Shown one piece after another: positions 1 through 64,000 of a stretch of 64,000 nucleotides of DNA. Source of the DNA: Woeseiaceae bacterium (GTDB taxonomy: Bacteria > Pseudomonadota > Gammaproteobacteria > Steroidobacterales > Woeseiaceae); assembly GCA_021773035.1 (NCBI GenBank), contig JAJFKU010000016.1, positions 124,001 through 188,000 on the forward strand. The letters run 5' to 3'. A model generated the notes under the pieces. That model had not been told where the DNA came from, searched no databases, and saw only the letters and a program-made list of their open reading frames with translations. The translations under genes were made by a program, and so were the position numbers. Position 1 is the first letter of the stretch; each line of letters starts with the position of its first letter.

Positions 1-772
1 CATTGTTCGTCTTCAACAATGCGCCGACACTGACCTTGTCGTCTTTGACGAAGGTCTGCCCGACGAGCGTAATTTCCTTGAGAAACTTGGCTATGCGCCC
101 TGCAATCATCTTCTCGATGATTTCCGCTGGCTTCCCGGACTCCGCAGCCTGCTCGGAGAAAATACGCTTTTCTCGCTCCAGGATATCTGCCGAAACACCG
201 GACTCGTCGATGCAGGAAGGATTGATCGCAGCAACGTGCATCGCAATGTCACGCGCCAACTCTTCATCACCGCCGTCAAGCGCGACGATTGCTCCGATCC
301 TGGCACCGTGCGTATAGAAACCGATGGGTCCCGAGTTATCGACGATCGAGATACGGCGAACCGATATGTTCTCGCCGACCTTCGTGACTAAGTCGGTGCG
401 CGCTTCTTCAACACTCCTGCCATCACCAATATCTGCTGCGGCCAATGCTGAAACGTCGCTGGTACCGGATGCCAGAGCAGCCTTCGCCACCGCTTCCGCA
501 AAACCGACAAAATTTTCGTCCTTGGCAACGAAGTCCGTCTCTGAGTTCACTTCGGCGATGACCGCTTTCGAGCCGTCGCGACTGACGATTACACGACCAT
601 CGGCAGCTACGCGCCCGGCCTTCTTATCAGCCTTCGCCTGGCCTGAGGTACGCAATGCCTCCGCAGCCGCGTCGAGATCACCCGATGTTTCAACCAGCGC
701 TTTCTTGCACTCCATCATGCCGGCGCCGGTGCGCTCACGAAGTTCCTTGACCATAGATGCTGTGATAGACAT
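1..772 (-). CDS. tsf: Elongation factor Ts (3' end outside window)
   Basis: EF-Ts is the nucleotide exchange factor that recycles EF-Tu-GDP during translation. The start is the ATG at 772; the protein begins MSITASMVKELRERTGAGMM, the typical EF-Ts N-terminus, and continues with the conserved region around 'ETDFVAKDENF'. The gene runs off the left edge, so the C-terminus is missing. It begins three bases after the rpsB stop codon, the classic rpsB-tsf operon, and is presumably co-transcribed from the rpsB promoter. The later in-frame ATG at 754 would remove conserved residues and is rejected as the start. Confidence 0.95.
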   Translation of the reverse strand, partial: MSITASMVKELRERTGAGMMECKKALVETSGDLDAAAEALRTSGQAKADKKAGRVAADGRVIVSRDGSKAVIAEVNSETDFVAKDENFVGFAEAVAKAALASGTSDVSALAAADIGDGRSVEEARTDLVTKVGENISVRRISIVDNSGPIGFYTHGARIGAIVALDGGDEELARDIAMHVAAINPSCIDESGVSADILEREKRIFSEQAAESGKPAEIIEKMIAGRIAKFLKEITLVGQTFVKDDKVSVGALLKTNN

Positions 773-775
773 GGA

Positions 776-1795
776 CTAGTCCTCCGCTTTCTCGTCGGCT
801 TCAGGCTCGGCTGCTGCCTTCTTCTCGGTTTTCTTCGCGACTGTCGGCGCCGCCTCGTCTGCGGGCGCCGGCTTTGCTTCTACCGCCGCTTCTGCCGCTT
901 TTTCGCCGGCTGGCGACGCTGCGTCATCGGTCTTTTTTTCCGCGGCTGTTTGCGCAGCATTCTCGGACGACTTCTTGGCCGGTGCCTTCCTGACGGCAGC
1001 CTTTTTCTTCTTGGCAGTCTTTTTCGCCGGTTTCTTCTTCGCCCGGGCCTTCTTAACGTTGCCCTCTTCGTCCAGTTCGACAAAATCGTCATCGCCAAGC
1101 GCCACCTCAGGCAACGATGACTTACCGTCCAGTACGGCATCCGCAATGACGGCCGCGTACAGCTCAATGGCACGCATGGCGTCGTCGTTACCGGGAATCA
1201 CGTAGTCGACACCTTCGGGCGAACAGTTGGTGTCAACGATGGCGACAACTGGAATGCCCAGCTTCCTGGCTTCGCGAATGGCGATGTCTTCGTGATCGAC
1301 GTCGACCACAAACAGCACATCGGGCACGGTTCGCATCTCCTTGATACCACCAAGGCTGCGCTCCAGCTTTTCCTGCTCGCGGCTGAGGCCGAGAACCTCT
1401 TTCTTCGTCAAACCCTCGAAGGTACCGTCTTCGGCCATCTGCTCAAGCGTCGTCAGACGCTTTACCGACTGGCGAATGGTTTTGTAGTTCGTCAGCATGC
1501 CGCCAAGCCAGCGCTGGCAAACAAACGGCATCTCACAACGCTTGGCGTGTGTCTGTACCGCCTCACGCGCAGCACGCTTGGTGCCGACGAACAGCACTTT
1601 ACCGCCATCGGAGACCGTTGCCTTAACAAAAGCACAGGCTTCGCGCGCAAGCGGCAAGCTCTTTTCGAGGTTGATAATGTGGATTTTGTTACGTTCGCCA
1701 AAGATGTAGGGTGACATCTTCGGATTCCAGTAACGGGTCTGATGACCAAAATGCACGCCAGCCTCTAGCATCTGGCGCATAGTAACGTCTGCCAT
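776..1795 (-). CDS. rpsB: 30S ribosomal protein S2 with long Lys/Ala/Glu-rich C-terminal extension
   Basis: This is small-subunit protein S2, needed for late 30S assembly and mRNA binding. Residues 1 to about 228 match the family throughout ([37 protein letters not shown], '[19 protein letters not shown]'). The usual length is about 240 residues; this protein has 339. The extra ~100 residues are low-complexity Lys/Ala followed by Ala/Glu/Pro, first basic and then mixed charge. The start ATG at 1795 has GGAG eight bases upstream. It is first in the operon with tsf and divergent from map. The body assignment is certain; the role of the tail is unknown. Confidence 0.97.
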
Positions 1796-1900
1796 ATCGA
1801 TTTCTCCGGGTTAGGCCTCCGCATACCCCATCGCACAACCCCTTTTCAACAGGGCACCCAGTACGACGTGTCGGTATACGTGTGAAGTAGTGTCACTATC

Positions 1901-1914
1901 GGCAACTAGTTGCC
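1901..1914 (-). promoter_or_regulatory. Perfect palindrome (hairpin) in rpsB leader
   Basis: GGCAACTAGTTGCC is a perfect 14-base palindrome lying just downstream of the predicted rpsB start of transcription. Known rpsB leaders carry structured elements through which S2 represses its own synthesis. This hairpin could be part of such an element, but the match is by position only. Confidence 0.35.
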
Positions 1915-1928
1915 AGTAGCGCGCGCGC

Positions 1929-1957
1929 TTTATACCATAGCCGGCCGCGCTCAACAA
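1929..1957 (-). promoter_or_regulatory. Predicted sigma70 promoter of rpsB-tsf with GC-rich discriminator
   Basis: On the minus strand a -35 TTGTTG (1957-1952) is followed after 17 bases by a -10 TATAAA (1934-1929) and then a run of alternating G and C. GC-rich discriminators are typical of stringently controlled ribosomal promoters. The transcript would have a leader of about 125 bases before rpsB. Confidence 0.6.
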
Positions 1958-1985
1958 CGCGGAAGGCTAGAGAAATTCACAGACA

Positions 1986-2052
1986 CCGGGGTCAGAGCCC
2001 TTTTCCCTAAATTCCGGGGTCGGCGACCGGCGGGGGAAAGGGCTGTGACCCC
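1986..2052. repeat. REP-like inverted repeat upstream of map
   Basis: Two arms of about 20 bases (1988-2007 and 2033-2052) are inverted copies with two mismatches; the left arm begins GGGGTCAGAGCCC and the right arm ends GGGCTGTGACCCC. About 25 bases separate them. The GGGTCAGAGCCC-type sequence is characteristic of dispersed extragenic palindromes that accompany REP-associated tyrosine transposases (RAYTs). No RAYT gene is in this window. The element ends 15 bases before the map start codon, so it would form a strong hairpin in or beside the map leader. Confidence 0.65.
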
Positions 2053-2067
2053 TTTTGGAAGCAACGT

Positions 2068-2838
2068 ATGGCTGTAACAATCAAAACACCCGAGCAGCAA
2101 GAGAAAATGCGGCTTGCCGGACGGCTTGCCGCTGATGTCCTTGATATGATTGGAGATTATGTAAAACCGGGGGTTACGACAGGCGAGCTCGACCGGATCT
2201 GCCACGAGTACATCACCGGCGTGCAGGACGCAATCCCCGCTCCTCTCAACTACCGTGGCTTTCCCAAGTCGATCTGCACATCGGTCAATCACGTGGTCTG
2301 TCACGGCATACCGGGTGATAAAACACTCAAGGCTGGTGATGCTGTCAATATCGACGTCACCGTCATCAAGAACGGTTTTCACGGCGATACCAGCCGTATG
2401 TACTACGCCGGCAAGCCCAGTATCCAGGCGAAACGACTGGCGGACGTGGCGTTCGAGAGTATGTGGCTCGGCATCCAGGAACTCGGCCCCGGCAAACATC
2501 TTGGCGACATTGGCGCAGCCGTACAAAAAAACGTCGAGAAGAACCGCTTCTCCGTGGTGCGCGAATATTGCGGTCACGGCATCGGCGAAGTCTTTCACGA
2601 AGACCCGCAAGTCCTGCATTACGGCAAGCGAAATACCGGGCTCGAATTGCGTGAGGGCATGGCGCTCACCGTCGAGCCGATGGTGAATGCCGGCAAAGCC
2701 AGTGTTCGCTTACTGCCCGATGGCTGGACGGTTGTCACCAAGGACCACAGTCTCTCCGCGCAATGGGAGCATACCTGCCTGATTACCAGCGATGGTTTCG
2801 AGGTCTTGACCCTCGGCACTGACGACCGGCGGCAGTAA
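2068..2838 (+). CDS. map: Type I methionine aminopeptidase
   Basis: The enzyme removes the initiator methionine from nascent proteins and uses two metal ions. The 256-residue length is typical. Visible motifs are the HGIPGDKTL substrate region, the metal ligands in 'NIDVTVIKNGFHGDTSRM', the catalytic His region GHGIGEVFHEDP and the final metal ligands in TVEP and in the conserved C-terminal 'SAQWEHT'. The ATG start has GGAAG upstream, immediately after the REP-like hairpin. The gene is divergent from rpsB and 13 bases upstream of glnD, an arrangement common in gammaproteobacteria. Confidence 0.97.
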   Translation: MAVTIKTPEQQEKMRLAGRLAADVLDMIGDYVKPGVTTGELDRICHEYITGVQDAIPAPLNYRGFPKSICTSVNHVVCHGIPGDKTLKAGDAVNIDVTVIKNGFHGDTSRMYYAGKPSIQAKRLADVAFESMWLGIQELGPGKHLGDIGAAVQKNVEKNRFSVVREYCGHGIGEVFHEDPQVLHYGKRNTGLELREGMALTVEPMVNAGKASVRLLPDGWTVVTKDHSLSAQWEHTCLITSDGFEVLTLGTDDRRQ

Positions 2839-2851
2839 TCCATACAAAACA

Positions 2852-5425
2852 ATGACTTATAATCCTATCCGCAACGAGCTCGCCACCGCCGGAGAGGATT
2901 TGCTGCGGCGTTTCGAGGCTGGCGAATCCGTCGTCGAACTGGTGCAGGCGCGCTCAGCCGTCATCGACGATGTGCTGATTCGCCTGTGGAATGACACCGT
3001 TCTTGACTGCGATGCTGCGCTGGTTGCGGTCGGCGGTTACGGTCGTGGCGAACTGCACCCGTTCTCCGACATCGATGTGCTGCTGCTGCTGCCGGAATCC
3101 CTCGGCCCCGGCCATGAAGAGGTCTTATCGGCGTTCATTGCGCTTTTGTGGGATATCGGCCTCGAAGTCGGACACAGCGTGCGTACGGTTGCCCAGTGTT
3201 TCGACGAGGCCAGCACGGACATCAGCGTTGCGACAACGTTGATGGAATCCAGGTTGCTGACGGGCCCTGACGAGCTGTTTGCGGCCATGCAGGAAATAAT
3301 ACAGCCGGACCGGATGTGGCCATCCGCCGTTTTTTTTGAAGAAAAGCTCAAAGAGCAGATTAGCCGCCATCACCGCTATCACGATACTGCCTACAACCTG
3401 GAGCCGAACGTGAAGGGCAGCCCCGGCGGGCTGCGCGATATCCAGATGATCGCCTGGGTCGCAAAACGTCACTTCGGCGCATCGACGCTCGCCGAGCTCG
3501 TCGACCACAAGTTCCTGACGCCCGGACAACTACAGCGCCTCCGCGACGGCGAGCACTTTCTGTGGCGTATTCGTTTTGCGCTGCACACGCTGACCGGGCG
3601 CCGGGAAGATCGTCTGTTATTCGACCACCAGGTACGGCTGGCGGAAATGCTCGGCTACGAGGACGCCAGCTACACGCTGGCGGTCGAGCAACTCATGCAA
3701 CGTTACTACCGCACCGTGATGGAGTTGAGCCGGCTCAACGAAATGCTGCTGCAGCAGTTTGAAGAAGCAATTCTCATGGACCCGAACGCGCCGGCAACAC
3801 GTCTGAACGATCGCTTTGAGGTCAAAAACGGATTCCTCAAGACCGTCGATGAGGGTGTCTTCGGGCGCGACCCGTCGGCAATGCTCGAGTTATTCCTGCT
3901 ACTTCAGCAACACCCGGAGCTGCGCGGCGTCAGCGCCTACACTGTCGGTTCCATCAAACGTCATTTAGCGCTGATTAACGATGAGTTCCGGCAGAACCCA
4001 CGCAACCATCGCCTGTTCCTGGATATCCTGCGCGCACCGGAGGGCGTCACTCATGAACTGCGGCGCATGAATCTGTACGGTGTACTGGGGCTATATATTC
4101 CGTCCTTTGGGCGCATCGTGGGCCGTATGCAGTACGATCTGTTTCATGCCTACACCGTCGACGAACACACCTTGTTCGTCGTCAGCAATCTGCGCCGCTT
4201 CGCTCTGCAACGATTCAACGACGAGTTCCCGCATTGCAGTCAGATAATGCAGTCGATGGAAAAGCCGGAGATCGCCTATCTCGGCGGCCTTTTTCACGAT
4301 ATTGCCAAGGGTCGCGGCGGCGATCACTCGGAACTGGGCGCTGTCGATGCCGAAGCTTTTTGCCTCGAACACGGTCTGAGTACCTATGCGGCGCGAACGG
4401 TAGCGTGGCTGGTACGGCACCATCTGATCCTCTCAACGACCGCGCAGAAACAGGACCTCGGCGACCCGGATGTCATCAACGCATTCGCGGAAATTGTCGG
4501 CGATCCGGCTCACCTCGACTACCTGTACGTTTTGACGGTTGCAGATGTCCGCGGCACGGACCCCAAACTGTGGAACTCGTGGAAAGCGCAGCTGTTCCGG
4601 GATCTGTACGAACTAACGAAGCGCGCACTGCGGCGCGGCCTCGAGAACCCGATCGAGAGCGAACAACTCGTTCGGGAAAAGCAGGACAAAGCACGTCGCT
4701 ACCTCGAGGCGGCCGGCGTCGACGATGACCGGATCGCCGCCATCTGGAAACTCTTCGACGATCATTACTTCCTTCGCTATCGCAGCTCGGAAGTCGCCTG
4801 GCATACCGAATGGCTGGCCGCGGCCGATACCGACAGCGATATCGGACTCGTTGATATCCGCCGCCGGCGGACCGGCGACGGTTTGGAAGCCGCGTTGTTT
4901 ACGCCACAGACAAAACGGACTTTTGCGCACGTCACCGCCGTTCTCGACCAACTCGGAATGACGATTATGGATGCCCGTATCGTGCCACTGGACAACGACT
5001 ACAGCATCGACGCCTATGTATTCATGGAATCGGACGAGCGCGTCAGCATTGATGCCGAGCGCATTGCGAAGATTCAGCAGGCGCTGACCCGGGTTCTGAC
5101 AGCGGGCGACGACGAAGTGACGACCGTGACGCGTGCCGTGACTCGTCAGGCCCGTATGTTTTCCACGCAAACTCGCGTAGATTTCAGTCAGGGCAAGACC
5201 GATGGTCAAACGATACTTGAGCTCACCACGGCAGACCGACCCGGATTGCTGAGTAAAGTGGGCCAGGTATTCATCAAGCAGGGCATAAATATAGCCTCTG
5301 CCAAAATCATGACGATCGGAGAACGGGCGGAAGACGTATTCTACATCAGCGATCGGGCCGGCCGGCCGATTGCAAAGGCTGCGCAGGACGAACTGGCAGA
5401 CGCGTTAGTGGAAGAACTGAAGTAA
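2852..5425 (+). CDS. glnD: Bifunctional uridylyltransferase/uridylyl-removing enzyme GlnD
   Basis: GlnD senses glutamine and adds or removes UMP on the PII proteins, controlling nitrogen assimilation. The 857-residue protein shows the expected order: nucleotidyltransferase domain with [19 protein letters not shown] (about residues 61-79), a helical linker, an HD phosphohydrolase domain with [17 protein letters not shown] (about 477-493), and two C-terminal ACT domains (about 690-760 and 790-855), the last with '[15 protein letters not shown]'. The start follows map by 13 bases with no clear Shine-Dalgarno sequence, suggesting translational coupling. The length is close to the E. coli enzyme. 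Confidence 0.97.
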
Positions 5426-5453
5426 CAAAAAAAACAGAGCGGATGGAAACAAC

Positions 5454-6278
5454 ATGCAGGATTTGGAAGCGATCATCGAGGGTGCCTTCGAAAATCGATC
5501 ACAGGGTTTCGCTAACAAAAACGAAATCGACAAAGCGGTGCAGGCAGCAATTACGCTGCTCGATTCCGGAGCAGCAAGGGTCGCGGAGAAACGCGATGGT
5601 GAGTGGCATGTCAATCAGTGGTTGAAGAAAGCCGTCCTGCTGAGCTTCGCGCTTAAAGACAATGAGCTAATCGAAGGAACGCATAGTCGCTTTTACGACA
5701 AGGTAGCGATGAAGTATGCCGACTACTCGGCCGAACAGTTTGCGGCCGATGGTGTTCGTGTGGTTCCTGATGCGATCGTCAGGCGAGGAGCCTTTGTTGC
5801 ACCGGACGTCGTGCTAATGCCGAGTTATACCAACATCGGAGCCTATGTAGACAGCGGCACGATGGTCGATACCTGGGCAACCGTCGGCAGCTGTGCACAG
5901 ATCGGTAAAAACGTACATCTGTCCGGTGGTGTGGGTATTGGCGGTGTTCTGGAGCCGGTTCAGGCCGGTCCGACGATCATTGAGGACGATTGCTTTATCG
6001 GCGCCCGCTCCGAAATCGTCGAAGGTGTGATCGTCGAACAGGGAGCGGTGATTTCGATGGGTGTTTATATCGGTCAGAGCACCCGGATTTACAATCGCGA
6101 AAGCGGAGAAGTCAGTTACGGTCGAATACCGGCCGGGTCGGTTGTTGTTTCCGGCAATTTACCGTCGAAGGATGGCAGCTATTCGTTGTACTGTGCAGTT
6201 ATTGTGAAACAAGTTGATGCGAAAACGCGTTCGAAAACCGGCCTGAACGATCTACTCCGAAACCTGGACCAGGATTAA
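5454..6278 (+). CDS. dapD: 2,3,4,5-tetrahydropyridine-2,6-dicarboxylate N-succinyltransferase
   Basis: DapD transfers succinyl from succinyl-CoA to tetrahydrodipicolinate in the succinylase branch of lysine and diaminopimelate synthesis. The protein has 274 residues, the same length as E. coli DapD, and matches it along the whole length, including the left-handed beta-helix core ([20 protein letters not shown], '[16 protein letters not shown]', '[15 protein letters not shown]') and the C-terminal '[18 protein letters not shown]'. The ATG at 5454 starts 28 bases after glnD. Its stop overlaps the start of the next gene by one base (TAATG), so the two are translationally coupled. Confidence 0.98.
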
Positions 6279-6643
6279 TGCTGACGATCTATGGCATAAA
6301 GAGCTGCGACACCTGTAGAAACGCCCGCCGCTTCTTCGCGGAAAACGATATTGAATTCGCCTTCCACGACGTACGCGATGACGGCCTGGATATACAGATG
6401 CTGGAACGCTGGGCGGGGCGAATTGATTGGAATAAACTACTTAACAAACAAAGCCTTACATGGCGGAAAATCCCCGAAGTCGATCGCAGTGGCATAACCC
6501 GGAGTAAGGCGTTTGCGCTCATGATCGAGAACCCGACGCTGGTGAAGCGTCCGGTGCTCGAGTCCGATTTGTTTATCGCAGTTGGTTTTTCCGAAAAGCG
6601 ATTCTCGGAATTCTGGTCGAAGCTTAGCCAATCCGACCAGTAA
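6278..6643 (+). CDS. ArsC/Spx-family reductase (YffB-like)
   Basis: This is a small thioredoxin-fold protein of the ArsC family, closest to the YffB type that often sits between dapD and dapE. The N-terminal motif [15 protein letters not shown] gives a CxxC pair, and the conserved KRPVL is present near residue 90. YffB proteins are thought to act as glutathione-dependent thiol reductases, but the true substrate is not known. The start overlaps the dapD stop. The last 20 bases overlap the 3' end of pstB on the opposite strand, so no terminator separates the convergent genes. Confidence 0.85.
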
Positions 6644-7568
6644 TGTAGTCTTCCGTCAGCTTGTGTTGCGGGTTGGTAAACACCTTATCAGTATCATCGA
6701 CTTCGACCAGGTGCCCAAGGTGGAAGTAAGCGACACGACGTGAAACCCGTGCAGCCTGCTGCATGGAATGAGTCACGATAACGATTGCGTAGTCTTCACA
6801 GAGTTCGTCCATCAGGTCCTCGATTCTCGCGGTAGCAATCGGGTCCAGGGCGGAACACGGCTCGTCCATCAGAATAACTTCGGGATTGACGGCGATCGTT
6901 CTGGCGATACACAGGCGCTGCTGCTGACCGCCGGAAAGACTGGTCCCCGGTTCTTCCAGCCGGTCCTTTACTTCCTTCAACAGCCCCGCCCGTTCCAGGC
7001 TCGAATGCACAATGCTATCGAGTTCCGCGCGGTCTCCGGCCAAGCCGTGGATACGCGGACCATAGGCTACGTTGTCGTAAATACTCTTGGGGAACGGGTT
7101 CGGTTTCTGAAACACCATGCCCACGCGAGCCCGAAGCGCTACCGGATCCTGAGACTTCCGATAAATGTCCTTGCCGTCGAGAGTAATCGTTCCGGTAACA
7201 CGCGCGACTTCTATCGTGTCGTTCATGCGGTTCAGACAACGCAGGAACGTCGATTTACCGCAACCTGAGGGCCCGATAAGGGCAACAACCTGTTTTTTTC
7301 CGATCTCCAGGGTCACATCCCGGATCGCATGGTTGTCGCCATAATGAACGTTGACGTTTTCTGCGATCATAAACGCATTGTCGCAGTGCACATTGCCGAC
7401 CGTCTGACCGCCCAACTCAGCATTCGGCGCCACCGCAGCGTCCGCTGCCGGCAACTCTATACCGACATCGCTCCCTGCATCAGGCTCATCAGTCACGGCA
7501 TCGATAACTGCTTCTGTTGCGGGGGTCGGGTCTTCAATACGGGTATCGGTCATAGCTGCCATTTTCAT
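6624..7568 (-). CDS. pstB: Phosphate ABC transporter ATP-binding protein PstB
   Basis: PstB is the ATPase of the high-affinity phosphate importer. It carries Walker [20 protein letters not shown], the signature '[17 protein letters not shown]', Walker [14 protein letters not shown] and the switch His region [15 protein letters not shown]. The N-terminus has about 60 extra acidic, Ala-rich residues before the ABC domain. The frame is open back to 7604 (GTG), which would overlap pstA; I prefer ATG 7568, with ATG 7562 and 7553 as alternatives. It is last in the pstS-pstC-pstA-pstB operon. Confidence 0.95.
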
Positions 7569-7597
7569 ATAGGTTACCAAGCGGTACGAATCCGCAA

Positions 7598-8890
7598 TTA
7601 CCACTTACGCTCCATGCGCCTGCGAATAATGACCGCAGCGAGGTTCATAAGAAGAAGAAATCCAAGCAGAACGATAATCGCTGCCGACGTGCGTTCTGCA
7701 AAAGCACGCTCAGGACTATCCGCCCACAGATAAATCTGCACGGGCAACGCGGTGGCCGGATCCGTAAAGCCCCCCGGAACGTCGACGATGAAAGCGACCA
7801 TACCAATCATCAGCAAGGGAGCGGATTCTCCCAGCGCGCGGCTCATGCCGATGATAGCCCCGGTCAGCATCCCTGGCATTGCCAGCGGTAAAACGTGATG
7901 AAACACGACCTGCATCTGCGATGCGCCCAGACCCAGTGCAGCCTCACGTATCGATGGCGGTACAGCTTTGATCGCCGCTCGCGACGCAATGATAATGACC
8001 GGCAGTGTCAGCAGCGTCAATACCAGCCCGCCCACCAGTGGCGCCGATCGCGGTAACCCCAAGTAGTTGATAAACACCGCGAGCCCGAGCAGCCCAAAAA
8101 CAATGGACGGCACCGCTGCAAGGTTGTTGATATTGACCTCGATGAGATCCGACCAGCGATTGCGGGGCGCGAACTCTTCGAGATAGATGGCTGCTGCAAC
8201 GCCAATGGGAAACGACAAGGCGATCGTCACCAGCAACATGTAAAACGACCCCATCATTGCGCCTTTGATACCGGCCAGTTCAGGGTCCCGCGAATCCCCG
8301 TTGGTAAACAGTGCGAGGTTAAACCGCGTCTCGACCCTGCCGGAATCCTGTAGCGCCTGAATCCACTCTATCTGCGCGTCCGACAGCGGACGCAAACTCT
8401 CATCGACGGCTGCGTCGATATTACCTTTGAGCAACATATCGACGTTGGAAGCCGCCGGCACCCAAAGCGATTGTGTCGTCCCTATCAAGGTCGGATCGTC
8501 GGCGACCATATCGCGCAACTGATAGCTCGCTCCGGTGCTGACCAGCCGGTAGAGTTCACGACGCTCCGTTCTTCCGGAAACACCCGGAAACTCCTTCCGC
8601 AACGAGCTCCTTACAAGGCCTTCGAAGTCAGCATACGCAAGATCGAGTTCGCCACCTGGAGCAATCGTTTCTGCATCGAGAACCACGTCGAGCTGCACGA
8701 AGGTCTGTACGAATGCCGACGATCCTTTCGCGAGCAGGGTCGCGAAAAAAACGCCCAGGAACATTATGCCGACGCCGGTCGCGAGAACCCCGACCGTGCG
8801 AAACATAGTCTCCTTGCGCCGGCGGCGCCCGAGCCCGGCCTCGACTCTCTCGCGTGTCGTCATTTCCTTACTCATCTCGGCGTCGCTCAA
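7598..8890 (-). CDS. pstA: Phosphate ABC transporter permease PstA (long form)
   Basis: PstA is one of two membrane subunits forming the phosphate channel. At 430 residues it is much longer than E. coli PstA (296). The extra part is a soluble loop of roughly 150 residues between the first membrane segment (about 30-52) and the five-helix permease core, which starts near residue 210. The permease motif '[20 protein letters not shown]' is present. Long forms are known in Pseudomonas and relatives. The likely start is TTG at 8890, with GAAG seven bases upstream and overlapping the pstC stop; ATG 8875 is the alternative. Confidence 0.93.
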
Positions 8891-10275
8891 TCATATTCTT
8901 CACGGTACTTTCGGACGACGCCAAGCCCGATGACGTTCAGAATCAGCGTCACGACGAACAACATCAGACCAAGTGCGAATGCAGCCAGCGTTTTGGCGCT
9001 GTCGAACTCCTGGTCACCGACCAGTAAAGTAACGATTTGCACCGTCACCGTCGTTACCGCCTCGAACGGGTTCGCGGTCAGATTGGCCGAGAGTCCGGCG
9101 GCCATGACAACAATCATTGTTTCACCGATAGCGCGCGAAACAGCCAGCAGAATCCCACCAACGATCCCCGGAAGCGCCGCTGGGAGTATCACCTTTGTCA
9201 TCGTCTCCGAACGCGTTGAGCCGAGTCCCAGTGCGCCATCGCGCATCGCACTTGGCACCGCGTTTATCGCGTCATCGGCCAGCGACGACACTAGCGGAAT
9301 AATCATTATCCCCATCACCAGACCCGCCGCCAGGGCGCTTTCGGACGCAACGCTGATACCTGCTGACTCCCCGGCATTTCGAACCCACGGAGCGACCGTC
9401 AGCGCCGCAAAAAACCCGTAGACAACGGTCGGAATACCGGCGAGTACTTCCAGCAACGGCTTGGCAATACCGCGAACCCTGGTCGACGAGTATTCCGCCA
9501 GATAAATCGCCGTCATGAGACCGACGGGGACCGCAACGACCATCGCAATACTGGTAATCAGCATCGTTCCCGTAAACAGCGGTACCGCGCCGAAACTGCC
9601 GGACGATCCCACCTGATCGGCACGTATTGCCGTCTGCGGACTCCAACTGGTGCCGAAAAGGAATTCACTGATCGGTACTTTCTGGAAGAAACGCAGTGCC
9701 TCGAACAAAACGGAAAGCACGATGCCGATCGTCGTGAAAATCGCGATGCTGGATGCCGCAATCAAGAACCAGCGTATGACCGATTCCACGCTGTTACGTA
9801 CGCGGAGCTCCGGATTGATGCGGCGCCAGGCGAGTGCACCACCGAGTACCGCTATCCCCAGGCAGAGGACTGCCAGCAGCTGTCGGCTTCTGGCTATGTG
9901 GGCATTGAACAGCTCGGCAGCCCCACTGAGTACCGCGTCAACGTCCACACTGACGACATCGCCGGAGGCGAGATTCTGAATATTGTTGAGCAACAGGTCC
10001 AGTTCGCCGGCGGAGTACGATTCATAAGATGCGGGCAAACTGTCAACGACCAGGGCAACAACCACCCGGGGTTCGATCATGACCCACAGTAACAATACGG
10101 CGAGTGCCGGCAGCACACACCAGATCGCAACAAAGTACCCGTAGTACCCCGGCAAGGAGTGCAGCGCCTGCCCTTTTCCGGGCCCGCCAACACACGCCAG
10201 CGAGCGGCCGCGTCCCAGGTAGAACGCAGACACTGCCATCAGGCCGATCAGCAGTACCAGAGTCGTGCTTTGCAT
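8887..10275 (-). CDS. pstC: Phosphate ABC transporter permease PstC (long form)
   Basis: PstC is the partner permease of PstA. The 462-residue protein has two N-terminal membrane segments (about 3-20 and 45-68), a periplasmic region of about 65 residues, a third segment and then the conserved permease core with 'REDGALGLGSTRSETMTKVILP'-type sequence (here MRDGALGLGSTRSETMTKV) near residue 350. It starts with ATG 10275 and overlaps the pstA start at its stop codon, so PstC and PstA are translationally coupled in the expected stoichiometry. Confidence 0.95.
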   Translation of the reverse strand: MQSTTLVLLIGLMAVSAFYLGRGRSLACVGGPGKGQALHSLPGYYGYFVAIWCVLPALAVLLLWVMIEPRVVVALVVDSLPASYESYSAGELDLLLNNIQNLASGDVVSVDVDAVLSGAAELFNAHIARSRQLLAVLCLGIAVLGGALAWRRINPELRVRNSVESVIRWFLIAASSIAIFTTIGIVLSVLFEALRFFQKVPISEFLFGTSWSPQTAIRADQVGSSGSFGAVPLFTGTMLITSIAMVVAVPVGLMTAIYLAEYSSTRVRGIAKPLLEVLAGIPTVVYGFFAALTVAPWVRNAGESAGISVASESALAAGLVMGIMIIPLVSSLADDAINAVPSAMRDGALGLGSTRSETMTKVILPAALPGIVGGILLAVSRAIGETMIVVMAAGLSANLTANPFEAVTTVTVQIVTLLVGDQEFDSAKTLAAFALGLMLFVVTLILNVIGLGVVRKYREEYD

Positions 10276-10361
10276 TCGTTCTTATCCCGTTGAACGCACA
10301 ACGGCGACCTCATGCAGGTCGCCGCGAGCGTCGATTAGTAACTCTAAATCGTCGAAAAAAT

Positions 10362-11426
10362 CTACTGGCTTGCGACCGACAGCGGCGTCAGATTGCGGAC
10401 ATCGGCAGCCACCTGGGATCGCTCGGCGTCCGGCATCGGAATCAGGCCGCGATCCGAAAGATAACCCTCCTCGCCCCAGGCTCGCTCGCTGGTAAATTCG
10501 CGCAGGTAGCCGCGCAGGCCGGGAATGACGTCAACGTGCGCCTTTTTCGCGTAGAAGAACAACGGTCGCGAGACCGGGTATTCGCCACTCGCGATAGCGT
10601 CGAAAGTCGGCTCCGTACCGTCTATCGGCGAACCCTTTACTTTCTCCATATTCTGGTCGAGGAAGCTGTAGCCGAATATGCCAAAGGCATTCGGGTTTGC
10701 CTGCAGCTTCTGCACGATAAGGTTGTCATTCTCACCGGCCTCGACGAAAACGCCGTCCTCTCGGATCGTGTGACAGATCGACTTGTAACGGTCGCTGTCA
10801 GTGCTCTTCAAGGCCTTGATCCAGGCAACTGTCTTGCAACCACCTTCCATCCCCAGTTCAACAAACGCATCTCGCGTACCCGAGGTAGGCGGCGGACCGA
10901 GAACTTCTATGCGCGTGGCGGGTAGCCCGGGGTTCACGTCGGCCCAGGTCGTGTAAGGGTTCGGAATCAACTCACCTTCGGAATCACCCGGAACCTCTTT
11001 TGCCAATGCAAGGAAGATATCCGCCCGGCTCAGCTCCATCGTCGGTGAGTTAATCGCATGGGCAAACACGATTCCGTCATAACCGATCTTCACTTCAACG
11101 ATGTCGGTTACGCCGTTTTTCGCGCAGGCCCTGAGCTCTGACTGCTTGATCGCTCGGGATGAATTGGCAACGTCCGGATGATCGACCCCGACACCGTCAC
11201 AGAAGAGCTTCAGCCCTCCACCCGAACCGGTTGACTCTATCTTCGGGGTTTTGAATTCGCTGCTACGGCCAAATCGTTCGGCAACTACCGTCGCAAACGG
11301 ATAAACTGTCGACGAACCGACGACATAAACGTGGTCACGACCGGCTTGTGCAAATGCAGGCGCTGACATCGCCACGCCAAGAACGGTCATCGCGACAAGG
11401 CCGAAAGTTTTTTGCTGAATGCTCAC
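10362..11426 (-). CDS. pstS: Periplasmic phosphate-binding protein PstS
   Basis: PstS captures phosphate in the periplasm and delivers it to PstCA. A signal peptide (residues 1-26, ending APAFA-QA) is followed by the binding-protein fold. The motif VYVVGSSTVYPFATVVAE and the ESTGSGGGLKLFCDGVG phosphate-binding region are typical of the family, as is GPPPTSGTRDAFVELGM. The start is GTG 11426 with GGAGA seven bases upstream; the next ATG would remove most of the signal peptide. It is first in the pst operon, separated by 86 bases from pstC, and preceded by a Pho box. Confidence 0.95.
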   Translation of the reverse strand: MSIQQKTFGLVAMTVLGVAMSAPAFAQAGRDHVYVVGSSTVYPFATVVAERFGRSSEFKTPKIESTGSGGGLKLFCDGVGVDHPDVANSSRAIKQSELRACAKNGVTDIVEVKIGYDGIVFAHAINSPTMELSRADIFLALAKEVPGDSEGELIPNPYTTWADVNPGLPATRIEVLGPPPTSGTRDAFVELGMEGGCKTVAWIKALKSTDSDRYKSICHTIREDGVFVEAGENDNLIVQKLQANPNAFGIFGYSFLDQNMEKVKGSPIDGTEPTFDAIASGEYPVSRPLFFYAKKAHVDVIPGLRGYLREFTSERAWGEEGYLSDRGLIPMPDAERSQVAADVRNLTPLSVASQ

Positions 11427-11482
11427 TCTGAGGTCTCCGATAAGGGTGTTCCAGAACAGTGCGCAAAGCTTAGCGACCGAAT

Positions 11483-11500
11483 GTTACCGATTTGTTGCAA
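11483..11500 (-). promoter_or_regulatory. Predicted PhoB box of pstSCAB
   Basis: TTGCAAC-AAAT-CGGTAAC shows two 7-base units spaced 11 bases apart, the geometry of a Pho box (consensus CTGTCAT-AWAW-CTGTCAY). Ten bases downstream is a possible -10 TAAGCT. The units match the consensus only moderately, but the same unit type recurs before phoU, the porin and phoB. Confidence 0.5.
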
Positions 11501-11531
11501 TCCCGCCCTAAAACAGACATCTTCCGAACCC

Positions 11532-12668
11532 ATGCCGACCCCACCCGCTCCCGAAATCGACCTGCTCCGCGATCTTGTCGCGCGGCCTTCCGTCACTCCT
11601 GACGATGCCGGCTGCCAACAGCTACTTACCGAGCGGCTCGAGGCGATGGGCTTCGTCTGTGAAACGCTGGTTTTTGGCGAGGTCACCAACCTGTGGGCAC
11701 GGCGTGGCAAACAATCTCCGGTGCTCTGTTTTGCCGGCCACACCGATGTGGTGCCGCCGGGCGACGAAACCGAGTGGAGCAGCGACCCATTCGTCCCGAC
11801 GCTGAAAGACGGCCTCCTGTTCGGCAGGGGCACTGCGGACATGAAAAGCGGTCTGGCGGCTATGACCGTTGCACTGGAGCGCTTTATTGGCGCAAACCCC
11901 GAGCATTCCGGCAGCCTCGCTCTGCTGATCACCAGCGATGAGGAAGGCCGGGCGCGCGACGGCACCCTCAGAGTCGTTGAGACGCTGCAGTCGAGAGATG
12001 AGCACATCGACTGGTGCGTGCTGGGAGAACCTTCCAGCCAGAGCGAACTGGGCGATCTCATCCGTGTCGGCAGACGGGGGTCCTTAAGTGGCATGCTGAC
12101 CGTCAATGGCATCCAGGGGCATGTCGCCTACCCGCAGCTGGCGGACAATCCGATCCGCCGCTTCGCTCCGGTACTCGCGGAATTGCATGAGCTTGAATGG
12201 GACAAAGGCAATGAGTTTTTTCCGCCGACCAGCTTCCAGGTCGTCGACATTCAAAGCGGAATCGGTGCGCCGAATGTTACGCCGGCCTCGCTAAGCGCCC
12301 GCTTTAACTTCCGTTATTCAACCGTCTGGAACCATGAGTCCCTTAAGCAGCGCGTTCACGAAGTATTCGATGCCCATGACATCGACTACGAGCTCAACTG
12401 GCATCTCTCCGGCGAGCCGTTTCTGACCGCACCGGGGAGACTCATCGACGCAACCGTACAGGCGGTCAAGGAACACACTGGCAAAGACCCGGAGCTGTCA
12501 ACCGGCGGTGGGACCTCGGACGGCCGCTTCATCGCGCCTTCCGGTACAGACGTCGTTGAACTGGGGCCTATCAACGCCTCGATACACAAGATCGACGAGC
12601 ATGTGCGGGTTGACGACGTTGTTCAGCTCACCGCCATGTATCGCCGCATCATGGAATTGCTGTTGTAA
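11532..12668 (+). CDS. dapE: Succinyl-diaminopimelate desuccinylase
   Basis: DapE hydrolyses N-succinyl-LL-diaminopimelate to LL-diaminopimelate and succinate in lysine and cell-wall synthesis. The 378-residue length equals the family norm. Zinc-binding and catalytic motifs are visible: CFAGHTDVVPPGDETEW, LFGRGTADMKSGLAAM and ITSDEEG, plus the C-terminal 'STGGGTSDGRFIA' and GPINASIHKIDEHV. The frame stays open upstream to 11412, but those codons overlap pstS regulatory DNA and are not conserved, so ATG 11532 is chosen. It is divergent from pstS; dapD and the YffB-like gene lie 5 kb away. Confidence 0.97.
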   Translation: MPTPPAPEIDLLRDLVARPSVTPDDAGCQQLLTERLEAMGFVCETLVFGEVTNLWARRGKQSPVLCFAGHTDVVPPGDETEWSSDPFVPTLKDGLLFGRGTADMKSGLAAMTVALERFIGANPEHSGSLALLITSDEEGRARDGTLRVVETLQSRDEHIDWCVLGEPSSQSELGDLIRVGRRGSLSGMLTVNGIQGHVAYPQLADNPIRRFAPVLAELHELEWDKGNEFFPPTSFQVVDIQSGIGAPNVTPASLSARFNFRYSTVWNHESLKQRVHEVFDAHDIDYELNWHLSGEPFLTAPGRLIDATVQAVKEHTGKDPELSTGGGTSDGRFIAPSGTDVVELGPINASIHKIDEHVRVDDVVQLTAMYRRIMELLL

Positions 12669-12697
12669 AAATCGCGCCGCGATGGCCGGCGCTATGA

Positions 12698-13186
12698 TCA
12701 GCGGCGCAGATTATTCCATATGCCGGCAACACCGAGGCCAAGCATGCCGATGACGACCCAGGTCGGCATCGAGAGTCCCAGCATGCGCCAGGAGACCTCA
12801 GCGCACTCGCCGGAGCCCTGGAAAATCATGCTCAGGGCATCTCTCAGCGGGAAGTTATCGACCATGTACTCGAGACCCGGTCCGCAGGACGGTACTTCGT
12901 CCGGCGGCAGGTTCTGCAGGTGGATATGCCAGCCCGCGATACTCGTGCCGAAGGCGGCAGAAAGCCCGAGCAGACCGGCGTAGATGCGTCCACCCGTTAC
13001 TCCTGGCTTATGAACGGCGGCAACGAAAAACACGACCCCGATCAAGATCACGGCAATTCGTTGCAATATGCACAGCGGACAAGGATCGAGCAGCAGAACA
13101 TGCTGCGCGTACAGCGCAAAACCCATCATGCCGGTACAAACCAAGGCCCCCGTAAAATTCAGGATTCGCTTATTGGGTAATCTCAC
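12698..13186 (-). CDS. dsbB: Disulfide bond formation protein DsbB
   Basis: DsbB is an inner-membrane protein that reoxidises DsbA and passes electrons to quinones. Four hydrophobic segments are visible, with the first redox pair CPLC after the first helix (LLLDPCPLCILQR) and the second pair in the long periplasmic loop (SCGPGLEYMV and GSGECAEVSW). The chosen start is GTG 13186 (MRLPNKRILNF), seven bases after the phoU stop, giving 162 residues; an in-frame ATG at 13243 would overlap phoU. It is probably co-transcribed with phoU. It converges on dapE with a 29-base gap. Confidence 0.93.
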   Translation of the reverse strand: MRLPNKRILNFTGALVCTGMMGFALYAQHVLLLDPCPLCILQRIAVILIGVVFFVAAVHKPGVTGGRIYAGLLGLSAAFGTSIAGWHIHLQNLPPDEVPSCGPGLEYMVDNFPLRDALSMIFQGSGECAEVSWRMLGLSMPTWVVIGMLGLGVAGIWNNLRR

Positions 13187-13193
13187 GCTGTTG

Positions 13194-13907
13194 TCAGTTG
13201 TCCGGGATTTCAGAAGAGTCGGATATTCCAGTATGACGTACATCTTTGCCTTTCACCATATAGATCACGTACTCGCAGATGTTCTTGGCATGATCACCGA
13301 TGCGCTCCAGCGAGCGGGCGGCCCAGGTGACGTTCATGACGCGCTTGATGGTGCGCGGGTCTTCCATCATGAAGGTTATGCACTGCCGCTGAATCGCATC
13401 GTATTCCTCATCAACGTGCTCGTCTTCGCGAACCACCTCGAGCGCTTCCTCGACGTCGAGCCGCGCAAACGCATTCATCGCGTCCCGCAGCATGTGTGAC
13501 ACATGCGTGCCCAGGGTTTTCAGTTCGCGATACGAGTCGGCCGGTCGATCCATCGCGGCCAGTTTGGATGCCAGAAAACCGATTTTCTCCGCTTCGTCGC
13601 CGATGCGTTCGAGATCGGTGATGGTCTTGATGATCGCGACAATAAGTCGCAGATCGCCGGCGGCCGGAGAACGAGTCGCCAATATGCGACCGCATTCCTC
13701 GTCGATACCGACTTCGAGATTATTGACTTTATAGTCGTCCCTGGCGACCTGCAGCCCAAGCTCGCTGTCGCCACGAACCATCGCCACGATCGCCTGTGAA
13801 AGCTGCGATTCCACGAGCCCGCCCATCGCCAGCACGCTGCTCCGCAAATCCTCTATGTCCTTGTTAAAGCGACGGGAAATATGATCGTTCAAGTCAGAAG
13901 CTTCCAT
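13194..13907 (-). CDS. phoU: Phosphate signalling regulator PhoU
   Basis: PhoU connects the Pst transporter to PhoR and keeps the Pho regulon off when phosphate is plentiful. Two three-helix repeats are visible, each with the metal-binding E/D-rich signature: 'TDLERIGDEAEKIG' (first) and 'RSLERIGDHAKNICEYVIYM' (second). The start is ATG 13907 (MEASDLNDHISRRFN) with GGA upstream, giving 237 residues, the usual length; the frame is open back to 13943. Here phoU has its own Pho-box promoter and lies 6 kb from pstB instead of directly downstream of it. Confidence 0.95.
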   Translation of the reverse strand: MEASDLNDHISRRFNKDIEDLRSSVLAMGGLVESQLSQAIVAMVRGDSELGLQVARDDYKVNNLEVGIDEECGRILATRSPAAGDLRLIVAIIKTITDLERIGDEAEKIGFLASKLAAMDRPADSYRELKTLGTHVSHMLRDAMNAFARLDVEEALEVVREDEHVDEEYDAIQRQCITFMMEDPRTIKRVMNVTWAARSLERIGDHAKNICEYVIYMVKGKDVRHTGISDSSEIPDN

Positions 13908-13935
13908 GGCGGTTCCATCATTCGTAATGCGACGT

Positions 13936-13969
13936 ATTATCACGCATCTGCGTGGCAGAACCGTGACAG
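13936..13969 (-). promoter_or_regulatory. Predicted PhoB box and -10 of phoU
   Basis: On the minus strand CTGTCAC-GGTT-CTGCCAC (13969-13952) has the two-unit, 11-base Pho-box geometry with one unit nearly identical to consensus. Exactly ten bases downstream is GATAAT (13941-13936), a good -10. This matches the architecture of PhoB-activated promoters, in which the box replaces the -35. Confidence 0.7.
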
Positions 13970-13991
13970 TGCCGCCGCTCGCGATGTTTTG

Positions 13992-15074
13992 TCAATTGAA
14001 TTTGAATTCGACGTCCAACTGGATACGGTTGTAGTCGCGCTCGGCACCCTGGGCGCCATCGATTTTGTTGACGAACAACGACCCACCGAGAAAAATCTGC
14101 TTCGAATAGGCGTATTTTGCTCTCAGGATATGTCCGTCGGCATCGGTATTGGCGCCGCCAAAGTTGGAGTCGTTGAAGGTCCCTATGACCGCGTCGGTCT
14201 CGACATCCTGGTAGCTCCATGAAAACTCCGACTCGCTCTTTTTCTTGGCAGAACCAAGCTTGGCACCGAACGCGAAGGCGCTGTCTTCGGCACTGACCTC
14301 GTTGTTCTGTGTCGCGTGCGCGAAGAGCTGCAGCGGCCAGGACCCGAGCGTGGTGTCATACTGGGCGAATAGTTCGGTGTTCTTGTAATCCGCAACGTAA
14401 TTGCCATTGACATCAACGGTATTGCCCCTGGCATTGCCATTGTAGAAGGGGCTGTTGCCGATCGTATTCGTATAAGCAAAGTACCCGGCACCGACAGTTA
14501 GCTTGTTATTGTCGCCGATGGGAAACTTGACGCCGCCCTGCACGACATACAGCAACGAGTCGTCCGCGCTGCTGCGCTCTTCGACCGAAAAACCTCCGAG
14601 TGTTCCGAAAAAGTTACCCGAGGCGTACTTCAAGGCGAAGCCTTCGAGATTCAGATCGTTATCCCAGGCGAGCTGCGCGCCACCGGCCCGAAACAGTGGA
14701 TTCTTCATCTTGCCGCCGAAGACGTTCACGCTGTCGTTGAGTTTCCAGTCGATATAGGCGAGATCCACGCCGATATCCTTGGTCGAAAATCCGTCGTCGA
14801 AGGTCTGGTTCGTTGAAACCGGATTATCGCCGCCGGTGGCCAGACGCAGAACGAACTTGACGTCGTCGGCAACGGCTGCCGAGAAGCCGAAACGGGTACG
14901 AAAGCGCATTCGATTGCGTTCTTCTTCGTCCTCCTCGTCAATTCCCTCATAACGCAGGCGAGCGTTCCCACTAAAGTCGATACGATCAATCCAACTCTGC
15001 TCCTCTGCGACAGCAGGGCTTGCAGACAGGAGTAGCGTGACCATCACCCAAAGTGCCAAAACCGAGTATCTCAT
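13992..15074 (-). CDS. Putative outer-membrane porin in the Pho locus
   Basis: A 360-residue outer-membrane beta-barrel. It has a signal peptide (residues 1-23, ending SPAVA-EE), then alternating amphipathic strands such as 'GNARLRYEGIDEEDEEERNRM' shortened in many such porins, and a C-terminal strand ending VEFKFN with the terminal aromatic pattern. It resembles the 'putative porin' family (Porin_5-like) rather than OprO/OprP by sequence pattern. Because it lies between phoR and phoU and has a strong Pho box, I infer a role in phosphate or anion uptake under starvation. Substrate specificity cannot be read from the sequence. Confidence 0.8.
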   Translation of the reverse strand: MRYSVLALWVMVTLLLSASPAVAEEQSWIDRIDFSGNARLRYEGIDEEDEEERNRMRFRTRFGFSAAVADDVKFVLRLATGGDNPVSTNQTFDDGFSTKDIGVDLAYIDWKLNDSVNVFGGKMKNPLFRAGGAQLAWDNDLNLEGFALKYASGNFFGTLGGFSVEERSSADDSLLYVVQGGVKFPIGDNNKLTVGAGYFAYTNTIGNSPFYNGNARGNTVDVNGNYVADYKNTELFAQYDTTLGSWPLQLFAHATQNNEVSAEDSAFAFGAKLGSAKKKSESEFSWSYQDVETDAVIGTFNDSNFGGANTDADGHILRAKYAYSKQIFLGGSLFVNKIDGAQGAERDYNRIQLDVEFKFN

Positions 15075-15170
15075 TGTTGTAATTTTCCTTGTCGCGTCGC
15101 CGCAGGCTTCGCGTTAATTTTCGGTTACCAAAAAGTTAGCGGAACGTTAACGACGTAATGTTGCTCCTCT

Positions 15171-15199
15171 GTGACAGCTTTGTTGCAGTTTTATGACAA
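15171..15199 (-). promoter_or_regulatory. Strong tandem PhoB box of the porin gene
   Basis: Three successive 11-base units on the minus strand, TTGTCATAAAA, CTGCAACAAAG and CTGTCAC(AGAG), follow the Pho-box consensus closely; the next unit GAGCAAC is weaker. The site spans the last codons of phoR, whose stop is at 15193-15191. A weak -10 CATTAC lies about ten bases downstream. Confidence 0.8.
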
Positions 15200-16492
15200 C
15201 ACTACGGGAGGTGCAACAACGACGCGCTGGGGCGGGAAGCGACAGGCAAAGATACTGCCAGACCCGGGTTCACTGGAAACTCCGAGGTCGGCGTCGTGTC
15301 TCGCCAGGACGTGTTTGACGATGGCGAGCCCCAGGCCAACTCCGCCTTCCGTCCTGCTACGACCGCGATCGACGCGGAAGAAGCGTTCCGTCAAACGATG
15401 GATTTGGTCCGCTTCGACACCCTCACCGGTGTCTTCTACGATAAGTTCAGCACCCTCCGGGCCGGAGCGCCAGCTAACGGTAATGCTGCCGTCCTGAGGC
15501 GTGTGTCGAATTGCATTCGACAGCAGATTAACAACGGCCGATTCGATTTCGGCCCTGACCCCAAGCAGCCCTGCCCGCGATTCATTGCGTAACAGGATCG
15601 GAGCGGCGTCCGGGTTCTGAAAATCACGACGTATGCGCTCCAGCAGAGACGCGACATCGATAGCTTCCTCCGTTGTGGCGCTACCGCTGCTCTCCAGCCT
15701 GGAGAGTTCCAGCATCTCGCCCAGTATGTGCTTCATCCGGGCAGCCTGGCTACGCATCTGCTCAACAGGTTTGCCCCAGGCGGCCGGCATCTCGTCGTCT
15801 TCCGACAAGGCATCGAGGTAACCGCTGATAACGGTCAGCGGCGAACGTAATTCATGTGAGGCGTTGGCTACGAAGTCCCTGCGCATTTTGCTGAGCTTTG
15901 TGCGCTCGGTAACATCGCGCATCAGCAGCAACTTCTGATCGGCGCCGTAAGGCACAACCCGGCAATTCAGCCAGTTTCCATCGATGAGAGGCGAAGGAAT
16001 CTCGGCACTGCTGCCGAAGTCAGTGTCGTTGAGCAGTCTGCCGATCTCCGGATCGCGAAGTATGTTCTCGATTCTCTGGCCACGGTCTTTTCGTCGCTTC
16101 AGCCCCGCCAGCGTTCTCGCCGCACGATTGCTGACGATGATCTCGTTGTTGCCGTCAAGTATGACGGCGCCATCGGGCATCGCATTCGTCGACTTGCGAA
16201 TCTCCTTGAGCAGGCTGCGATAACTTGCCTTACGCCGCACGGCGCGGTCTCGTTCGAACCGAAATCGCGAGTAAATTTGTTCCCAGATACCTTCTCCGGA
16301 ACGAAAATCGTTGAAGTTATCGGTCCGCAGCGCACGCTCAAATGTCAGCAGCTGACGCACCTGCCAGATCAATGTAAGCAAGGCCGCCAGCAGCAGGCCC
16401 GTCAGCGGCCGGTCATAAAACCAACCGATAGCGCCACCGGCAGCCAGCAACAGCATGATGCCGATAGCGAATTTTCTGCCTGTCGTCGTCAT
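15191..16492 (-). CDS. phoR: Phosphate regulon sensor histidine kinase PhoR
   Basis: PhoR phosphorylates PhoB when phosphate is scarce. Two N-terminal membrane segments (about residues 8-45) lead into a PAS domain (about 95-190), a HisKA domain with 'NASHELRSPLTVISGYLDAL' and a HATPase domain with N box NAIRHTPQDG, G1 DTGEGV and G2 GLGLAIVKHVLA. This is the normal PhoR layout. I place the start at ATG 16492; GTG 16498, directly after the phoB stop, is equally possible. It is co-transcribed with phoB, and its 3' end contains the porin's Pho box. Confidence 0.95.
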   Translation of the reverse strand: MTTTGRKFAIGIMLLLAAGGAIGWFYDRPLTGLLLAALLTLIWQVRQLLTFERALRTDNFNDFRSGEGIWEQIYSRFRFERDRAVRRKASYRSLLKEIRKSTNAMPDGAVILDGNNEIIVSNRAARTLAGLKRRKDRGQRIENILRDPEIGRLLNDTDFGSSAEIPSPLIDGNWLNCRVVPYGADQKLLLMRDVTERTKLSKMRRDFVANASHELRSPLTVISGYLDALSEDDEMPAAWGKPVEQMRSQAARMKHILGEMLELSRLESSGSATTEEAIDVASLLERIRRDFQNPDAAPILLRNESRAGLLGVRAEIESAVVNLLSNAIRHTPQDGSITVSWRSGPEGAELIVEDTGEGVEADQIHRLTERFFRVDRGRSRTEGGVGLGLAIVKHVLARHDADLGVSSEPGSGSIFACRFPPQRVVVAPPVVLS

Positions 16493-16498
16493 GTCCAC

Positions 16499-17191
16499 TT
16501 AGGCGACACGCGCGGAGAAACGATAGCCGGCACCGCGAACAGTCTGGATAAACTGATCCGCATTCTCCGTCGACAGCGCTTTGCGCAGGCGGCGCACATG
16601 GACGTCAACGGTGCGTTCCTCAACGTAGACGTTGGCACCCCAAACGCGATCGAGCAACTGCGAGCGACTGTAGACGCGATCCGGATGCGTCATCAGAAAC
16701 TCCAGCAGCCGGTACTCGGTTGGCCCCAGCTTCACTTCCCGCCCGGACGCCGAAACCCGATGGCCTGCGACGTCCAGCTCCAGCGTGCCGCCACTGATCG
16801 TTTCGTCGCCGCTGCCCTTGCCGCGCCGGAGCACGGCCTGTATGCGGGCGATGAGCTCGCGTGGAGAAAATGGCTTCGTAATATAGTCGTCGGCACCGCC
16901 CTCGAGTCCCGATACCTTATCGCGCTCCTCAGCACGTGCAGTCAACATGATAATGGACAGCTCTTCGTACTCATCATCGCGCTTTAGCATTCGCGTCAAT
17001 TCGAGACCGCTCATATCGGGCAGCATCCAGTCGATCAGGGCCAGATCAGGCCTCTCGTCGACAAGCAGTGCACGGGCTCTGCGGCAGTCCTCTGCTTCTA
17101 TCGTGTCAAAGCCGGCCCGCACGAGATGAAACGAAATCATGTCGCGAATCGCCTGCTCATCTTCAACTATCAGTATCTTGTTTGCGGTCAT
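16499..17191 (-). CDS. phoB: Phosphate regulon response regulator PhoB
   Basis: PhoB activates phosphate-starvation genes by binding Pho boxes. The receiver domain (1-120) has the acidic pair in ILIVEDEQ, the phosphoacceptor Asp in LALIDWMLPDMSG and the conserved Lys in 'GADDYITKPFSPRELIAR'. The OmpR-type winged-helix domain (about 130-228) ends with VHVRRLRKAL and TVRGAGYRFS. The 230-residue length is standard. ATG 17191 is the start. A Pho box upstream suggests autoactivation. Confidence 0.97.
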   Translation of the reverse strand: MTANKILIVEDEQAIRDMISFHLVRAGFDTIEAEDCRRARALLVDERPDLALIDWMLPDMSGLELTRMLKRDDEYEELSIIMLTARAEERDKVSGLEGGADDYITKPFSPRELIARIQAVLRRGKGSGDETISGGTLELDVAGHRVSASGREVKLGPTEYRLLEFLMTHPDRVYSRSQLLDRVWGANVYVEERTVDVHVRRLRKALSTENADQFIQTVRGAGYRFSARVA

Positions 17192-17245
17192 GCTGGTCTG
17201 CTAATCCGTTTCGGTTTGGGCAACCATGCATTTCAACAGCACTAT

Positions 17246-17263
17246 ATTACAGAACTGTTACGA
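17246..17263 (-). promoter_or_regulatory. Predicted PhoB box of phoBR
   Basis: TCGTAAC-AGTT-CTGTAAT has two units at 11-base spacing, followed ten bases later by TGAAAT, a 4/6 match to a -10. It begins right after the tsaB stop codon and lies about 55 bases upstream of the phoB start, as expected for an autoregulated phoB promoter. Confidence 0.6.
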
Positions 17264-17944
17264 TCAGGTTCCTGACGGCTTCTGCGCGACTTTCTGCCGC
17301 AGGTAGGCTGGCTCGACCTGCTCCGGCGCGATCCCCGTCGCGCCCTCAGACAGTCCCAGCAAATATCGGGCTCGCGGATAGGGCTGGCCGGAAGTAGCGG
17401 AAAAGTACGCTTCGTTGGCCGCGAACAGTTGCGGATAACGCGCCCAGCCCTGTCCGGCGGCAACGCAGCTACCTGCGTTTTGCTGCTGCAGTTCCGGGAT
17501 AAGACCCTGCCCATGCAGGCGCTCATCACAAAGTGGTTCCGGCAGGTTCATAGCGGCACGCGAATAGAGACCCAGATAGACCTCGTTCATATGCGCATCT
17601 TGTGCGACGGCAACCGAAACCGCATCGCCTTCCAGCAGGACCTCGGCCGCGACCGCCGCCAGTGACGAGACGGGGACGATCGGCAACCCGGCACCGTAGG
17701 CTAAACCCTGGGCGACCGAGGCAGCGATACGCATGCCGATAAACGAGCCCGGTCCGTTGCCCAGCACTATTGCGTCGAGATCCCGCAGCGCCGCATCCGC
17801 TTCGGCGAGTACTTCGCGAATCATAGGCAGCAGCAGGCGGGTGTGCTCTCTCGGCTGTTCCTCGTGACGCTCGATCAGTTGCCCATCAAGTTGCAGCGCG
17901 ATCGTACAGGCGACCGAAGACGTATCGATTGCGAGACGCCTCAT
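17264..17944 (-). CDS. tsaB: tRNA threonylcarbamoyladenosine biosynthesis protein TsaB
   Basis: TsaB is the inactive kinase-fold partner of TsaD in the complex that makes the t6A37 modification on ANN-decoding tRNAs. The 226-residue protein begins MRRLAIDTSSVACTIAL and contains 'EHTRLLLPMIREVLAEA' and VLGNGPGSFIGMRI, the signature of the YeaZ family. ATG 17944 overlaps the helicase stop (ATGA), so the two are translationally coupled; the frame is open further upstream, but that would duplicate helicase DNA. The yoaA-tsaB pairing is conserved in gammaproteobacteria. Confidence 0.95.
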   Translation of the reverse strand: MRRLAIDTSSVACTIALQLDGQLIERHEEQPREHTRLLLPMIREVLAEADAALRDLDAIVLGNGPGSFIGMRIAASVAQGLAYGAGLPIVPVSSLAAVAAEVLLEGDAVSVAVAQDAHMNEVYLGLYSRAAMNLPEPLCDERLHGQGLIPELQQQNAGSCVAAGQGWARYPQLFAANEAYFSATSGQPYPRARYLLGLSEGATGIAPEQVEPAYLRQKVAQKPSGT

Positions 17945-19860
17945 ACTGCCGCAGCCCTGCGTTGATGCGCAGCCAGAAAACTCGAAACTTCGTTGAGCGC
18001 AGACGTGGACGGCATCGGTTTCAGGCAGTCCAGAAACATTTTTCCGTAGCGCTTGCCGGTAATTCTCGGATCGCACAACGCGACGACACCGAAATCCGTG
18101 TGGTCGCGAAGCAGCCTACCTGCACCCTGCTTCAAGGATAATGCGGCCAACGGCAACTGATGTTCCATGAAACCGTTCGCACCCTGGCGTCGCAGGTACT
18201 CGAGGCGTGCCATCATCAGGGGATCGGCCGGCGACGCGAACGGCAGCTTGTCGATCGCCACCACGCTCAGTGCCGGACCGCGCACGTCGACACCTTCCCA
18301 GAAGCTCCCCGTTCCAAGTAATACCGCATTGCCAATCTGGCGAAATCGCCGCAGCAAATCATCGCGTGGCGCATCGCCCTGTACCAGCAGGCTGCGGCCA
18401 CCGAGTACAGCATTATTAAGCTTGAACCATTTCCTGGCATTGTTCAGCGCCCGATGGCTGGTGAACAGACAAAACATGCCGCCGCGCGCGAGATCGAGAA
18501 GTGGCGTCACCGCCTCAAGCATCGCGTCGGTATGGCCCGGGTCCGAGGGTTGCGGCAGGTTTTCCGGTAAATAGATCAGGCCGTTCTCAGCCAGCGAAAA
18601 CGGGCTGGGGAACGTCAGGCCGGCGACACCGGTCAAACCCATACGTGAAGCGAAATGGGAAAAGTCATCGCCGACGGCGAGCGTTGCCGAGGTGAATATC
18701 CAGGATTGAAAATCGTTATCGACGAGAGCTTTCAGCTTCGCAGAAACGTCGAGCGGCGTAAGGTGCAGTCGCAGGCTTCGCGGATGAACTTCAAGCCAGC
18801 GTAACCCATCCCAGGAGTCTTCACTCACCAACAAGGTCAGCCGCTCGGCCATCGCAATGAGCTGCTCGTGGTATTTCTGCAGCTCCAGCGATGCCTCACC
18901 GAGGTCTGAAACAGCGACCTGCAGGTCGTGAATCGCATGCGCCAGCGCATCGAGCGACGCACGTAGTTCAGTCGTAATCTCACCGAGCTCGTGCCGGCCC
19001 TCCTGCCGCGGCGCATCGGCACGCAGGTTTCTAATCGCGGTTTGCAGGGTATCGATGCGCCGAATCAGCTCCGGTTGCGAGTACGGTACTGTCGCGATCC
19101 GCAGTTCGTCGACCAGCCGCTCCAGCTCGCGACTGCCCAGCGACACGCCGAAAAACTGCACAGCGAGGTCCGGCACCTGATGCGCCTCATCCAGAATAAG
19201 CGCCTCGGCGCCGGGTAAGAATTCGACGAAGCCTTCTTCTTTCATTGCCAGGTCGGCAAGCAGCAGGTGATGGTTAACGACAACGAGGTCTGCTTCCTGT
19301 GCCGCCTTACGTGCCTTGGCGACATGACAGACGGAATACTCGGGGCATTTCTGACCAAGGCAATTGTCGGCGGTCGACGTTACCAATGGCCAGACCGGAG
19401 AGTCCTCCGGAACCTCAGTAAGCTCCGCCTTATCGCCGCTGATGGTGCGATAACGCCATTCGCGAACAGCGTTCAGGTCTTCACGCAGAGAGACTGCCGG
19501 ATCAGCCAGCTGTTCGAGGCGCTGCCGGCAAAGATAATTTGCCCGGCCCTTCAGCAGTGCCGTCGTTACCGGCCGGCCCAACGCCTTGCTGACCAGCGGC
19601 AGATCACGGTGGTACAGCTGGTCCTGCAGCGCCTTTGTGCCAGTGCTGATGATGGTCTTGCGGCCACTCATCAGAGCCGGGATCAGGTAGGCGAAGGTCT
19701 TGCCCGTGCCGGTGCCTGCCTCGACGACCAGTTTATCCGAATTGGCGATGGCTTCGGCTACGGCTTCAGCCATCCAACCCTGTCCGGCCCGCGGCTGAAA
19801 ACCGGGTAAAAGGTCCTTGAACGGGCTTCGTTCACCGAAAAATTCTGTCAGGTTTTTCAC
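17941..19860 (-). CDS. yoaA: ATP-dependent DNA helicase, DinG/YoaA type
   Basis: A superfamily 2 iron-sulfur helicase of the XPD/DinG group, acting 5'-3' in DNA repair. The 639-residue protein has Walker A VEAGTGTGKTFAYLIP (about 46-61), the four cysteines of the Fe-S domain (ANYLC, DNCLGQKC, YSVC; about 110-185), the DEAH box 'ALILDEAHQVPDL' (about 220) and C-terminal motifs V/VI ending 'QGAGRLLRDHTDFGVV'. The length and the tsaB neighbour point to YoaA rather than DinG. The start is GTG 19860. I see no LexA box upstream. Confidence 0.93.
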   Translation of the reverse strand: MKNLTEFFGERSPFKDLLPGFQPRAGQGWMAEAVAEAIANSDKLVVEAGTGTGKTFAYLIPALMSGRKTIISTGTKALQDQLYHRDLPLVSKALGRPVTTALLKGRANYLCRQRLEQLADPAVSLREDLNAVREWRYRTISGDKAELTEVPEDSPVWPLVTSTADNCLGQKCPEYSVCHVAKARKAAQEADLVVVNHHLLLADLAMKEEGFVEFLPGAEALILDEAHQVPDLAVQFFGVSLGSRELERLVDELRIATVPYSQPELIRRIDTLQTAIRNLRADAPRQEGRHELGEITTELRASLDALAHAIHDLQVAVSDLGEASLELQKYHEQLIAMAERLTLLVSEDSWDGLRWLEVHPRSLRLHLTPLDVSAKLKALVDNDFQSWIFTSATLAVGDDFSHFASRMGLTGVAGLTFPSPFSLAENGLIYLPENLPQPSDPGHTDAMLEAVTPLLDLARGGMFCLFTSHRALNNARKWFKLNNAVLGGRSLLVQGDAPRDDLLRRFRQIGNAVLLGTGSFWEGVDVRGPALSVVAIDKLPFASPADPLMMARLEYLRRQGANGFMEHQLPLAALSLKQGAGRLLRDHTDFGVVALCDPRITGKRYGKMFLDCLKPMPSTSALNEVSSFLAAHQRRAAAV

Positions 19861-19922
19861 GGCCGCAAGATTACACGGTTCGGGCGTTATTGGCGCGTCG
19901 TAATGACGACGAAATCCAGAAT

Positions 19923-22900
19923 TTAGCGCTGGCCGGCGATCCGCCTGAGTATCTGCTGATCAGCCTTGATAGTGAAACGCAGGAACGGTCCCGATGCCGT
20001 GAAGCGCGCCGCGGCAAAATCCTGATCGTCGAAGCCCTCAAAGTTATACCCGAGTGTCAGCCACATGTTCGAACCGACGTTATAGCCAACGTCAACACCC
20101 GCGCCGTAGTCGATGATCTTGGAGCGGTAGGAATGATAGATGCTGGTATTGACACCGACGTCCCAGCGCTCACCGAAACCGTGGCGCAAATCGACGCCGA
20201 TCAGGTCCGTATACCCGGTAAAACTCTGCTCGTCGAAGTTACTGCGAACGTATTTGAAGGCGTACTGCAACGATAGCTGCGTAGCCGCGCTGATACGCCG
20301 ATTGGCATTGAAATTATTGATCAGACGCCAGCTATCCTGCTCACTGAGCGCTGTCGACATCTCATCGGCAATCAGATCGGTGCGATTCAGGAATGACCAC
20401 TTGCGATCGGCCAGCCGGTACGCCCAGCCGAATCTGAGATTCGCCTGCGTCATTTCCGATCCCAGCGAAGTGTCCGCCTGGAACAGAGTGAATGCTGCCG
20501 ATAAGCCGTGTCCGACTGTCGGTTCGCGGTACCAGCCTAACAGTACCGTGGCACGTTCTTCGCTGTCCGAGTCACGAACTTCCAGTCGGGAATTCGCACT
20601 CCACAGATTAGAGGTATAGGTCGCACCGACATACGCCGCAACGAAGTCCTCGTTGAACGAACCGGAGCCGAGTTCGCGATCCGTGTCAAACGGGCGTGCG
20701 GCAGGACTAAGCAGCGTTTTAGCGTGGTCGACGCCGAGATCGACAATCCATTTCTCGTTGATCTGAAAACCCTGAATCAGACCGAGATTCGCGAATAAAC
20801 GCGGTCCGAACTCCGTAGTCTCATTACTCAGGAAAGAATTGATCTGGGCTCGGCTCCACGGATTTGCTCGGACGCCAACTCTTGTCATCGACGCGTCCAG
20901 ATCCTCTCCAGTCGTATCCTCATATTCTGCGACCAGTTCCAGTCCATCCATGAGCCTGTAGTCTGCGCCAACAACTACGCTGGTCGGGTAATCCGTATTC
21001 TCGGCGCCTTCGTTCAGGGCGAGACTGCCACCGAGTCGCAATCGAAGCTTGTCTGCGAGAAACTTCTGTGCAACTCCAACCTCAAGCAGCTGACTGCTGC
21101 GTTTATCGCCGTCTTCGAATTTATCTTCAGCGACTGCCACGCCAAGGCGGGCCGAGAAATCGTTGTTCTCATAACGGACCAGCGCGCGTGCCAGGTTTCG
21201 AATCGCTTCGGTCTGCAGGTTCTGCTGCCAGCTGGCCTCGCCCTCGACGGCGAATCGCTCCCCGATTTCTGCGCGAGCATCCACGCCGAGACGACGTACA
21301 CCCTTGTCTGCAGCCGACTGGCTGCCGAGTCCGAAACCATCGTCGACTTCTCGCATGTAGGCCCGAACATCAAGATTTTCGCCGTTGTGTTCGATATCGA
21401 TGCTGTGGGCCGAACCTCCCTGCTCCACCCCGCCGATCGTTGCATTCGAGTCGGCGACCTCGACCTTCAACAAGGTCTGTTCGTTGATCTGCCAGCGCAT
21501 GTCGAGACCCGTCAAATCCGCCTCGCTGCCCTGCGTTGCGTCATTAATATGCGTCACCCCGAACTCAAGAGCATCATTCGCGGTCCTGAGCGAGCCACGC
21601 GCACCGGCAACGACGTCCTCGGTACTGTCCGAAACAGATTCATACTCGATAACGATGAAGATCGGATTAAAGTCGAGATCCCGGCTGGGTACCGGCCGCT
21701 TGAAGTACAAAGTGCCGCTCAATGTATCAATGTTGTAATCGAGAAAGCGCGACAGAGCCTGGCTACTGAGAACCGTACCGGTATCGAAGCGGTCACGTAC
21801 TTCAATACGGACGTTCTCGCTGTTCGCAATGATGGGTGAGGCGCTCAGTCGATACAGCCCCGACGTGCCGTCGCCGCGAATCTCGTCACGGTTGTAACTC
21901 TGATCGGTTTCGGCGGCAAAGGCTGTATAGCCTGCATTGCGACCACGATACTCGCTTTTCAGGCCGTTGAAGCTGCGCTGGTAGCGGGCCAGATCGGTAA
22001 CGGATAGGCCGGTGTCGAAATCGCCGAACAAAGCGTAGAACTGATTGCGCTCCAGCTTGACGTAGAGCTTGCGCTGACTCGCAGCCTCGAAACGTTGCTC
22101 CGACGTATCGGCGTACAAGGAATAATAAGCGTTCGGGTCAACGACCGTCTCGAAACGCTCCCGGTTCAGATCACGATCACGGGCGGAGTCGAAGGCGAGG
22201 GTTAACAGAAACTCACCCTTGATCGTACCTTTGGCGAAGAAGGCGGCCCGGCCGTCATCATAGTACTCATCCGTGTGTCCGGCATCGACTGCTGCCGCGA
22301 CGTTGTCTGACAGCGTGTTGTAGCCGGCTGTGCCTTCAGCAAACCCAACCAGAATCCACTCGCGCTGCGCCGGCTTCAACCATGCCCTGATTTTCTGTTC
22401 GCGGTAGTTTTCGAATGGCAGGACGATCGTTACTTCACCGGTCTGAGTCGTCGGCGCCAGCTCGAGGTAGGCGATTCCATCCGCGTCAACCCGATAGGTC
22501 GCACTGCGTTCAGCAACCTCGACCAGGGCATTCTTGCGATCGTTTTCTACGTCCCATGCGGAGCGATACGGCGCATTGACGCGGAACCGCCCGACCATAC
22601 CCGCACGCGACGGTTTGCCGCTGCGGTCAAACAAGCGAACGGCAACGACGGATGGCGTCTTGCCATCGGCGATCAGCGTCGACAAACCTGCTACGAACTC
22701 CCCTCGTATCGGTGTCCCGGTGAAATGGATGGTACGGCGAATGCCCTTCGCCTTGGTGCCGTCAGCGTTCCAGATGACGGCACGAATCTCGTTGCCGCCA
22801 TCGACGAGGTCAACACCAACCCAACGGGTAATCGCAACCGTTCCGGCGGCATTCCTCGCGGAACCGTCTATGTTCAACTTGCTGACCGGATCACCGTTGA

Positions 22901-25805
22901 CGGTGAGCTCAACGCTCTGACCGGGTTCGTGCTGAATCGAGACTTTCGTCGATGCAATCGCCGGCGCGTAGCCTCTCTCTGGCAGCAACATCGCGTAGCC
23001 CTGCGGCAGCGTTTCTATTGCAGGCTCTTTCTGCGACGACGGCATGCCGACGTTGCCGTCTTGCCGCGGTTTTCCTGCGCGCTCTTTTTCCATGCCCGGT
23101 ATCGCGCCGACCGTCGGCGTTTCCCGGATGCCGCTCGATTTCTGTGTGACTTCCAGGAAGGACGGCTTGGTCGGTCGAATTCCGTTTATCACCATTTCGA
23201 CGCGACGGTTCTTTTGTCGACCAGCGGCTGTAGCATTGTCCGCGACCGGGTCGTCCGGCCCGCGACCTGCGACCTGAATCGCGGCCGCTGGAATGTTCAG
23301 CGCATCGGCGACGTAGAACGCTGCTGCCATCGCGCGCGCCTGAGACAGCACATAGTTATCGGCAAAGCGGTGTTGATTGCGTGGACTGATACGCTGGCTA
23401 TCACTATGGCCGACGGCTGACAGTTGAATCTCGCTAACTCCCCGCCAGTCCTCTATCAGGCTGTTCAGTTGCAGCTTGTCCTGATCCGAAAGTGTATCGG
23501 ACAACACATCGAATTTAAGATCGAGCACATAACCTTCATTCTTCAGGACCGCCGGTTCACGCAGCATCTTTGTTTCGACGACCGGCGTTTTACGCTTGGC
23601 CTCCATCGGCGTATCGAACTTCGCCAGCGCTTTCGTTACCAGTTCACCTTCGACCGCGTCACCGATGGTTGCGATAAAACTGACGCTGCTTTCCCAGTTA
23701 CCGGTCTGCGGCTGCAGCGGTATAGACAGCGAAGGACCCAGCAGGTGTGGCTCGGACGTCGGAGCCCCGTTTACCTTGATGCTTCCCTGTGTATAAGACA
23801 CGCCCTCCGGCAAGACCACCATCAAGCCGATGTTGTCAATTTCGACGTTACCAATTCCGTTCAGAGTCAGGTCATAACCAACCTGTTCCGTACTGTCCGT
23901 CCCCGTATTACGCATCTCGATATCGATACGTCCATGTGGTGGCTCTTTGCGGCGCAGGTAAAAATCAGCACGTTGCATACTGCCGCGGGCCAGTTTCACG
24001 AACTGCGAATCGGCGCGGCCGGAAAACCCGGGCGTCAGACTGCAACCAATAACGTCGAAGTAGCCAGGTACTGTGAACGTATCCAGCTGCGCAACGTGTG
24101 TACCCTGATTTACGCCTTCGAAGTGAAAACGACCGCCAGCATCGGTCACCGCATAGCGTCCGTCTTCAAGATAGATCCGAACGTTCTCAACACCCTGGTC
24201 TTCGGCGAACGTGTCCTGGCCGCAATCGCCTTCAAGCACGCGGCCGATGATAGTGCCAGTCGTACGGAACAGATCTTCGGTCAGACGAATCGCGGCACTG
24301 GACTCGTTCGATAACAAACCGCCGGCTGCGAAGGCGGTAGCGGTATTGACAAGTTCATCATTACGTTTGCCGCCGACGATTTCGACGACATATGAAATTC
24401 GGTGTGCAGACCCGGCAGCCAGATCGACAAGCTCGATCTGCAGCGTGCTCATGTCCGCAGCGATGAGCGGGTCAGCAGTGCTGGTTCCGTCGATCATCAT
24501 CGAACCGGTAACGAACCTGACGCCGGATGGCAGCTGATCCGAAATCGACAGATCGGTCGCAATGCCGGTAGCCGAGGTATTTTCCAGTGTCAGCTCGTAG
24601 CGTACAAAGTCGCCCGGCGCCGCCGTGGTCGTCAACGTTCTCTTTTGCAGGAACAGGGCCGAGGACTGCGGATCCAGCGGAATATCAAGCGCGATCGACA
24701 CGTCGCCGCTCTTGCTGAAAGCGGCGCCAAAGGATGCCGGACCCAGGGCCCAGGGGGCTCCGGGTAGAGCCTGTAGGGCGGAAACCGGCGCCGAGGACGG
24801 TGCCGCATACGCCGGTGGCGGCGTTATGAGCAGACGGTAGTCGCCGTCTGGCACTACCGGAAACCGGTATTCACCGGGACCGAAGACATACACCGTTCCC
24901 GAACTATCGGTGGCGGTACCGCCACTGACGATAGACGACGGAAACTGACTAACTCCATCATTGCCGTAGACAACGGCGGGTAAGCCGCTTACAGCGTCGA
25001 CAATTTCAATATTTGTGCCGCTAACCACCGTACCGGTCCGTGATTCGAATACGCGTTGCACGGGATCCAGCACCGCTGATGCCTGCGCGAAATCCGCGCT
25101 ATCTACGGGATCGCTATAGGCAACGCTGATGGTCGAATTCGAAGCACCCTGCAGCAGGCAATCGCCGGGCGTAGCAACGCCGCCTGCCAGCGGCACGAAG
25201 CCTGCGAATACGCCGGTATTGACGCCGGTTTCGGATAACTGAATAGTTTCGCTGTCGCCGCTTAGCGAGTCGCTGAGCGAGACGCTTGCGGTATCGATGA
25301 TTTGATAATCGAGGTTTTGATCGCTGTCTGTCAAACGGATAAAGGCCGCTTCGCCGATGTTATAGCTTGAAGCTGCCGAGATATCCTGCTGCAGCGCCGG
25401 ATCGATGCTGTTGCCGCCAATGAGTGTCGGATCAGCGAGACTCACGAAAGCACCACCCTGGAAACAGGCAGACGGACCAACCGCCTCCTGATAGGTTGCG
25501 CTTCCCGCAGCCACGACACGCGTGAACTCCAGCAGCGAGGTGCTGCGCACTACGGCGGTGACAACGGAAACCTCATTGCTATCGACCGTCGCCGACTGCC
25601 CCGAGAGGTCGAGATACCCGAGTGTTGCCTGATTGCTTATGACCGCGCCTGGCGGGCCGGCAGCTGCCGGCCCGGCCAGCAGAAATGACGCAGCTGCCAA
25701 GGATAAGAATCGCGACAGGACGGCGCCACAGGATCGCCAGACGTAGCTCGGGGGAAGCTGTTGCTCCCCCCGAGGTCCGTCCTTCAATTGACGTCCCGTG
25801 AACAC
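19923..25805 (-). CDS. Giant DUF11/OmpA/beta-barrel outer-membrane protein
   Basis: A 1960-residue cell-envelope protein. Approximate order: signal peptide (to ~49, AGPAAAG), a short module shared with the neighbouring DUF11 proteins (50-95), a 'TDSDQNLD' beta domain (155-230), a first DUF11 repeat (385-500), a CarboxypepD_reg/SdrD-B-like domain with AVTDAGGRFHFEGVNQG (~520-580), a second DUF11 repeat (625-735), an OmpA peptidoglycan-binding domain (753-872; GHSDSQ, LSQARA, NRRVEMVI), Ig-like domains including 'IADGKTPSVVAVRLFD' (to ~1140) and a C-terminal region of ~800 residues rich in amphipathic strands that looks like a large barrel. It would span the peptidoglycan to the surface. The start is uncertain: GTG 25805 (AGGGA upstream) or TTG 25787. 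Its function is not known. Confidence 0.85.
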   Translation of the reverse strand: MFTGRQLKDGPRGEQQLPPSYVWRSCGAVLSRFLSLAAASFLLAGPAAAGPPGAVISNQATLGYLDLSGQSATVDSNEVSVVTAVVRSTSLLEFTRVVAAGSATYQEAVGPSACFQGGAFVSLADPTLIGGNSIDPALQQDISAASSYNIGEAAFIRLTDSDQNLDYQIIDTASVSLSDSLSGDSETIQLSETGVNTGVFAGFVPLAGGVATPGDCLLQGASNSTISVAYSDPVDSADFAQASAVLDPVQRVFESRTGTVVSGTNIEIVDAVSGLPAVVYGNDGVSQFPSSIVSGGTATDSSGTVYVFGPGEYRFPVVPDGDYRLLITPPPAYAAPSSAPVSALQALPGAPWALGPASFGAAFSKSGDVSIALDIPLDPQSSALFLQKRTLTTTAAPGDFVRYELTLENTSATGIATDLSISDQLPSGVRFVTGSMMIDGTSTADPLIAADMSTLQIELVDLAAGSAHRISYVVEIVGGKRNDELVNTATAFAAGGLLSNESSAAIRLTEDLFRTTGTIIGRVLEGDCGQDTFAEDQGVENVRIYLEDGRYAVTDAGGRFHFEGVNQGTHVAQLDTFTVPGYFDVIGCSLTPGFSGRADSQFVKLARGSMQRADFYLRRKEPPHGRIDIEMRNTGTDSTEQVGYDLTLNGIGNVEIDNIGLMVVLPEGVSYTQGSIKVNGAPTSEPHLLGPSLSIPLQPQTGNWESSVSFIATIGDAVEGELVTKALAKFDTPMEAKRKTPVVETKMLREPAVLKNEGYVLDLKFDVLSDTLSDQDKLQLNSLIEDWRGVSEIQLSAVGHSDSQRISPRNQHRFADNYVLSQARAMAAAFYVADALNIPAAAIQVAGRGPDDPVADNATAAGRQKNRRVEMVINGIRPTKPSFLEVTQKSSGIRETPTVGAIPGMEKERAGKPRQDGNVGMPSSQKEPAIETLPQGYAMLLPERGYAPAIASTKVSIQHEPGQSVELTVNGDPVSKLNIDGSARNAAGTVAITRWVGVDLVDGGNEIRAVIWNADGTKAKGIRRTIHFTGTPIRGEFVAGLSTLIADGKTPSVVAVRLFDRSGKPSRAGMVGRFRVNAPYRSAWDVENDRKNALVEVAERSATYRVDADGIAYLELAPTTQTGEVTIVLPFENYREQKIRAWLKPAQREWILVGFAEGTAGYNTLSDNVAAAVDAGHTDEYYDDGRAAFFAKGTIKGEFLLTLAFDSARDRDLNRERFETVVDPNAYYSLYADTSEQRFEAASQRKLYVKLERNQFYALFGDFDTGLSVTDLARYQRSFNGLKSEYRGRNAGYTAFAAETDQSYNRDEIRGDGTSGLYRLSASPIIANSENVRIEVRDRFDTGTVLSSQALSRFLDYNIDTLSGTLYFKRPVPSRDLDFNPIFIVIEYESVSDSTEDVVAGARGSLRTANDALEFGVTHINDATQGSEADLTGLDMRWQINEQTLLKVEVADSNATIGGVEQGGSAHSIDIEHNGENLDVRAYMREVDDGFGLGSQSAADKGVRRLGVDARAEIGERFAVEGEASWQQNLQTEAIRNLARALVRYENNDFSARLGVAVAEDKFEDGDKRSSQLLEVGVAQKFLADKLRLRLGGSLALNEGAENTDYPTSVVVGADYRLMDGLELVAEYEDTTGEDLDASMTRVGVRANPWSRAQINSFLSNETTEFGPRLFANLGLIQGFQINEKWIVDLGVDHAKTLLSPAARPFDTDRELGSGSFNEDFVAAYVGATYTSNLWSANSRLEVRDSDSEERATVLLGWYREPTVGHGLSAAFTLFQADTSLGSEMTQANLRFGWAYRLADRKWSFLNRTDLIADEMSTALSEQDSWRLINNFNANRRISAATQLSLQYAFKYVRSNFDEQSFTGYTDLIGVDLRHGFGERWDVGVNTSIYHSYRSKIIDYGAGVDVGYNVGSNMWLTLGYNFEGFDDQDFAAARFTASGPFLRFTIKADQQILRRIAGQR
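25747..25774 (-). promoter_or_regulatory. Stem-loop at the 5' end of the giant-protein gene
   Basis: CTCGGGGGA and TCCCCCCGAG pair as a 9-base stem with one bulged C around a 9-base loop. No T-run follows on either strand, so it is not a classic terminator. It lies inside the first 20 codons if GTG 25805 is the start, and about 55 bases after the stop of the preceding gene. A role in mRNA processing or translational control is possible. Confidence 0.45.
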
Positions 25806-25827
25806 CGTGATGCGTCCCTACCCTTCG

Positions 25828-26922
25828 TTACGGAGTCGGATCCGGATCAGGAATCGTTACCTGATACTGAATCGTCAGCGTAGTGTTCCCGGCAACCGTA
25901 ATGCCACCGCCAAGATCAGCTGCGCCGATAGTCATATTGGCAGCCACCAGGTCGCAGCCATCGCCATCACCGTTCGTCTCAACGTCGCACCCAAGCGTGG
26001 CAACATCATTGACGACACTGACATCGTTACCGGCGTATGCAGCAACATTCAGATTAAGCGCTACATCGGCGTCGATCGCATCGGCGATCACAACGGCATC
26101 GGCCGCTGTCGCGCTGCTATTGACAACCGTGATCGTGTACTCGACCGTTGCGCCGGGTATCGGCAGGCCGCTACCGAGGTCACCAGCGATAACCGCGTAC
26201 GATTTCGTCACGGCCAGATTGGCTGAAACGACTATCCAGCCATCGACGTCCGACTCAACAGCATCGTTGCCGGCATCGGCGAAGACGTTCTCAACACCGA
26301 GGTCGGTGTTCGGGTCTTCGGCCAATACAGTTGCCGCCGCACTACCTGGCTCACGGGCCGTAGCATCGAGCTGCACACCTGCAACCTGCCCATTCAGCAT
26401 CGCCAGCGCCGCATCACCGAAGACACGTATACGAATACTGTCGTCGGCAGCAAGCTGATCGACAAACTGTGCGCCGCCACGGATCGGATCCGGGTCGGCT
26501 CCAGCAACGGAATCGGCACTGACTGCATAGTCAACCAACGCCATGTTTGCGTCGTCGGTTGAAGCACGAACTGCTCCTCCGACCAGCTCGTTGAGCGTCA
26601 TGGCAAAGTCGAGCGGCGAGTTCGAGTCATTCGTCAACAGGAAGTCGAAGAACGAATCGGTTTCACCCGGCGTGACATCGACCAGTGCCGCACCCTGCGC
26701 CAGCAGAGTGAAATCGACACGACGATCCACGACGAAACTCACAGACGACGTCAGGTCGGTCTGATCGACGCCGTTGACGTCATAGTCGACAGACACTGTA
26801 TTGTCGACGGCGGTTCCTGCCGCGGTGCCAATGGCCATCGCCTGCTGACCGAACAGTAGTACGCCGCTTATGGCGAGCAGCCTGGGTATCAGGCTTATGT
26901 TTTCAAATTTACGTTTCATCAC
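25828..26922 (-). CDS. Secreted DUF11-repeat protein (C)
   Basis: A 364-residue exported protein with signal peptide (MMKRKFENISLIPRLLAISG onward, cleaved near AMA-IG). The mature N-terminus 'GTAAGTAVDNTVSVDYDV' is the same type of module as in the upstream gene at 27515-28528. A DUF11 repeat follows near residue 235 (NLAVTKSYAVIAGDLGSG, PGATVEYTITVVNSS). It is acidic and Ala/Val/Asp-rich, ends in DPDPTP, and has no anchor or LPXTG motif. It lies 22 bases upstream of the giant barrel gene, so the two products probably work together on the surface. The function is unknown. Confidence 0.8.
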   Translation of the reverse strand: MMKRKFENISLIPRLLAISGVLLFGQQAMAIGTAAGTAVDNTVSVDYDVNGVDQTDLTSSVSFVVDRRVDFTLLAQGAALVDVTPGETDSFFDFLLTNDSNSPLDFAMTLNELVGGAVRASTDDANMALVDYAVSADSVAGADPDPIRGGAQFVDQLAADDSIRIRVFGDAALAMLNGQVAGVQLDATAREPGSAAATVLAEDPNTDLGVENVFADAGNDAVESDVDGWIVVSANLAVTKSYAVIAGDLGSGLPIPGATVEYTITVVNSSATAADAVVIADAIDADVALNLNVAAYAGNDVSVVNDVATLGCDVETNGDGDGCDLVAANMTIGAADLGGGITVAGNTTLTIQYQVTIPDPDPTP

Positions 26923-26996
26923 GGTACTCCTTACCTCTTACGATTGCCGATTCATTCCGGCGTTTGCCAAAGCGAAGGTATGCATCTGCATTTCCT

Positions 26997-27467
26997 TCAT
27001 TCCAAAACAGCTGCGAAGCGCGCGGTTGCCTGCGCACCTGCATCCAGATCGTTCTTCATTACCCAGCGGACATGTGTGAAGTCGCGAGCTTCAGCCGCAC
27101 GTGCAACACCATCCTCAGTAACGCTGAGACTGTCGGCCGTTGCGAAAGACTGCCCGCCGTCGACGGAAAACTGCATCTCGGTACCCGGCCCGAACCCGGA
27201 ACCATCGACGTAGACGAGATCGGCGGCAATTGGGTTCGTGATGACCACGTTGTCTGCCGTTTCGTCGCTAACGTTGGTGAAAGTGATCGTGTAGTAGACG
27301 GTTTCGCCGGGAACCACGGTATCGGCAGGAATCAGTCGTTTATCAGACTCGCCGGCGTCGTTGATAAACACCTCTTCCTTCTGCACGACCGTCTGTACAT
27401 CGAGATGCGCCTCGGCCAGCGCGGACATACTCAGCGCCGCCAGAAATAATCCAGTTAGAGTTTTCAT
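26997..27467 (-). CDS. Small secreted DUF11-domain protein (B)
   Basis: A 156-residue exported protein: signal peptide MKTLTGLFLAALSMSALAEA, then a single DUF11 domain (VPGETVYYTITFTNVSDETA, VYVDGSGFGPGTEMQFSVDG). The frame is open up to 27515, but ATG 27467 has GAGG about ten bases upstream and gives a clean signal peptide, so it is chosen. Similar stand-alone DUF11 proteins occur in marine gammaproteobacteria without assigned function. It is the second gene of the four-gene DUF11 operon. Confidence 0.8.
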   Translation of the reverse strand: MKTLTGLFLAALSMSALAEAHLDVQTVVQKEEVFINDAGESDKRLIPADTVVPGETVYYTITFTNVSDETADNVVITNPIAADLVYVDGSGFGPGTEMQFSVDGGQSFATADSLSVTEDGVARAAEARDFTHVRWVMKNDLDAGAQATARFAAVLE

Positions 27468-27514
27468 AGTCGCTCTTGCCTCCAGTTTGAGATTCGCTCT
27501 TGTATTCAATTTCA

Positions 27515-28528
27515 TCAGTCAATACTCACCTGGAAGACGATGCTTTGTGCGCCGTCCCCCTGTGTCAGGTCACCGAGGCGCACGACAATCGTCGCCGGGC
27601 CGCTAAAGTCCAGCTCACCGGAGTCGGCATCGGCGACATCGCTGAGTGGCGCACCGTTCAAGGCCAAACTCGTCGGCACGAATGTTGTAAACACCGGGAT
27701 CGCGTCTCTTAATGTGCTGGCAGTTGCCACACCGGCGCTGACGACTTCCACGTTTATCGTGTAGGTCAGGACCGCGCCGGGAACCGGCTCGCTGCCGCCG
27801 TCGGGATCGAGCACAGATTGTGTTTTGATCACGTTAATCAGAACGTCTGAAACCAGGTATTCGCCAACAGCGAATGCACTGCCCTCGGTCGTTCCAATTA
27901 CCGCGTTGACACCACCGTCTCCCTGATTCGCGAATACTGTGCCTGACGGGCCGGAACCAGTTGTCGACGTTGCCGTCAGCTGACTGCGTCCGACTTCGCC
28001 GTTTACGGCCGTACCCGGAATATCGTTGACGATGAATACGTTGACGGAACCGTCAGCCGCCAGCAGCGGGTCGTTGACACCCGCTGTGTAGGCCTGGTCA
28101 CCCAGGTTGAAATCACCGCTGGCATCAGTATCGAAGTAGATAGCCGGCACCGCGGGGACAGGGTCGAAATCGTCGCCGGCGATTGCGCTGTCGACGATCA
28201 GTTGAAAGCTCTCGGTACCGTTACCGGTATTGGTCACGGTGAACAGCAACGCCCGGTTCGTGTCGTTCGCCGATACCAGGGTCTGTGGACTCTGCAGGGT
28301 CGTGGTCACGTTAATGCGCTCGGCTACGACAATCGTTGTGGTATTCGATTGCAATGCCAGCGGTGTGCCGGCAAGTTCATAGCTGATATTGGCGGTGTTC
28401 TCGATAACCGTGCCAACGGCTGTACCGGCAGCAAGGGCCGGGGAGCAGAGCACACAGCAGACGTAGAATATGGAAAACCGCCGCATCCACACAAATGCCG
28501 GCGATGGCAAGCTGCTTACCAGTTTCAA
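27515..28528 (-). CDS. Secreted DUF11-repeat protein (A), first of operon
   Basis: A 337-residue exported protein. The signal peptide ends ALA-AG and the mature part begins 'GTAVGTVIENTANISYEL', paralogous to protein C and to the giant protein. A DUF11 repeat lies at the C-terminal end (VPGAVLTYTINVEVVSAGVA, LRDAIPVFTTFVPTSLALNG). I keep TTG 28528 as the start because AAGGA lies eight bases upstream; ATG 28486 gives a shorter signal peptide and is the alternative. It heads the operon, with CRP-type sites upstream. Confidence 0.78.
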   Translation of the reverse strand: MKLVSSLPSPAFVWMRRFSIFYVCCVLCSPALAAGTAVGTVIENTANISYELAGTPLALQSNTTTIVVAERINVTTTLQSPQTLVSANDTNRALLFTVTNTGNGTESFQLIVDSAIAGDDFDPVPAVPAIYFDTDASGDFNLGDQAYTAGVNDPLLAADGSVNVFIVNDIPGTAVNGEVGRSQLTATSTTGSGPSGTVFANQGDGGVNAVIGTTEGSAFAVGEYLVSDVLINVIKTQSVLDPDGGSEPVPGAVLTYTINVEVVSAGVATASTLRDAIPVFTTFVPTSLALNGAPLSDVADADSGELDFSGPATIVVRLGDLTQGDGAQSIVFQVSID

Positions 28529-28659
28529 GGTTCATTCCTTATCGCGGTAACGTTCCAGCGCGTTACCAGGCGCCTGTTCGCTGTCATTGCGAACTTATTG
28601 CGGGACTCTCCGTGATTACCGGCAGCGGCGCATCAAATCGGGTCGTTTATTATGTAATT

Positions 28660-28675
28660 TGTGATCGGTATCACA
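28660..28675 (-). promoter_or_regulatory. CRP/Vfr-type binding site (perfect core)
   Basis: TGTGATACCGATCACA (minus strand) is a perfect TGTGA-N6-TCACA palindrome with A/T-rich flanks, as in strong CRP sites. Its centre lies 33 bases from a possible -10 TTTGAT (28637-28632), close to class II spacing. It precedes the DUF11 operon. Confidence 0.75.
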
Positions 28676-28682
28676 CTTTTGC

Positions 28683-28698
28683 CGTGAATCGTCTCACA
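28683..28698 (-). promoter_or_regulatory. Second CRP-type site
   Basis: TGTGAGACGATTCACG matches TGTGA-N6-TCACA at nine of ten core positions. Its centre is 23 bases from the first site, about two helical turns, so both dimers would sit on nearly the same face. Confidence 0.55.
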
Positions 28699-28735
28699 CT
28701 CGCGACACCGCTCACGGTGGGGCCTTCAGGAGCAG

Positions 28736-28776
28736 GCAGAGCACCGGCCACGGCGCAATATGTCAGATAAATGACA
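28736..28776 (-). promoter_or_regulatory. Possible weak sigma54 element and upstream inverted repeat
   Basis: TGGCCGGTGCTCTGC (28750-28736) has TGGC and TGC at -24/-12 spacing but lacks other consensus bases. Just upstream TGTCA-N6-TGACA (28776-28761) is a perfect 5+5 inverted repeat. Together with the CRP sites these fill the 276-base gap between the activator gene and the DUF11 operon. The sigma54 call is weak. Confidence 0.3.
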
Positions 28777-28804
28777 CGTCCTGTGTGGCTTTAGCCGGAT
28801 GCAA

Positions 28805-31189
28805 CTAGTTGGGTCTGACGATGCCGAGTTTCTTCATTTTCGAACGCAGCGTGCTGGGAGGAATTCCCAATTGCGAAGCTGCACCCGATTCACCGGAAAT
28901 CTTCCAGTGCACGTCGTTCAATATGCCAACAATATGATCCCGCTCAACGAGCTTCAGATCAACGACGGTCGAACTAATGATGGTCGGTCTGCCATCATCG
29001 GAATCCCTCCAGACCAGTGGCTCCGCAAGTTCTACAATCGGCCCGGTGTTTGAAATCAGTGCGCGCTGGATAATGCCATCCAACTCTCGAACATTGCCAG
29101 GCCAGTTATAGCCACGTAACTGGCGCATCATTTCGGACGAAATCTCCTGGACGTCACGACCCAGGCGGTGTGCATGCATGTTGACAAAATGCCGCGCAAG
29201 CAAATCGATGTCGGCGCCACGATCCCGAAGCGCCGGCAACTCAACCGGGAAGGTGTTGATACGGTAGTAGAGATCCGAACGGAACTCTCCCGCATCAACG
29301 GCGGCACCCAGGTCGCGGTTGGTGGCTACGACGAGGCGAACGTCGACCTTAATGGTCTTGGTGCCACCCAGCCTTTCGAACTCACCCTCCTGCAGCACCC
29401 GTAACAGCTTGGCCTGCAAACCGATCGGAAACTCACCAATTTCATCGAGGAACAGCGTACTCCCATCGGCCAGATCGAAACGACCACGTTTGCGGCTGTC
29501 AGCGCCGGTAAACGCCCCTTTCTCATGCCCGAAGAGTTCGCTCTCAATCAGGCTTGCCGGCAACGCTGCGCAGTTTACTTTAACCAACGGACGATCGCGG
29601 CGATCGCTATGCTCATGAATTGCACGCGCAATCAACTCCTTGCCAGTGCCGGTTTCGCCAAGAATCAGCACAGGGATTTCGGTATTCGCAACCTGCTCCA
29701 CCTGATTCAGACAGCGCAGGACGCCGTTGCTCTCACCGACGATCTCATCAAAGCCTTGTTTTCGTTCTACCTCTTCACGCAGGTAAACATTCTCGGCTTC
29801 GAGGCGATCGGTCGCGTTCTGCAAGCCACTGAGCGCGTCGGCGAGCGCGCAACGCGACTTCAACCTGAGCACCGAATTTGCCAGTATCTCCGAAAATACC
29901 GTAGCGTCTGCGATCATCTGGTCAGTCCATCGCTTCTCTTGTCCAAAGCGAGCCAATGACATTCCGCCAACGAGTTCGTTGGCGATAATCAGCGGCAGCA
30001 CCACGACCGATTTCAGGTCAAGGCGCATGAGATTCCTGCGGTCGAGCGCGAAGTCATCAGGCAGGTCCGCGATGCTGTCAATACGAATCACCTGGCGTTG
30101 TTGCATTTGTTGCCACAGACGCGGAAACATTTTCATGGAAATGCCCGGCCCAATGTTGTCTGCGCCGGAACGGGTCCAGAGGTTTGCCACCGATACTGCC
30201 TGTGTTTCCAGGTCATCCAGCCACAACATGGTGGAGCGATCCGCGTCGAAAAACTCAGCGATCCTGCCCATACAGTCGCGTATCGTATCGTCAGCCTGTT
30301 CGTCCGGCATTGTGACCAGTTTTGTGGAAACGTCGGCAACCAGTTTTTGGTAGCTCTGCCTGTGCGCCAGCTCCGCCTTGGTTTCGCGAAATTCGAGAAC
30401 GTTGCTTTCGATACCCCAAATCCGCTCGAGGCATCCATCGTGAACAACGCCGATCAAATTAACATTCAACGCACGGCCTTCTCCGGCGGGAGTTTTGTAG
30501 TTGAGTTCGTACTCTTTGAGCCGGTAGCCACTATCGACGAACGCCGTGATCAGGGCCGTATGCGCTTCTATGTCCTTGGCGCTGTCCAACTCGCCGAATC
30601 GCTGCCCCACGACTGCGTCGACGTTGTCCGTTTCCAGTTCCCGGACAAAAACATCGTTCGCCTGTACCAACTCGGCATCGAGCGTCTTGCGCAGGTGTTC
30701 GTCTACCGACGCGGCTATCGAAATCGGCGTACGAAACGAATAGCAGTAGACCGAATCCGTCGTGGAATCGAACAGGTATCTAAAGCGCTTGTCGGATACG
30801 CTGCGGCTGGTACGCAAATCGTCGAGCAGCGCATTCTTGCTCGTCATGTCGCTGTCGATCCGGCGTCTTGCGAGCACGGTAACGATCAGTCCCGCCGCGA
30901 TCAAAGCGAATGCCACTCTCGATAAAGCCCAATACACCCAGTTTGAGGAAAAGAAACCACCGTTCAGCGCCAGCAGCAGATTTGTCTCAGGAAACAGATA
31001 TTGGAATGCCAGATCGGACACGTGCGCCAAGCCGGCGAAAATCATCCCGGCGACGATCATGATGCCGCCGAGCGGCAGCGGCCTGCCGTTTTTCGACACG
31101 CCGGAGACCAGCGCATAAGCCAGTATGCCAACGGTTGCGCAAATGAGGATGAGGTCGACAGAACTGACGACGAATTCCAGCCCCGTCAT
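28805..31189 (-). CDS. Membrane-anchored sigma54-dependent transcriptional activator
   Basis: A bacterial enhancer-binding protein of about 794 residues. Three membrane segments at the N-terminus (about 10-32, 43-65, 87-107) precede a PAS-like domain (~135-260), a GAF domain (~285-430), a short coiled coil, the AAA+ domain (~475-715) and a C-terminal Fis-type helix-turn-helix (SQLGIPPSTLRSKMKKLGI). Walker A GETGTGKELIARAIHEHSDR, the sigma54-contacting GAFTGAD and Walker B LFLDEIGEF are intact. Start: ATG 31189 with GGTGG upstream; GTG 31198 is also possible. It lies upstream of the DUF11 operon and divergent from a receiver-like gene with a sigma54 promoter, its most likely target. Confidence 0.92.
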   Translation of the reverse strand: MTGLEFVVSSVDLILICATVGILAYALVSGVSKNGRPLPLGGIMIVAGMIFAGLAHVSDLAFQYLFPETNLLLALNGGFFSSNWVYWALSRVAFALIAAGLIVTVLARRRIDSDMTSKNALLDDLRTSRSVSDKRFRYLFDSTTDSVYCYSFRTPISIAASVDEHLRKTLDAELVQANDVFVRELETDNVDAVVGQRFGELDSAKDIEAHTALITAFVDSGYRLKEYELNYKTPAGEGRALNVNLIGVVHDGCLERIWGIESNVLEFRETKAELAHRQSYQKLVADVSTKLVTMPDEQADDTIRDCMGRIAEFFDADRSTMLWLDDLETQAVSVANLWTRSGADNIGPGISMKMFPRLWQQMQQRQVIRIDSIADLPDDFALDRRNLMRLDLKSVVVLPLIIANELVGGMSLARFGQEKRWTDQMIADATVFSEILANSVLRLKSRCALADALSGLQNATDRLEAENVYLREEVERKQGFDEIVGESNGVLRCLNQVEQVANTEIPVLILGETGTGKELIARAIHEHSDRRDRPLVKVNCAALPASLIESELFGHEKGAFTGADSRKRGRFDLADGSTLFLDEIGEFPIGLQAKLLRVLQEGEFERLGGTKTIKVDVRLVVATNRDLGAAVDAGEFRSDLYYRINTFPVELPALRDRGADIDLLARHFVNMHAHRLGRDVQEISSEMMRQLRGYNWPGNVRELDGIIQRALISNTGPIVELAEPLVWRDSDDGRPTIISSTVVDLKLVERDHIVGILNDVHWKISGESGAASQLGIPPSTLRSKMKKLGIVRPN

Positions 31190-31371
31190 CGCATCCACCG
31201 AGTGGGATCGTCGTCACCTCGCTTAGCCGCGATCTTCAGAACAGGCGGAAAACAGCTTTCATCTACAGCCGGAAAGGCCAATTGACACATCATATTGTGG
31301 TTATTTTTCGAGTTACCACTAAACCCTTTAGTTGCGATCTTTTGTACACCCTCACCTGCGGAAAGTCACGA

Positions 31372-31401
31372 TATATCGCGACTTAGTCGCTATATCGCGA
31401 C
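31372..31401. promoter_or_regulatory. Repeated TATATCGCGAC motif, candidate enhancer of the sigma54 promoter
   Basis: TATATCGCGAC occurs at 31372-31382 and again at 31391-31401, a period of 19 bases. Between them GCGAC-TTA-GTCGC makes the block an almost perfect 23-base palindrome as well. It lies about 125-155 bases upstream of the predicted sigma54 transcription start, the usual place for activator binding sites. Confidence 0.55.
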
Positions 31402-31500
31402 GTCAACGCAAGCCGTTGATTTTGTGGAGCTTCTGTATGATCCATATAAGCCTTTGATTTACATAATAATTACATGAATTTTTGCTCGACTGCGCCAAGT

Positions 31501-31516
31501 TGGCACAAATGCTGCA
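31501..31516 (+). promoter_or_regulatory. Sigma54 (-24/-12) promoter of the receiver-like gene
   Basis: TGGCACAAATGCTGCA matches TGGCAC-N5-TTGCA with one mismatch and has the invariant GG and GC ten bases apart. Transcription would start near 31527, 69 bases before the chosen GTG codon. A sigma54 promoter divergent from a sigma54 activator gene is strong mutual support. Confidence 0.8.
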
Positions 31517-31595
31517 CCATATGGGAATGAAAGCTCAGTTGTCACGGGTTATTGATGGCTCCCGCGACCGCTACCACGTGATGAGAGGAACGACT

Positions 31596-32111
31596 GTGAC
31601 CCATTGTGCCAAAGAGACTAATCTGGTTCTCATAGCAGACAAAGCCAACCGCGCCTATTTGTTGCGGGGGTTGATGCGCGACGCGGGCATCACCGGTGTG
31701 ATTCGACGCATGCCGCCGGGACGTAACGCTGTTCATTGCGTAAACAGGACCGGCGCTTACCGGGAAAAACCGCTCCCCGACTTGTTCTTCTACGATTTTT
31801 CAGATCCGGAACCCATGAGTACCTCGATACTCAAAAAAATAGCGTTTGGAGATGGCAGGTCCGCGGTTCCGATTGTGGTACTCACCAGCCCAGAATCGCA
31901 GACCGAACTCGAGAGTGGAGATATCGACGGCGGCGACGCCATCATGTTTTCTCCGAGTGGCCTCACCTCCTTTGTGAGCAAGATGCAGGCGCATAGCCGC
32001 CAGCCGTTCCTGAAAGCACTGCGAACCCTGTACGAGTACGGCCCCATCCTGGTCAGTACACCGCCCGAGGTTCTCCTGCAGGACGAGCGCGAACGCGCGA
32101 TTCCCGCCTAG
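31596..32111 (+). CDS. Receiver-like (degenerate CheY-type) protein
   Basis: A 171-residue protein resembling a stand-alone response-regulator receiver. 'NLVLIADKANRAYLLRGLM' looks like strand 1/helix 1 with a single acidic residue, 'PDLFFYDFSDPEP' holds a possible phosphoacceptor Asp, and VPIVVLTSPESQ resembles strand 4 with its Thr/Ser. The conserved Lys of strand 5 is not evident (AIMFSPSG). No output domain is seen. The frame opens at 31482, before the predicted transcription start; GTG 31596 has AGAGGA seven bases upstream and is preferred. Expression should depend on sigma54 and probably on the divergent activator. Confidence 0.65.
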   Translation: MTHCAKETNLVLIADKANRAYLLRGLMRDAGITGVIRRMPPGRNAVHCVNRTGAYREKPLPDLFFYDFSDPEPMSTSILKKIAFGDGRSAVPIVVLTSPESQTELESGDIDGGDAIMFSPSGLTSFVSKMQAHSRQPFLKALRTLYEYGPILVSTPPEVLLQDERERAIPA

Positions 32112-32131
32112 GCGCCGGCGTTTTTTCCGGT

Positions 32132-32148
32132 GCAGGCTGCACGCCTGC
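32132..32148. terminator. Stem-loop between convergent genes
   Basis: GCAGGC-TGCAC-GCCTGC is a perfect 6-base stem with a 5-base loop in the 111-base gap between the receiver-like gene and the pilin operon end. A second weaker stem with six Ts in its loop lies just before it (32111-32133). Neither is followed by a T-run, so termination is only a guess. Confidence 0.3.
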
Positions 32149-32222
32149 TGGTCGCCGCTAACCTGGCATGCCTCAATCGTTGCGGGGCGCGGCCTTCGTC
32201 TGTGAGACCCGGCTTGGACTAA

Positions 32223-32837
32223 CTACTGGCGAAACGCAACGTCGTAGCGGCTGCCGATAGCATAGGTAGTCTGCGAGGAGTGCGACTGGATACTGCCCCG
32301 GGAAGGGACGCTATCGTCACCACGAGCCTCGATAATCTGTGCGATATCGCCGGGAATCTCTCCGAAGACGATGTTGTGACCGCTGAGATTGTAGAGATTC
32401 AGGTCAATACCCATTAAGCCACCGAACGAGTTGCTCGGCTGTTGATAGCTCGCATCGGTATTGTCCACTGGTCCGGCAATCAGCCCTGCACCACGAAGAT
32501 GTTTCCATATCTTCCGCGACTCCGAGCCATTGTTTGTGCTGCTCCAGCCGCCGCGAATGTTTCCGTTGCCATCGCCGTTGTCGGCCGAGCGCCAGGTTCC
32601 CGAGAAGCGTGCCGATGCCGTAGGATCGTCTCCCGGCAATACACCATAGCGATCCTGATACGCATAGATCGCCGCAGATACACCGGCGAAGTCGTTTTCG
32701 ATGCGCTTGATCTTGGCGTTTGTGATCATTTCCCGCCCCTTGAGCACACCACCGATCAGCAACCCGATAATGACTAGAACGATCGCGATTTCTACCAGCG
32801 TGAAACCCGATTGCCGGTGTTTGTTAAACGATTGCAT
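32223..32837 (-). CDS. Type IV pilin-like protein (prepilin)
   Basis: A class III-type prepilin of 204 residues. After a short basic leader (MQSFNKHRQSG) comes FTLVEIAIVLVIIGLLIGGV, the hallmark N-terminal helix cleaved and methylated by PilD. The C-terminal part contains a Gly/Asn/Asp-rich segment and no obvious disulfide pair. The start is ATG 32837 (GTG 32843 possible, GAGG upstream); the frame is open to 32900. It is the last gene of the MSHA-like operon and may be its major or a minor subunit. Confidence 0.88.
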   Translation of the reverse strand: MQSFNKHRQSGFTLVEIAIVLVIIGLLIGGVLKGREMITNAKIKRIENDFAGVSAAIYAYQDRYGVLPGDDPTASARFSGTWRSADNGDGNGNIRGGWSSTNNGSESRKIWKHLRGAGLIAGPVDNTDASYQQPSNSFGGLMGIDLNLYNLSGHNIVFGEIPGDIAQIIEARGDDSVPSRGSIQSHSSQTTYAIGSRYDVAFRQ

Positions 32838-32964
32838 ATTCACGTTAAGCCTCACTCTGTTTGTAGGTTCAACGACCGCCGCGAGTAATGCACACGACAC
32901 TTGGCCTTCCTTGAAGAACTTATCGGCAGATTTTTCGAGAGCTTTAGCCCCAGGCTAGCCACTG

Positions 32965-33735
32965 TCAGGGCAAATGACCGGCTTCGACGAGCCGCCCGAA
33001 AAGGTGATTGGGTGATATCCAGGTCAGCAGATCGTCGAATTCGTTACCACTCAGCTCACTCTTGCCGCGAACGACAAAAACGCTGTCGGACGCAACCCGG
33101 TAACTCGTGCCGGACACGCCGCCGGCCAGGTTCGCACCGACGTTTTCCGCCTCGTCAGCCGACGAAAACGAAACCCAGTTTTTGCCCAGCGAGTAGATAA
33201 TCAAGGGAGAACCGCCGGTCAGTGTCACGTTGCTACCCGCGCAGGCAGTCGACGATGAACCAGCAGCTGTCGAGCACACCATCATTTCCGGTAGCAGCAA
33301 AGGCATAGTCACCGCGGCCAGTTCGCCCGGCGTCACGAAATCCCAGGAACCATCGCCGTTCGCGTCGCTGGCCGAAATACTGTAGCGCAGTGGCGACCCC
33401 CAGGGATCCAGCAGCAGGTTGTCTGCGTTCCTCTGACCGCTCAGGTTCAACGTGGTAGCCGGAACAAAACCATGCTGCGCGCTACAGGCGCTGCCTGCAG
33501 GTGCGGCAACGCCTGCACTTGCAGGCGTTGCCGGACAGGGCAAGTAGCCGTTCACCAGCGCAAAACCGACAACGGCGGACTCAACACTCTGCAGCTGCTC
33601 CTGACCGTCGCGCAACCGGGAGTTCTCACGCTGCACGGAGAGCGGCATCATCAATCCGCCCAGCAGCAGCCCCATAACCAGAATCACGACAGACAACTCA
33701 ACCAGGGAGAATCCTTGTTGGCGGTATCTGCACAT
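32965..33735 (-). CDS. Prepilin-type protein (minor pilin-like)
   Basis: A 256-residue protein with prepilin leader MCRYRQQG followed by FSLVELSVVILVMGLLLGGL. The globular part has four Cys residues (LPCPATP, SACSAQ, VCSTA, TACAGS) and a motif 'LLLDPWGSPLRYSISASD' of the kind common in type II secretion and MSHA pseudopilins. It starts three bases after the stop of the preceding gene. Probably a minor or tip pilin of the system. Confidence 0.85.
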   Translation of the reverse strand: MCRYRQQGFSLVELSVVILVMGLLLGGLMMPLSVQRENSRLRDGQEQLQSVESAVVGFALVNGYLPCPATPASAGVAAPAGSACSAQHGFVPATTLNLSGQRNADNLLLDPWGSPLRYSISASDANGDGSWDFVTPGELAAVTMPLLLPEMMVCSTAAGSSSTACAGSNVTLTGGSPLIIYSLGKNWVSFSSADEAENVGANLAGGVSGTSYRVASDSVFVVRGKSELSGNEFDDLLTWISPNHLFGRLVEAGHLP

Positions 33736-33738
33736 CTC

Positions 33739-35169
33739 TCAGCACTCCGTGACAACGAGTTGCTCGTCAATACAAAACAACAGGTCATTGTGGGCATCGG
33801 ACGCCGGACCTGACGCATAGTCGTCCGTCGTGCCGGCTCCCGGTATGTTCGTCGCGTTCAGGCCTTCAAGGTAGTTCGCTGAATTGAGCTTGGTGTCGAT
33901 ATCGCCCGGTGGAGCATTTCGTACCTGTGCGCCGTTGCCCAAGCGATAGTTTGCAAACAACAAGACGGCGGCGTATTGCCCGGCACCGTTCACGGTCAGA
34001 CAGTCTCCGCAATTGGAGGGCACGGCGGCCGCTGGACTGTACGCGCCCGCGACAGCATAGAAAAAATGATCCTTCCATTGCTGCCATCGAGCGTGCTGCA
34101 GCGGTGACCATTCCGGCACAGCCGCTGAATTACAATCACTCAAGACCCGGCTGATCGAATTACCCGATGCAGTACTGCTGTCGTCCGCGATGTCCGCCAA
34201 ACGGCCGCTGTGCAGGCCGGCGTCGATGTCATCGTATGACGCATCGGGCCGGTAGTCGGTCATCGCAACAGGGGCCGGCCACGGCAGTCTTCTGTCGTTC
34301 ACGCCGCCAGGGTTACTGGCGCCATAGTCGGCAATGCAGGCAGCGATGGCAAGCCCGAGTTCGCTCATGGTATTCAAATGATCGCTGCCAGCGGTGACTC
34401 GGCGTTCTATGTCTCTCCGCGTAATCGTCACTATGCGGTCGTTATGCTCCTCGCTATCTCCTGCAACCCTGGCAAAAACATCCAGAGCATCGGCAACACC
34501 GCTGAGAACGGAATTGGCGGCTCCGCTGACAGCATCAGTATCGAGGTAACCGGCTGGATTAGCGTCCGGCACGCATTGATTGCCAGCTGTAAATCCCGGA
34601 CGTGCCTGTGTCGCCAAAGGCTGCATCGCCGCTATCACCATCGCAACCGGACGATCTTCGGCCGATAAACCCTCCGCGATACTCGCTGACTCGACGTCGA
34701 ACAACTGTAGCTGGCCATTGCTATCGGTGTTGATCATCTCAACCGTTTCTGCCGCGGCCTGCTTGTACGAGCCCGAAACCACGTACCAAAGACAGGCAGC
34801 GGCGGCGTCCTTGAGGGGGGGCAAACCCAGCGTCCGCCAGGGAAGCCTGCCGATCACCGACACACCCGGCGCTCCGCAGGCAGAGGTGTGCGCTTCTCCT
34901 TCCGCGAAACCGCCTGACGCATCGATGTCCGGGCAGGGTAAGCCGTGTGCTTGTCCCAGATTCAGGTTCGGATTGACAACAGCGAAATCAATCAGAGCTG
35001 CCCGGGCCTTCGCAAGCTGCGCCATCGACAGGCTTAGCTGATGTGTCCGTAAATCATCGCGGCTCAGGTTTGCGAGCAAGATCGTCGACATCGCCATGAT
35101 AAGCCCGAGCATGATGAGTAGCAGAGCGGCACCTTGTTGTCGCTGCGATGACACCCTAGTCGGCCTCAT
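33739..35169 (-). CDS. PilX/MshP-like large pilin-associated protein
   Basis: A 476-residue protein beginning with a basic leader and one hydrophobic helix ('QQGAALLLIMLGLIMAMS'), typical of PilX/MshP-type minor pilins that lack the FTLVE signature. The long soluble part has at least ten Cys residues and repeated 'LPCPD', 'RLPWRTLGLPPLKDA' and 'RRLPWPAPV' motifs, suggesting an internal duplication (about residues 65-140 and 270-330). The start is ATG 35169 overlapping the previous stop; GTG 35154 is also possible. It may form a tip complex with the other two pilin-like proteins. Confidence 0.7.
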   Translation of the reverse strand: MRPTRVSSQRQQGAALLLIMLGLIMAMSTILLANLSRDDLRTHQLSLSMAQLAKARAALIDFAVVNPNLNLGQAHGLPCPDIDASGGFAEGEAHTSACGAPGVSVIGRLPWRTLGLPPLKDAAAACLWYVVSGSYKQAAAETVEMINTDSNGQLQLFDVESASIAEGLSAEDRPVAMVIAAMQPLATQARPGFTAGNQCVPDANPAGYLDTDAVSGAANSVLSGVADALDVFARVAGDSEEHNDRIVTITRRDIERRVTAGSDHLNTMSELGLAIAACIADYGASNPGGVNDRRLPWPAPVAMTDYRPDASYDDIDAGLHSGRLADIADDSSTASGNSISRVLSDCNSAAVPEWSPLQHARWQQWKDHFFYAVAGAYSPAAAVPSNCGDCLTVNGAGQYAAVLLFANYRLGNGAQVRNAPPGDIDTKLNSANYLEGLNATNIPGAGTTDDYASGPASDAHNDLLFCIDEQLVVTEC

Positions 35170-35551
35170 CGTCGGCCTCAGCTTCGTCAGAGTGCTCGCC
35201 GCGCGCAATCTTAACGGCGCCCGGGAACGTAACGGCAGCGCTGTTGCTGGTCGTGACGAATTCGCCATCTATGTACACTTTCGACACGCCGCTGCTACTC
35301 ACTATGTAACCGGCGGCATTCTCACCATTCTTCTTATGCACCTGTCTTGGCACGGTGCCGCTGGCAAGAGGTGTTGCAGTTCGCCGCTGATCCAGTCGCT
35401 CACGCTGCTGCTGCGAAAAAAAGACTCGCCCTATCGTAACTTCGGGCAGCGACTCATAAATATCCGTATCGCCGCTTCTTGCTTCGCCGCTTGCGAAAAA
35501 CAGAAAACAACCCGCGCAAAGTTTCACAACAGCACCGTAGCGGGTTTTCAT
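35156..35551 (-). CDS. MshK-like exported protein
   Basis: A 131-residue protein with signal peptide (residues 1-27, ending SGEARSG). The segment 'IGRVFFSQQQRERLDQRR' followed by a short domain with 'YIVSSSGVSKVYIDGEFV' resembles MshK and related GspC/PilP-like pilus proteins that link inner-membrane components to the secretin. The C-terminus is acidic. Its start overlaps the PilO-like stop (ATGA). Confidence 0.6.
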   Translation of the reverse strand: MKTRYGAVVKLCAGCFLFFASGEARSGDTDIYESLPEVTIGRVFFSQQQRERLDQRRTATPLASGTVPRQVHKKNGENAAGYIVSSSGVSKVYIDGEFVTTSNSAAVTFPGAVKIARGEHSDEAEADDEAD

Positions 35552-36171
35552 ATCGGCTCCCTGGGAACATCAGAAGTCAGAACGCTGAATATCTGGACTT
35601 CGCACGTCGCCGTTAGGTTCGCTTCACCGGCGCCACGGACGGTGCCACCCATGCTCGCGATTTCACAGGTGTCCACCTTGATCAGTCCGGGTGCCTGGCT
35701 TTGCAGCACGTCGAAGAAGCGCAACAGATCTATCTCATGCAGCAAGCCCATCTCCAACTGCAAGTTGCTGACACGAATCTGGATGTTGTCACCGCTCAGT
35801 AGCGAGCTCACTGGCGCAACGACGCCAAGTTGCGGCTCGATCGAATAGCTTATCCGCGGTAAGTTAAGTTTCGCCGATGTCGTGCGCATTGTTTCCACCC
35901 AGTCGAGGCGGCTTTCCCGCCCAATAAATCCCAACTCGTAGAATCGCTGATAGCGCCGATAGTAACGGTCAACCAGGCGTCGCTGATAAACGAGTGCATT
36001 GTGGTCCTCATGCACAGCGTCATGATTAGCATTCAGCTCGTCGAACAGTTGTTTGTGATCACCGTGTATCCACAGCGCGGCACATAAAGCCACGACAGCC
36101 ACACCCGCACAGGCTACCGGGCGAACGGTGTATTGACGGATGTACGGCCAATCAAGGTCATGTAGATTCAT
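35548..36171 (-). CDS. PilO/MshJ-like inner-membrane protein
   Basis: A 207-residue bitopic protein: a short cytoplasmic N-terminus, one membrane segment (about 19-35), a coiled-coil stretch (about 38-80) and a ferredoxin-like periplasmic domain. This is the PilO/GspM/MshJ layout. Position in the operon after the GspL-like gene, which it overlaps by 14 bases, supports the call; sequence similarity alone is weak. Confidence 0.65.
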   Translation of the reverse strand: MNLHDLDWPYIRQYTVRPVACAGVAVVALCAALWIHGDHKQLFDELNANHDAVHEDHNALVYQRRLVDRYYRRYQRFYELGFIGRESRLDWVETMRTTSAKLNLPRISYSIEPQLGVVAPVSSLLSGDNIQIRVSNLQLEMGLLHEIDLLRFFDVLQSQAPGLIKVDTCEIASMGGTVRGAGEANLTATCEVQIFSVLTSDVPREPI

Positions 36172-37744
36172 CTACACCTCCCGCCTGACTATCTGCATGC
36201 GGCAGCTCATAGTAGACCCGCAAGCGAAAACGTGCCGTATGACTGGTTTTGCGACTGACGATCTCTCCGGACACCGCTGCGTTGGTGCTTGCGTCAAACG
36301 GATACTCAAGCGCCACCGCCCGCTGAAAATTCGTACGCGCCTCAAGGTCGGCTGCAAGCTGATCGATGCGCGCAAATGCCTGCCGCAGATTGCCGTCAAA
36401 CGGCACAATGTCGGCCGTCAGTACCGCACTGACCGCATCGGTCGCCGCCACTACGACCAACGCCGGCGGATCACCGGGCCGTCGCCGTTCCGTGTTTTGC
36501 GTTTGCTGTGACTCGGTAAGCCAGCGGAGTTCCTGGACTTCAATGTCCGGGTAGTCGCCGAGTACCGCTCCGAGTTGGTTCATGATCCACGGCACCGGCA
36601 CTCTGTTCGCGAGCAGGTAATCGCCAGTGTCCACCGCAAGCTGCATCTCGTGTGAATCCGCTTTAACCGGATCGAAGCTCTCATTCTCGCGGCGGAGAGT
36701 TTCCGCCAGGAAATCAACTCGCGACTGAATATCGGAGATGCGGCTACTGAGTAACCAGACATCGCTCAGAAAAATCGCTGCAGCTATCGAGCAAGCTGCA
36801 GCGGTGGCTGTAGCCGTAGCGATAATTGCGTAGCGCATCCTCTTCATGTTCCAGTAGCGGTTCTCTCCGGAACTCGCATAGCTGTGCCTGGGCCGCCGCT
36901 TTGCGAGCGCGGACAGAAAAACCTCCTCGAAGTGGTCATCGGCGGCGAGCGCAGCCTCACCCAGTCTCCTGGCGGCATGCGCCGGAGAAATGAACTGAAA
37001 CTGGGTCGGGCTGTCGACATCGACCGACGACAGGACTTTCGCCGCCGTTTCGTCACTGGCGACTACGCACACCTGCAGGGTTTCCATGCCCGCGAGTAAA
37101 CGGGTGCGCTCCAGGTAGCGACGACTGCGAGTGGTTTCGGTGATCACAAACTGGGCGTAGGCATCGTCACCGATCCCCGGCCCCTGGGAGAGCCGCGCGC
37201 TTCGTAGCTCACCATCCTGGAGAAACACCTGGCGCAATTTATTGCCCTGGTGCGGAGCAACAAACATCACTGCACCGCTATCGACGAACAACTTCCTGAC
37301 GACGGGGGGAGCCATCAACGGTACTGAATAGACACCGCACAGCGGGGTTTTGTGGCTGAGTATCACCTGCATCCATGGATCCACCAGCTCATGATTCGAA
37401 ATGGCGCTGTGAACAACGCTGTACTGATCGTCCCTGCGTAGCGACCACCCTTGAAAAATGGACGTACGATAAGGGCTGCGCCGAAACTTCCCTTGCCTGC
37501 GCCGCTCTATCAGCGCTGCCCGGTCTCGCATCCCAAGTTTCGGAATCGTGTCCAGTGAGAACTCTTCTTCGATGACATCGATCAGCATGGCGCTGGACTT
37601 GTCCGGATCGGCAGCCAGAAATCTATCGAACTCCCGCAGGCCGCTTTCCCCGTCGGCGAACTCGACAGACCGGCGGCCGGCCGGCGCACCAAATAGCCAG
37701 ACGTAGAGAGAGTCTTGTGTAACGAAAAAGACACGCTGTACCAT
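36158..37744 (-). CDS. GspL/PilM-PilN-like fusion protein
   Basis: A 528-residue protein. The first ~300 residues are cytoplasmic and look like a divergent PilM/GspL actin-like domain; a membrane segment follows (about 306-330, AIIATATATAAACSIAAAIF), then a periplasmic PilN-like domain with coiled coil. This is the topology of GspL or a PilM-PilN fusion, which would couple the ATPase to the inner-membrane platform. It starts two bases after the GspF-like gene. Confidence 0.65.
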   Translation of the reverse strand: MVQRVFFVTQDSLYVWLFGAPAGRRSVEFADGESGLREFDRFLAADPDKSSAMLIDVIEEEFSLDTIPKLGMRDRAALIERRRQGKFRRSPYRTSIFQGWSLRRDDQYSVVHSAISNHELVDPWMQVILSHKTPLCGVYSVPLMAPPVVRKLFVDSGAVMFVAPHQGNKLRQVFLQDGELRSARLSQGPGIGDDAYAQFVITETTRSRRYLERTRLLAGMETLQVCVVASDETAAKVLSSVDVDSPTQFQFISPAHAARRLGEAALAADDHFEEVFLSALAKRRPRHSYASSGENRYWNMKRMRYAIIATATATAAACSIAAAIFLSDVWLLSSRISDIQSRVDFLAETLRRENESFDPVKADSHEMQLAVDTGDYLLANRVPVPWIMNQLGAVLGDYPDIEVQELRWLTESQQTQNTERRRPGDPPALVVVAATDAVSAVLTADIVPFDGNLRQAFARIDQLAADLEARTNFQRAVALEYPFDASTNAAVSGEIVSRKTSHTARFRLRVYYELPHADSQAGGVDEST

Positions 37745-37746
37745 TC

Positions 37747-38949
37747 CTAGACCCCTATACTGCTGATCGTCTCGTAAATCGGACCGAGTACTGACAGCAT
37801 GATCCAGCCCATAATCGCACCAAGGACAACAGTCATCGCCGGTTCGATCATCGCCTTGAGGCGGTCGATCGATTCAGTGACTTCCCGATCGTAGAAATAA
37901 CTGACATTGCTCAGTGCGTTGTCGAGCAGGCCGGTCGATTCGCCCATGCGAACCATGCGCACGACCAGTGGCGGAAACATCTCCGTTGCTTCGATACTGG
38001 CGCTGAGCGCTTTGCCATCGGCAATATTGGACGATATGTCCTGAATCGCCCTACGAATAACTGCGTTACCCGTAACATCTTCCCCGATCCGTAACGACGC
38101 CAACACGTCCAGGCCCGAGCTATAGCAAAGCGCGAAATAGCTGGCGAAACGACTTAACACCACTTTCGTCTGTATCGGCCCGATGTACCACGCATTGAGT
38201 TTCCAGCCATCCACAATGTAGCGAAACCCGTCGCTGCGACTGGCCTGAAATTTGATCAGCAAAACGACCGCGGCGGGCAACGGCACTGCCCACCACCAAT
38301 GTGTCGTCAGGAAACCCGAGAATCCGATCAGCGCTCGCGTGTGGATGGGTAGCTCCTGACCCATTTCGCGAATGAAGTCGACCATCTGCGGCACAACGTA
38401 CAGCATCATGAACAGCATCACGCCGACGACAACGACCCCAACGAACGCCGGGTAAAGAGTGACCGTTTTCGCCTTGGCTATTAGCTCGTCCTGCCATTTC
38501 AAGGACTCTGTGAGCTTCTCCATGACATTGGGTAGCTCACCCGACTGTTCGCCAACATTCACCAGGCTGACGAAGACATCGCCAAAAACCTGTGGAAACT
38601 CCGACATCGCCTGTGACAGTGTCTTCCCGGACTCGACAGACCCGATCAGGTTACTGATGAGTTCGCGGAATGACGGGTTACCGGCGCTGTCACGCAGGTC
38701 CGTCAGTGCTTCGAGTATAGGCAATCCCGCTCGCGTCATCTGCTCCATGTGAAAGCAGAAACCGATAAGGTCTTTGCGGCTCGCCCGAGCTTTTCTGAAG
38801 AACACGCCACGACCTTTTTCGGCGCAGCGCAGCATCTCCACGCCAGACTGCCGCAGCTGTGCCTCGAGCACACGCTCGTTGGAGGCTTCGAGGTTTCCCT
38901 CCACAATGACGCCGTTGGCATCCAGCGCTCTGTAATTGAAAGACGCCAT
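37747..38949 (-). CDS. Type II/IV pilus inner-membrane platform protein (MshG/PilC/GspF)
   Basis: The 400-residue polytopic platform protein that works with the assembly ATPase. It begins MASFNYRALDANGVIVEGNL and has two GspF domains (about 65-190 and 270-392) with 'LRDSAGNPSFRELISNLIGS', 'VSLVNVGEQSGELPNVMEKL' and the matching 'MVRMGESTGLLDNALSNVSY' motifs, and a final helix. ATG 38949 is four bases after the ATPase stop. The family is certain; MshG is favoured by context. Confidence 0.93.
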   Translation of the reverse strand: MASFNYRALDANGVIVEGNLEASNERVLEAQLRQSGVEMLRCAEKGRGVFFRKARASRKDLIGFCFHMEQMTRAGLPILEALTDLRDSAGNPSFRELISNLIGSVESGKTLSQAMSEFPQVFGDVFVSLVNVGEQSGELPNVMEKLTESLKWQDELIAKAKTVTLYPAFVGVVVVGVMLFMMLYVVPQMVDFIREMGQELPIHTRALIGFSGFLTTHWWWAVPLPAAVVLLIKFQASRSDGFRYIVDGWKLNAWYIGPIQTKVVLSRFASYFALCYSSGLDVLASLRIGEDVTGNAVIRRAIQDISSNIADGKALSASIEATEMFPPLVVRMVRMGESTGLLDNALSNVSYFYDREVTESIDRLKAMIEPAMTVVLGAIMGWIMLSVLGPIYETISSIGV

Positions 38950-38953
38950 TACG

Positions 38954-40681
38954 CTATGCAACCCTTGCCGTCAGGTCGACAACCCTGGATATCTCGGAAA
39001 GACTCGTCATACCGGCGAGGGCGTGACGTATGGCATCTTCCGCCAGATCCTTGAAACCTGATTCCAGTGCTGCCTGACGCAGCTCCATTCGAGTCGCCGA
39101 CCGGGCGATCATTTCATCGATTTCCTGATTGATCTTCAGCACCTCGACAACAGCCAAGCGACCCTTGTACCCGAGGAAGTTGCAAGACTCACAAGACCCT
39201 TCGCGATAGAGCAACACTGGTTCTGTGCCGCTGATCCCCAATAGCGATCGCTCCGCTTCGTCCGGTGCGTACGCCTGCTTGCAATGACCGCACAAGCGTC
39301 GCACCAGACGCTGCGCAACGATACCGATGATGTTACCCGCCATAATCTGCGGCTTCACGCCGATGTCGATCAGGCGCGGAACTGCTCCAAGCGCAGAGTT
39401 TGTATGCAGCGTTGTGAACACCTGGTGTCCCGTCATCGCTGCCCGAAACGCCATCTCAGCCGTCTCTTCGTCACGTACCTCGCCCACGAGAATGATGTCC
39501 GGGTCCTGCCGCATCATCGAACGAATACCGTTTGCGAAGTCCAGCTTCGCCGCTTCGTTCAGGGAGGTCTGTCGAATCATGGCCATCGGATATTCCACCG
39601 GGTCCTCAAGCGTCATGATGTTGACCGACTCATCGTTACGAAAATTGAGCATCGAATAGAGTGTCGTCGTCTTGCCACTGCCTGTGGGACCGGTAACAAG
39701 GATGATGCCTTCAGGACGCGCCATCATTACCTGCAGCGACGTCAACGTGTCTCTGATCAGGTTCAGTTTTTCCAGCGGTACGATGCCCTTGCGGCGGTCA
39801 AGCACGCGCAGCACAAAGTTCTCACCGTGCGTCGTCGCCTGTGACGCAACACGAAAGTCGATCCTGCGGCCAGCCAGTGTCAGGCCGATACGTCCGTCCT
39901 GCGACGCCCGGGTCTCGGCAATATTCATCTTTGCCATTACTTTCAGGCGCACCACCATTCCGGGCCAATAGCTTCGGTGCAAGGCCATAACCTGTCGCAG
40001 CACTCCGTCGATTCTGTAGCGCACACGAAGAAAACCGGATTCCGGCTCGAGGTGTATATCCGAGGCGTCGCGCTTCACGGCATCTGCGAGAATAGCGTCG
40101 ACCAGGCGGATGAGAGGATGACTGTACTCCTCCGTCTCAACAGCGATGTTCAGATCATCTATCTCGCCCGTATCGATCTCACTGAGAATCCCCTGTATCG
40201 AGAGTTCATATTGATAAAACTGTTCGATCGCAGCCTCGATCTCAGCGTCTCCCGCAACCAGTGTCAAGATACCGATGTCGCTCCCCAGGGTTGCCGCAAC
40301 CTGATCGACAGCAACGACATTGAAGGTATCCGCCATGGCCAGGGTCAGCACTTTTTCGTTCTTGTCGAAGTTTATCGGCAGCATGCGGTAGCGGCGTGCG
40401 ATGTTTTTGGGCACCATCTTCAGCGCGTCAGGATCCGGAATCGCGGTTGACAGATCAATAGCATCATGTCCGAGAGATTCGCCCAGCGTATCGCGCAGCA
40501 CGCCCTCGCTGAGCAGACCGAGCCTGACCAGAATTCGACCCAGAGGTTCGTCGTTACGCGATTGCTCCTTCAACGCGACCTGCAGCTGATCCTCGCTGAT
40601 AAGCCCCGCCTCCATCAGGCGCTTGCCGAGCGGCAGACTCGGTTCCGTGGTCTGCAACTTCCGAATCGTCGTTGTACTCAT
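38954..40681 (-). CDS. Pilus/secretion assembly ATPase (MshE/GspE type)
   Basis: A 575-residue hexameric ATPase powering pilus or pseudopilus assembly. Two N-terminal MshEN-type repeats (about 17-40 and 47-70; LG..L...G......L...L) are of the kind that bind cyclic-di-GMP in MshE, though the first Arg of each is Pro here. Then come Walker A TGPTGSGKTTTLY, the Asp box, Walker B 'DPDIILVGEVRDEETAEMAF', the His box and a tetracysteine zinc site (CGHC and CESC). It overlaps the preceding gene (ATGA). Confidence 0.93.
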   Translation of the reverse strand: MSTTTIRKLQTTEPSLPLGKRLMEAGLISEDQLQVALKEQSRNDEPLGRILVRLGLLSEGVLRDTLGESLGHDAIDLSTAIPDPDALKMVPKNIARRYRMLPINFDKNEKVLTLAMADTFNVVAVDQVAATLGSDIGILTLVAGDAEIEAAIEQFYQYELSIQGILSEIDTGEIDDLNIAVETEEYSHPLIRLVDAILADAVKRDASDIHLEPESGFLRVRYRIDGVLRQVMALHRSYWPGMVVRLKVMAKMNIAETRASQDGRIGLTLAGRRIDFRVASQATTHGENFVLRVLDRRKGIVPLEKLNLIRDTLTSLQVMMARPEGIILVTGPTGSGKTTTLYSMLNFRNDESVNIMTLEDPVEYPMAMIRQTSLNEAAKLDFANGIRSMMRQDPDIILVGEVRDEETAEMAFRAAMTGHQVFTTLHTNSALGAVPRLIDIGVKPQIMAGNIIGIVAQRLVRRLCGHCKQAYAPDEAERSLLGISGTEPVLLYREGSCESCNFLGYKGRLAVVEVLKINQEIDEMIARSATRMELRQAALESGFKDLAEDAIRHALAGMTSLSEISRVVDLTARVA

Positions 40682-41262
40682 TCGTCACCCTCCGGGTTCC
40701 CGGAGGTCGACGTATCGTCTATAAACGGAAACTGCTCAGCGTCGCTGCCGCTCGCTACATCATCCGACCCGGCGTACCGCGAGTCCGAGTCATTTAACCG
40801 GGGCGCGGTAAACTCCGTATCCACCAGACTCAACCTGACATGTTGCACAGCAAACCAGAATATGGCGGCGATCAATGCCAGCAGGATGCAGACATGGGGT
40901 GCAAACCTCGCCAGCACAGGCTCGCGGGTAACCGTGGGTAACGACGCAGGTACAGCAGCGGCAGCCACTTCATTTACCACTGTAATCCCGGGAGCAGTCG
41001 CTTGCAGGGCCGGACCCTGCGTCTGCCGCAGCTCGTCAACTTCCCCTGCTTCATCCCCGTCTATATCGAAACTCGCGGCGAAGGAAACGGAGGTCTCGAA
41101 TAGTGCGAGTTCCTCTGCCGTTTCCTGCCGCTCTGCAGCGGCGTCATTTGCGATGGTCGAGAAATCGCTGTGTGTCGTGTCGAAGCTACCGGAGTCCGAT
41201 AGTGTCCGGCGTTCGTCGTCATCACCCGCCTGACGAAGAGCATCTAAAAGCAAATTCTTCAT
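40678..41262 (-). CDS. Single-pass membrane protein, GspB/MshN-like N-terminus
   Basis: A 194-residue protein. MKNLLLDALRQAGDDDE resembles the start of GspB/ExeB and MshN-type proteins ('LLLDAL'). An acidic cytoplasmic region leads to one membrane segment (about 121-140, HVCILLALIAAIFWFAV) and a short acidic periplasmic tail. It lies between the secretin and the ATPase genes, where MSHA loci carry mshM and mshN. No TPR repeats are visible, so it is a reduced form or unrelated. Function is inferred only from position. Confidence 0.5.
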   Translation of the reverse strand: MKNLLLDALRQAGDDDERRTLSDSGSFDTTHSDFSTIANDAAAERQETAEELALFETSVSFAASFDIDGDEAGEVDELRQTQGPALQATAPGITVVNEVAAAAVPASLPTVTREPVLARFAPHVCILLALIAAIFWFAVQHVRLSLVDTEFTAPRLNDSDSRYAGSDDVASGSDAEQFPFIDDTSTSGNPEGDE

Positions 41263-41273
41263 ACTCGACTCCG

Positions 41274-42941
41274 CTAACGGTATTCAACGGCGCTCGCGGA
41301 CCGTTGTTCCGCCGCGACATCGTAGTAGTCTGAGAGCCGAACGGCCGATGCCGCCTGCGCACCGTTGACGACGATGGTCGGTTTCAGGAAAATCACTAAT
41401 TCGGTCTTGACCATTTCGTCCTTACTGTATGAGAACAGTTTGCCTAGCTTTGGAATCCTGGTAAGTCCCGGAATACCATCCTTCGCGCTTTGCCGTTCGT
41501 TTTGCATGAGGCCGCCAAGTACCACGGTCCGGCCGTCCTGTACCTGCAGCAGGGACTCGATCTCCCTCACCTGAATCTCGGGAATCAGATTGTCGAAATC
41601 GGAACCCGCCAGTCGCGGCGCCGGGTCTATCGCAAAACCGGTAATGCGACTGATCGTCGGTCGAATATTTAGACTGACGAAGCCTCCATCGCTAATCTGT
41701 GGCGTTACACTGAGGACAAGGCCAACCGGGACCGTATGTACTTCACTGGTGAAAGTACGGCGCTCCGCAATATCGGGAGTCGCTTCTCTGATATCGAGCT
41801 CAACGGTAAAGAACACATGCTCATTGACAACCTTCAGCAAGGCTGTCTGATTGTTTAGTGCCATGACTTTGGGGCTGGAGAGAACCTTCGTGTCACCGAA
41901 CTGCTGCAACATGCGCACAGTCGCCGAAATATTGCTGCCGTTCGGATCGTCGTCGTTGTACCCCAGCGTAAAGAACGGAGGTATCGAGAGGTTCGAGCCA
42001 AGTACATTGTTGCGCAGCGTTGCGCCGTTGTTACCGCTGCCGCCGCCGCTGGACAAGCGCTGCCAGTCAACGCCGGCCTGATAGTTGTCGCTGAGCTCGA
42101 CCTCGACGATGGTCATCTCGATCAACACCTGCCGCTGCGAGTTTGCAGTTACCCGGTTGAGGTGCTCCCCAACCCGGAATTGTTGTTTCTGGTTGCCTAG
42201 CACCGTTACGACACCGGACATTCTGTTGACGATGACCGGATCGTTCTCCACCGGGGATACCGGCTCTCCGTCCTCGCGAGTACCTCTTACGATCGCTTCG
42301 AGACCCAGCTCAAGCGACGCCCAGAAATCGTTGTTGGAGACATTCTTGACGGTAGTCTTCGAGAGATTACCCTGATCATCACTCTGTGAGCCGGTCTCTT
42401 CGCCAACCGTACCACCGGAAGTCGCTATCTGCGTGGCAACGCCGACTTCGCCCTCGCTGTTGCGCGCGATGTTGACGTAGTCGACCAGGTAGTTGTGCCA
42501 GTAGGGCACGTCATCCTGTATGACAAGATTACGACCGCGCAATTCGTAGCGAAGCCGGGCCTGCTTGGCAATCCGGGCAAGCACCTCGTGCAGTGGACGC
42601 TCGATAGCGTTGAGCGTCACCGTTTTATCGCTGTCGGCCTGCATGTCCAGTTCAAGGCCCGCATCGCGTGCCAGCGAAAACAGCAGATCAACGGCCGCCA
42701 CGTTTTTGACGACCACGGTGTAAGTCTCCACCGGTTCTTCTTCGACGGGCTCCGGTATGGCAACGGGTAGCGGAACCGCAGCCGCTGGCAACGGCGCGAC
42801 TTCGGAATCGTCCTCAGCAACAATGTGGCCAGCCGAGAAGTCGACCGTCGATTGCCCTGCGCAGCCAGTCAGCAAAAAACTTGCGGCGATCGACAAACAG
42901 TGATGAGAAAACGTATGTTGCTGTGACTGGCCGGTCGACAT
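41274..42941 (-). CDS. Outer-membrane secretin (MshL/GspD/PilQ family)
   Basis: A 555-residue lipoprotein secretin that forms the outer-membrane gate. A signal peptide ends in the lipobox LLTGC (Cys 27). An STN-like domain (about 75-140) precedes the secretin core, with 'RQVLIEMTIVEVELSDNYQA' at about 275 and the conserved C-terminal 'VVLGGLMQNERQSAKDGIPG' and 'GKLFSYSKDEMVKTELVIFL' motifs. MshL-type secretins share the short N-terminal region. It heads the ten-gene operon. Confidence 0.9.
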   Translation of the reverse strand: MSTGQSQQHTFSHHCLSIAASFLLTGCAGQSTVDFSAGHIVAEDDSEVAPLPAAAVPLPVAIPEPVEEEPVETYTVVVKNVAAVDLLFSLARDAGLELDMQADSDKTVTLNAIERPLHEVLARIAKQARLRYELRGRNLVIQDDVPYWHNYLVDYVNIARNSEGEVGVATQIATSGGTVGEETGSQSDDQGNLSKTTVKNVSNNDFWASLELGLEAIVRGTREDGEPVSPVENDPVIVNRMSGVVTVLGNQKQQFRVGEHLNRVTANSQRQVLIEMTIVEVELSDNYQAGVDWQRLSSGGGSGNNGATLRNNVLGSNLSIPPFFTLGYNDDDPNGSNISATVRMLQQFGDTKVLSSPKVMALNNQTALLKVVNEHVFFTVELDIREATPDIAERRTFTSEVHTVPVGLVLSVTPQISDGGFVSLNIRPTISRITGFAIDPAPRLAGSDFDNLIPEIQVREIESLLQVQDGRTVVLGGLMQNERQSAKDGIPGLTRIPKLGKLFSYSKDEMVKTELVIFLKPTIVVNGAQAASAVRLSDYYDVAAEQRSASAVEYR

Positions 42942-42979
42942 CGCTTAGCCCTTTGTGAATAAGCACAAGTACTCTGTAG

Positions 42980-43006
42980 TTGTCGTCCTATTCCGGGATT
43001 TCTTTA
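42980..43006 (-). promoter_or_regulatory. Possible sigma28 (FliA) promoter of the MSHA-like operon
   Basis: On the minus strand TAAA (43006-43003), 15 bases, then GACGACAA (42987-42980) matches TAAA-N15-GCCGATAA at 10 of 12 positions. It lies 39 bases before the secretin start. Only moderate evidence. Confidence 0.35.
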
Positions 43007-43024
43007 GGTCAGCCGGGCGAGCTC

Positions 43025-43051
43025 TAAAGTCCTGCCGGTAACCGCCGCTAC
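43025..43051 (+). promoter_or_regulatory. Possible sigma28 (FliA) promoter of the potassium channel gene
   Basis: TAAA (43025-43028), 15 bases, then GCCGCTAC (43044-43051) matches the FliA consensus at 10 of 12 positions, 30 bases upstream of the GTG start. Confidence 0.45.
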
Positions 43052-43081
43052 AAATCAGACATTGGGAAAACGGGCAGTTCC

Positions 43082-44119
43082 GTGAACGAACCAGCATCGA
43101 CAACAGACGGTTTCGCCGCTAAGAACGCCGCGGGAACAATGCGTAAAACTGTCTTTCGTGTTCTCGAAACGGCACAGGATAACGACGTTGTCAGCCGCGT
43201 TATCGACATCTGCCTGGTTACCCTTATTGCCGCCAGCGTAATTGCCGTTGTTCTCGAATCCGTACCGGCGTTCGAAGCCCGTTACGGCGCGGCGCTGATG
43301 CTCTTTGAAAACGTTACTGTTACCGCGTTCTCGATCGAATACCTGTTACGCCTGTGGAGTTCTGTTGAGGCCACTCCGGCCACGTTGCAGCGCCCCGTGG
43401 CCGCACGGCTTCGCTACGCCTTGTCGTTTCACGCAGTCATAGACCTGTTGGCGATTCTGCCTTTTTACCTGCTCGCCTTCGGCGTTTTCGGCAATGTCGA
43501 TATGCGTTTCCTGCGCGCCATTCGACTGCTTCGTGTACTCAAGCTTACGCGCTATTCCGCGGCACTGAATATGCTGTTCACAACATTTCGCGAAAACGGC
43601 AAGGCGTTGGCAGCAGCATTCCTGATCCTCGTCACCGTCATGCTATTGGCGGCATCCGGTATGTACTATTTTGAACGCGAGTCGCAGCCGGCGGATTTCG
43701 GTAGTATCCCGGCCTCGATGTGGTGGGCGTTCTCCACATTAACGACCGTCGGCTACGGCGACGTCACGCCCATCACGGTCGGCGGCAGAGTCTTCGGTGC
43801 GCTGATCACAGTCGTCGGTATTGGGATGGTTGCGTTGCCAACCAGTATTCTCGCGACCGGCTATAGTCGGCAATTACAGCAAAGTACCTCCGACTACGAG
43901 GCGAAAGCAGAGGAAGCGCTCGACGATGGCGTGATCACCGAGGCTGAGAAACGCGATCTTGAATCGTTGCGGATCGACCTCGGGCTCAGCAAGCACACGG
44001 CCAGTCAGATCCTCGATGCGGGAAAAGTGCGCTATGCACTCGGGCAGGCCGAAGGCGAGCAAACCTGTCCACACTGCCGCCAGTCATTGCCCGCTGGCAG
44101 CGTCCAGGGAAACACTTAG
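43082..44119 (+). CDS. Voltage-gated potassium channel (Kv type, six TM)
   Basis: A 345-residue ion channel. Six membrane helices are visible; S4 carries regularly spaced arginines ('[16 protein letters not shown]', about 141-156) and the pore loop has the potassium filter TVGYGDV (about 219-225). A cytoplasmic C-terminal region of about 85 residues is helical and ends with CPHC. Start: GTG 43082; ATG 43139 would still keep all helices. It is divergent from the secretin operon and overlaps the 3' end of the FleQ-like gene by four bases. Confidence 0.92.
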
Positions 44120-45297
44120 TGCACCGACGAAACCTTGCCTGAGGCTTCTTTCGTGGTATCGATATTGTAGCGCTTGATCTTCTCCACCAGCGTTGTCCGG
44201 CCGACGCCCAGAAGTTCCGCCGCGTGTTGCACAACACCGCCGGATTCCCTGAGTGCCTGATGAATCATGTCCTGCTCGATATTCGCCAGGTATTGCTTCA
44301 TGTTTATGCCATCGCTCGGCAGCGTTACAACTCCGCCGGCCCGAGCCGGGCCGACCGTATGGCTGATGATTTCCGGCAGCCCGTCTTCGCATTCAACATC
44401 GCGCTCGACGATAGGCCACGGCAGATCACGCGCCGCAACAATTCCACCGGGCTTGATAACGATCAGGCGCTCAATGAGGTTGGCCAATTCGCGCACGTTG
44501 CCGGACCAGGAGTACTTCTGCAGCGCTGACATTGCGTCATCGGCGACCTGCAATGAAACGCCCTGGTCGGCTGAGATACGATGCACGAACTCGTCCACCA
44601 GCAGCGGAATATCTTCGGGCCGCTCACTTAGCGGCGTTATTTCGATCGGGAAAACACTCAGGCGATAATAGAGATCCTCGCGAAACTCCCTGGCGGCAAT
44701 GCGGCTCGGTAAGTCCCGATGTGTTGCGGCGATAAGCCGCACATCGACCGGGATGCTCTTCGTTCCGCCAACCCGCTCGACAACCCGCTCCTCCAGAACG
44801 CGTAGCAGCTTTACCTGCATCACGGTCGGCATATCGCCAATCTCGTCAAGGAAAAAAGTACCGCCTTTCGCCTGTTCGAATCGCCCGGCGCGCGCGCTGA
44901 CGGCACCGGTGAAAGCGCCGCGTTCGTGCCCGAACAGCTCGCTTTCGAGCAAGTGTTCCGGGATGGCACCGCAATTAATCGCTACGAAGGGGCCTTCGCG
45001 CCCCGAACTATCGTGAATCTGCCGTGCAACTACTTCTTTACCCGTCCCCGATTCGCCGGTAATCAAGACAGTCGCCATTGACGGTGCAACCTGCTTGATG
45101 AGCTTCCTGACAATCTGTGAGTCGGCGCTTTGGCCGATGAAACAGCTACCGGCTGGCCGCGGAGCGGCATGGTCGCCGCGGCTGTGCGACGCCCGGATGT
45201 CTTCCAGGACGTCCCCGAGCGCGTCCAGGCGAACCGGGAACCCGAGTGAGTGGAAGCGCGCCCAGGGGAACTCCTTGCGCAGGTCGGGAGCGCTCAT
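44116..45297 (-). CDS. FleQ/FlrA-like sigma54 activator: AAA+ and HTH part
   Basis: The master flagellar activator minus its N-terminal domain: 393 residues with AAA+ (about 50-290; [36 protein letters not shown], '[19 protein letters not shown]') and a Fis-type HTH ([20 protein letters not shown]). 'LKDYLANLEQGLIQQAL'-type sequence of FleQ is seen here as '[20 protein letters not shown]'. The start ATG overlaps the stop of the small gene encoding the FleQ N-terminal domain, so the two halves are separate but coupled. It should drive the sigma54 promoters of fliK and fliL. Confidence 0.88.
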
Positions 45298-45569
45298 ACG
45301 GACTCCTCACCCTCATGTAACATGACAATCGGAATATTGGGATCAAGCTCTGCAACGTCGCCAACCACGGCCCGAACCTCTCCCTCGCTCAGATCTGCTC
45401 CAACGAAAACCGCATCGAGCCGACACTCACCAACTCGCTCGCGCCACTCGCCCGGTGTCGCAGTGCGAACCGTCGGAGCATCCATGAATTCAATGAGCTC
45501 CTTCAGGTTCTCAGCCTCTGAAACCGCGCGGTTAATCACCATAATCATGCCGTGTGCAGCCATCGTCAT
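45294..45569 (-). CDS. FleQ N-terminal (receiver-like) domain as a separate protein
   Basis: A 91-residue protein resembling the atypical receiver domain of FleQ/FlrA: '[20 protein letters not shown]', '[16 protein letters not shown]' and '[14 protein letters not shown]' line up with the FleQ N-terminus by pattern. It stops where FleQ would continue, and the AAA+ gene starts on the overlapping ATGA in the -1 frame. ATG 45569 is annotated; ATG 45563 has GGGGA at better spacing. It is either a genuine split or a frameshift. Confidence 0.7.
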
Positions 45570-45761
45570 TTTCCCCGGTGAATTAAGTTTGTCATCGTAA
45601 CTTCTTGTTCTAATTATCCTTTACCCACACTCCGTTAAATGTGTTCCAAGTGAACCCATATACAGATTTTTAACACTATTCAGCGACTGAAGTCTCGAAA
45701 ATTAAAAAAAATCGACGCATTGTGCGATTCGAATGTCATATATATTAATATAGGACCAAAA

Positions 45762-45788
45762 TAAAGTAATCGGCAAATTTGCCGATAG
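45762..45788 (+). promoter_or_regulatory. Sigma28 (FliA) promoter of the diguanylate cyclase gene
   Basis: TAAA (45762-45765), 15 bases, then GCCGATAG (45781-45788) matches TAAA-N15-GCCGATAA with one mismatch. The spacer makes 45769-45786 a perfect palindrome (ATCGGCAAATTTGCCGAT). A sigma70-like pair, TTGTGC (45720-45725) and TATTAA (45743-45748) at 17-base spacing, lies just upstream. Confidence 0.8.
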
Positions 45789-45826
45789 CACAGTTATCAA
45801 CCGCCACCTGTGTGAGAAATAGTGAA

Positions 45827-46888
45827 ATGAGTGACCTCGTCGACGGCGCATTAGATACCTTAAGCAATGTAATGCGCGTCATGGGAAACGAGTCGTTCCC
45901 GCTGGAGAGCGACATGGATGCCGCCGTATTTCCGACCATCTGCACCGAAATCGCCTGCCACGTGGAAAACGGCGCCGCTGTGCCGTCATTTGATATACCG
46001 GCCTCGGCTGACGGCAGCCGTGAATGGGGCCGCGTCAGGCGTTTTTTTGCCGACCGGCGCCACGCCGAAAAGGAATTCGTAACGCAGCGGCTGCAGGGCT
46101 ATCGGGGCATTGTTGATGAACTGGTGTCCGGGCTGCGGGAAATCGGCCTTCGCGATCAGTCGGCGGAAACCAGCATCCTCGAATGCCTGACATCGATAGA
46201 AGACGCAATTGGCGACGCCGCACTGCCGCAAATTCAACAAGCGCTTTCGCACACCGTCATGCAGGTCAACGAGACCTTTGCGCAGCAAAAACGCGAGTAC
46301 GAAAAGCAGCTAAGCGAGCTTAATGCCCGCATGTCGAACCTCCGCCAGGACCTCGTCGCGGCGCGCGAGGAGATGAAACGCGACCCGCTTACAGAAGCGT
46401 TCAACCGTGGCGCATTCGATACCGCAATCCTGCAGAGCCTGAACATGCATTTCGTATCGCAGCAACCGGTCACCTTGTTGATGATAGATCTCGACAACTT
46501 CAAAGACGTCAATGACAACTACGGTCATGCGGCGGGTGACGCTGCGTTAAGGGCCGTCGGCGAATGCCTGGCACGATCATTCATACGCCGGAACGATCTC
46601 ATCGCACGCTATGGCGGCGACGAGTTTGCCGTAATTTTGTCCGACACCTCGGCGCGACACACGACCAGCCTGGTCGAGCGTTTCCTGGAAACAGTGCGTG
46701 CGCTGGAGATAATGTCCGGCGACACGGCTATTCGCATCAGCTGCTCGGTGGGCTACACAGAAGTCACGAGCGATGACTCCGTCGAGAGCTTTGTCGACCG
46801 TGCCGATAAGGCCCTGTACAAGGCAAAAGCAGACGGGCGAGACTGCGGTGCTTTCCTCGCTCCGGAATCGGGAAAAGACAGCGTATGA
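45827..46888 (+). CDS. Diguanylate cyclase (GGDEF) with inhibitory site
   Basis: A 353-residue soluble enzyme predicted to make cyclic-di-GMP from two GTP. The first ~155 residues are a helical domain I cannot name, then a coiled coil (about 160-190) and a GGDEF domain (195-345). The active site YGGDEF is intact and RRND five residues before it is an RxxD product-inhibition site. No membrane segment or signal peptide. ATG 45827 (MSDLVDGALDTL) is chosen; the frame is open to 45779, upstream of the predicted FliA transcription start. The sigma28 promoter puts it in the late flagellar class. Confidence 0.93.
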   Translation: MSDLVDGALDTLSNVMRVMGNESFPLESDMDAAVFPTICTEIACHVENGAAVPSFDIPASADGSREWGRVRRFFADRRHAEKEFVTQRLQGYRGIVDELVSGLREIGLRDQSAETSILECLTSIEDAIGDAALPQIQQALSHTVMQVNETFAQQKREYEKQLSELNARMSNLRQDLVAAREEMKRDPLTEAFNRGAFDTAILQSLNMHFVSQQPVTLLMIDLDNFKDVNDNYGHAAGDAALRAVGECLARSFIRRNDLIARYGGDEFAVILSDTSARHTTSLVERFLETVRALEIMSGDTAIRISCSVGYTEVTSDDSVESFVDRADKALYKAKADGRDCGAFLAPESGKDSV

Positions 46889-46890
46889 CC

Positions 46891-46917
46891 TAAAGCGGGC
46901 GGGCGTTCTGCCGATAG
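46891..46917 (+). promoter_or_regulatory. Sigma28 (FliA) promoter of pomAB
   Basis: TAAA (46891-46894), 15 bases, then GCCGATAG (46910-46917) matches the FliA consensus with one mismatch. It lies 50 bases upstream of pomA and begins two bases after the cyclase stop codon. The -10 is identical to that of the cyclase promoter. Confidence 0.85.
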
Positions 46918-46966
46918 AACCCGTAGGGACGATTTTTGACTGATCCGAAAGCACGGAGGACGCAAA

Positions 46967-47731
46967 TTGGATTTGGCGACACTAATCGGTCTGATCGGCG
47001 CTTTCGGAATTGTAATGACTTCCATCGTGCTAGGCGGATCGGCCGGTACCTTTGTGAACACGCCTTCGCTGATGGTCGTGCTGGGCGGTACCGTGCTTGT
47101 CACGATGATGAAGTTCAGCCTCGGCAAATTTGCCGGCGCTACGTCCATCGCTGTGAAGGCTTTTCTGCACAAGCCGAGTAGCGCTGAAGACCTGATTCAG
47201 GAATCGGTTGAACTTGCAAAGGCGGCTCGGCAGGGCGGCCTGCTTGCCCTCGAAGATCGCGAAATCGCGGATGAGTTCATGAAAACCGGCCTCGGCTTAC
47301 TGATCGACGGCCATCCTGCCGACACCGTGCGCACCATGCTGCAGAAAGACCTGAGCCAGACCTTGAAGCGACACGCGGACGGTCAGGATATCTTCAAAGC
47401 CATCGGTGACGTCGGTCCGGCAATGGGCATGATCGGTACACTTATCGGCCTGGTACAGATGTTGTCGAACATGGACGACCCCAAGCAGATCGGCCCGGCG
47501 ATGGCGGTGGCGCTGCTCACGACCTTGTACGGTGCCATCCTCGCGAACATGATCGCCTTACCGATCGCCGACAAACTTGCCGTCAGAAGTGCGGAAGAAT
47601 ACACCAACAAGTCCCTGATCATTGACGCTTTATTAAGCATCCAGGGCGGCCAGAATCCACGCATCATCGCGAGTATGCTGGAAGCCTATCTGCCCCGTTC
47701 AAAACGTACAGAGGAGGATGGTGAAGCCTAG
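46967..47731 (+). CDS. pomA: Flagellar stator protein PomA (sodium type)
   Basis: PomA forms the ring around PomB in the stator and couples ion flow to rotation. The 254-residue protein matches Vibrio PomA closely, from MDLATLIGLIGAFG to 'IGDVGPAMGMIGTLIGLVQM' and LSNMDDPKQIGPAMAVALLT, with four membrane helices and a cytoplasmic loop between helices 2 and 3. The start is TTG 46967, with GGAGGA six bases upstream, and it restores the conserved N-terminus. The stop codon lies inside a stem-loop before pomB. Confidence 0.95.
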   Translation: MDLATLIGLIGAFGIVMTSIVLGGSAGTFVNTPSLMVVLGGTVLVTMMKFSLGKFAGATSIAVKAFLHKPSSAEDLIQESVELAKAARQGGLLALEDREIADEFMKTGLGLLIDGHPADTVRTMLQKDLSQTLKRHADGQDIFKAIGDVGPAMGMIGTLIGLVQMLSNMDDPKQIGPAMAVALLTTLYGAILANMIALPIADKLAVRSAEEYTNKSLIIDALLSIQGGQNPRIIASMLEAYLPRSKRTEEDGEA

Positions 47732-47742
47732 CGAGGCTTCAC
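47721..47742 (+). promoter_or_regulatory. Stem-loop at the pomA stop / pomB junction
   Basis: GTGAAGCCT and AGGCTTCAC form a perfect 9-base stem with loop AGCG. The pomA stop TAG (47729-47731) sits in it and the pomB ATG is ten bases beyond. No T-run follows, so it is not a terminator. Confidence 0.6.
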
Positions 47743-47752
47743 CGAGTCACGC

Positions 47753-48625
47753 ATGTCCGACGCCCCCCCCCCGGAAAAAGCCGAAAGTGCAGGCGTTCCC
47801 GCCTGGGTGATGACTTTCGCCGACCTGATGACGCTTCTCATGTGTTTTTTCGTGCTACTGCTCGCGTTTTCGGAAATGGATGTGGCGAAATTCAAGCAAC
47901 TATCGGGCTCAATGAAAGATGCTTTCGGCGTACAGGCGGAGGTCGAAGCCCGCACCATCCCAAAGGGTACGAGCGTGGTCGCCCAGGAATTCAGTCCCGG
48001 CAGGCCCGACCCGTCGTCAATCAATCAGATACGGCAATTCACGGTCGACTCCAACCGGAATACGCTAGACGCATTGAATCGTGAGCTCAAGGAAATTGAG
48101 GAAACACGCGAACATGCGCGCCGCCTGCGGCTCGCGCTCAAAGAGGAGATCAGCCAGGGCAGCGTTTCCATACAGACCGAGGGTATGAAGATTATTGTAC
48201 GCATCCTCGAGAACGCTTCGTTCGATTCCGGCCTTGCCGATGTCCGACCCGACTTCATGCCGGCACTAACCAAGATCGGCGGCCTGATCGATAGTAACAG
48301 CGGCGACGTAACCATCTCGGGCCATACGGACAATGTGCCAATTCAAAACGATCGATTCCGCTCTAACTGGGACCTGTCAACATCCCGCGCGGTTTCCGTT
48401 ACGCATGCACTACTCAACGCTTCCACACTCAGTCCGGATAACGTAACAGTGACCGGGCACGCAGACACCCGGCCCCGAGCGCCGAATGATTCCGTTGAAA
48501 ACCGGGCGAAGAATCGTCGCGTTGATATCAGCATCGTTCGCGGTTCCAAACTCGACAAGCACAGTACGATGAGCGTCGCAGCCGCGCCGGAAATACTCGA
48601 TACTACTGAGGTAACACAGCCATGA
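47753..48625 (+). CDS. pomB: Flagellar stator protein PomB (sodium type)
   Basis: PomB is the peptidoglycan-anchored stator subunit. The single membrane helix follows VMTFADLMTLLMCFFVLLLA with the ion-binding Asp at residue 24, and 'SEMDVAKFKQLSGSMKDAFG' and IPKGTSVVAQEFSPGRPDP are as in Vibrio PomB. The C-terminal OmpA domain (about 140-270) has SGHTDNVPI and 'NRAKNRRVDISIV'. Length is 290 residues. The stop overlaps the PilZ gene start (ATGA). Confidence 0.95.
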   Translation: MSDAPPPEKAESAGVPAWVMTFADLMTLLMCFFVLLLAFSEMDVAKFKQLSGSMKDAFGVQAEVEARTIPKGTSVVAQEFSPGRPDPSSINQIRQFTVDSNRNTLDALNRELKEIEETREHARRLRLALKEEISQGSVSIQTEGMKIIVRILENASFDSGLADVRPDFMPALTKIGGLIDSNSGDVTISGHTDNVPIQNDRFRSNWDLSTSRAVSVTHALLNASTLSPDNVTVTGHADTRPRAPNDSVENRAKNRRVDISIVRGSKLDKHSTMSVAAAPEILDTTEVTQP

Positions 48626-49242
48626 ACAGCAACCTCGAGAACAGACGCTCATTTCGTGTCAGCGAATCGGTTTATCTCAAGTACGAGAAACTGAGCGAAG
48701 AAGAATTCATCGCCGGCATCGAACATCGAAACCTGCGCCTCAACAGCAATGACGGGGCACAGTCGATGCTTGTCGACATCGAGGCACGGCTCAGCGAGGC
48801 GATGTATTTGCTGAACGCCGAGTATGGTGCACTGGGCCGATGCATCACCCTGCTCAACGATAAGATCAACGTCGCGATCCAGGAGTTGCCCAGCCTGCGG
48901 GAGAACAAAGCCAGCCTCGCAAAAACTCCGCCGCAGACTTGCGACGTTGGAGCTGACGGCATGGTGTTTTCCAGCAACGAAGCGCTCGAGGTGGGCACAA
49001 AACTACACCTGCGATTCCTGCTGTCGACCGATAGCCGCTACGCCGAATCGTTTTGTACGGTGGTACGCCTTACCGATCCGCCGGCTATCGAATCGCCACA
49101 GCTCAAATACGGCATCGCCGTCGAGTTCGTCGACTTGCCGCCGGCGCAACGGGAAATCCTTATCCAACACATGTTCAATCGCGAGTCGCAGACATTGCGA
49201 ATGCGACGTCTGGAACTTGATTCAGAGGAACCACAGTCCTAG
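48622..49242 (+). CDS. PilZ-domain protein next to the stator genes
   Basis: A 206-residue protein with a candidate cyclic-di-GMP-binding PilZ fold. The N-terminal RRSFR gives the RxxxR motif (about 8-12); the second motif is DVGADG in place of DxSxxG (about 107-112). Between them lies a helical insertion of about 80 residues. C-terminal strands ('KLHLRFLLS', 'YGIAVEFVDLPPAQREIL') fit PilZ. Insertions like this occur in atypical tetrameric PilZ proteins. Coupling to pomB suggests a YcgR-like brake on the motor; this is inference. Confidence 0.75.
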   Translation: MNSNLENRRSFRVSESVYLKYEKLSEEEFIAGIEHRNLRLNSNDGAQSMLVDIEARLSEAMYLLNAEYGALGRCITLLNDKINVAIQELPSLRENKASLAKTPPQTCDVGADGMVFSSNEALEVGTKLHLRFLLSTDSRYAESFCTVVRLTDPPAIESPQLKYGIAVEFVDLPPAQREILIQHMFNRESQTLRMRRLELDSEEPQS

Positions 49243-49246
49243 TCGA

Positions 49247-50089
49247 TCAGACCAGCGATTGCTGCATGGTCTGGAGTTTGTTGCGATACGCAGTCATCAC
49301 TTCTGCCACAGCGTCTTCCGTCATTCCAAGCTTCTGGCAAGAAATATCATTCTCGAAGAGTGTCTGCAGGTTCTGCTCCGCACCATCCACCAGGTATTTG
49401 GCAACAACGACGACGTCGACCAGGTTTGGTGCCGCGTCCGCTTCATGATCGGCGTAGGTGGCAGGGTCGCTAGATGCGATGACTTCATCGGGAAAACCCC
49501 AGGATTCGATGATGCTCTTACTAATCTGCGGGTTCCATTCCTCCATCACAGCATTTAGTGACTCCGGATCCCCCAGGAATGCCGGAAATTCTCCGGCTTT
49601 GGTGAGAATGTACAGCTTGCCGACCTCGTGCATCAGACCGCACAAGAACGCTGTCTCTTCGTTCAGATGCGGTTTCAACTGCGCAATCGCGAATGACATG
49701 CACGATAGTTTCATGCCGCGCGCCCAGACGGCCCGCAGATGCTTGGCAGCCTTATCCTGCTTATCCGAGCTATAGAGTTGCTTCATTGTAAGCGACATCG
49801 CGGTGTTTCTAACCACCTCGAATCCCAGCCGCCCGATCGCGTTTTCCAGAGTATCGGTCTTAACGTTGGCGCGATTGTAGAAAGCAGAATTCGCGAATAC
49901 GAACAGGCGCGACACCAACACCGCGTCGAGACTGACCGCTTGACTAATACGTTCAAAATCGCAGTCGTCGCTTTCCAGCATCTTGCGAATTTTGGTGACG
50001 ACATCCGGCAACGATGGCAACTCGATATCACCATTGTCGAGTTCCAGGGCTAATAGGCTAACGAATCTGAAATGATCGCTTTGCTGCAT
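49247..50089 (-). CDS. HDOD-domain protein
   Basis: A 280-residue HDOD protein, a divergent HD domain found in signalling proteins. Seen are 'LPSLPDVVTKIRKMLESDDC', ISQAVSLDAVLVSRLFVFAN and AFLCGLMHEVGKLYIL, typical of the family. There is no partner receiver, GGDEF or EAL domain. ATG 50089 is two bases after the DUF2802 stop; the frame is open to 50173. It is last in the fliA operon and converges on the PilZ gene with four bases between them. A role in motility control is inferred from position. Confidence 0.85.
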   Translation of the reverse strand: MQQSDHFRFVSLLALELDNGDIELPSLPDVVTKIRKMLESDDCDFERISQAVSLDAVLVSRLFVFANSAFYNRANVKTDTLENAIGRLGFEVVRNTAMSLTMKQLYSSDKQDKAAKHLRAVWARGMKLSCMSFAIAQLKPHLNEETAFLCGLMHEVGKLYILTKAGEFPAFLGDPESLNAVMEEWNPQISKSIIESWGFPDEVIASSDPATYADHEADAAPNLVDVVVVAKYLVDGAEQNLQTLFENDISCQKLGMTEDAVAEVMTAYRNKLQTMQQSLV

Positions 50090-50091
50090 TC

Positions 50092-50526
50092 TCAACCCTT
50101 CCCTGTGGCTTGTAGCTGAGCCTGTCCATGTAGTTTCTTCATCAACCTCGCCTCGCCGACATTGAGACCACAATTCCTGGTAAGGTCATCGATACTGGCT
50201 CCAAGTCTGGCCATTCGAACGGCATTTTCGATCGGCAGGTTTCGTTCTGTCGGCGGCAATGGTGGCTCAGCGTTGTTGCTCTGTATGAGTTTTAGGGTTC
50301 GCTGCAGCTCGCCGACCCGTTGTTCGAGTTGTTGCGCAACGTGCATCTGCTTGCTGTCGCCTTTACTTCGATCGTCCGCCAGCGCGGTACCCGTTGGGCT
50401 GGCCCAAAACTCGTCCATTCTTCGGCAGCGTCTTTCAAATCGTTCCAACGTGGTGCAGGCCAGCGCCAGCAAAATCGCGTTCGACACTATTAGCAGGTAT
50501 ATGTAGTGGGCCTCAAGAGTAATCAT
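50092..50526 (-). CDS. DUF2802 family protein
   Basis: A 144-residue protein: one N-terminal membrane segment (about 8-26), a polar coiled coil (about 60-85) and the DUF2802 motif 'MARLGASIDDLTRNCGLNVG' near residue 106, which looks like a helix-turn-helix. DUF2802 genes usually close flagellar/chemotaxis clusters after cheW. ATG 50526 overlaps the preceding stop (TGATG); GTG 50529 is possible. Function unknown. Confidence 0.8.
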   Translation of the reverse strand: MITLEAHYIYLLIVSNAILLALACTTLERFERRCRRMDEFWASPTGTALADDRSKGDSKQMHVAQQLEQRVGELQRTLKLIQSNNAEPPLPPTERNLPIENAVRMARLGASIDDLTRNCGLNVGEARLMKKLHGQAQLQATGKG

Positions 50527-50711
50527 CACACACGCTCATCAATGGTTGGTTTGTTATCGTCATGCCGTTCGTCATGCCGATCTTCAGATTCCGGCTCGCG
50601 GCGATCCTGCTTTTTACGCTCGCCGGGCTCGCGGTCTTTTTGCGATGGCTGCACCGGCTTCACCGGATAAGCCGGCCCGATTTGTCGAATTCCTGAAATA
50701 GGATCTGACAC
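50526..50711 (-). CDS. Small charged protein of the fliA operon
   Basis: A 61-residue protein, very hydrophilic (Lys, Arg, Glu, Asp), with no membrane segment or recognised domain. The GTG 50711 start has GGAG exactly seven bases upstream and the stop overlaps the DUF2802 start, so it is very likely translated. The N-terminus MSDPISGIRQIGPAYPVKP is the only part with ordered-looking sequence. I do not recognise a family. Confidence 0.6.
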   Translation of the reverse strand: MSDPISGIRQIGPAYPVKPVQPSQKDREPGERKKQDRREPESEDRHDERHDDNKPTIDERV

Positions 50712-50723
50712 GAGAAAACTCCG

Positions 50724-51446
50724 CTATTGCCAGCGTTGAGCTGCCGCGCGTAAACGCATGACAGCCTGGCCGTGAATCTGACAGACACGGGATTCAGAGA
50801 CATCTAGTACCGCGCCAATTTCCTTCATGTTGAGATCTTGCTCGTAATACAACGACAGAACGAGTTGCTCGCGTTCCGGCAATTGTTCAATAGATCCTGC
50901 AAGCTGACTGCGAAACTGCGTTTGATAGAGTTCCTCGTCAGGACGCGGTGTTTCGGAGGGTGGCGGCTTGCGTTGCAACGTCGGCTCCTCAAGCGTTTCC
51001 TCGTAACTGAATAGGCGGCTGCCTGCGCTGTCAGCCAGAATTTTGTGATATTCATCGATTGAAATTCCGAGCTGCTTGGCAACCTCTTCAGCCGAAGCAG
51101 ACTTTCCGGTTTCACCTTCTATTGAATTTATGGCTTCGACAACACGGCGATACTTGTGATGCACCGATCGTGGTGTCCAGTCGTACTTGCGGATATCGTC
51201 AAGCATCGCGCCGCGAATTCTGATACCCGCAAAGGTTTCGAAGCTCGCACCGCGCGAAGCGTCAAAGTTGCCTGCTGCCTCCAGCAGCCCGATCATCCCC
51301 GACTGTATCAGGTCGTTTATGTCGACCGTGGCCGGTAGTCGGGCCGCCAGATGGTAGGCAATGCGTTTCACGAGTTCAACGTGCTCGGCGATGAGATCAT
51401 CGCTCGAATAATTACTACTCGCTGCAAGACTAGAATAGGTATTCAT
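50724..51446 (-). CDS. fliA: Flagellar sigma factor FliA (sigma28)
   Basis: FliA directs RNA polymerase to late flagellar promoters. The 240-residue protein has region 2 ('DLIQSGMIGLLEAAGNFD', FETFAGIRIRGAMLDDIRKY), region 3 and region 4 ('LPEREQLVLSLYYEQDLNMK', 'LDVSESRVCQIHGQAVMRLR'), all typical of the sigma28 group. ATG 51446 overlaps the fleN stop. No flgM is seen nearby. Predicted targets inside this window are the diguanylate cyclase and pomAB. Confidence 0.97.
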   Translation of the reverse strand: MNTYSSLAASSNYSSDDLIAEHVELVKRIAYHLAARLPATVDINDLIQSGMIGLLEAAGNFDASRGASFETFAGIRIRGAMLDDIRKYDWTPRSVHHKYRRVVEAINSIEGETGKSASAEEVAKQLGISIDEYHKILADSAGSRLFSYEETLEEPTLQRKPPPSETPRPDEELYQTQFRSQLAGSIEQLPEREQLVLSLYYEQDLNMKEIGAVLDVSESRVCQIHGQAVMRLRAAAQRWQ

Positions 51447-52318
51447 GCAACCTTACCTCGCCTGGAAGAATCGCTCATAAGCAACCGTTCAAAGAAGAAC
51501 TCGATAGCACCGCTCGCTTCCCTGGCGACCGGCAACGCATCGATTTTCGCTGCCAGCGCCTGCAGGGCTTCACCAGAGTCGCTGCGCGGATACGCGACAA
51601 CGACTGCACGCTGCTCCTGTACTGCCTTTACCAGGTAGTCGTCCTGTGGGATGTCACCGGCATGCCTCAATACGACATCGAGATAGTGATCGGTAACGCG
51701 TGCAAGCTTACGAAACAGGCGCTGACCGTCACCCGCCCTGCGGCTCTGGTTTGTGACGATTTGAAAACGATCGATACCGTAGTTCTGACTGAAGACCTTG
51801 ATCAGCGCGTAAGCATCCGTCAGCGATGCCGGTTCGTCACAAACGACAACGACCGGATGCTGTGCAGCTTGTACGAAGCGGGCCACTTTGGGTGAAATAC
51901 CTGCGGCCGTGTCGACAATCAGGACTTCGGGCTGATTCGGCAGTTCACTAAACGCCTGAATAATCCCCACCTGAGCCGCTGCGGGAAGGTCGGTCATGCA
52001 GAAACTCCCGGATGATGCGGGGACGATACGGATGTTGTTTGGTCCCTGAAGAATCGTACTGCCCAGATCAGCCTCGCCGGTGACAACATGGGACAAGTTG
52101 AACAGCGGTTGAAGCCCGAGCAGCACGTCGACATTGGCCAGGCTCAGATCGGCATCCAACAAACAGGTATCACGACCGCGGCCGCCGAGTGCGATCGCGA
52201 GATTCGCCGCGACATTGGTCTTTCCGACACCACCCTTCCCGCTACAGACAGCTACGACTTTCGCCGGCTTGCGTTTCATGAACCGATTCAGGCTCGAATT
52301 CTGTGTGTTATTACGCAT
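51443..52318 (-). CDS. fleN: Flagellar number regulator FleN/FlhG (MinD-like ATPase)
   Basis: FleN limits the number of polar flagella, in part by inhibiting FleQ, and works against FlhF. The 291-residue protein has the deviant Walker A 'VCSGKGGVGKTNVAANLA', switch I/II regions (LLDADLSLANVDVLLGL, 'VLIVDTAAGISPKVARFV') and a C-terminal amphipathic helix. A short N-terminal extension includes SSLNRFMKRKP, similar to the activation helix of FlhG. It overlaps flhF by eight bases and fliA by four. Confidence 0.95.
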   Translation of the reverse strand: MRNNTQNSSLNRFMKRKPAKVVAVCSGKGGVGKTNVAANLAIALGGRGRDTCLLDADLSLANVDVLLGLQPLFNLSHVVTGEADLGSTILQGPNNIRIVPASSGSFCMTDLPAAAQVGIIQAFSELPNQPEVLIVDTAAGISPKVARFVQAAQHPVVVVCDEPASLTDAYALIKVFSQNYGIDRFQIVTNQSRRAGDGQRLFRKLARVTDHYLDVVLRHAGDIPQDDYLVKAVQEQRAVVVAYPRSDSGEALQALAAKIDALPVAREASGAIEFFFERLLMSDSSRRGKVA

Positions 52319-53585
52319 TGGCTATGCTCTGTTGTGAGTAGTTCTCGGCCATCGTTCGTTCATCGATCCGTGCACGGCTGGATTCCAGACAGTCAACCGC
52401 CTGATTTACGAGCCAGAGTTTTTTGCGCGCTGCGGCATGCAGGTCGTCGGGAATTCGTTGCCCATCAGAGAAAAACGCTGCGGGGAGGTCGTTACGAATC
52501 AGGGTACTCATGACGCAACCCAGCTGGGCCGCCTCGTCGATCTTGGTAACAATGCATCCCTCAAGCGGCACTTTGCTGAATTCTCGTACCGTTTCATCCA
52601 GGGCCGCCTCCTGAGTTGCCGCAGACAGCGTCAGGAAGAAGCGCACCCTATCCGCGTTACGGCCGTAAGCCGCCAGCCTCGCAGTCAGGTCACGATCACG
52701 TTGACTGCGGCCCTCCGTGTCGATCAGGACCAGCTTCTTGGACCGAAGCTGATCCAGAGTATTCGACAACTCATCGAAGCTGCTGGCGGAATACACCTTC
52801 GCTCCGATGATATTGGCGAATGCAGTCAGGTGTTCCTTGGCACCAATTCGGTAGGAATCAGCGCTCACCAATGCAATATCGTCCGCCCAGCTATGCATCG
52901 AAAACTGCGCTGCAATTTTGGCGATTGTCGTGGTTTTTCCCACACCCGTTGGCCCGATCAATGCGAACGTTCCACCTTCTTGCAACAGCTTGCTGTCAGT
53001 CACGGGCAGGAGCTGTGCCAGCGTCGCCAGTGGCGTGCTCCAGAGGTTCTTGAGGTCCGTTATCGGCTCGAGACGGTCAGCGAGAATGTTTGCAACATCG
53101 GGGGCCAGCCCAAGGCGCGCCATGTTACGCAGCACCTGTGCCCGCATGGGAAATCGGCGGGAACCATCCTTCCAGACTAAACCGGAGAGTTGTGTTTCAA
53201 GCAAACCTCGCATCGATGACAGTTCCGACTGCATCCCGGAAAGCGCCAGCTCGCTCGTCGTCGTTTCGACGGCTTCGTCAAGACGGGGCACCGGTGAAGG
53301 GGCGAGATTCGCGGCGACAACTTCGACTTCCGAAGCCGTGGACGTGGCGTCGTTCTCTGCGATCCGCGCTAGCGCATCGCCATTTATCTGAGTATCGCTG
53401 CCAGGTGCCTCACCCAGAGCGTGGCGCACGAGCGCTTCGTCATAGTCGATGGCGGCGATAACTTCGATACCATCGTCAATACGTCGATTGGACAGTATGA
53501 CCGCGTCGGGCCCCTGATCCTCTCGGACACGGCGTAAAACGTGTCGCATGTCCTTGTCTATGTATCGCTTAATTTTCACGGTCAT
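52311..53585 (-). CDS. flhF: Flagellar SRP-like GTPase FlhF
   Basis: FlhF marks the cell pole for flagellum assembly. The 424-residue protein has the basic N-terminal B domain (MTVKIKRYIDKDMRHVLRRV), a helical N domain and the G domain (about 205-400) with GPTGVGKTTTIAKIAAQFS, 'LVSADSYRIGAKEHLTAFAN', LIDTEGRSQRD and 'GCIVTKIDEAAQLG'. The G3 motif is DTEGR rather than the common DTAGR. The 88-base gap to flhA shows no clear promoter. Confidence 0.95.
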   Translation of the reverse strand: MTVKIKRYIDKDMRHVLRRVREDQGPDAVILSNRRIDDGIEVIAAIDYDEALVRHALGEAPGSDTQINGDALARIAENDATSTASEVEVVAANLAPSPVPRLDEAVETTTSELALSGMQSELSSMRGLLETQLSGLVWKDGSRRFPMRAQVLRNMARLGLAPDVANILADRLEPITDLKNLWSTPLATLAQLLPVTDSKLLQEGGTFALIGPTGVGKTTTIAKIAAQFSMHSWADDIALVSADSYRIGAKEHLTAFANIIGAKVYSASSFDELSNTLDQLRSKKLVLIDTEGRSQRDRDLTARLAAYGRNADRVRFFLTLSAATQEAALDETVREFSKVPLEGCIVTKIDEAAQLGCVMSTLIRNDLPAAFFSDGQRIPDDLHAAARKKLWLVNQAVDCLESSRARIDERTMAENYSQQSIANA

Positions 53586-53673
53586 TCCTCTTCTATTTAC
53601 TCGCTCGTACCGGTTCGCTCTCTAGAACCTGTTTTTCAACCCTTGCTCTTCACTAATGCTTGCGTCGCCGCGC

Positions 53674-55731
53674 CTAGCTCACCGCAGCGATCATCTGTAT
53701 GCGCTTGTCGTCCGGGACTTCGTTGTAGGCCAGCACATGCAGGTTGCGAATATTGCGCATCATGCGCGACATCCAGGGCCTGACGAGCGGCGACACCAGC
53801 AATACGGCCGGCTCGCCGGCGATCTCCTGGCTTTGCGCCTTGTCCGTCAGTGACTGATGTAGTCGTTCCACCATGGCTGGCTCCAATCCGATAGTTCCGT
53901 TCTCCTGTGCAGACTCATTCAAGATTCGTTCCAACTCCGGCTCCAGCGTCAAAACTGGCAGCTCAGGCCGCGTCCCGGCTACGTTATGGACGATTGAGCG
54001 GCCGAGAGAAACACGCACGGCCGCCGATAAAACGTCGGGGTCCTGACTCTGCGAACCGTGTTCCGCCAAAGTTTCGGCGATTTTCCGGATATTCCTGAGC
54101 GGAATGCTCTCCTCGAGAAGGTTCTGCAAAACCCGGCTGATCACGCTCATCGGCAGCAACTTCGGTGTCAGTTCCTCGACCAGCTTCGGCGATGCCACTG
54201 CCAGTCTGTCCATCAACTGCTGGCATTCCTCGTGACCGAGCAGTTCGTGGGCATTCTTCTGCAACAGCTGACTCAAATGTGTTGCGACGACCGTAGCCGG
54301 GTCAACGACCGTGTAGCCAAGCATCTGCGCTTCTTCCCGCTGCGATGCTTCGATCCAGTAGGCCTCCAAACCAAATGCCGGGTCCTCGGTCGGAATACCG
54401 TCCAGTTTTCCGAATACCTGCCCCGGATTAATGGCGAGGTCCTTGTCGATATGCACTTCGCTCTCACCGATCGAAACACCGGTAAGAGAAATTCGATAGG
54501 TGTTAGGCTGCAGGTCCAGGTTGTCGCGAATATGCACCGGAGAAATCAGAAATCCGAGCTCCTCCGTCAGCTTCTTGCGAACCCCCTTGATACGCGCCAC
54601 CAGTGGACCATTACGTTGCGAATCGACCAGCGGAATAAGCCGGTAGCCGACCTCCAGACCGATCAGGTCGACCGGGTCAACGTCCTGCCAGGTCAGTTCC
54701 GGCAATGCGGCATCCGGATCGGTGTTTCGAACTTCAGGTTCCGGTGGTACCTCTTGTCGCTTTGCGACTCGTATGGCCGCGAACCCGCATGCCCCGGCCA
54801 GACTCAAAAATGCGATGTTCGGCATTCCGGGAATCATACCGAGTATACCGACGATCAAACCGGTAACCGCCAGGGTTCGCGGGTCGCTAAAAAGTTGTGA
54901 CGAAACTTGCTGCCGCATGTCCTGCGATTTCGTGACACGGGTAACGATGATCGCGACCGCGGTCGACAGCAGCAACGACGGTATCTGAGCAACCAGCCCG
55001 TCACCGATCGTCAGCAGGGTATAATTGTGTACTGCTGCGCTGAGCGACAAATCATGTTGCGCCGTACCAATAATCAGGCCACCGACGATGTTGATGAACA
55101 GGATCAGAATGCCGGCGATCGCGTCACCGCGAACAAACTTGCTGGAGCCGTCCATCGAACCGTAGAAGTCGGCTTCCTCACCGATTTCCTGGCGCCGCAG
55201 GCGTGCTTCTTCCTGGTCGATGGCACCGGCATTCAGATCGGCATCGATTGCCATCTGCTTGCCCGGCATAGCATCGAGAGTGAATCGGGCGGATACTTCC
55301 GAAACCCGGCCTGCACCTTTGGTGACGACAACGAAATTGATGATGACCAGGATGGCGAAAATAACCAGGCCAACAGCGTAATTGCCGCCGACGACAAACT
55401 CGCCAAAAGCCTCGATGACTTTACCGGCCGCGGACGTTCCGCTATGGCCATTGAGCAGAACCACACGGGTCGATGCAATGTTAAGCGCAAGCCGCAGCAA
55501 GGTAACCACCAGCAGAACAGTCGGAAATACACCGAAGTCCAGTGGTCTTTTGACGTATACCGTGGTTAGCAGTATCGCCAGCGATAACGCGATATTGAAG
55601 GTAAATAAGGCATCCAGAGCCAGTGGCGGCAATGGGATCATCATCATGGCCAGAATTGCCAGCAACAGCAGCGGTAATCCCAGCCCCTGGGCAGTATCCA
55701 CCCAATAGTTGTGTGTTGTGTTATTCGCCAT
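53674..55731 (-). CDS. flhA: Flagellar export apparatus protein FlhA
   Basis: FlhA is the nonameric export gate. The 685-residue protein has eight N-terminal membrane helices with the conserved cytoplasmic loop 'RVSEVSARFTLDAMPGKQMA' and DADLNAGAID, and a C-terminal domain (about 350-685) that binds substrates and chaperones. It starts within the end of flhB (11-base overlap). Length is normal. Confidence 0.97.
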   Translation of the reverse strand: MANNTTHNYWVDTAQGLGLPLLLLAILAMMMIPLPPLALDALFTFNIALSLAILLTTVYVKRPLDFGVFPTVLLVVTLLRLALNIASTRVVLLNGHSGTSAAGKVIEAFGEFVVGGNYAVGLVIFAILVIINFVVVTKGAGRVSEVSARFTLDAMPGKQMAIDADLNAGAIDQEEARLRRQEIGEEADFYGSMDGSSKFVRGDAIAGILILFINIVGGLIIGTAQHDLSLSAAVHNYTLLTIGDGLVAQIPSLLLSTAVAIIVTRVTKSQDMRQQVSSQLFSDPRTLAVTGLIVGILGMIPGMPNIAFLSLAGACGFAAIRVAKRQEVPPEPEVRNTDPDAALPELTWQDVDPVDLIGLEVGYRLIPLVDSQRNGPLVARIKGVRKKLTEELGFLISPVHIRDNLDLQPNTYRISLTGVSIGESEVHIDKDLAINPGQVFGKLDGIPTEDPAFGLEAYWIEASQREEAQMLGYTVVDPATVVATHLSQLLQKNAHELLGHEECQQLMDRLAVASPKLVEELTPKLLPMSVISRVLQNLLEESIPLRNIRKIAETLAEHGSQSQDPDVLSAAVRVSLGRSIVHNVAGTRPELPVLTLEPELERILNESAQENGTIGLEPAMVERLHQSLTDKAQSQEIAGEPAVLLVSPLVRPWMSRMMRNIRNLHVLAYNEVPDDKRIQMIAAVS

Positions 55732-56884
55732 CAGTGCTCACTCGCGCCGCCCTTCCGGGTGCTGGGTAATCGTCTTCGTTGACATCCGGGACCGGGGCCA
55801 TCGGCCGTTTCTGTCCGGGGCGCAGGGTTTCATTGAGCTGGAATATGTAAGCGAGCACCTGCGCGACAGCCGTGTACAGGCTGGCCGGGATATCGTCTCC
55901 AATCTCCGTGATACGAAACAGCACCCGAGCCAACGGCGGTGCCGAGAACAACGGCACGCCGTTTTCGGCCGCAATCTCGCGAATCCGTTTTGCGACCAGG
56001 TCCTTGCCCTTGGCGATGACGCGTGGTGCCCCCGAACCTTGCTGGTCATATTTGAGCGCAACGGCAAAGTGTGTCGGGTTGGTGATGACAACGTCGGCTC
56101 CCGGTATCTCTTCCATCATGCGGCGCGTCGCGATCTGCTGCTGCATTGTCCTGATCCGCGACTTCACTTCCGGTCGACCTTCCGTCTCCTTGAATTCGTC
56201 TTTGACCTGCTGCCGGGTCATACGCAGTTTTTTCTGGTACTGCCAGAGTTGGAATGGCACATCGACAGCGGCGATGAAAATCAGTCCGGTGCTAACGACC
56301 AGCAAAGACACACCGCAGATCTTCAGCGCATCCCGAACCGCTGTGGCAATGGGCTGACGCCCCAGCGAGAGCAGATCGTCGGCAGACCACCACAACCAGG
56401 TCACCGCGATTGCTGCAACCAGCGAGAACTTCGCCATCGCCTTCACCAATTCGTTCAGCGCGTTGGCGCTGAACACACGTTTCAGGCCTTTCAGTGGATT
56501 CAACCGTTCGGGCTTGAAGCTGGTGGCCTTCATGCTAAATGACCAGCCACCGATGGCTGTGGCGCTCAGGAACACGGCCAACAGCAATACAACGGCGAGC
56601 GGTAACAGGCTGAGCATGCCTTTTGCAGCGATCTCGGCGAATGCGGGTGCCAGATATCGCGAATCAAGCAACAGTTCGCGCTCGATCGAGAAACCCTGAC
56701 CGAAGGCCTGCAGGAGATTCCGGCCCATTGGCTCGGCCAGCAGCAGCAGACCACCCGCGCCCGACAACATGACACCGGTCATGGTCAGTTCACGGGACCG
56801 CGGAACATCGCCTTTCTTGCGCGCGTCTTCGCGACGTTTCGGCGTCGCTTGCTCGGTCTTGTCCTGTTGTGCTTCGTCTGCCAC
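55721..56884 (-). CDS. flhB: Flagellar export switch protein FlhB
   Basis: FlhB switches substrate specificity of the export apparatus when the hook is finished. The 387-residue protein has four membrane helices and the self-cleaving site NPTH (ADVVITNPTHFAVALKYD, about 270). An N-terminal QQDKTEQATPKRREDARKKG motif is conserved. The C-terminal tail is Pro/Asp-rich. GTG 56884 is the start, three bases after the fliR stop. Confidence 0.96.
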   Translation of the reverse strand: MADEAQQDKTEQATPKRREDARKKGDVPRSRELTMTGVMLSGAGGLLLLAEPMGRNLLQAFGQGFSIERELLLDSRYLAPAFAEIAAKGMLSLLPLAVVLLLAVFLSATAIGGWSFSMKATSFKPERLNPLKGLKRVFSANALNELVKAMAKFSLVAAIAVTWLWWSADDLLSLGRQPIATAVRDALKICGVSLLVVSTGLIFIAAVDVPFQLWQYQKKLRMTRQQVKDEFKETEGRPEVKSRIRTMQQQIATRRMMEEIPGADVVITNPTHFAVALKYDQQGSGAPRVIAKGKDLVAKRIREIAAENGVPLFSAPPLARVLFRITEIGDDIPASLYTAVAQVLAYIFQLNETLRPGQKRPMAPVPDVNEDDYPAPGRAARVSTDGE

Positions 56885-56887
56885 TGT

Positions 56888-57667
56888 TTACAACTCAAGC
56901 AGAGACGAAATTGCTGAAATCGAGAGCGTCAAAAAGTTCGATACGTTTTCGACCAGGATACCCATATTGAGAAAGATGACCGCGAAGCCCAACAACATGG
57001 CGACGGGGAAACCGACCGCGAACAGATTCAAGGTCGGTGCCGCCCGGCTCATCACGCCAAATGACAGGTTCACGACCAGCAGCGCCGTGATCGCCGGCAG
57101 CGCAATCTTCAGCCCAAAAACGAACAAGTTGGCCGTCCACGCCAGCAGTTCCGCGACGATCGGTACCGTCAGTCCCTGCTCCGCAATCGGCCATGCCCGA
57201 AAACTCTGTGCCAGCAACTGGATCATCGCCAGATGTCCATCCAGAGCCAGGAATACGAGCATGCCAAGCATCATGAATAACTGCCCCAGAACCGGGACGC
57301 TGACTCCCCGCGCCCGGTCGAGGAACACTGCAAAACCAAGACCCATGCTCATGCCGATGACCTGACCGCCGAGCGCGATCGCGTCGAAGACAAGCTGCAC
57401 TAAGAATCCCATCACGACGCCAATCCCGATCTCCTGAATCATCGTGACCAGACCCGCCGCACTCAACACGTCCTGAGTCGGCGTAGTCTGCACGTTTGGA
57501 GCGATCGCTGTCGTTAGTACAACCGCCAGCAGCAGGCGCACGCGGAGCGGCACGAAGCTGCCGCCGACCAATGGCATCACCATCAGAAATGCGCCGATCC
57601 GGACGAATGGCCAGATATAAATCTCCAGCATCTCCAACAGTGGTCCGATTGCGATTTCTACATTCAT
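56888..57667 (-). CDS. fliR: Flagellar export apparatus protein FliR
   Basis: FliR is part of the FliPQR export core complex. The 259-residue protein has six hydrophobic segments and the N-terminal 'IWPFVRIGAFLMVMPLVGG', with 'GEQGLTVPIVAELLAW'-type features typical of the family. ATG 57667 is chosen; an upstream ATG with AAGGA (57686) leads into a different frame and is not used. Confidence 0.95.
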   Translation of the reverse strand: MNVEIAIGPLLEMLEIYIWPFVRIGAFLMVMPLVGGSFVPLRVRLLLAVVLTTAIAPNVQTTPTQDVLSAAGLVTMIQEIGIGVVMGFLVQLVFDAIALGGQVIGMSMGLGFAVFLDRARGVSVPVLGQLFMMLGMLVFLALDGHLAMIQLLAQSFRAWPIAEQGLTVPIVAELLAWTANLFVFGLKIALPAITALLVVNLSFGVMSRAAPTLNLFAVGFPVAMLLGFAVIFLNMGILVENVSNFLTLSISAISSLLEL

Positions 57668-57698
57668 ATTCGTGTTTCACCAACATTTCGTCATCCTT

Positions 57699-57713
57699 TC
57701 TCGTGTCACGAGA
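57699..57713. promoter_or_regulatory. Perfect palindrome at the fliQ stop codon
   Basis: TCTCGTG-T-CACGAGA is a perfect 15-base palindrome that includes the fliQ stop codon (57708-57706), in the 38-base gap before fliR. No T-run follows. It may be an mRNA hairpin tuning fliR translation. Confidence 0.4.
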
Positions 57714-57975
57714 TGAGGGTAGGGATTTGCTCCATTAAACGTTTCGTGTAGTTCACGATGAGACTGAGCATCCACGGACCCGCTGCTACCAACGCCAAGA
57801 CCATGACCAGCAATTTCGGGATGAAGCTCAATGTCATCTCATTGATTTGCGTCGCTGCCTGGAACATACCGACCAGCAGGCCGACAGCCAGCGCCGAGAT
57901 CAGCAGCGGCGAGGCGATTAACATGGTCACCCACAGCGCCTGTTGTCCGATTGTCGTTACGATTTCCGGTGTCAT
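57706..57975 (-). CDS. fliQ: Flagellar export apparatus protein FliQ
   Basis: FliQ is a small two-helix subunit of the FliPQR export core. The 89-residue protein has the typical start MTPEIVTTIGQQALWVTMLI and 'GLLVGMFQAATQINEMTLSF' with PKLL after it. It begins nine bases after the fliP stop. Confidence 0.96.
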   Translation of the reverse strand: MTPEIVTTIGQQALWVTMLIASPLLISALAVGLLVGMFQAATQINEMTLSFIPKLLVMVLALVAAGPWMLSLIVNYTKRLMEQIPTLIS

Positions 57976-57984
57976 TTCCCTTCC

Positions 57985-58713
57985 CTATGTGTAGAAACTG
58001 GAGGCCAGCGTGCCGAGCAGCAACGCCCAGCCGTCAACCAGGACGAACAGCATTATTTTGAAGGGCAGCGATATCAGCATCGGCGACAACATCATCATGC
58101 CCATTGACATCAGGACGCTGGATACCACCAGGTCGATGACGAGAAACGGGATGAAGATAAGGAAACCAATTTGAAACGCGGTCTTCAGCTCGCTGACCAT
58201 AAAACTGGGCACAATGATCGACAGCGGTATCTGCTCGATCGAATCGATATTCGTCGCTCCGGCGATGGACACAAACAACTGCAGATCGCTTTCTCGTGTC
58301 TGCGACAACATGAACTGTCGCAGTGGCTCGACGCCGGCCGAAAACGCTTCGTTTGCTGACATATCGCCATTGATATAGGGCTGCGCCGCGGTCTGGTTGA
58401 TTTCACCGATAACCGGCGACATCACAAAAAAGGTCAGAAACAGGGCAATGCCCAGAAGCACCTGGTTGGGAGGTGTCTGCGCGGTACCCAGCGCCTGCCG
58501 CAGAATCGACAACACGATGATAATGCGAATGAACGCACTGGTGGATAAGACAATTGCCGGCAATAAAGTCAGCAACGTCATCAGCACGAGAATCTGAATA
58601 CTCAAGGAGTAATTCTGGCCTTGTGTCACCTCGCCGGCGAGCGCGAGCGGCGCCGTCTGTGCATCTGCGCTTGTGCAGCAGAGCAGCAGCAGCGTTACAA
58701 CCACGACTCTCAC
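57985..58713 (-). CDS. fliP: Flagellar export apparatus protein FliP
   Basis: FliP forms the pentameric core of the export gate. The 242-residue protein has a cleavable signal peptide (residues 1-18, ending SADA), then '[20 protein letters not shown]', [20 protein letters not shown] and the C-terminal '[20 protein letters not shown]'. The start is GTG 58713 overlapping the fliO stop (GTGA). Confidence 0.97.
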
Positions 58714-59120
58714 TTACCTATCTCCTTGAGTGCCAGGCGTAAACGGGCAGAAAATCCGTCTGCGGATTTCGGGGTCTCTGCTGTGGCGACAGGTGTGGTA
58801 AGTACGTGCAGCGTCTCGACACCGCTCACCGTCATTCCGATGAGCAATTGCTGGTCTGCAACCTGTACGATCATCAACCGCTCTTTGGGCCCGAGCATGC
58901 GCGTAGCGACAACGTCGATCAGGTCGCTGTTGCCGCCGCTTACGAGACGCGACCGGGAATAAAACCAACCAAGGATCACGATGGCGGCAACGACAATAAA
59001 CATGCTGAGCCCCATACTCAGCAACTCACCGCCGCCCAGGACCGGAGTAACCACCGGCGTGGTGGCGCCGATATTGTCGGCAACAGTTGCAGTGTCAACA
59101 GTCATATGAAGATCGCTCAC
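58710..59120 (-). CDS. fliO: Flagellar assembly protein FliO
   Basis: FliO is a membrane scaffold for FliP assembly. The 136-residue protein has one membrane segment (about 34-54, [20 protein letters not shown]) followed by the FliO domain '[20 protein letters not shown]' and [11 protein letters not shown] 59120 overlaps the fliN stop. It is shorter and weaker in sequence than its neighbours, as is usual for FliO. Confidence 0.9.
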
Positions 59121-59542
59121 TGCAGTTGTTCAATACGTTCGGTTGGGCTGACAACGTCGGTCAGGCGGACGCCGTATTGATCATCGACGACGACGATCTC
59201 CCCGTGGGCGATCAACGTGCCGTTCACGAGCACATCCATCGACTCCCCCGCGTCCTGGTCGAGTGCAACGACAGAACCCTCCACCAACGTCACGAGGTCA
59301 CGAATCGAAATATCTGTTGATCCGACGCGCAGCGATACACTCACCGGGACGTCAAGAACGAGGTTCAGGTTGACGTCGGCGGGAGCACCCTGCGCAATAT
59401 TCTCACTACTGTCGAGTTCTTCAGGTGCGTAGTCCGGCGCCTCCGCAGATGCATTCTCCGATGCGCCGTCAGTTGCCGCCGCAGCCTCCTCTACCGCTTC
59501 CTCTTGGCTGTCGTCGTCAGGGCTTGGTGTTTCGTTTTCCAT
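59117..59542 (-). CDS. fliN: Flagellar motor switch protein FliN
   Basis: FliN is a C-ring protein of the motor switch and export docking site. The 141-residue protein has an acidic, Ala-rich N-terminus and the conserved C-terminal SpoA domain ('LDVPVSVSLRVGSTDISIRD', 'LVNGTLIAHGEIVVVDDQYG', VRLTDVVSP). Its ATG overlaps the fliM stop by one base (TAATG). Confidence 0.97.
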   Translation of the reverse strand: MENETPSPDDDSQEEAVEEAAAATDGASENASAEAPDYAPEELDSSENIAQGAPADVNLNLVLDVPVSVSLRVGSTDISIRDLVTLVEGSVVALDQDAGESMDVLVNGTLIAHGEIVVVDDQYGVRLTDVVSPTERIEQLQ

Positions 59543-60558
59543 TACTGCTGGTCCTTATTGTGTCGTGTAATTTCGGGTTCCAGCCAGCGGGTGGTTTCGA
59601 CGGCATAACGACCGTCATGGACACCAAACCGGCCCTCGAGGATGGGAACTTCCTGCGCGGAAATAATGCTATTGCGTGGATTGCTGATACTGATAACGTC
59701 ACCAGGAACGAGTTCTGCGGCCTCTCCCAGCGTCATCTCTGTTCTGCCCACATCGGACGAGATATTGATGACAGAATCGACGATGCGCGCTCGCAGCGAG
59801 CGCTGCCAGCGCGCATCGTTCGCGGTATCCCGCTCCTGCTTTTGGCCTTCGAAAACCGGCAGCAGAGGCCCGACGACGGACATGGGCCACAGGATATGAA
59901 ATGGGTGCTCGATATCGCCGACGGTCAGTTTGAACTCGGCGTTAATGATGGGATCTGCACCGTCAATACAACCAATCACCGAAGTGCTTAGATGCGATCT
60001 AAGCAACTCCGACTCAAGTTCGATCAGCGGTTGCCAGACCTCTTTCGTAACTGACAACACGGCATTGCAAAACAGCGTAGCAACGGTGATCTCGCCAGGA
60101 CTGAAGAACTCCGCGTCCTGGCGGATACGGTCACCGCCGCCGCCGCCGTAGAAGGTCTCGACTAACATTTCGACAGCGACAGAATCCAGACTAATCAACG
60201 CCGAGCCCTGCAGGGGCTTCGGTGCGAACTCGAACAACAGCGACAGACTCCTGTCCTGTTCCGCAAAATCGCTATAGGTACAACTCTGGACGCTATCGAA
60301 ACTCACGCTGGACTCCACGTTCAGCAACTGCTCGACGTGTTTGTCGATGCGGCTCGCGAACAGCCGGTTCAGGCCCTGTAGTCGTGGGTAACTGTCGGTA
60401 ATCAGCCGGGATCGGGGGCCGACTTCGAATGGCGTGACTTCCGCATAGCTAGGGCCGTTATTCGAATGCACCTCAACCTCACCGGTCGCAATGCCATCGA
60501 GTAATGCGTCCTTTTCGTCATCTGTAATTACAGGGTCTGTCGTTGCGGGATCTGTCAT
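59542..60558 (-). CDS. fliM: Flagellar motor switch protein FliM
   Basis: FliM connects the rotor to CheY-P signalling. The 338-residue protein has an N-terminal segment 'ITDDEKDALLDGI' where the CheY-binding LSQxEIDALL normally lies; the DALL part is kept but the upstream LSQ and Ile are changed. The middle domain ('LITDSYPRLQGLNRLFASRI', 'FYGGGGGDRIRQDAEFFSPG') and the C-terminal SpoA domain are typical. It starts seven bases after fliL. Confidence 0.95.
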   Translation of the reverse strand: MTDPATTDPVITDDEKDALLDGIATGEVEVHSNNGPSYAEVTPFEVGPRSRLITDSYPRLQGLNRLFASRIDKHVEQLLNVESSVSFDSVQSCTYSDFAEQDRSLSLLFEFAPKPLQGSALISLDSVAVEMLVETFYGGGGGDRIRQDAEFFSPGEITVATLFCNAVLSVTKEVWQPLIELESELLRSHLSTSVIGCIDGADPIINAEFKLTVGDIEHPFHILWPMSVVGPLLPVFEGQKQERDTANDARWQRSLRARIVDSVINISSDVGRTEMTLGEAAELVPGDVISISNPRNSIISAQEVPILEGRFGVHDGRYAVETTRWLEPEITRHNKDQQ

Positions 60559-60565
60559 TGCAAGT

Positions 60566-61084
60566 CTACTGAATGACCAGAGCCGTGAAATACACTGCCT
60601 CGACGCCCGGCTCGCCGATCTGTTCAGTCATAACCCTTTGGATCTCGGCCAAGCCATCGGCCAGCATCTTTTTCTTGCCGGGCAGCGTTGTAACCTCTTC
60701 GTAAATCGCCGAGCTGAAGAGCAGTATCAGGGCATTTCGAATAGCGGGTGTGTGCTCGCGAACGGCGTTGATGATCTCCTGGTCACGCGCCATCGCTTCC
60801 ATGGTAATTTGCATGAAATGGGCGTCACCTAACTCATCTTTGAAATTCACGACGAGCGGCGGGTGCAAACTTGTGTAGATTGGAGGTGTAGAGGCGGGAG
60901 TGGGTTCTTCTACAAGCTCTTCGCCGTCGGCAGCTTCGTCCTCACCCAGAAAGGTCATGGCAGCAAACACACCGCCGCCGATCAACGCCAACGCGGCGAC
61001 AATGAGGATTATTTTCTTCTTGCCGCCGCCGGTGGGTTCAGTAACCTCTCCGCCTTCCTCAGCCTGTTCTGTTTCTTCAGCCAT
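60566..61084 (-). CDS. fliL: Flagellar basal-body protein FliL
   Basis: FliL supports the stator and sits around it at the motor. The 172-residue protein has a short cytoplasmic N-terminus, one membrane helix (about 24-46, IILIVAALALIGGGVFAAMT), an acidic linker and a periplasmic domain with 'HFMQITMEAMARDQEIINAV'. ATG 61084 with GGAG six bases upstream is chosen; the frame is open to 61096. First gene after the sigma54 promoter. Confidence 0.94.
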   Translation of the reverse strand: MAEETEQAEEGGEVTEPTGGGKKKIILIVAALALIGGGVFAAMTFLGEDEAADGEELVEEPTPASTPPIYTSLHPPLVVNFKDELGDAHFMQITMEAMARDQEIINAVREHTPAIRNALILLFSSAIYEEVTTLPGKKKMLADGLAEIQRVMTEQIGEPGVEAVYFTALVIQ

Positions 61085-61115
61085 CACTTGCTCCAATGTT
61101 TCCTACAAAGGTTAA

Positions 61116-61131
61116 TGCAAGTGCCGTGCCA
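61116..61131 (-). promoter_or_regulatory. Sigma54 promoter of fliL operon
   Basis: TGGCACGGCACTTGCA is a full match to TGGCAC-N5-TTGCA. The start of transcription would fall near 61104, about 20 bases before fliL. It drives fliLMNOPQR and probably flhBA onward, under FleQ control. Confidence 0.9.
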
Positions 61132-61228
61132 ATGGTCTAGATGGCGATTTTTATTGTTTATTTTCAGTAAGTTATGGAGGAGTTCTTAAAACCATGCAAA
61201 CCCGTGGTATGACGGTTTTTTGACGTGC

Positions 61229-62839
61229 TCAGGCAAATGTATCGACGAGGCCACTGCTCGCGACAACTTTCTGACGGGGTGGCGCTTCATCATCGATCAC
61301 GTCGTTGGCGTGCTCGCCGGTAGATAGGTCGGTCGACCTTGCCTGTGAATTCTGGTCGCGATTGCCCTCAGCGACGCCCTGGTCACCAACGTTCGCTTCC
61401 CCCAGCGACAGGTTGTTCTCGGCGAACATATCCCGCAGCCTCGGCAACGCCTGCTCGAGCGCTTCACGTGTTACCGCCTGCTGCGCATGAATCGTTACAT
61501 TCGTGATACCGTCATCGACAGACACTTGCACGCGGACGGGACCGAGTTCAGCTGGCGTCAATCGAATATCAGCAGTCTTTGACTGGCCTCCGGACATCAT
61601 CAATACACGTTCAGAAATTCGCTCCCCCCAGCTTGGGTCTCGAACCGGTGTACTGATCGATTCGCTGGTCTCCGGCGCGAGCGCTGCGGACGCCGGGTCA
61701 GTCGCCACTGGCGGCGCTATTTGGGCCAATGCGGTATGTGGCGCAGCCTGGCCCACCTGTACGGTGTTTATTTGTGGCAAGTCTCGCCGTTGTGCTGTAT
61801 CCACCGGAACCAGAGTCTGCACCGATACCATCGGTTCCAGCGGTCGCAGTAGCGACAGCGAATCCTGTCCCTCGGCAGCAGCTGCGATACCGACGACCGG
61901 TGCCGACGGCGACGGCGACGGCGCCAACGACGGCGATCGCGATGGCAACGGCCTCGCCACCGACGGCACCGGAGGCACCGGCATTGGCGGCGTTGTCGGC
62001 GTTGGCGGCGTTGGCGGCACTGCTAACGGCGTCGATGGCATTGCGGGCGCGGCAGCCGGAGTCGACAGGGGCGACGTTGCGAGCGGGGCAGCCGGAGCCG
62101 ACCGGGGCGACGTTGCGGCCGCTGCTGCTACCAGCGACGGCAGCTGCGGCTGGCCGGTTTGCGTTTGTTGGGGCTGCGATTGGCGCGGCAGCGATTGCTG
62201 CAGCTGCAATTGAGTCAGTGCTGTCACGGTATCGCGGCTTACAGTGTCGCGACCCACCGGCGAGCTTGGCAGCGGGTCGCTTGTTTCCGCTGCAATGCGT
62301 GTAATCGGATCCTGTCGCAGTTCGTTCGACTCAAGCGACCCGAGCGCCGTTGGCAATAGCGACGGTCCCGATCTTTGTGTAGCTCCGTCCAGTTGCCGCT
62401 CGGGCCCGGCAACCGCAATAACACCGTGGTTGCTATGCGGCTCGCTACTGGCTACCAAAGCTGACACCGGCCTTTGCAGTGGAACGGCCACGGGTATGTC
62501 GGTGTGAAAATACGGACCGGCGACAGCCGGCCAACTATCGTCGGCGCCTGATATTTCGATCTGCTGGTCGTCAACACCTGGCGTAAAACTAACCGGTATC
62601 GAGGTCGGTAACCGGGCGGGGACAGAAAGCGGCATCTGCGGCGGCAGTTTATTGCCGCTCTGTGGCAACGAAACACCGCTGGACTGCACGTTCGTCGACA
62701 GGCTCCCGGCCCGTATCCGCAGCATAGCCGTGAAATCCAATCCACTTCCATCTGCAGTAAGCGGCGAAACCGCCGCCGTTGCTGGACGATCGCCAACCAA
62801 GCTTGTAGGTGTAAGTTGCAGATTCAGTGTCGCCAACAT
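61229..62839 (-). CDS. fliK: Flagellar hook-length control protein FliK
   Basis: FliK is the secreted ruler that ends hook growth and triggers the FlhB switch. The 536-residue protein has a poorly conserved N-terminal half, a long Pro/Ala/Ser/Thr-rich middle (about 200-340) and the conserved C-terminal domain (about 410-500) with 'LRLTPAELGPVRVQVSVDDG'-type sequence, seen as 'DIRLTPAELGPVRVQVSVDD', and 'LEQALPRLRDMFAENNLSLG'. ATG 62839 has AAGGGA at good spacing. The DNA for the middle contains a 36-base tandem duplication. It has its own sigma54 promoter. Confidence 0.93.
   Translation of the reverse strand: MLATLNLQLTPTSLVGDRPATAAVSPLTADGSGLDFTAMLRIRAGSLSTNVQSSGVSLPQSGNKLPPQMPLSVPARLPTSIPVSFTPGVDDQQIEISGADDSWPAVAGPYFHTDIPVAVPLQRPVSALVASSEPHSNHGVIAVAGPERQLDGATQRSGPSLLPTALGSLESNELRQDPITRIAAETSDPLPSSPVGRDTVSRDTVTALTQLQLQQSLPRQSQPQQTQTGQPQLPSLVAAAAATSPRSAPAAPLATSPLSTPAAAPAMPSTPLAVPPTPPTPTTPPMPVPPVPSVARPLPSRSPSLAPSPSPSAPVVGIAAAAEGQDSLSLLRPLEPMVSVQTLVPVDTAQRRDLPQINTVQVGQAAPHTALAQIAPPVATDPASAALAPETSESISTPVRDPSWGERISERVLMMSGGQSKTADIRLTPAELGPVRVQVSVDDGITNVTIHAQQAVTREALEQALPRLRDMFAENNLSLGEANVGDQGVAEGNRDQNSQARSTDLSTGEHANDVIDDEAPPRQKVVASSGLVDTFA
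62051..62116. repeat. 36-base tandem duplication inside fliK
   Basis: The 30 bases 62051-62080 and 62087-62116 differ at only two positions, a period of 36 bases (12 codons). It encodes a repeated Ala/Pro/Ser-rich peptide in the ruler region of FliK. In-frame repeat gain or loss here would change protein length without breaking the frame. Confidence 0.75.
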
Positions 62840-62880
62840 CCGATATCCCTTCAAATCAAAACCAGCCCTGCAATAGTAAA

Positions 62881-62896
62881 AGCAAGATGCGTGCCA
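62881..62896 (-). promoter_or_regulatory. Sigma54 promoter of fliK
   Basis: TGGCACGCATCTTGCT matches TGGCAC-N5-TTGCW fully. Transcription would start near 62869, about 30 bases before fliK. The element lies just after the fliJ stop codon. Confidence 0.85.
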
Positions 62897-62899
62897 GAA

Positions 62900-63349
62900 T
62901 TAATTGTCCGGGTTACGACGAGTCGAATACGAGTTATTGCTCAGTTCATCCAGCTGCTTTTGCTCGAGCTTCGCCGCGTACGCAGCATCCTGCTGACGGC
63001 AGTTTTCGAGCACCCGCTCCAGCGATTCCAGTTTTTGACGTTTTACCATCCAGCGCTGACGATGCGCTTCGAGATTTCGCTCGGACTCGCGCACGATTTG
63101 TTGCTGTGAAAGAACCGCGCGATCCATACGCCGCAGAAAACTCTGATAATCCTGCAGGTGAACAGCCGCGACACCGGAGGAAACGAGGTTTTTCTTCTGG
63201 TAGCCGCGACGAAACGTATGCAACTCATCGAGCATCCTCATCTGTTCATTGTATTGTTGCTGCGATCGCCCCGCCTGCTCTCCATGGCGGCGCTCTTCGG
63301 ACGTTGCGAGCTGCACTATCTTGCCGATTTTCTTACTGCGTTTACTCAT
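62900..63349 (-). CDS. fliJ: Flagellar export chaperone FliJ
   Basis: FliJ is a coiled-coil protein that acts in the FliI ATPase ring and recycles export chaperones. The 149-residue protein is nearly all helical, with long heptad-like stretches of Gln, Arg, Glu and Leu and no hydrophobic segment. ATG 63349 (MSKRSKKIGKIVQLATSEER) is chosen; ATG 63358 is three codons earlier and possible. It follows fliI directly. Confidence 0.9.
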   Translation of the reverse strand: MSKRSKKIGKIVQLATSEERRHGEQAGRSQQQYNEQMRMLDELHTFRRGYQKKNLVSSGVAAVHLQDYQSFLRRMDRAVLSQQQIVRESERNLEAHRQRWMVKRQKLESLERVLENCRQQDAAYAAKLEQKQLDELSNNSYSTRRNPDN

Positions 63350-63350
63350 A

Positions 63351-64000
63351 TCAATCATTCACTTCCGACTGCCCGGCGACTTCGGCCGGTATTCTGTCGA
63401 ATAACTCGCGCAACTGGCTCAGGCTCGCCGCCGTATCGACGCTCTGATTCCGATGCTGACGTAAGAAATCGATCATCGCAGGCCACATCGTAATTGCCTC
63501 GTCCAACTGAGGATTCGAACCAGGTTGATACGCACCGACGGCGACCAGATCGCGATTTTCCTGGTATGTGGAATACACCTGGCGAAACCTGGAGACGAGC
63601 TTTTGCTGAGCTTCGGCGGTAATCTGGGTCATTGCACGACTAACCGACGACTCAATATCGATGGCCGGATAGATCCCGGCGTCGGCCATGTCGCGGGATA
63701 AGACAATGTGACCATCGAGAATTGCTCTGGAGGCATCGACGATCGGGTCGTTCTGGTCGTCGCCTTCCGCCAGTACTGTATAAATGGCGGTGATCGAACC
63801 GCCTCCATCCGTACCGTTTCCGGCGCGCTCCACAAGTTGTGGCAGTTTTGCGAACACCGAGGGTGGATAACCCTTGGTAGCCGGTGGCTCACCGATGGCC
63901 AAAGCGATCTCGCGTTGCGCCTGCGCGAACCGTGTCAGCGAATCCATCAACAGCAGGACGTTCTTGCCCTGATTTCGAAAGTGCTCGGCGATCGCCGCGG
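63351..64000 (-). CDS. fliI: Flagellum-specific ATPase FliI (5' end outside window)
   Basis: FliI powers and stages flagellar export. The frame is open to the right edge; the part seen covers the C-terminal ~216 residues. '[20 protein letters not shown]' includes the Walker B Asp region, and '[20 protein letters not shown]', '[20 protein letters not shown]' and '[20 protein letters not shown]' are the signature segments of the F1-type export ATPases. The N-terminus and Walker A lie outside the window. Confidence 0.96.

Follow-up and report, generated by a model that had tools for sequence, protein, structure and literature searches.

A locus of split DUF11 domains and a predicted giant outer-membrane barrel suggests a donor-complemented surface fibre in Gram-negative bacteria

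In chaperone-usher pili (FimA/FimH/FimD), each incomplete Ig-like domain is filled in by an N-terminal extension that the following subunit provides, and the tip is formed by an acceptor-only adhesin. In SpyTag/SpyCatcher, an engineered system, a CnaB-fold isopeptide domain has been divided, one part being a peptide and the other its catcher. The available text of a study of the archaeal thread describes donor-strand completion as in chaperone-usher pili and reports that Saci_0406 is joined head to tail by donor-strand complementation together with an intermolecular isopeptide bond (Asp24-Asn57), with a donor-only putative cap (PMC9715654). The available sections of another report identify DUF11 with the CLIPPER domain, capable of locking itself through a Lys-Asn isopeptide bond (Lys715-Asn806 with Asp748 in structure 9IFR); in CnaA-like folds such a bond joins the first and penultimate strands (PMC12617251). 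The same sections report the bond as absent from some DUF11 domains, and present B9T28_05395 of Acinetobacter silvestris as a CLIPPER fibrillar adhesin with isopeptide Lys/Asp/Asn, an OmpA-type anchor and an adhesive N-terminal head (PMC12617251). Gram-negative filaments are stated to assemble non-covalently in the available part of PMC7835359.

Here we describe a locus of four genes, A, B, C and G, in a 64,000-nucleotide stretch of DNA from a Woeseiaceae bacterium (contig JAJFKU010000016.1; hereafter the window). By sequence it offers an analogue of chaperone-usher pili, a tail lacking a strand and a head that would supply it (weak for the tails of window C and of a fifth protein, T), along with a large predicted outer-membrane barrel for which FimD leads the VIA-align list by less than 1 Z. 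It differs from those pili in having no PapD-type chaperone among its four genes, in subunits that are CLIPPER domains, in a donor consisting of a two-stranded, Asn-bearing hairpin, and in a platform protein, G, which has a donor head of its own and frequently also an OmpA domain. It shares with B9T28_05395 the domain family, the isopeptide Lys/Asp/Asn, an OmpA-type anchor and an adhesive N-terminal head; however, every domain of the CLIPPER adhesins is complete within one long chain, whereas the present locus distributes the domain over separate proteins. The archaeal thread resembles it in donor-strand complementation, in an intermolecular isopeptide bond (here predicted) and in a donor-only end protein, but belongs to a different fold family, has no outer membrane and, unlike the locus here, forms its bond with the N-terminal residue of the subunit two along the chain. 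As in SpyTag/SpyCatcher, an isopeptide domain is split in two; here the split would be natural and CnaA-like, and would build a polymer.

We propose, with fair though far from full confidence, that the locus encodes a donor-complemented, probably covalent surface fibre. The DUF11 domain at the end of A, B, C and T breaks off ahead of its last two strands. Directly behind their signal peptides, A, C and G begin with a hairpin of two strands that resembles the missing DUF11 end, and the head of one subunit would complete the tail of the next. Since Lys and the catalytic Asp are retained in the tail and the Asn is found in the head, an isopeptide bond between subunits, formed by the subunits themselves as in a natural version of SpyTag/SpyCatcher, would probably seal the joint. 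T (acceptor only) would form the tips, A and C (donor and acceptor) the shaft, and G (donor only) the base, held in the outer membrane by its giant barrel and in many species tied to the peptidoglycan through its OmpA domain. The truncation, the head-tail match of A and B, the split conservation, the co-occurrence and the barrel come from sequences or models, and from these we infer assembly, bond, export, surface location and roles.

Split DUF11 domains in A, B, C and G

The four genes claimed in an earlier note on this DNA are real, and all four open reading frames are in place on the minus strand (Table 1). Gene B encodes 172 aa from its first ATG and 156 aa from an inner ATG; the inner ATG, which the earlier note chose, is the likelier start. 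The description of A, B and C as DUF11-repeat proteins had to be given up: each has one recognisable DUF11 domain, matched over the first half or so, and this half-length match is the key fact of the locus. G (35.4 bits) and B (26.5) pass the cut-off of PF01345 (24.6 bits) and A and C fall below it, and all four pass TIGR01451 (cut-off 24 bits). The latter is the sole cut-off passed by A, for which a search of the whole protein against Pfam gave nothing at E ≤ 1.

We observed that the C-terminal DUF11 domain of A, B and C ends ahead of the Asn-bearing strand. The A match ends at profile position 92-93 of 124, the Asn column being 103, and in 46 of 51 A orthologues it ends 0-1 residues before the stop. 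The window's C acceptor has an additional 7-residue tail. In A and C the isopeptide Lys, Asp and Asn are not found within one domain, the tails having Lys and Asp and the heads Asn. In B, residue 94, the place of the catalytic Asp, is Asn in 51 of 60 sequences, the window's included (Asn94), and Asp in 6 of 60.

The earlier note had seen an N-terminal module common to A, C and G, and this was borne out by shuffle-tested pairwise scores and by conservation across operons. The A-C score of 74 and the A-G score of 53 were each reached by 0/2000 shuffles, and the C-G score of 33 by 43/2000. As judged from sequence, the module looks like the missing DUF11 end, Asn included. Tandem DUF11 proteins were seen by eye to have the same hairpin between repeats, as in an own-genome paralogue at one of the related loci (L065).

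Table 1. Positions of the genes and features of the locus within the window
Feature	Position	Strand	Remarks
Gene A	27515..28528	-	337 aa; signal peptide, donor head, middle domain, acceptor tail; orthologues in other genomes
A donor hairpin (AGTAVGTVIENTANISYELAG...SNTTTIVVAE)	28319..28429	-	Asn44 conserved 41/49; on DUF11 Asn column in chimeras
A acceptor (DUF11 ending before Asn strand)	27518..27856	-	Lys235 49/51, Asp275 51/51 conserved
Gene B	26997..27515	-	156-172 aa; a single unfinished DUF11 behind the signal peptide, without donor head
Gene C	25828..26922	-	364 aa; signal peptide, donor head, middle domain, acceptor tail; orthologues in other genomes
C donor hairpin	26722..26832	-	Asn41 conserved 66/69; on DUF11 Asn column in chimeras
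C acceptor (unfinished DUF11)	25831..26241	-	Lys240 60/63, Asp281 67/67, of 69 aligned
Covarying RNA hairpin	25745..25777	-	between C and G signal peptide
Gene G	19923..25805	-	1960 aa; predicted giant anchor, possible export barrel
G donor hairpin (PPGAVISNQATLGY...SNEVSVVTA)	25554..25658	-	Asn58 conserved 64/68; on DUF11 Asn column in chimeras
G internal complete DUF11, residues 386-493	24327..24650	-	above Pfam cut-off
G CarboxypepD_reg/SdrD_B-like stretch, residues 535-574	24084..24203	-	below cut-off in window G
G OmpA-like peptidoglycan-binding domain, residues 765-867	23205..23513	-	29.4 bits vs cut-off 27.2
G barrel region, residues 1151-1946	19968..22355	-	about 36-38 strands, from model
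Small beta insert inside barrel, residues 1311-1372	21690..21875	-	DSSP of model; after first 7-8 strands; plug-like position inferred

The RNA hairpin matched no known RNA family, its matches being miRNA noise only. A sigma-54 promoter just upstream of A was considered and rejected, none being present between 28528 and 28805; weak sigma-54 matches in the window numbered 44 against 33 expected, and sigma-70 promoters and terminators in the window were at chance level.

Head-to-tail joining in silico

Tails were scored alone and joined to heads with two DUF11 profiles, both grown from G's internal DUF11 as seed. The first profile, also used for the truncation counts above, was made of 84 complete domains. 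Thirteen of them were taken from G proteins or pieces of G, the window's G contributing two, and 5 extended as far as the C-terminus of their protein; the cleaned profile was rebuilt with 53 domains after the proteins of those 13 and 5 domains had been removed, and some of the 53 come from proteins also matched by the A, B or C models, as expected for DUF11 proteins. With the first profile, the window's A tail scored 38.4 bits alone, 50.5, 51.3 and 42.7 with the heads of A, C and G, and 36.4 with B's head; the corresponding values for the window's B tail were 40.4 alone, 51.1, 49.4 and 44.7, and 39.5. With the cleaned profile, they were 31.7 alone, 45.7, 42.7 and 34.1, and 31.3 for the A tail, and 33.6 alone, 45.3, 43.1 and 37.7, and 32.6 for the B tail. 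Shuffled A and C heads matched the real value in 0/300 cases each (cleaned profile), and the G head on the window's A tail was beaten by 18/300 shuffles with the cleaned profile and by 3/300 with the first. The A and B chimera results hold with the cleaned profile, the combination of G head and window A tail being weaker. The window's C tail gained clearly from no head, scoring 33.5 bits alone versus 29.4-31.6 joined (first profile) and 28.0 versus 24.7-28.0 (cleaned profile). At the level of sequence, joined heads restore the DUF11 profile match for the A and B tails and not clearly for that of window C.

Across 69 non-redundant operons, scored with the cleaned profile and with A and C told apart by their position relative to B, the mean gains with the heads of A, C and G were +7.6, +10.2 and +5.5 for A tails, +6.4, +8.7 and +4.0 for B tails, and +2.6, +4.0 and +2.9 for C tails; as controls, B's head gave +1.3, -0.1 and -0.2 on the A, B and C tails, and shuffles gave -0.5, -1.1 and -1.8. 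With the first profile, the head's Asn fell on the DUF11 Asn column in 48/51 joins of an A tail with a C head, 45/51 of A with G, 58/62 of B with C and 57/68 of C with G, and B's head as a control reached it in 7/50, 5/58 and 7/59. Coverage by Pfam DUF11 on A-tail chimeras runs through the joint to 98-106 of 114 positions (control, 74). The Pfam DUF11 bits were nearly flat over nine tail/head constructs, at 14.5 alone, 14.9-15.9 joined and 15.5 for the control with the A tail, and going from 28.0 alone to 26.4, 26.2 and 29.0 joined with the B tail. The A-tail/C-head chimera found no CLIPPER structure among PDB sequences, only an unlikely cadherin at E 0.41.

A fibre joined head to tail by strand pairing alone, in which no bond forms and Lys, Asp and Asn are kept as residues of the fold, would agree with the B tails, which mostly lack the Asp and are nevertheless unfinished, with the bond-less DUF11 domains mentioned in PMC12617251 and with the non-covalent Gram-negative filaments of PMC7835359, both within the available text. 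However, both Lys and Asp hardly vary in A and C even though their Asn partner is absent in cis, and the Asn is kept in the heads; we regard this bond-free fibre as unlikely.

Distribution of the locus and the acceptor-only protein T

The recurrence of the four genes in other genomes was an expectation of the earlier note, and A-B-C-G indeed recurs in Pseudomonadota and Desulfobacterota, far beyond the genus; 80 of 287 relatives were kept for analysis. B together with at least two A/C genes is present in 48 of the 59 loci with enough upstream DNA. One bearer of the locus, Desulfosarcina alkanivorans PL12 (L140), is in culture. B occurs in 23/25 genomes with G versus 5/371 without it, and T in 25/33 versus 4/65, where the genomes counted as G-positive include four with a partial barrel only (G006, G049, G037 and G023) and one sample of 20 genomes without G was the first listed and not a random draw. 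Among the four genomes with T and no G, one (G093) has a piece of the end of G on the same contig. No relative was found on viral contigs.

T, the fifth protein, is unlinked and has an adhesin-like head, lectin- or reelin-like in some cases, and an unfinished DUF11 tail as in A, B and C. No donor head was found in T, as read from open frames of which some are cut or extended at the start. Joined to the heads of A, C and G, unlinked T tails (n=15) gained +1.0, -0.7 and -1.6 bits with the first profile, with shuffles at about -3; the few linked T tails gained -0.3, +2.6 and +1.2 bits with the cleaned profile. The T chimeras left out the pair of L198 with L039, because the G of L039 is split between two frames and lay outside the operon set. 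Lys and Asp are each present in 23/24 T tails, values that are partly built in, since these tails were picked by a pattern requiring Lys and D/N/M at the Asp place; nine linked T proteins chosen without that pattern also have Lys and Asp, as seen by eye.

These acceptors bear on a reading in which the N-terminal module is the first hairpin of the A/C middle domain, the tail is completed in cis or never, and the DUF11 likeness is a tandem-repeat relic. Such a relic is possible because tandem DUF11 proteins have this very hairpin between repeats; moreover, A could close on itself, and the test of the C tail was weak. We nonetheless consider it improbable, as the split triad is conserved across phyla and completion in cis makes no sense for B and T, acceptors without heads, or for G, a head without an acceptor.

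The giant protein G and its predicted barrel

Among the domains that the earlier note had assigned to G, DUF11 and OmpA score above the Pfam cut-offs and CarboxypepD_reg falls below (residues 535-571; 19 bits against 32.3); OMP_b-brl reaches 26.8 bits against a cut-off of 28.7. The internal DUF11 of G matches the CLIPPER structure 9IFR weakly (E 0.34), with one Lys and one Asp in register. CarboxypepD_reg passes its cut-off in two distant G proteins (L253 and L122) and SdrD_B in L253 and L260, three of the five distant G proteins in all. In three of these five the OmpA domain went unmatched at E ≤ 0.01, so it does not belong to the core.

When the C-terminal 861 aa of G were modelled on a 77-sequence alignment, the structure was nearly all beta (pLDDT 81, pTM 0.79). 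In the model, the C-terminal 800 residues are predicted to form an outer-membrane barrel of very large size, with about 36-38 strands, in agreement with the earlier note, which had placed a barrel there. AlphaFold on the barrel as a single sequence, without an alignment, was of no use (pLDDT 32, pTM 0.21). Foldseek gave Deinococcus SlpA entries as the best matches of the model (E 6e-9 to 1.6e-8) and also SprA chains 8gl6, 8gl8 and 6h3i (E 7e-6 to 2.3e-5, TM by query 0.15-0.23). In VIA-align, FimD ranked first (9fy9_D, Z 15.4, 346 aligned, rmsd 8.9), but FhuA (Z 14.5) was less than 1 Z behind, which leaves ushers level with ordinary transporters in the fold comparison. Usher Pfam families were absent from G at E ≤ 1 and from the five distant G proteins at E ≤ 0.01. 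The barrel profile found nothing convincing among PDB sequences, one peptide deformylase appearing at E 0.97.

The likeness to Deinococcus SlpA / SDBC lies in a very large outer-membrane barrel with the best Foldseek E-values; the barrel profile here has no sequence match to SlpA in the PDB, and SlpA is not known to have partners of the donor/acceptor type. The SlpA matches and the OmpA domain of G would suit an envelope complex that does not polymerise, with a single copy each of A, B and C docked on G. The complex would tether the outer membrane to the peptidoglycan or make up a sheath resembling an S-layer, comparable to SlpA. This reading is quite improbable in our view: subunits that are both donor and acceptor are able to chain, G has only a donor and T only an acceptor, which would suit chain ends, and OmpA is unmatched in three of the five distant G proteins. 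It is highly improbable that G is mainly a protein-export translocon, in size like the type IX translocon SprA, with A, B and C as soluble periplasmic accessories, since, although its strand number is near the 36 of the SprA barrel and SprA chains are among its Foldseek matches, the barrel profile has no convincing PDB sequence match and the co-occurrence of T points to a tipped fibre.

For the donor-complemented fibre, the barrel of G would probably also be the way out, but the OmpA domain of G should be periplasmic and its donor head would then be there too, which makes the export path a guess. The outline given in the earlier note, with G as outer-membrane anchor or pore and the small proteins as its partners or subunits, agrees with the predicted barrel and the co-travelling genes; B as an ordinary subunit is doubtful. 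An acceptor that has mostly lost the catalytic Asp and has no donor head is probably not an ordinary shaft subunit, and B may instead hold donor heads reversibly, in a chaperone-like manner, or cap an end non-covalently.

More tentatively, and as something we lean slightly against, the locus may represent a new and widespread, sortase-free class of Gram-negative fibre in which natural split isopeptide subunits weld themselves together head to tail, the exchangeable adhesin tips are encoded at scattered places in the genome, and a single-chain barrel of about 36-38 strands both extrudes and anchors the fibre. A literature search without bioRxiv preprints and most subscription papers found no published description of this system. 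The closest literature on DUF11 with a donor strand concerned spore fibres and was unrelated; the other nearest topics were intermolecular isopeptide bonds with donor-strand complementation and the CLIPPER domain with its isopeptide bond. If the proposed fibre is right, Gram-negative bacteria would weld fibres covalently without sortase, in contrast to the statement in the available part of PMC7835359. It would also provide natural head/tail pairs for protein coupling and assign partners to many genes annotated merely as DUF11 proteins, and G would be one of the larger single-chain barrels, next to SprA. The locus further occurs in a second class of Pseudomonadota (family f211), in genomes assembled into few contigs, and gene deletion may be feasible there.

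Unfinished DUF11 domains and their probable missing ends in the four neighbouring proteins

The minus strand encodes four exported proteins head-to-tail: A, B, C and G, the last with 1960 residues. The earlier note had described the small proteins as DUF11-repeat proteins; we indeed found DUF11 in A, B and C, but as a single copy in each, with a match that covers only about the first half of the domain. The structure of DUF11, solved in 2025 and renamed CLIPPER, is described as Ig-like, of the CnaA fold, and as carrying a Lys-Asn isopeptide whose catalyst is presumably Asp, and in CnaA-like folds this bond is said to join the first and penultimate strands (PMC12617251). The A, B and C chains stop short of the penultimate strand: in 46 of 51 operons no more than one residue separates the end of A's profile match from the stop codon, and the end of the match is more scattered in B and C. 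A, C and G do share an N-terminal module, as had been noticed (GTxxGTxIxNTAxVxY...SN...V). By eye, the same words occur in complete DUF11 repeats of a paralogue, and at the sequence level this head resembles the two strands that the tails lack, the penultimate and the last, and it includes the Asn.

The isopeptide triad is divided accordingly between tails and heads. Lys is present in the tails of A (49/51) and C (60/63), as is Asp (51/51 and 67/67), and Asn lies in the heads of A (41/49), C (66/69) and G (64/68). The B tail differs, having Asn at the Asp position in 51/60 and keeping Lys in 32/60. Because the triad residues are conserved across phyla and a bond within one tail is impossible, this pattern fits the prediction of an intermolecular bond.

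Each tail was further scored, alone and joined to a head, against a DUF11 profile built from complete domains. A first profile (84 domains, 13 from G or its fragments) and a cleaned one (53 domains) gave the same picture; gains below refer to the latter. The A and B tails of the window gained 11-14 bits with the A and C heads, 2.4 and 4.1 bits with the G head, and -0.4 to -1.0 bits with the head of B, which lacks the donor hairpin and served as control. Shuffled A and C heads reached the real score in 0 of 300 trials on these tails, and the shuffled G head in 18/300 on A and 1/300 on B. The C tail of the window, which ends with seven extra residues, gained nothing from heads A, C and G (28.0 alone; 28.0, 24.7 and 25.8 joined), the real score being reached by shuffles in 0, 214 and 159 of 300. 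Across 69 operons, mean gains with heads A/C/G were +7.6/+10.2/+5.5 bits for the A tail, +6.4/+8.7/+4.0 for B and +2.6/+4.0/+2.9 for C, compared with +1.3/-0.1/-0.2 (A/B/C tails) for B's head and -0.5/-1.1/-1.8 for shuffles. With the first profile, the Asn of the head fell on the DUF11 Asn column in most real joins (48/51 for A+C, for example) and in 7/50, 5/58 and 7/59 with B's head. Pfam's own DUF11 model gave no clear-cut answer on the joins, and one of them, used as a query against PDB sequences, found no CLIPPER structure.

Conservation of the gene set and a fifth protein

We searched 99 genomes, drawn from the genus and order of the window's genome and including that genome itself, with the C-terminal 861 residues of G: 59 matched, and in 33 of these besides the window's own the match spanned at least 500 residues. 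In a named collection, the best 80 of 287 relatives carried titles including Woeseiaceae, Steroidobacter, Sideroxydans, Gallionella, zetaproteobacterium, Geobacter, Desulfosarcina alkanivorans PL12 and Nitrospiria bacterium. The ORFs at the loci of these relatives were then screened with A, B and C profiles. Among 59 non-redundant loci that extend 3 kb or more upstream of G, B was found in 54 and at least two A/C genes in 50; both were present in 48, bearing out the expectation that the small genes accompany G in other genomes. Among the 11 loci without the full set, the Nitrospiria locus has T, B, C and G and no A match by profile. A Pseudomonadota sample comprised 397 genomes, 396 of them besides the window's own. 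Counting G at 800 or more of 854 profile positions, G occurred in 25 of these and near-full B in 28: the two were found together in 23, G alone in 2, B alone in 5 and neither in 366. Genomes G528, G632, G739, G527 and G553 have a near-full B and no G match, their base being possibly diverged or missing.

Several distant loci (nine in the operon set) carry a large extra protein upstream with an unfinished tail like those of A, B and C, and two few-contig genomes (loci L257 and L258) have a shorter one directly downstream of G. Searching the genome of the window for DUF11 revealed such a protein, T (492 aa), unlinked on contig C48, with a reelin-subrepeat/CBM-like head and a tail ending in VFRVRIE and the stop. 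This tail was matched in 29 of 98 relatives' genomes (E < 1e-15), namely in 25/33 with G versus 4/65 without (Fisher p 1.5e-12); in a class sample the counts were 10/22 and 0/20, one of the 20 showing a weak match. Reelin-like heads recurred in three of nine other T proteins scanned, the remainder having an H-type lectin (1), DUF3344 (1) or DUF11-type domains alone (4). No donor motif was found in the first 120 residues of 24 recovered T frames, and tail-head joining scores of T were weak. Some genomes (G022, G060 and G034, for example) hold two to three near-full T-tail matches in frames that differ in length, as though tips were exchangeable on one fibre.

The barrel of G and a proposed fibre

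Profile matches place in G one complete DUF11, an OmpA domain and a weak CarboxypepD_reg/SdrD_B-like stretch. The barrel suspected in its C-terminal part is indeed predicted: the last 861 residues, modelled on a 77-sequence alignment (pLDDT 81.2, pTM 0.79), contain 7-8 strands, a small beta insert and then 30 strands of at least 8 residues, so that the model's strand list gives about 36-38 barrel strands. Foldseek best matched the model to Deinococcus SlpA, the Mtr complex, LptD and SprA, and VIA-align 2 ranked the usher FimD first (Z 15.4, 14.9) with FhuA next at 14.5, a tie. By this model, the G C-terminus is a very large outer-membrane barrel without an assigned family.

Taken together, acceptor-only T, donor-plus-acceptor A and C and donor-only G form, as read from their sequences, the grammar of a fibre with tip, shaft and base; B is perhaps to be counted with T. 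G would sit in the outer membrane by its barrel and be tied to peptidoglycan where the OmpA domain is present; among five distant G proteins, three gave no match to this domain. The parts of G that precede the barrel should be periplasmic, so a fibre would begin in that compartment at the G head and exit via a pore, most simply, by analogy with ushers, G's own barrel.

The proposed fibre resembles chaperone-usher pili in working principle; membership fails, because Pfam's usher family was found neither in the window's G nor in five distant G proteins. With CLIPPER proteins the system shares the domain, here in split form. An archaeal thread, described as combining donor complementation and an intermolecular isopeptide (PMC9715654), is a precedent for their occurring together in one fibre, with parts that differ from A, B, C, G and T. 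There is a fair chance that the A-B-C-G-T system is a separate class of fibre.

The C-G hairpin and the genomic surroundings

Features of the window around the operon
Feature	Position	Strand	Remark
t44 RNA	1810-1902	-	Rfam, 73.8 bits
Covarying RNA hairpin	25745-25777	-	lies between C and G; seen in 13 operons within the window's genus
ATCACGGTGYT motif	25801-25811	-	precedes the hairpin in these operons
GAF/sigma-54 activator gene	28805-31198	-	upstream of A
MSHA-type pilus genes	37747-42941	-	adjoining

The C-G hairpin has 13 pairs, nine with changes on both sides, and 84.6% of cells are paired compared with 36-45% when slid. As the GTG start of the G ORF falls inside the ATCACGGTGYT motif, the hairpin may belong to the leader RNA or, depending on the true start of G, to its first codons; an Rfam search returned no family for it. 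It may lower G relative to A-C, as wanted for one base per fibre. A homologue of the GAF/sigma-54 activator lies upstream of A in 8/16 same-genus stretches with A versus 0/6 from other families, and the activator may control the operon. The MSHA-type cluster includes a GspF/PilC-like protein, a GspE/PilB-like ATPase that carries a c-di-GMP-binding domain, and MshL, which scores above its cut-off.

The genome is 5.38 Mb in size, and its nearest neighbours in the named collection are MAGs that bear the titles Woeseiaceae bacterium, Woeseia sp., Gammaproteobacteria bacterium or Proteobacteria bacterium. It contains one full-length G. Separate from this G, contig C61 (L065, 4205-14304) carries a diverged paralogue pair, a 1669-aa multi-DUF11 protein and a 1697-aa protein that combines OmpA domains with the beginning of a related barrel; relatives have similar pairs and also single-chain forms of 2000-5000 aa. 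Contig C16 (62315-63022; L195, 1619-3808) encodes a protein with two DUF11 domains, in which a zinc-metalloprotease motif and, at the C-terminus, a hydrophobic stretch were recognised by eye.
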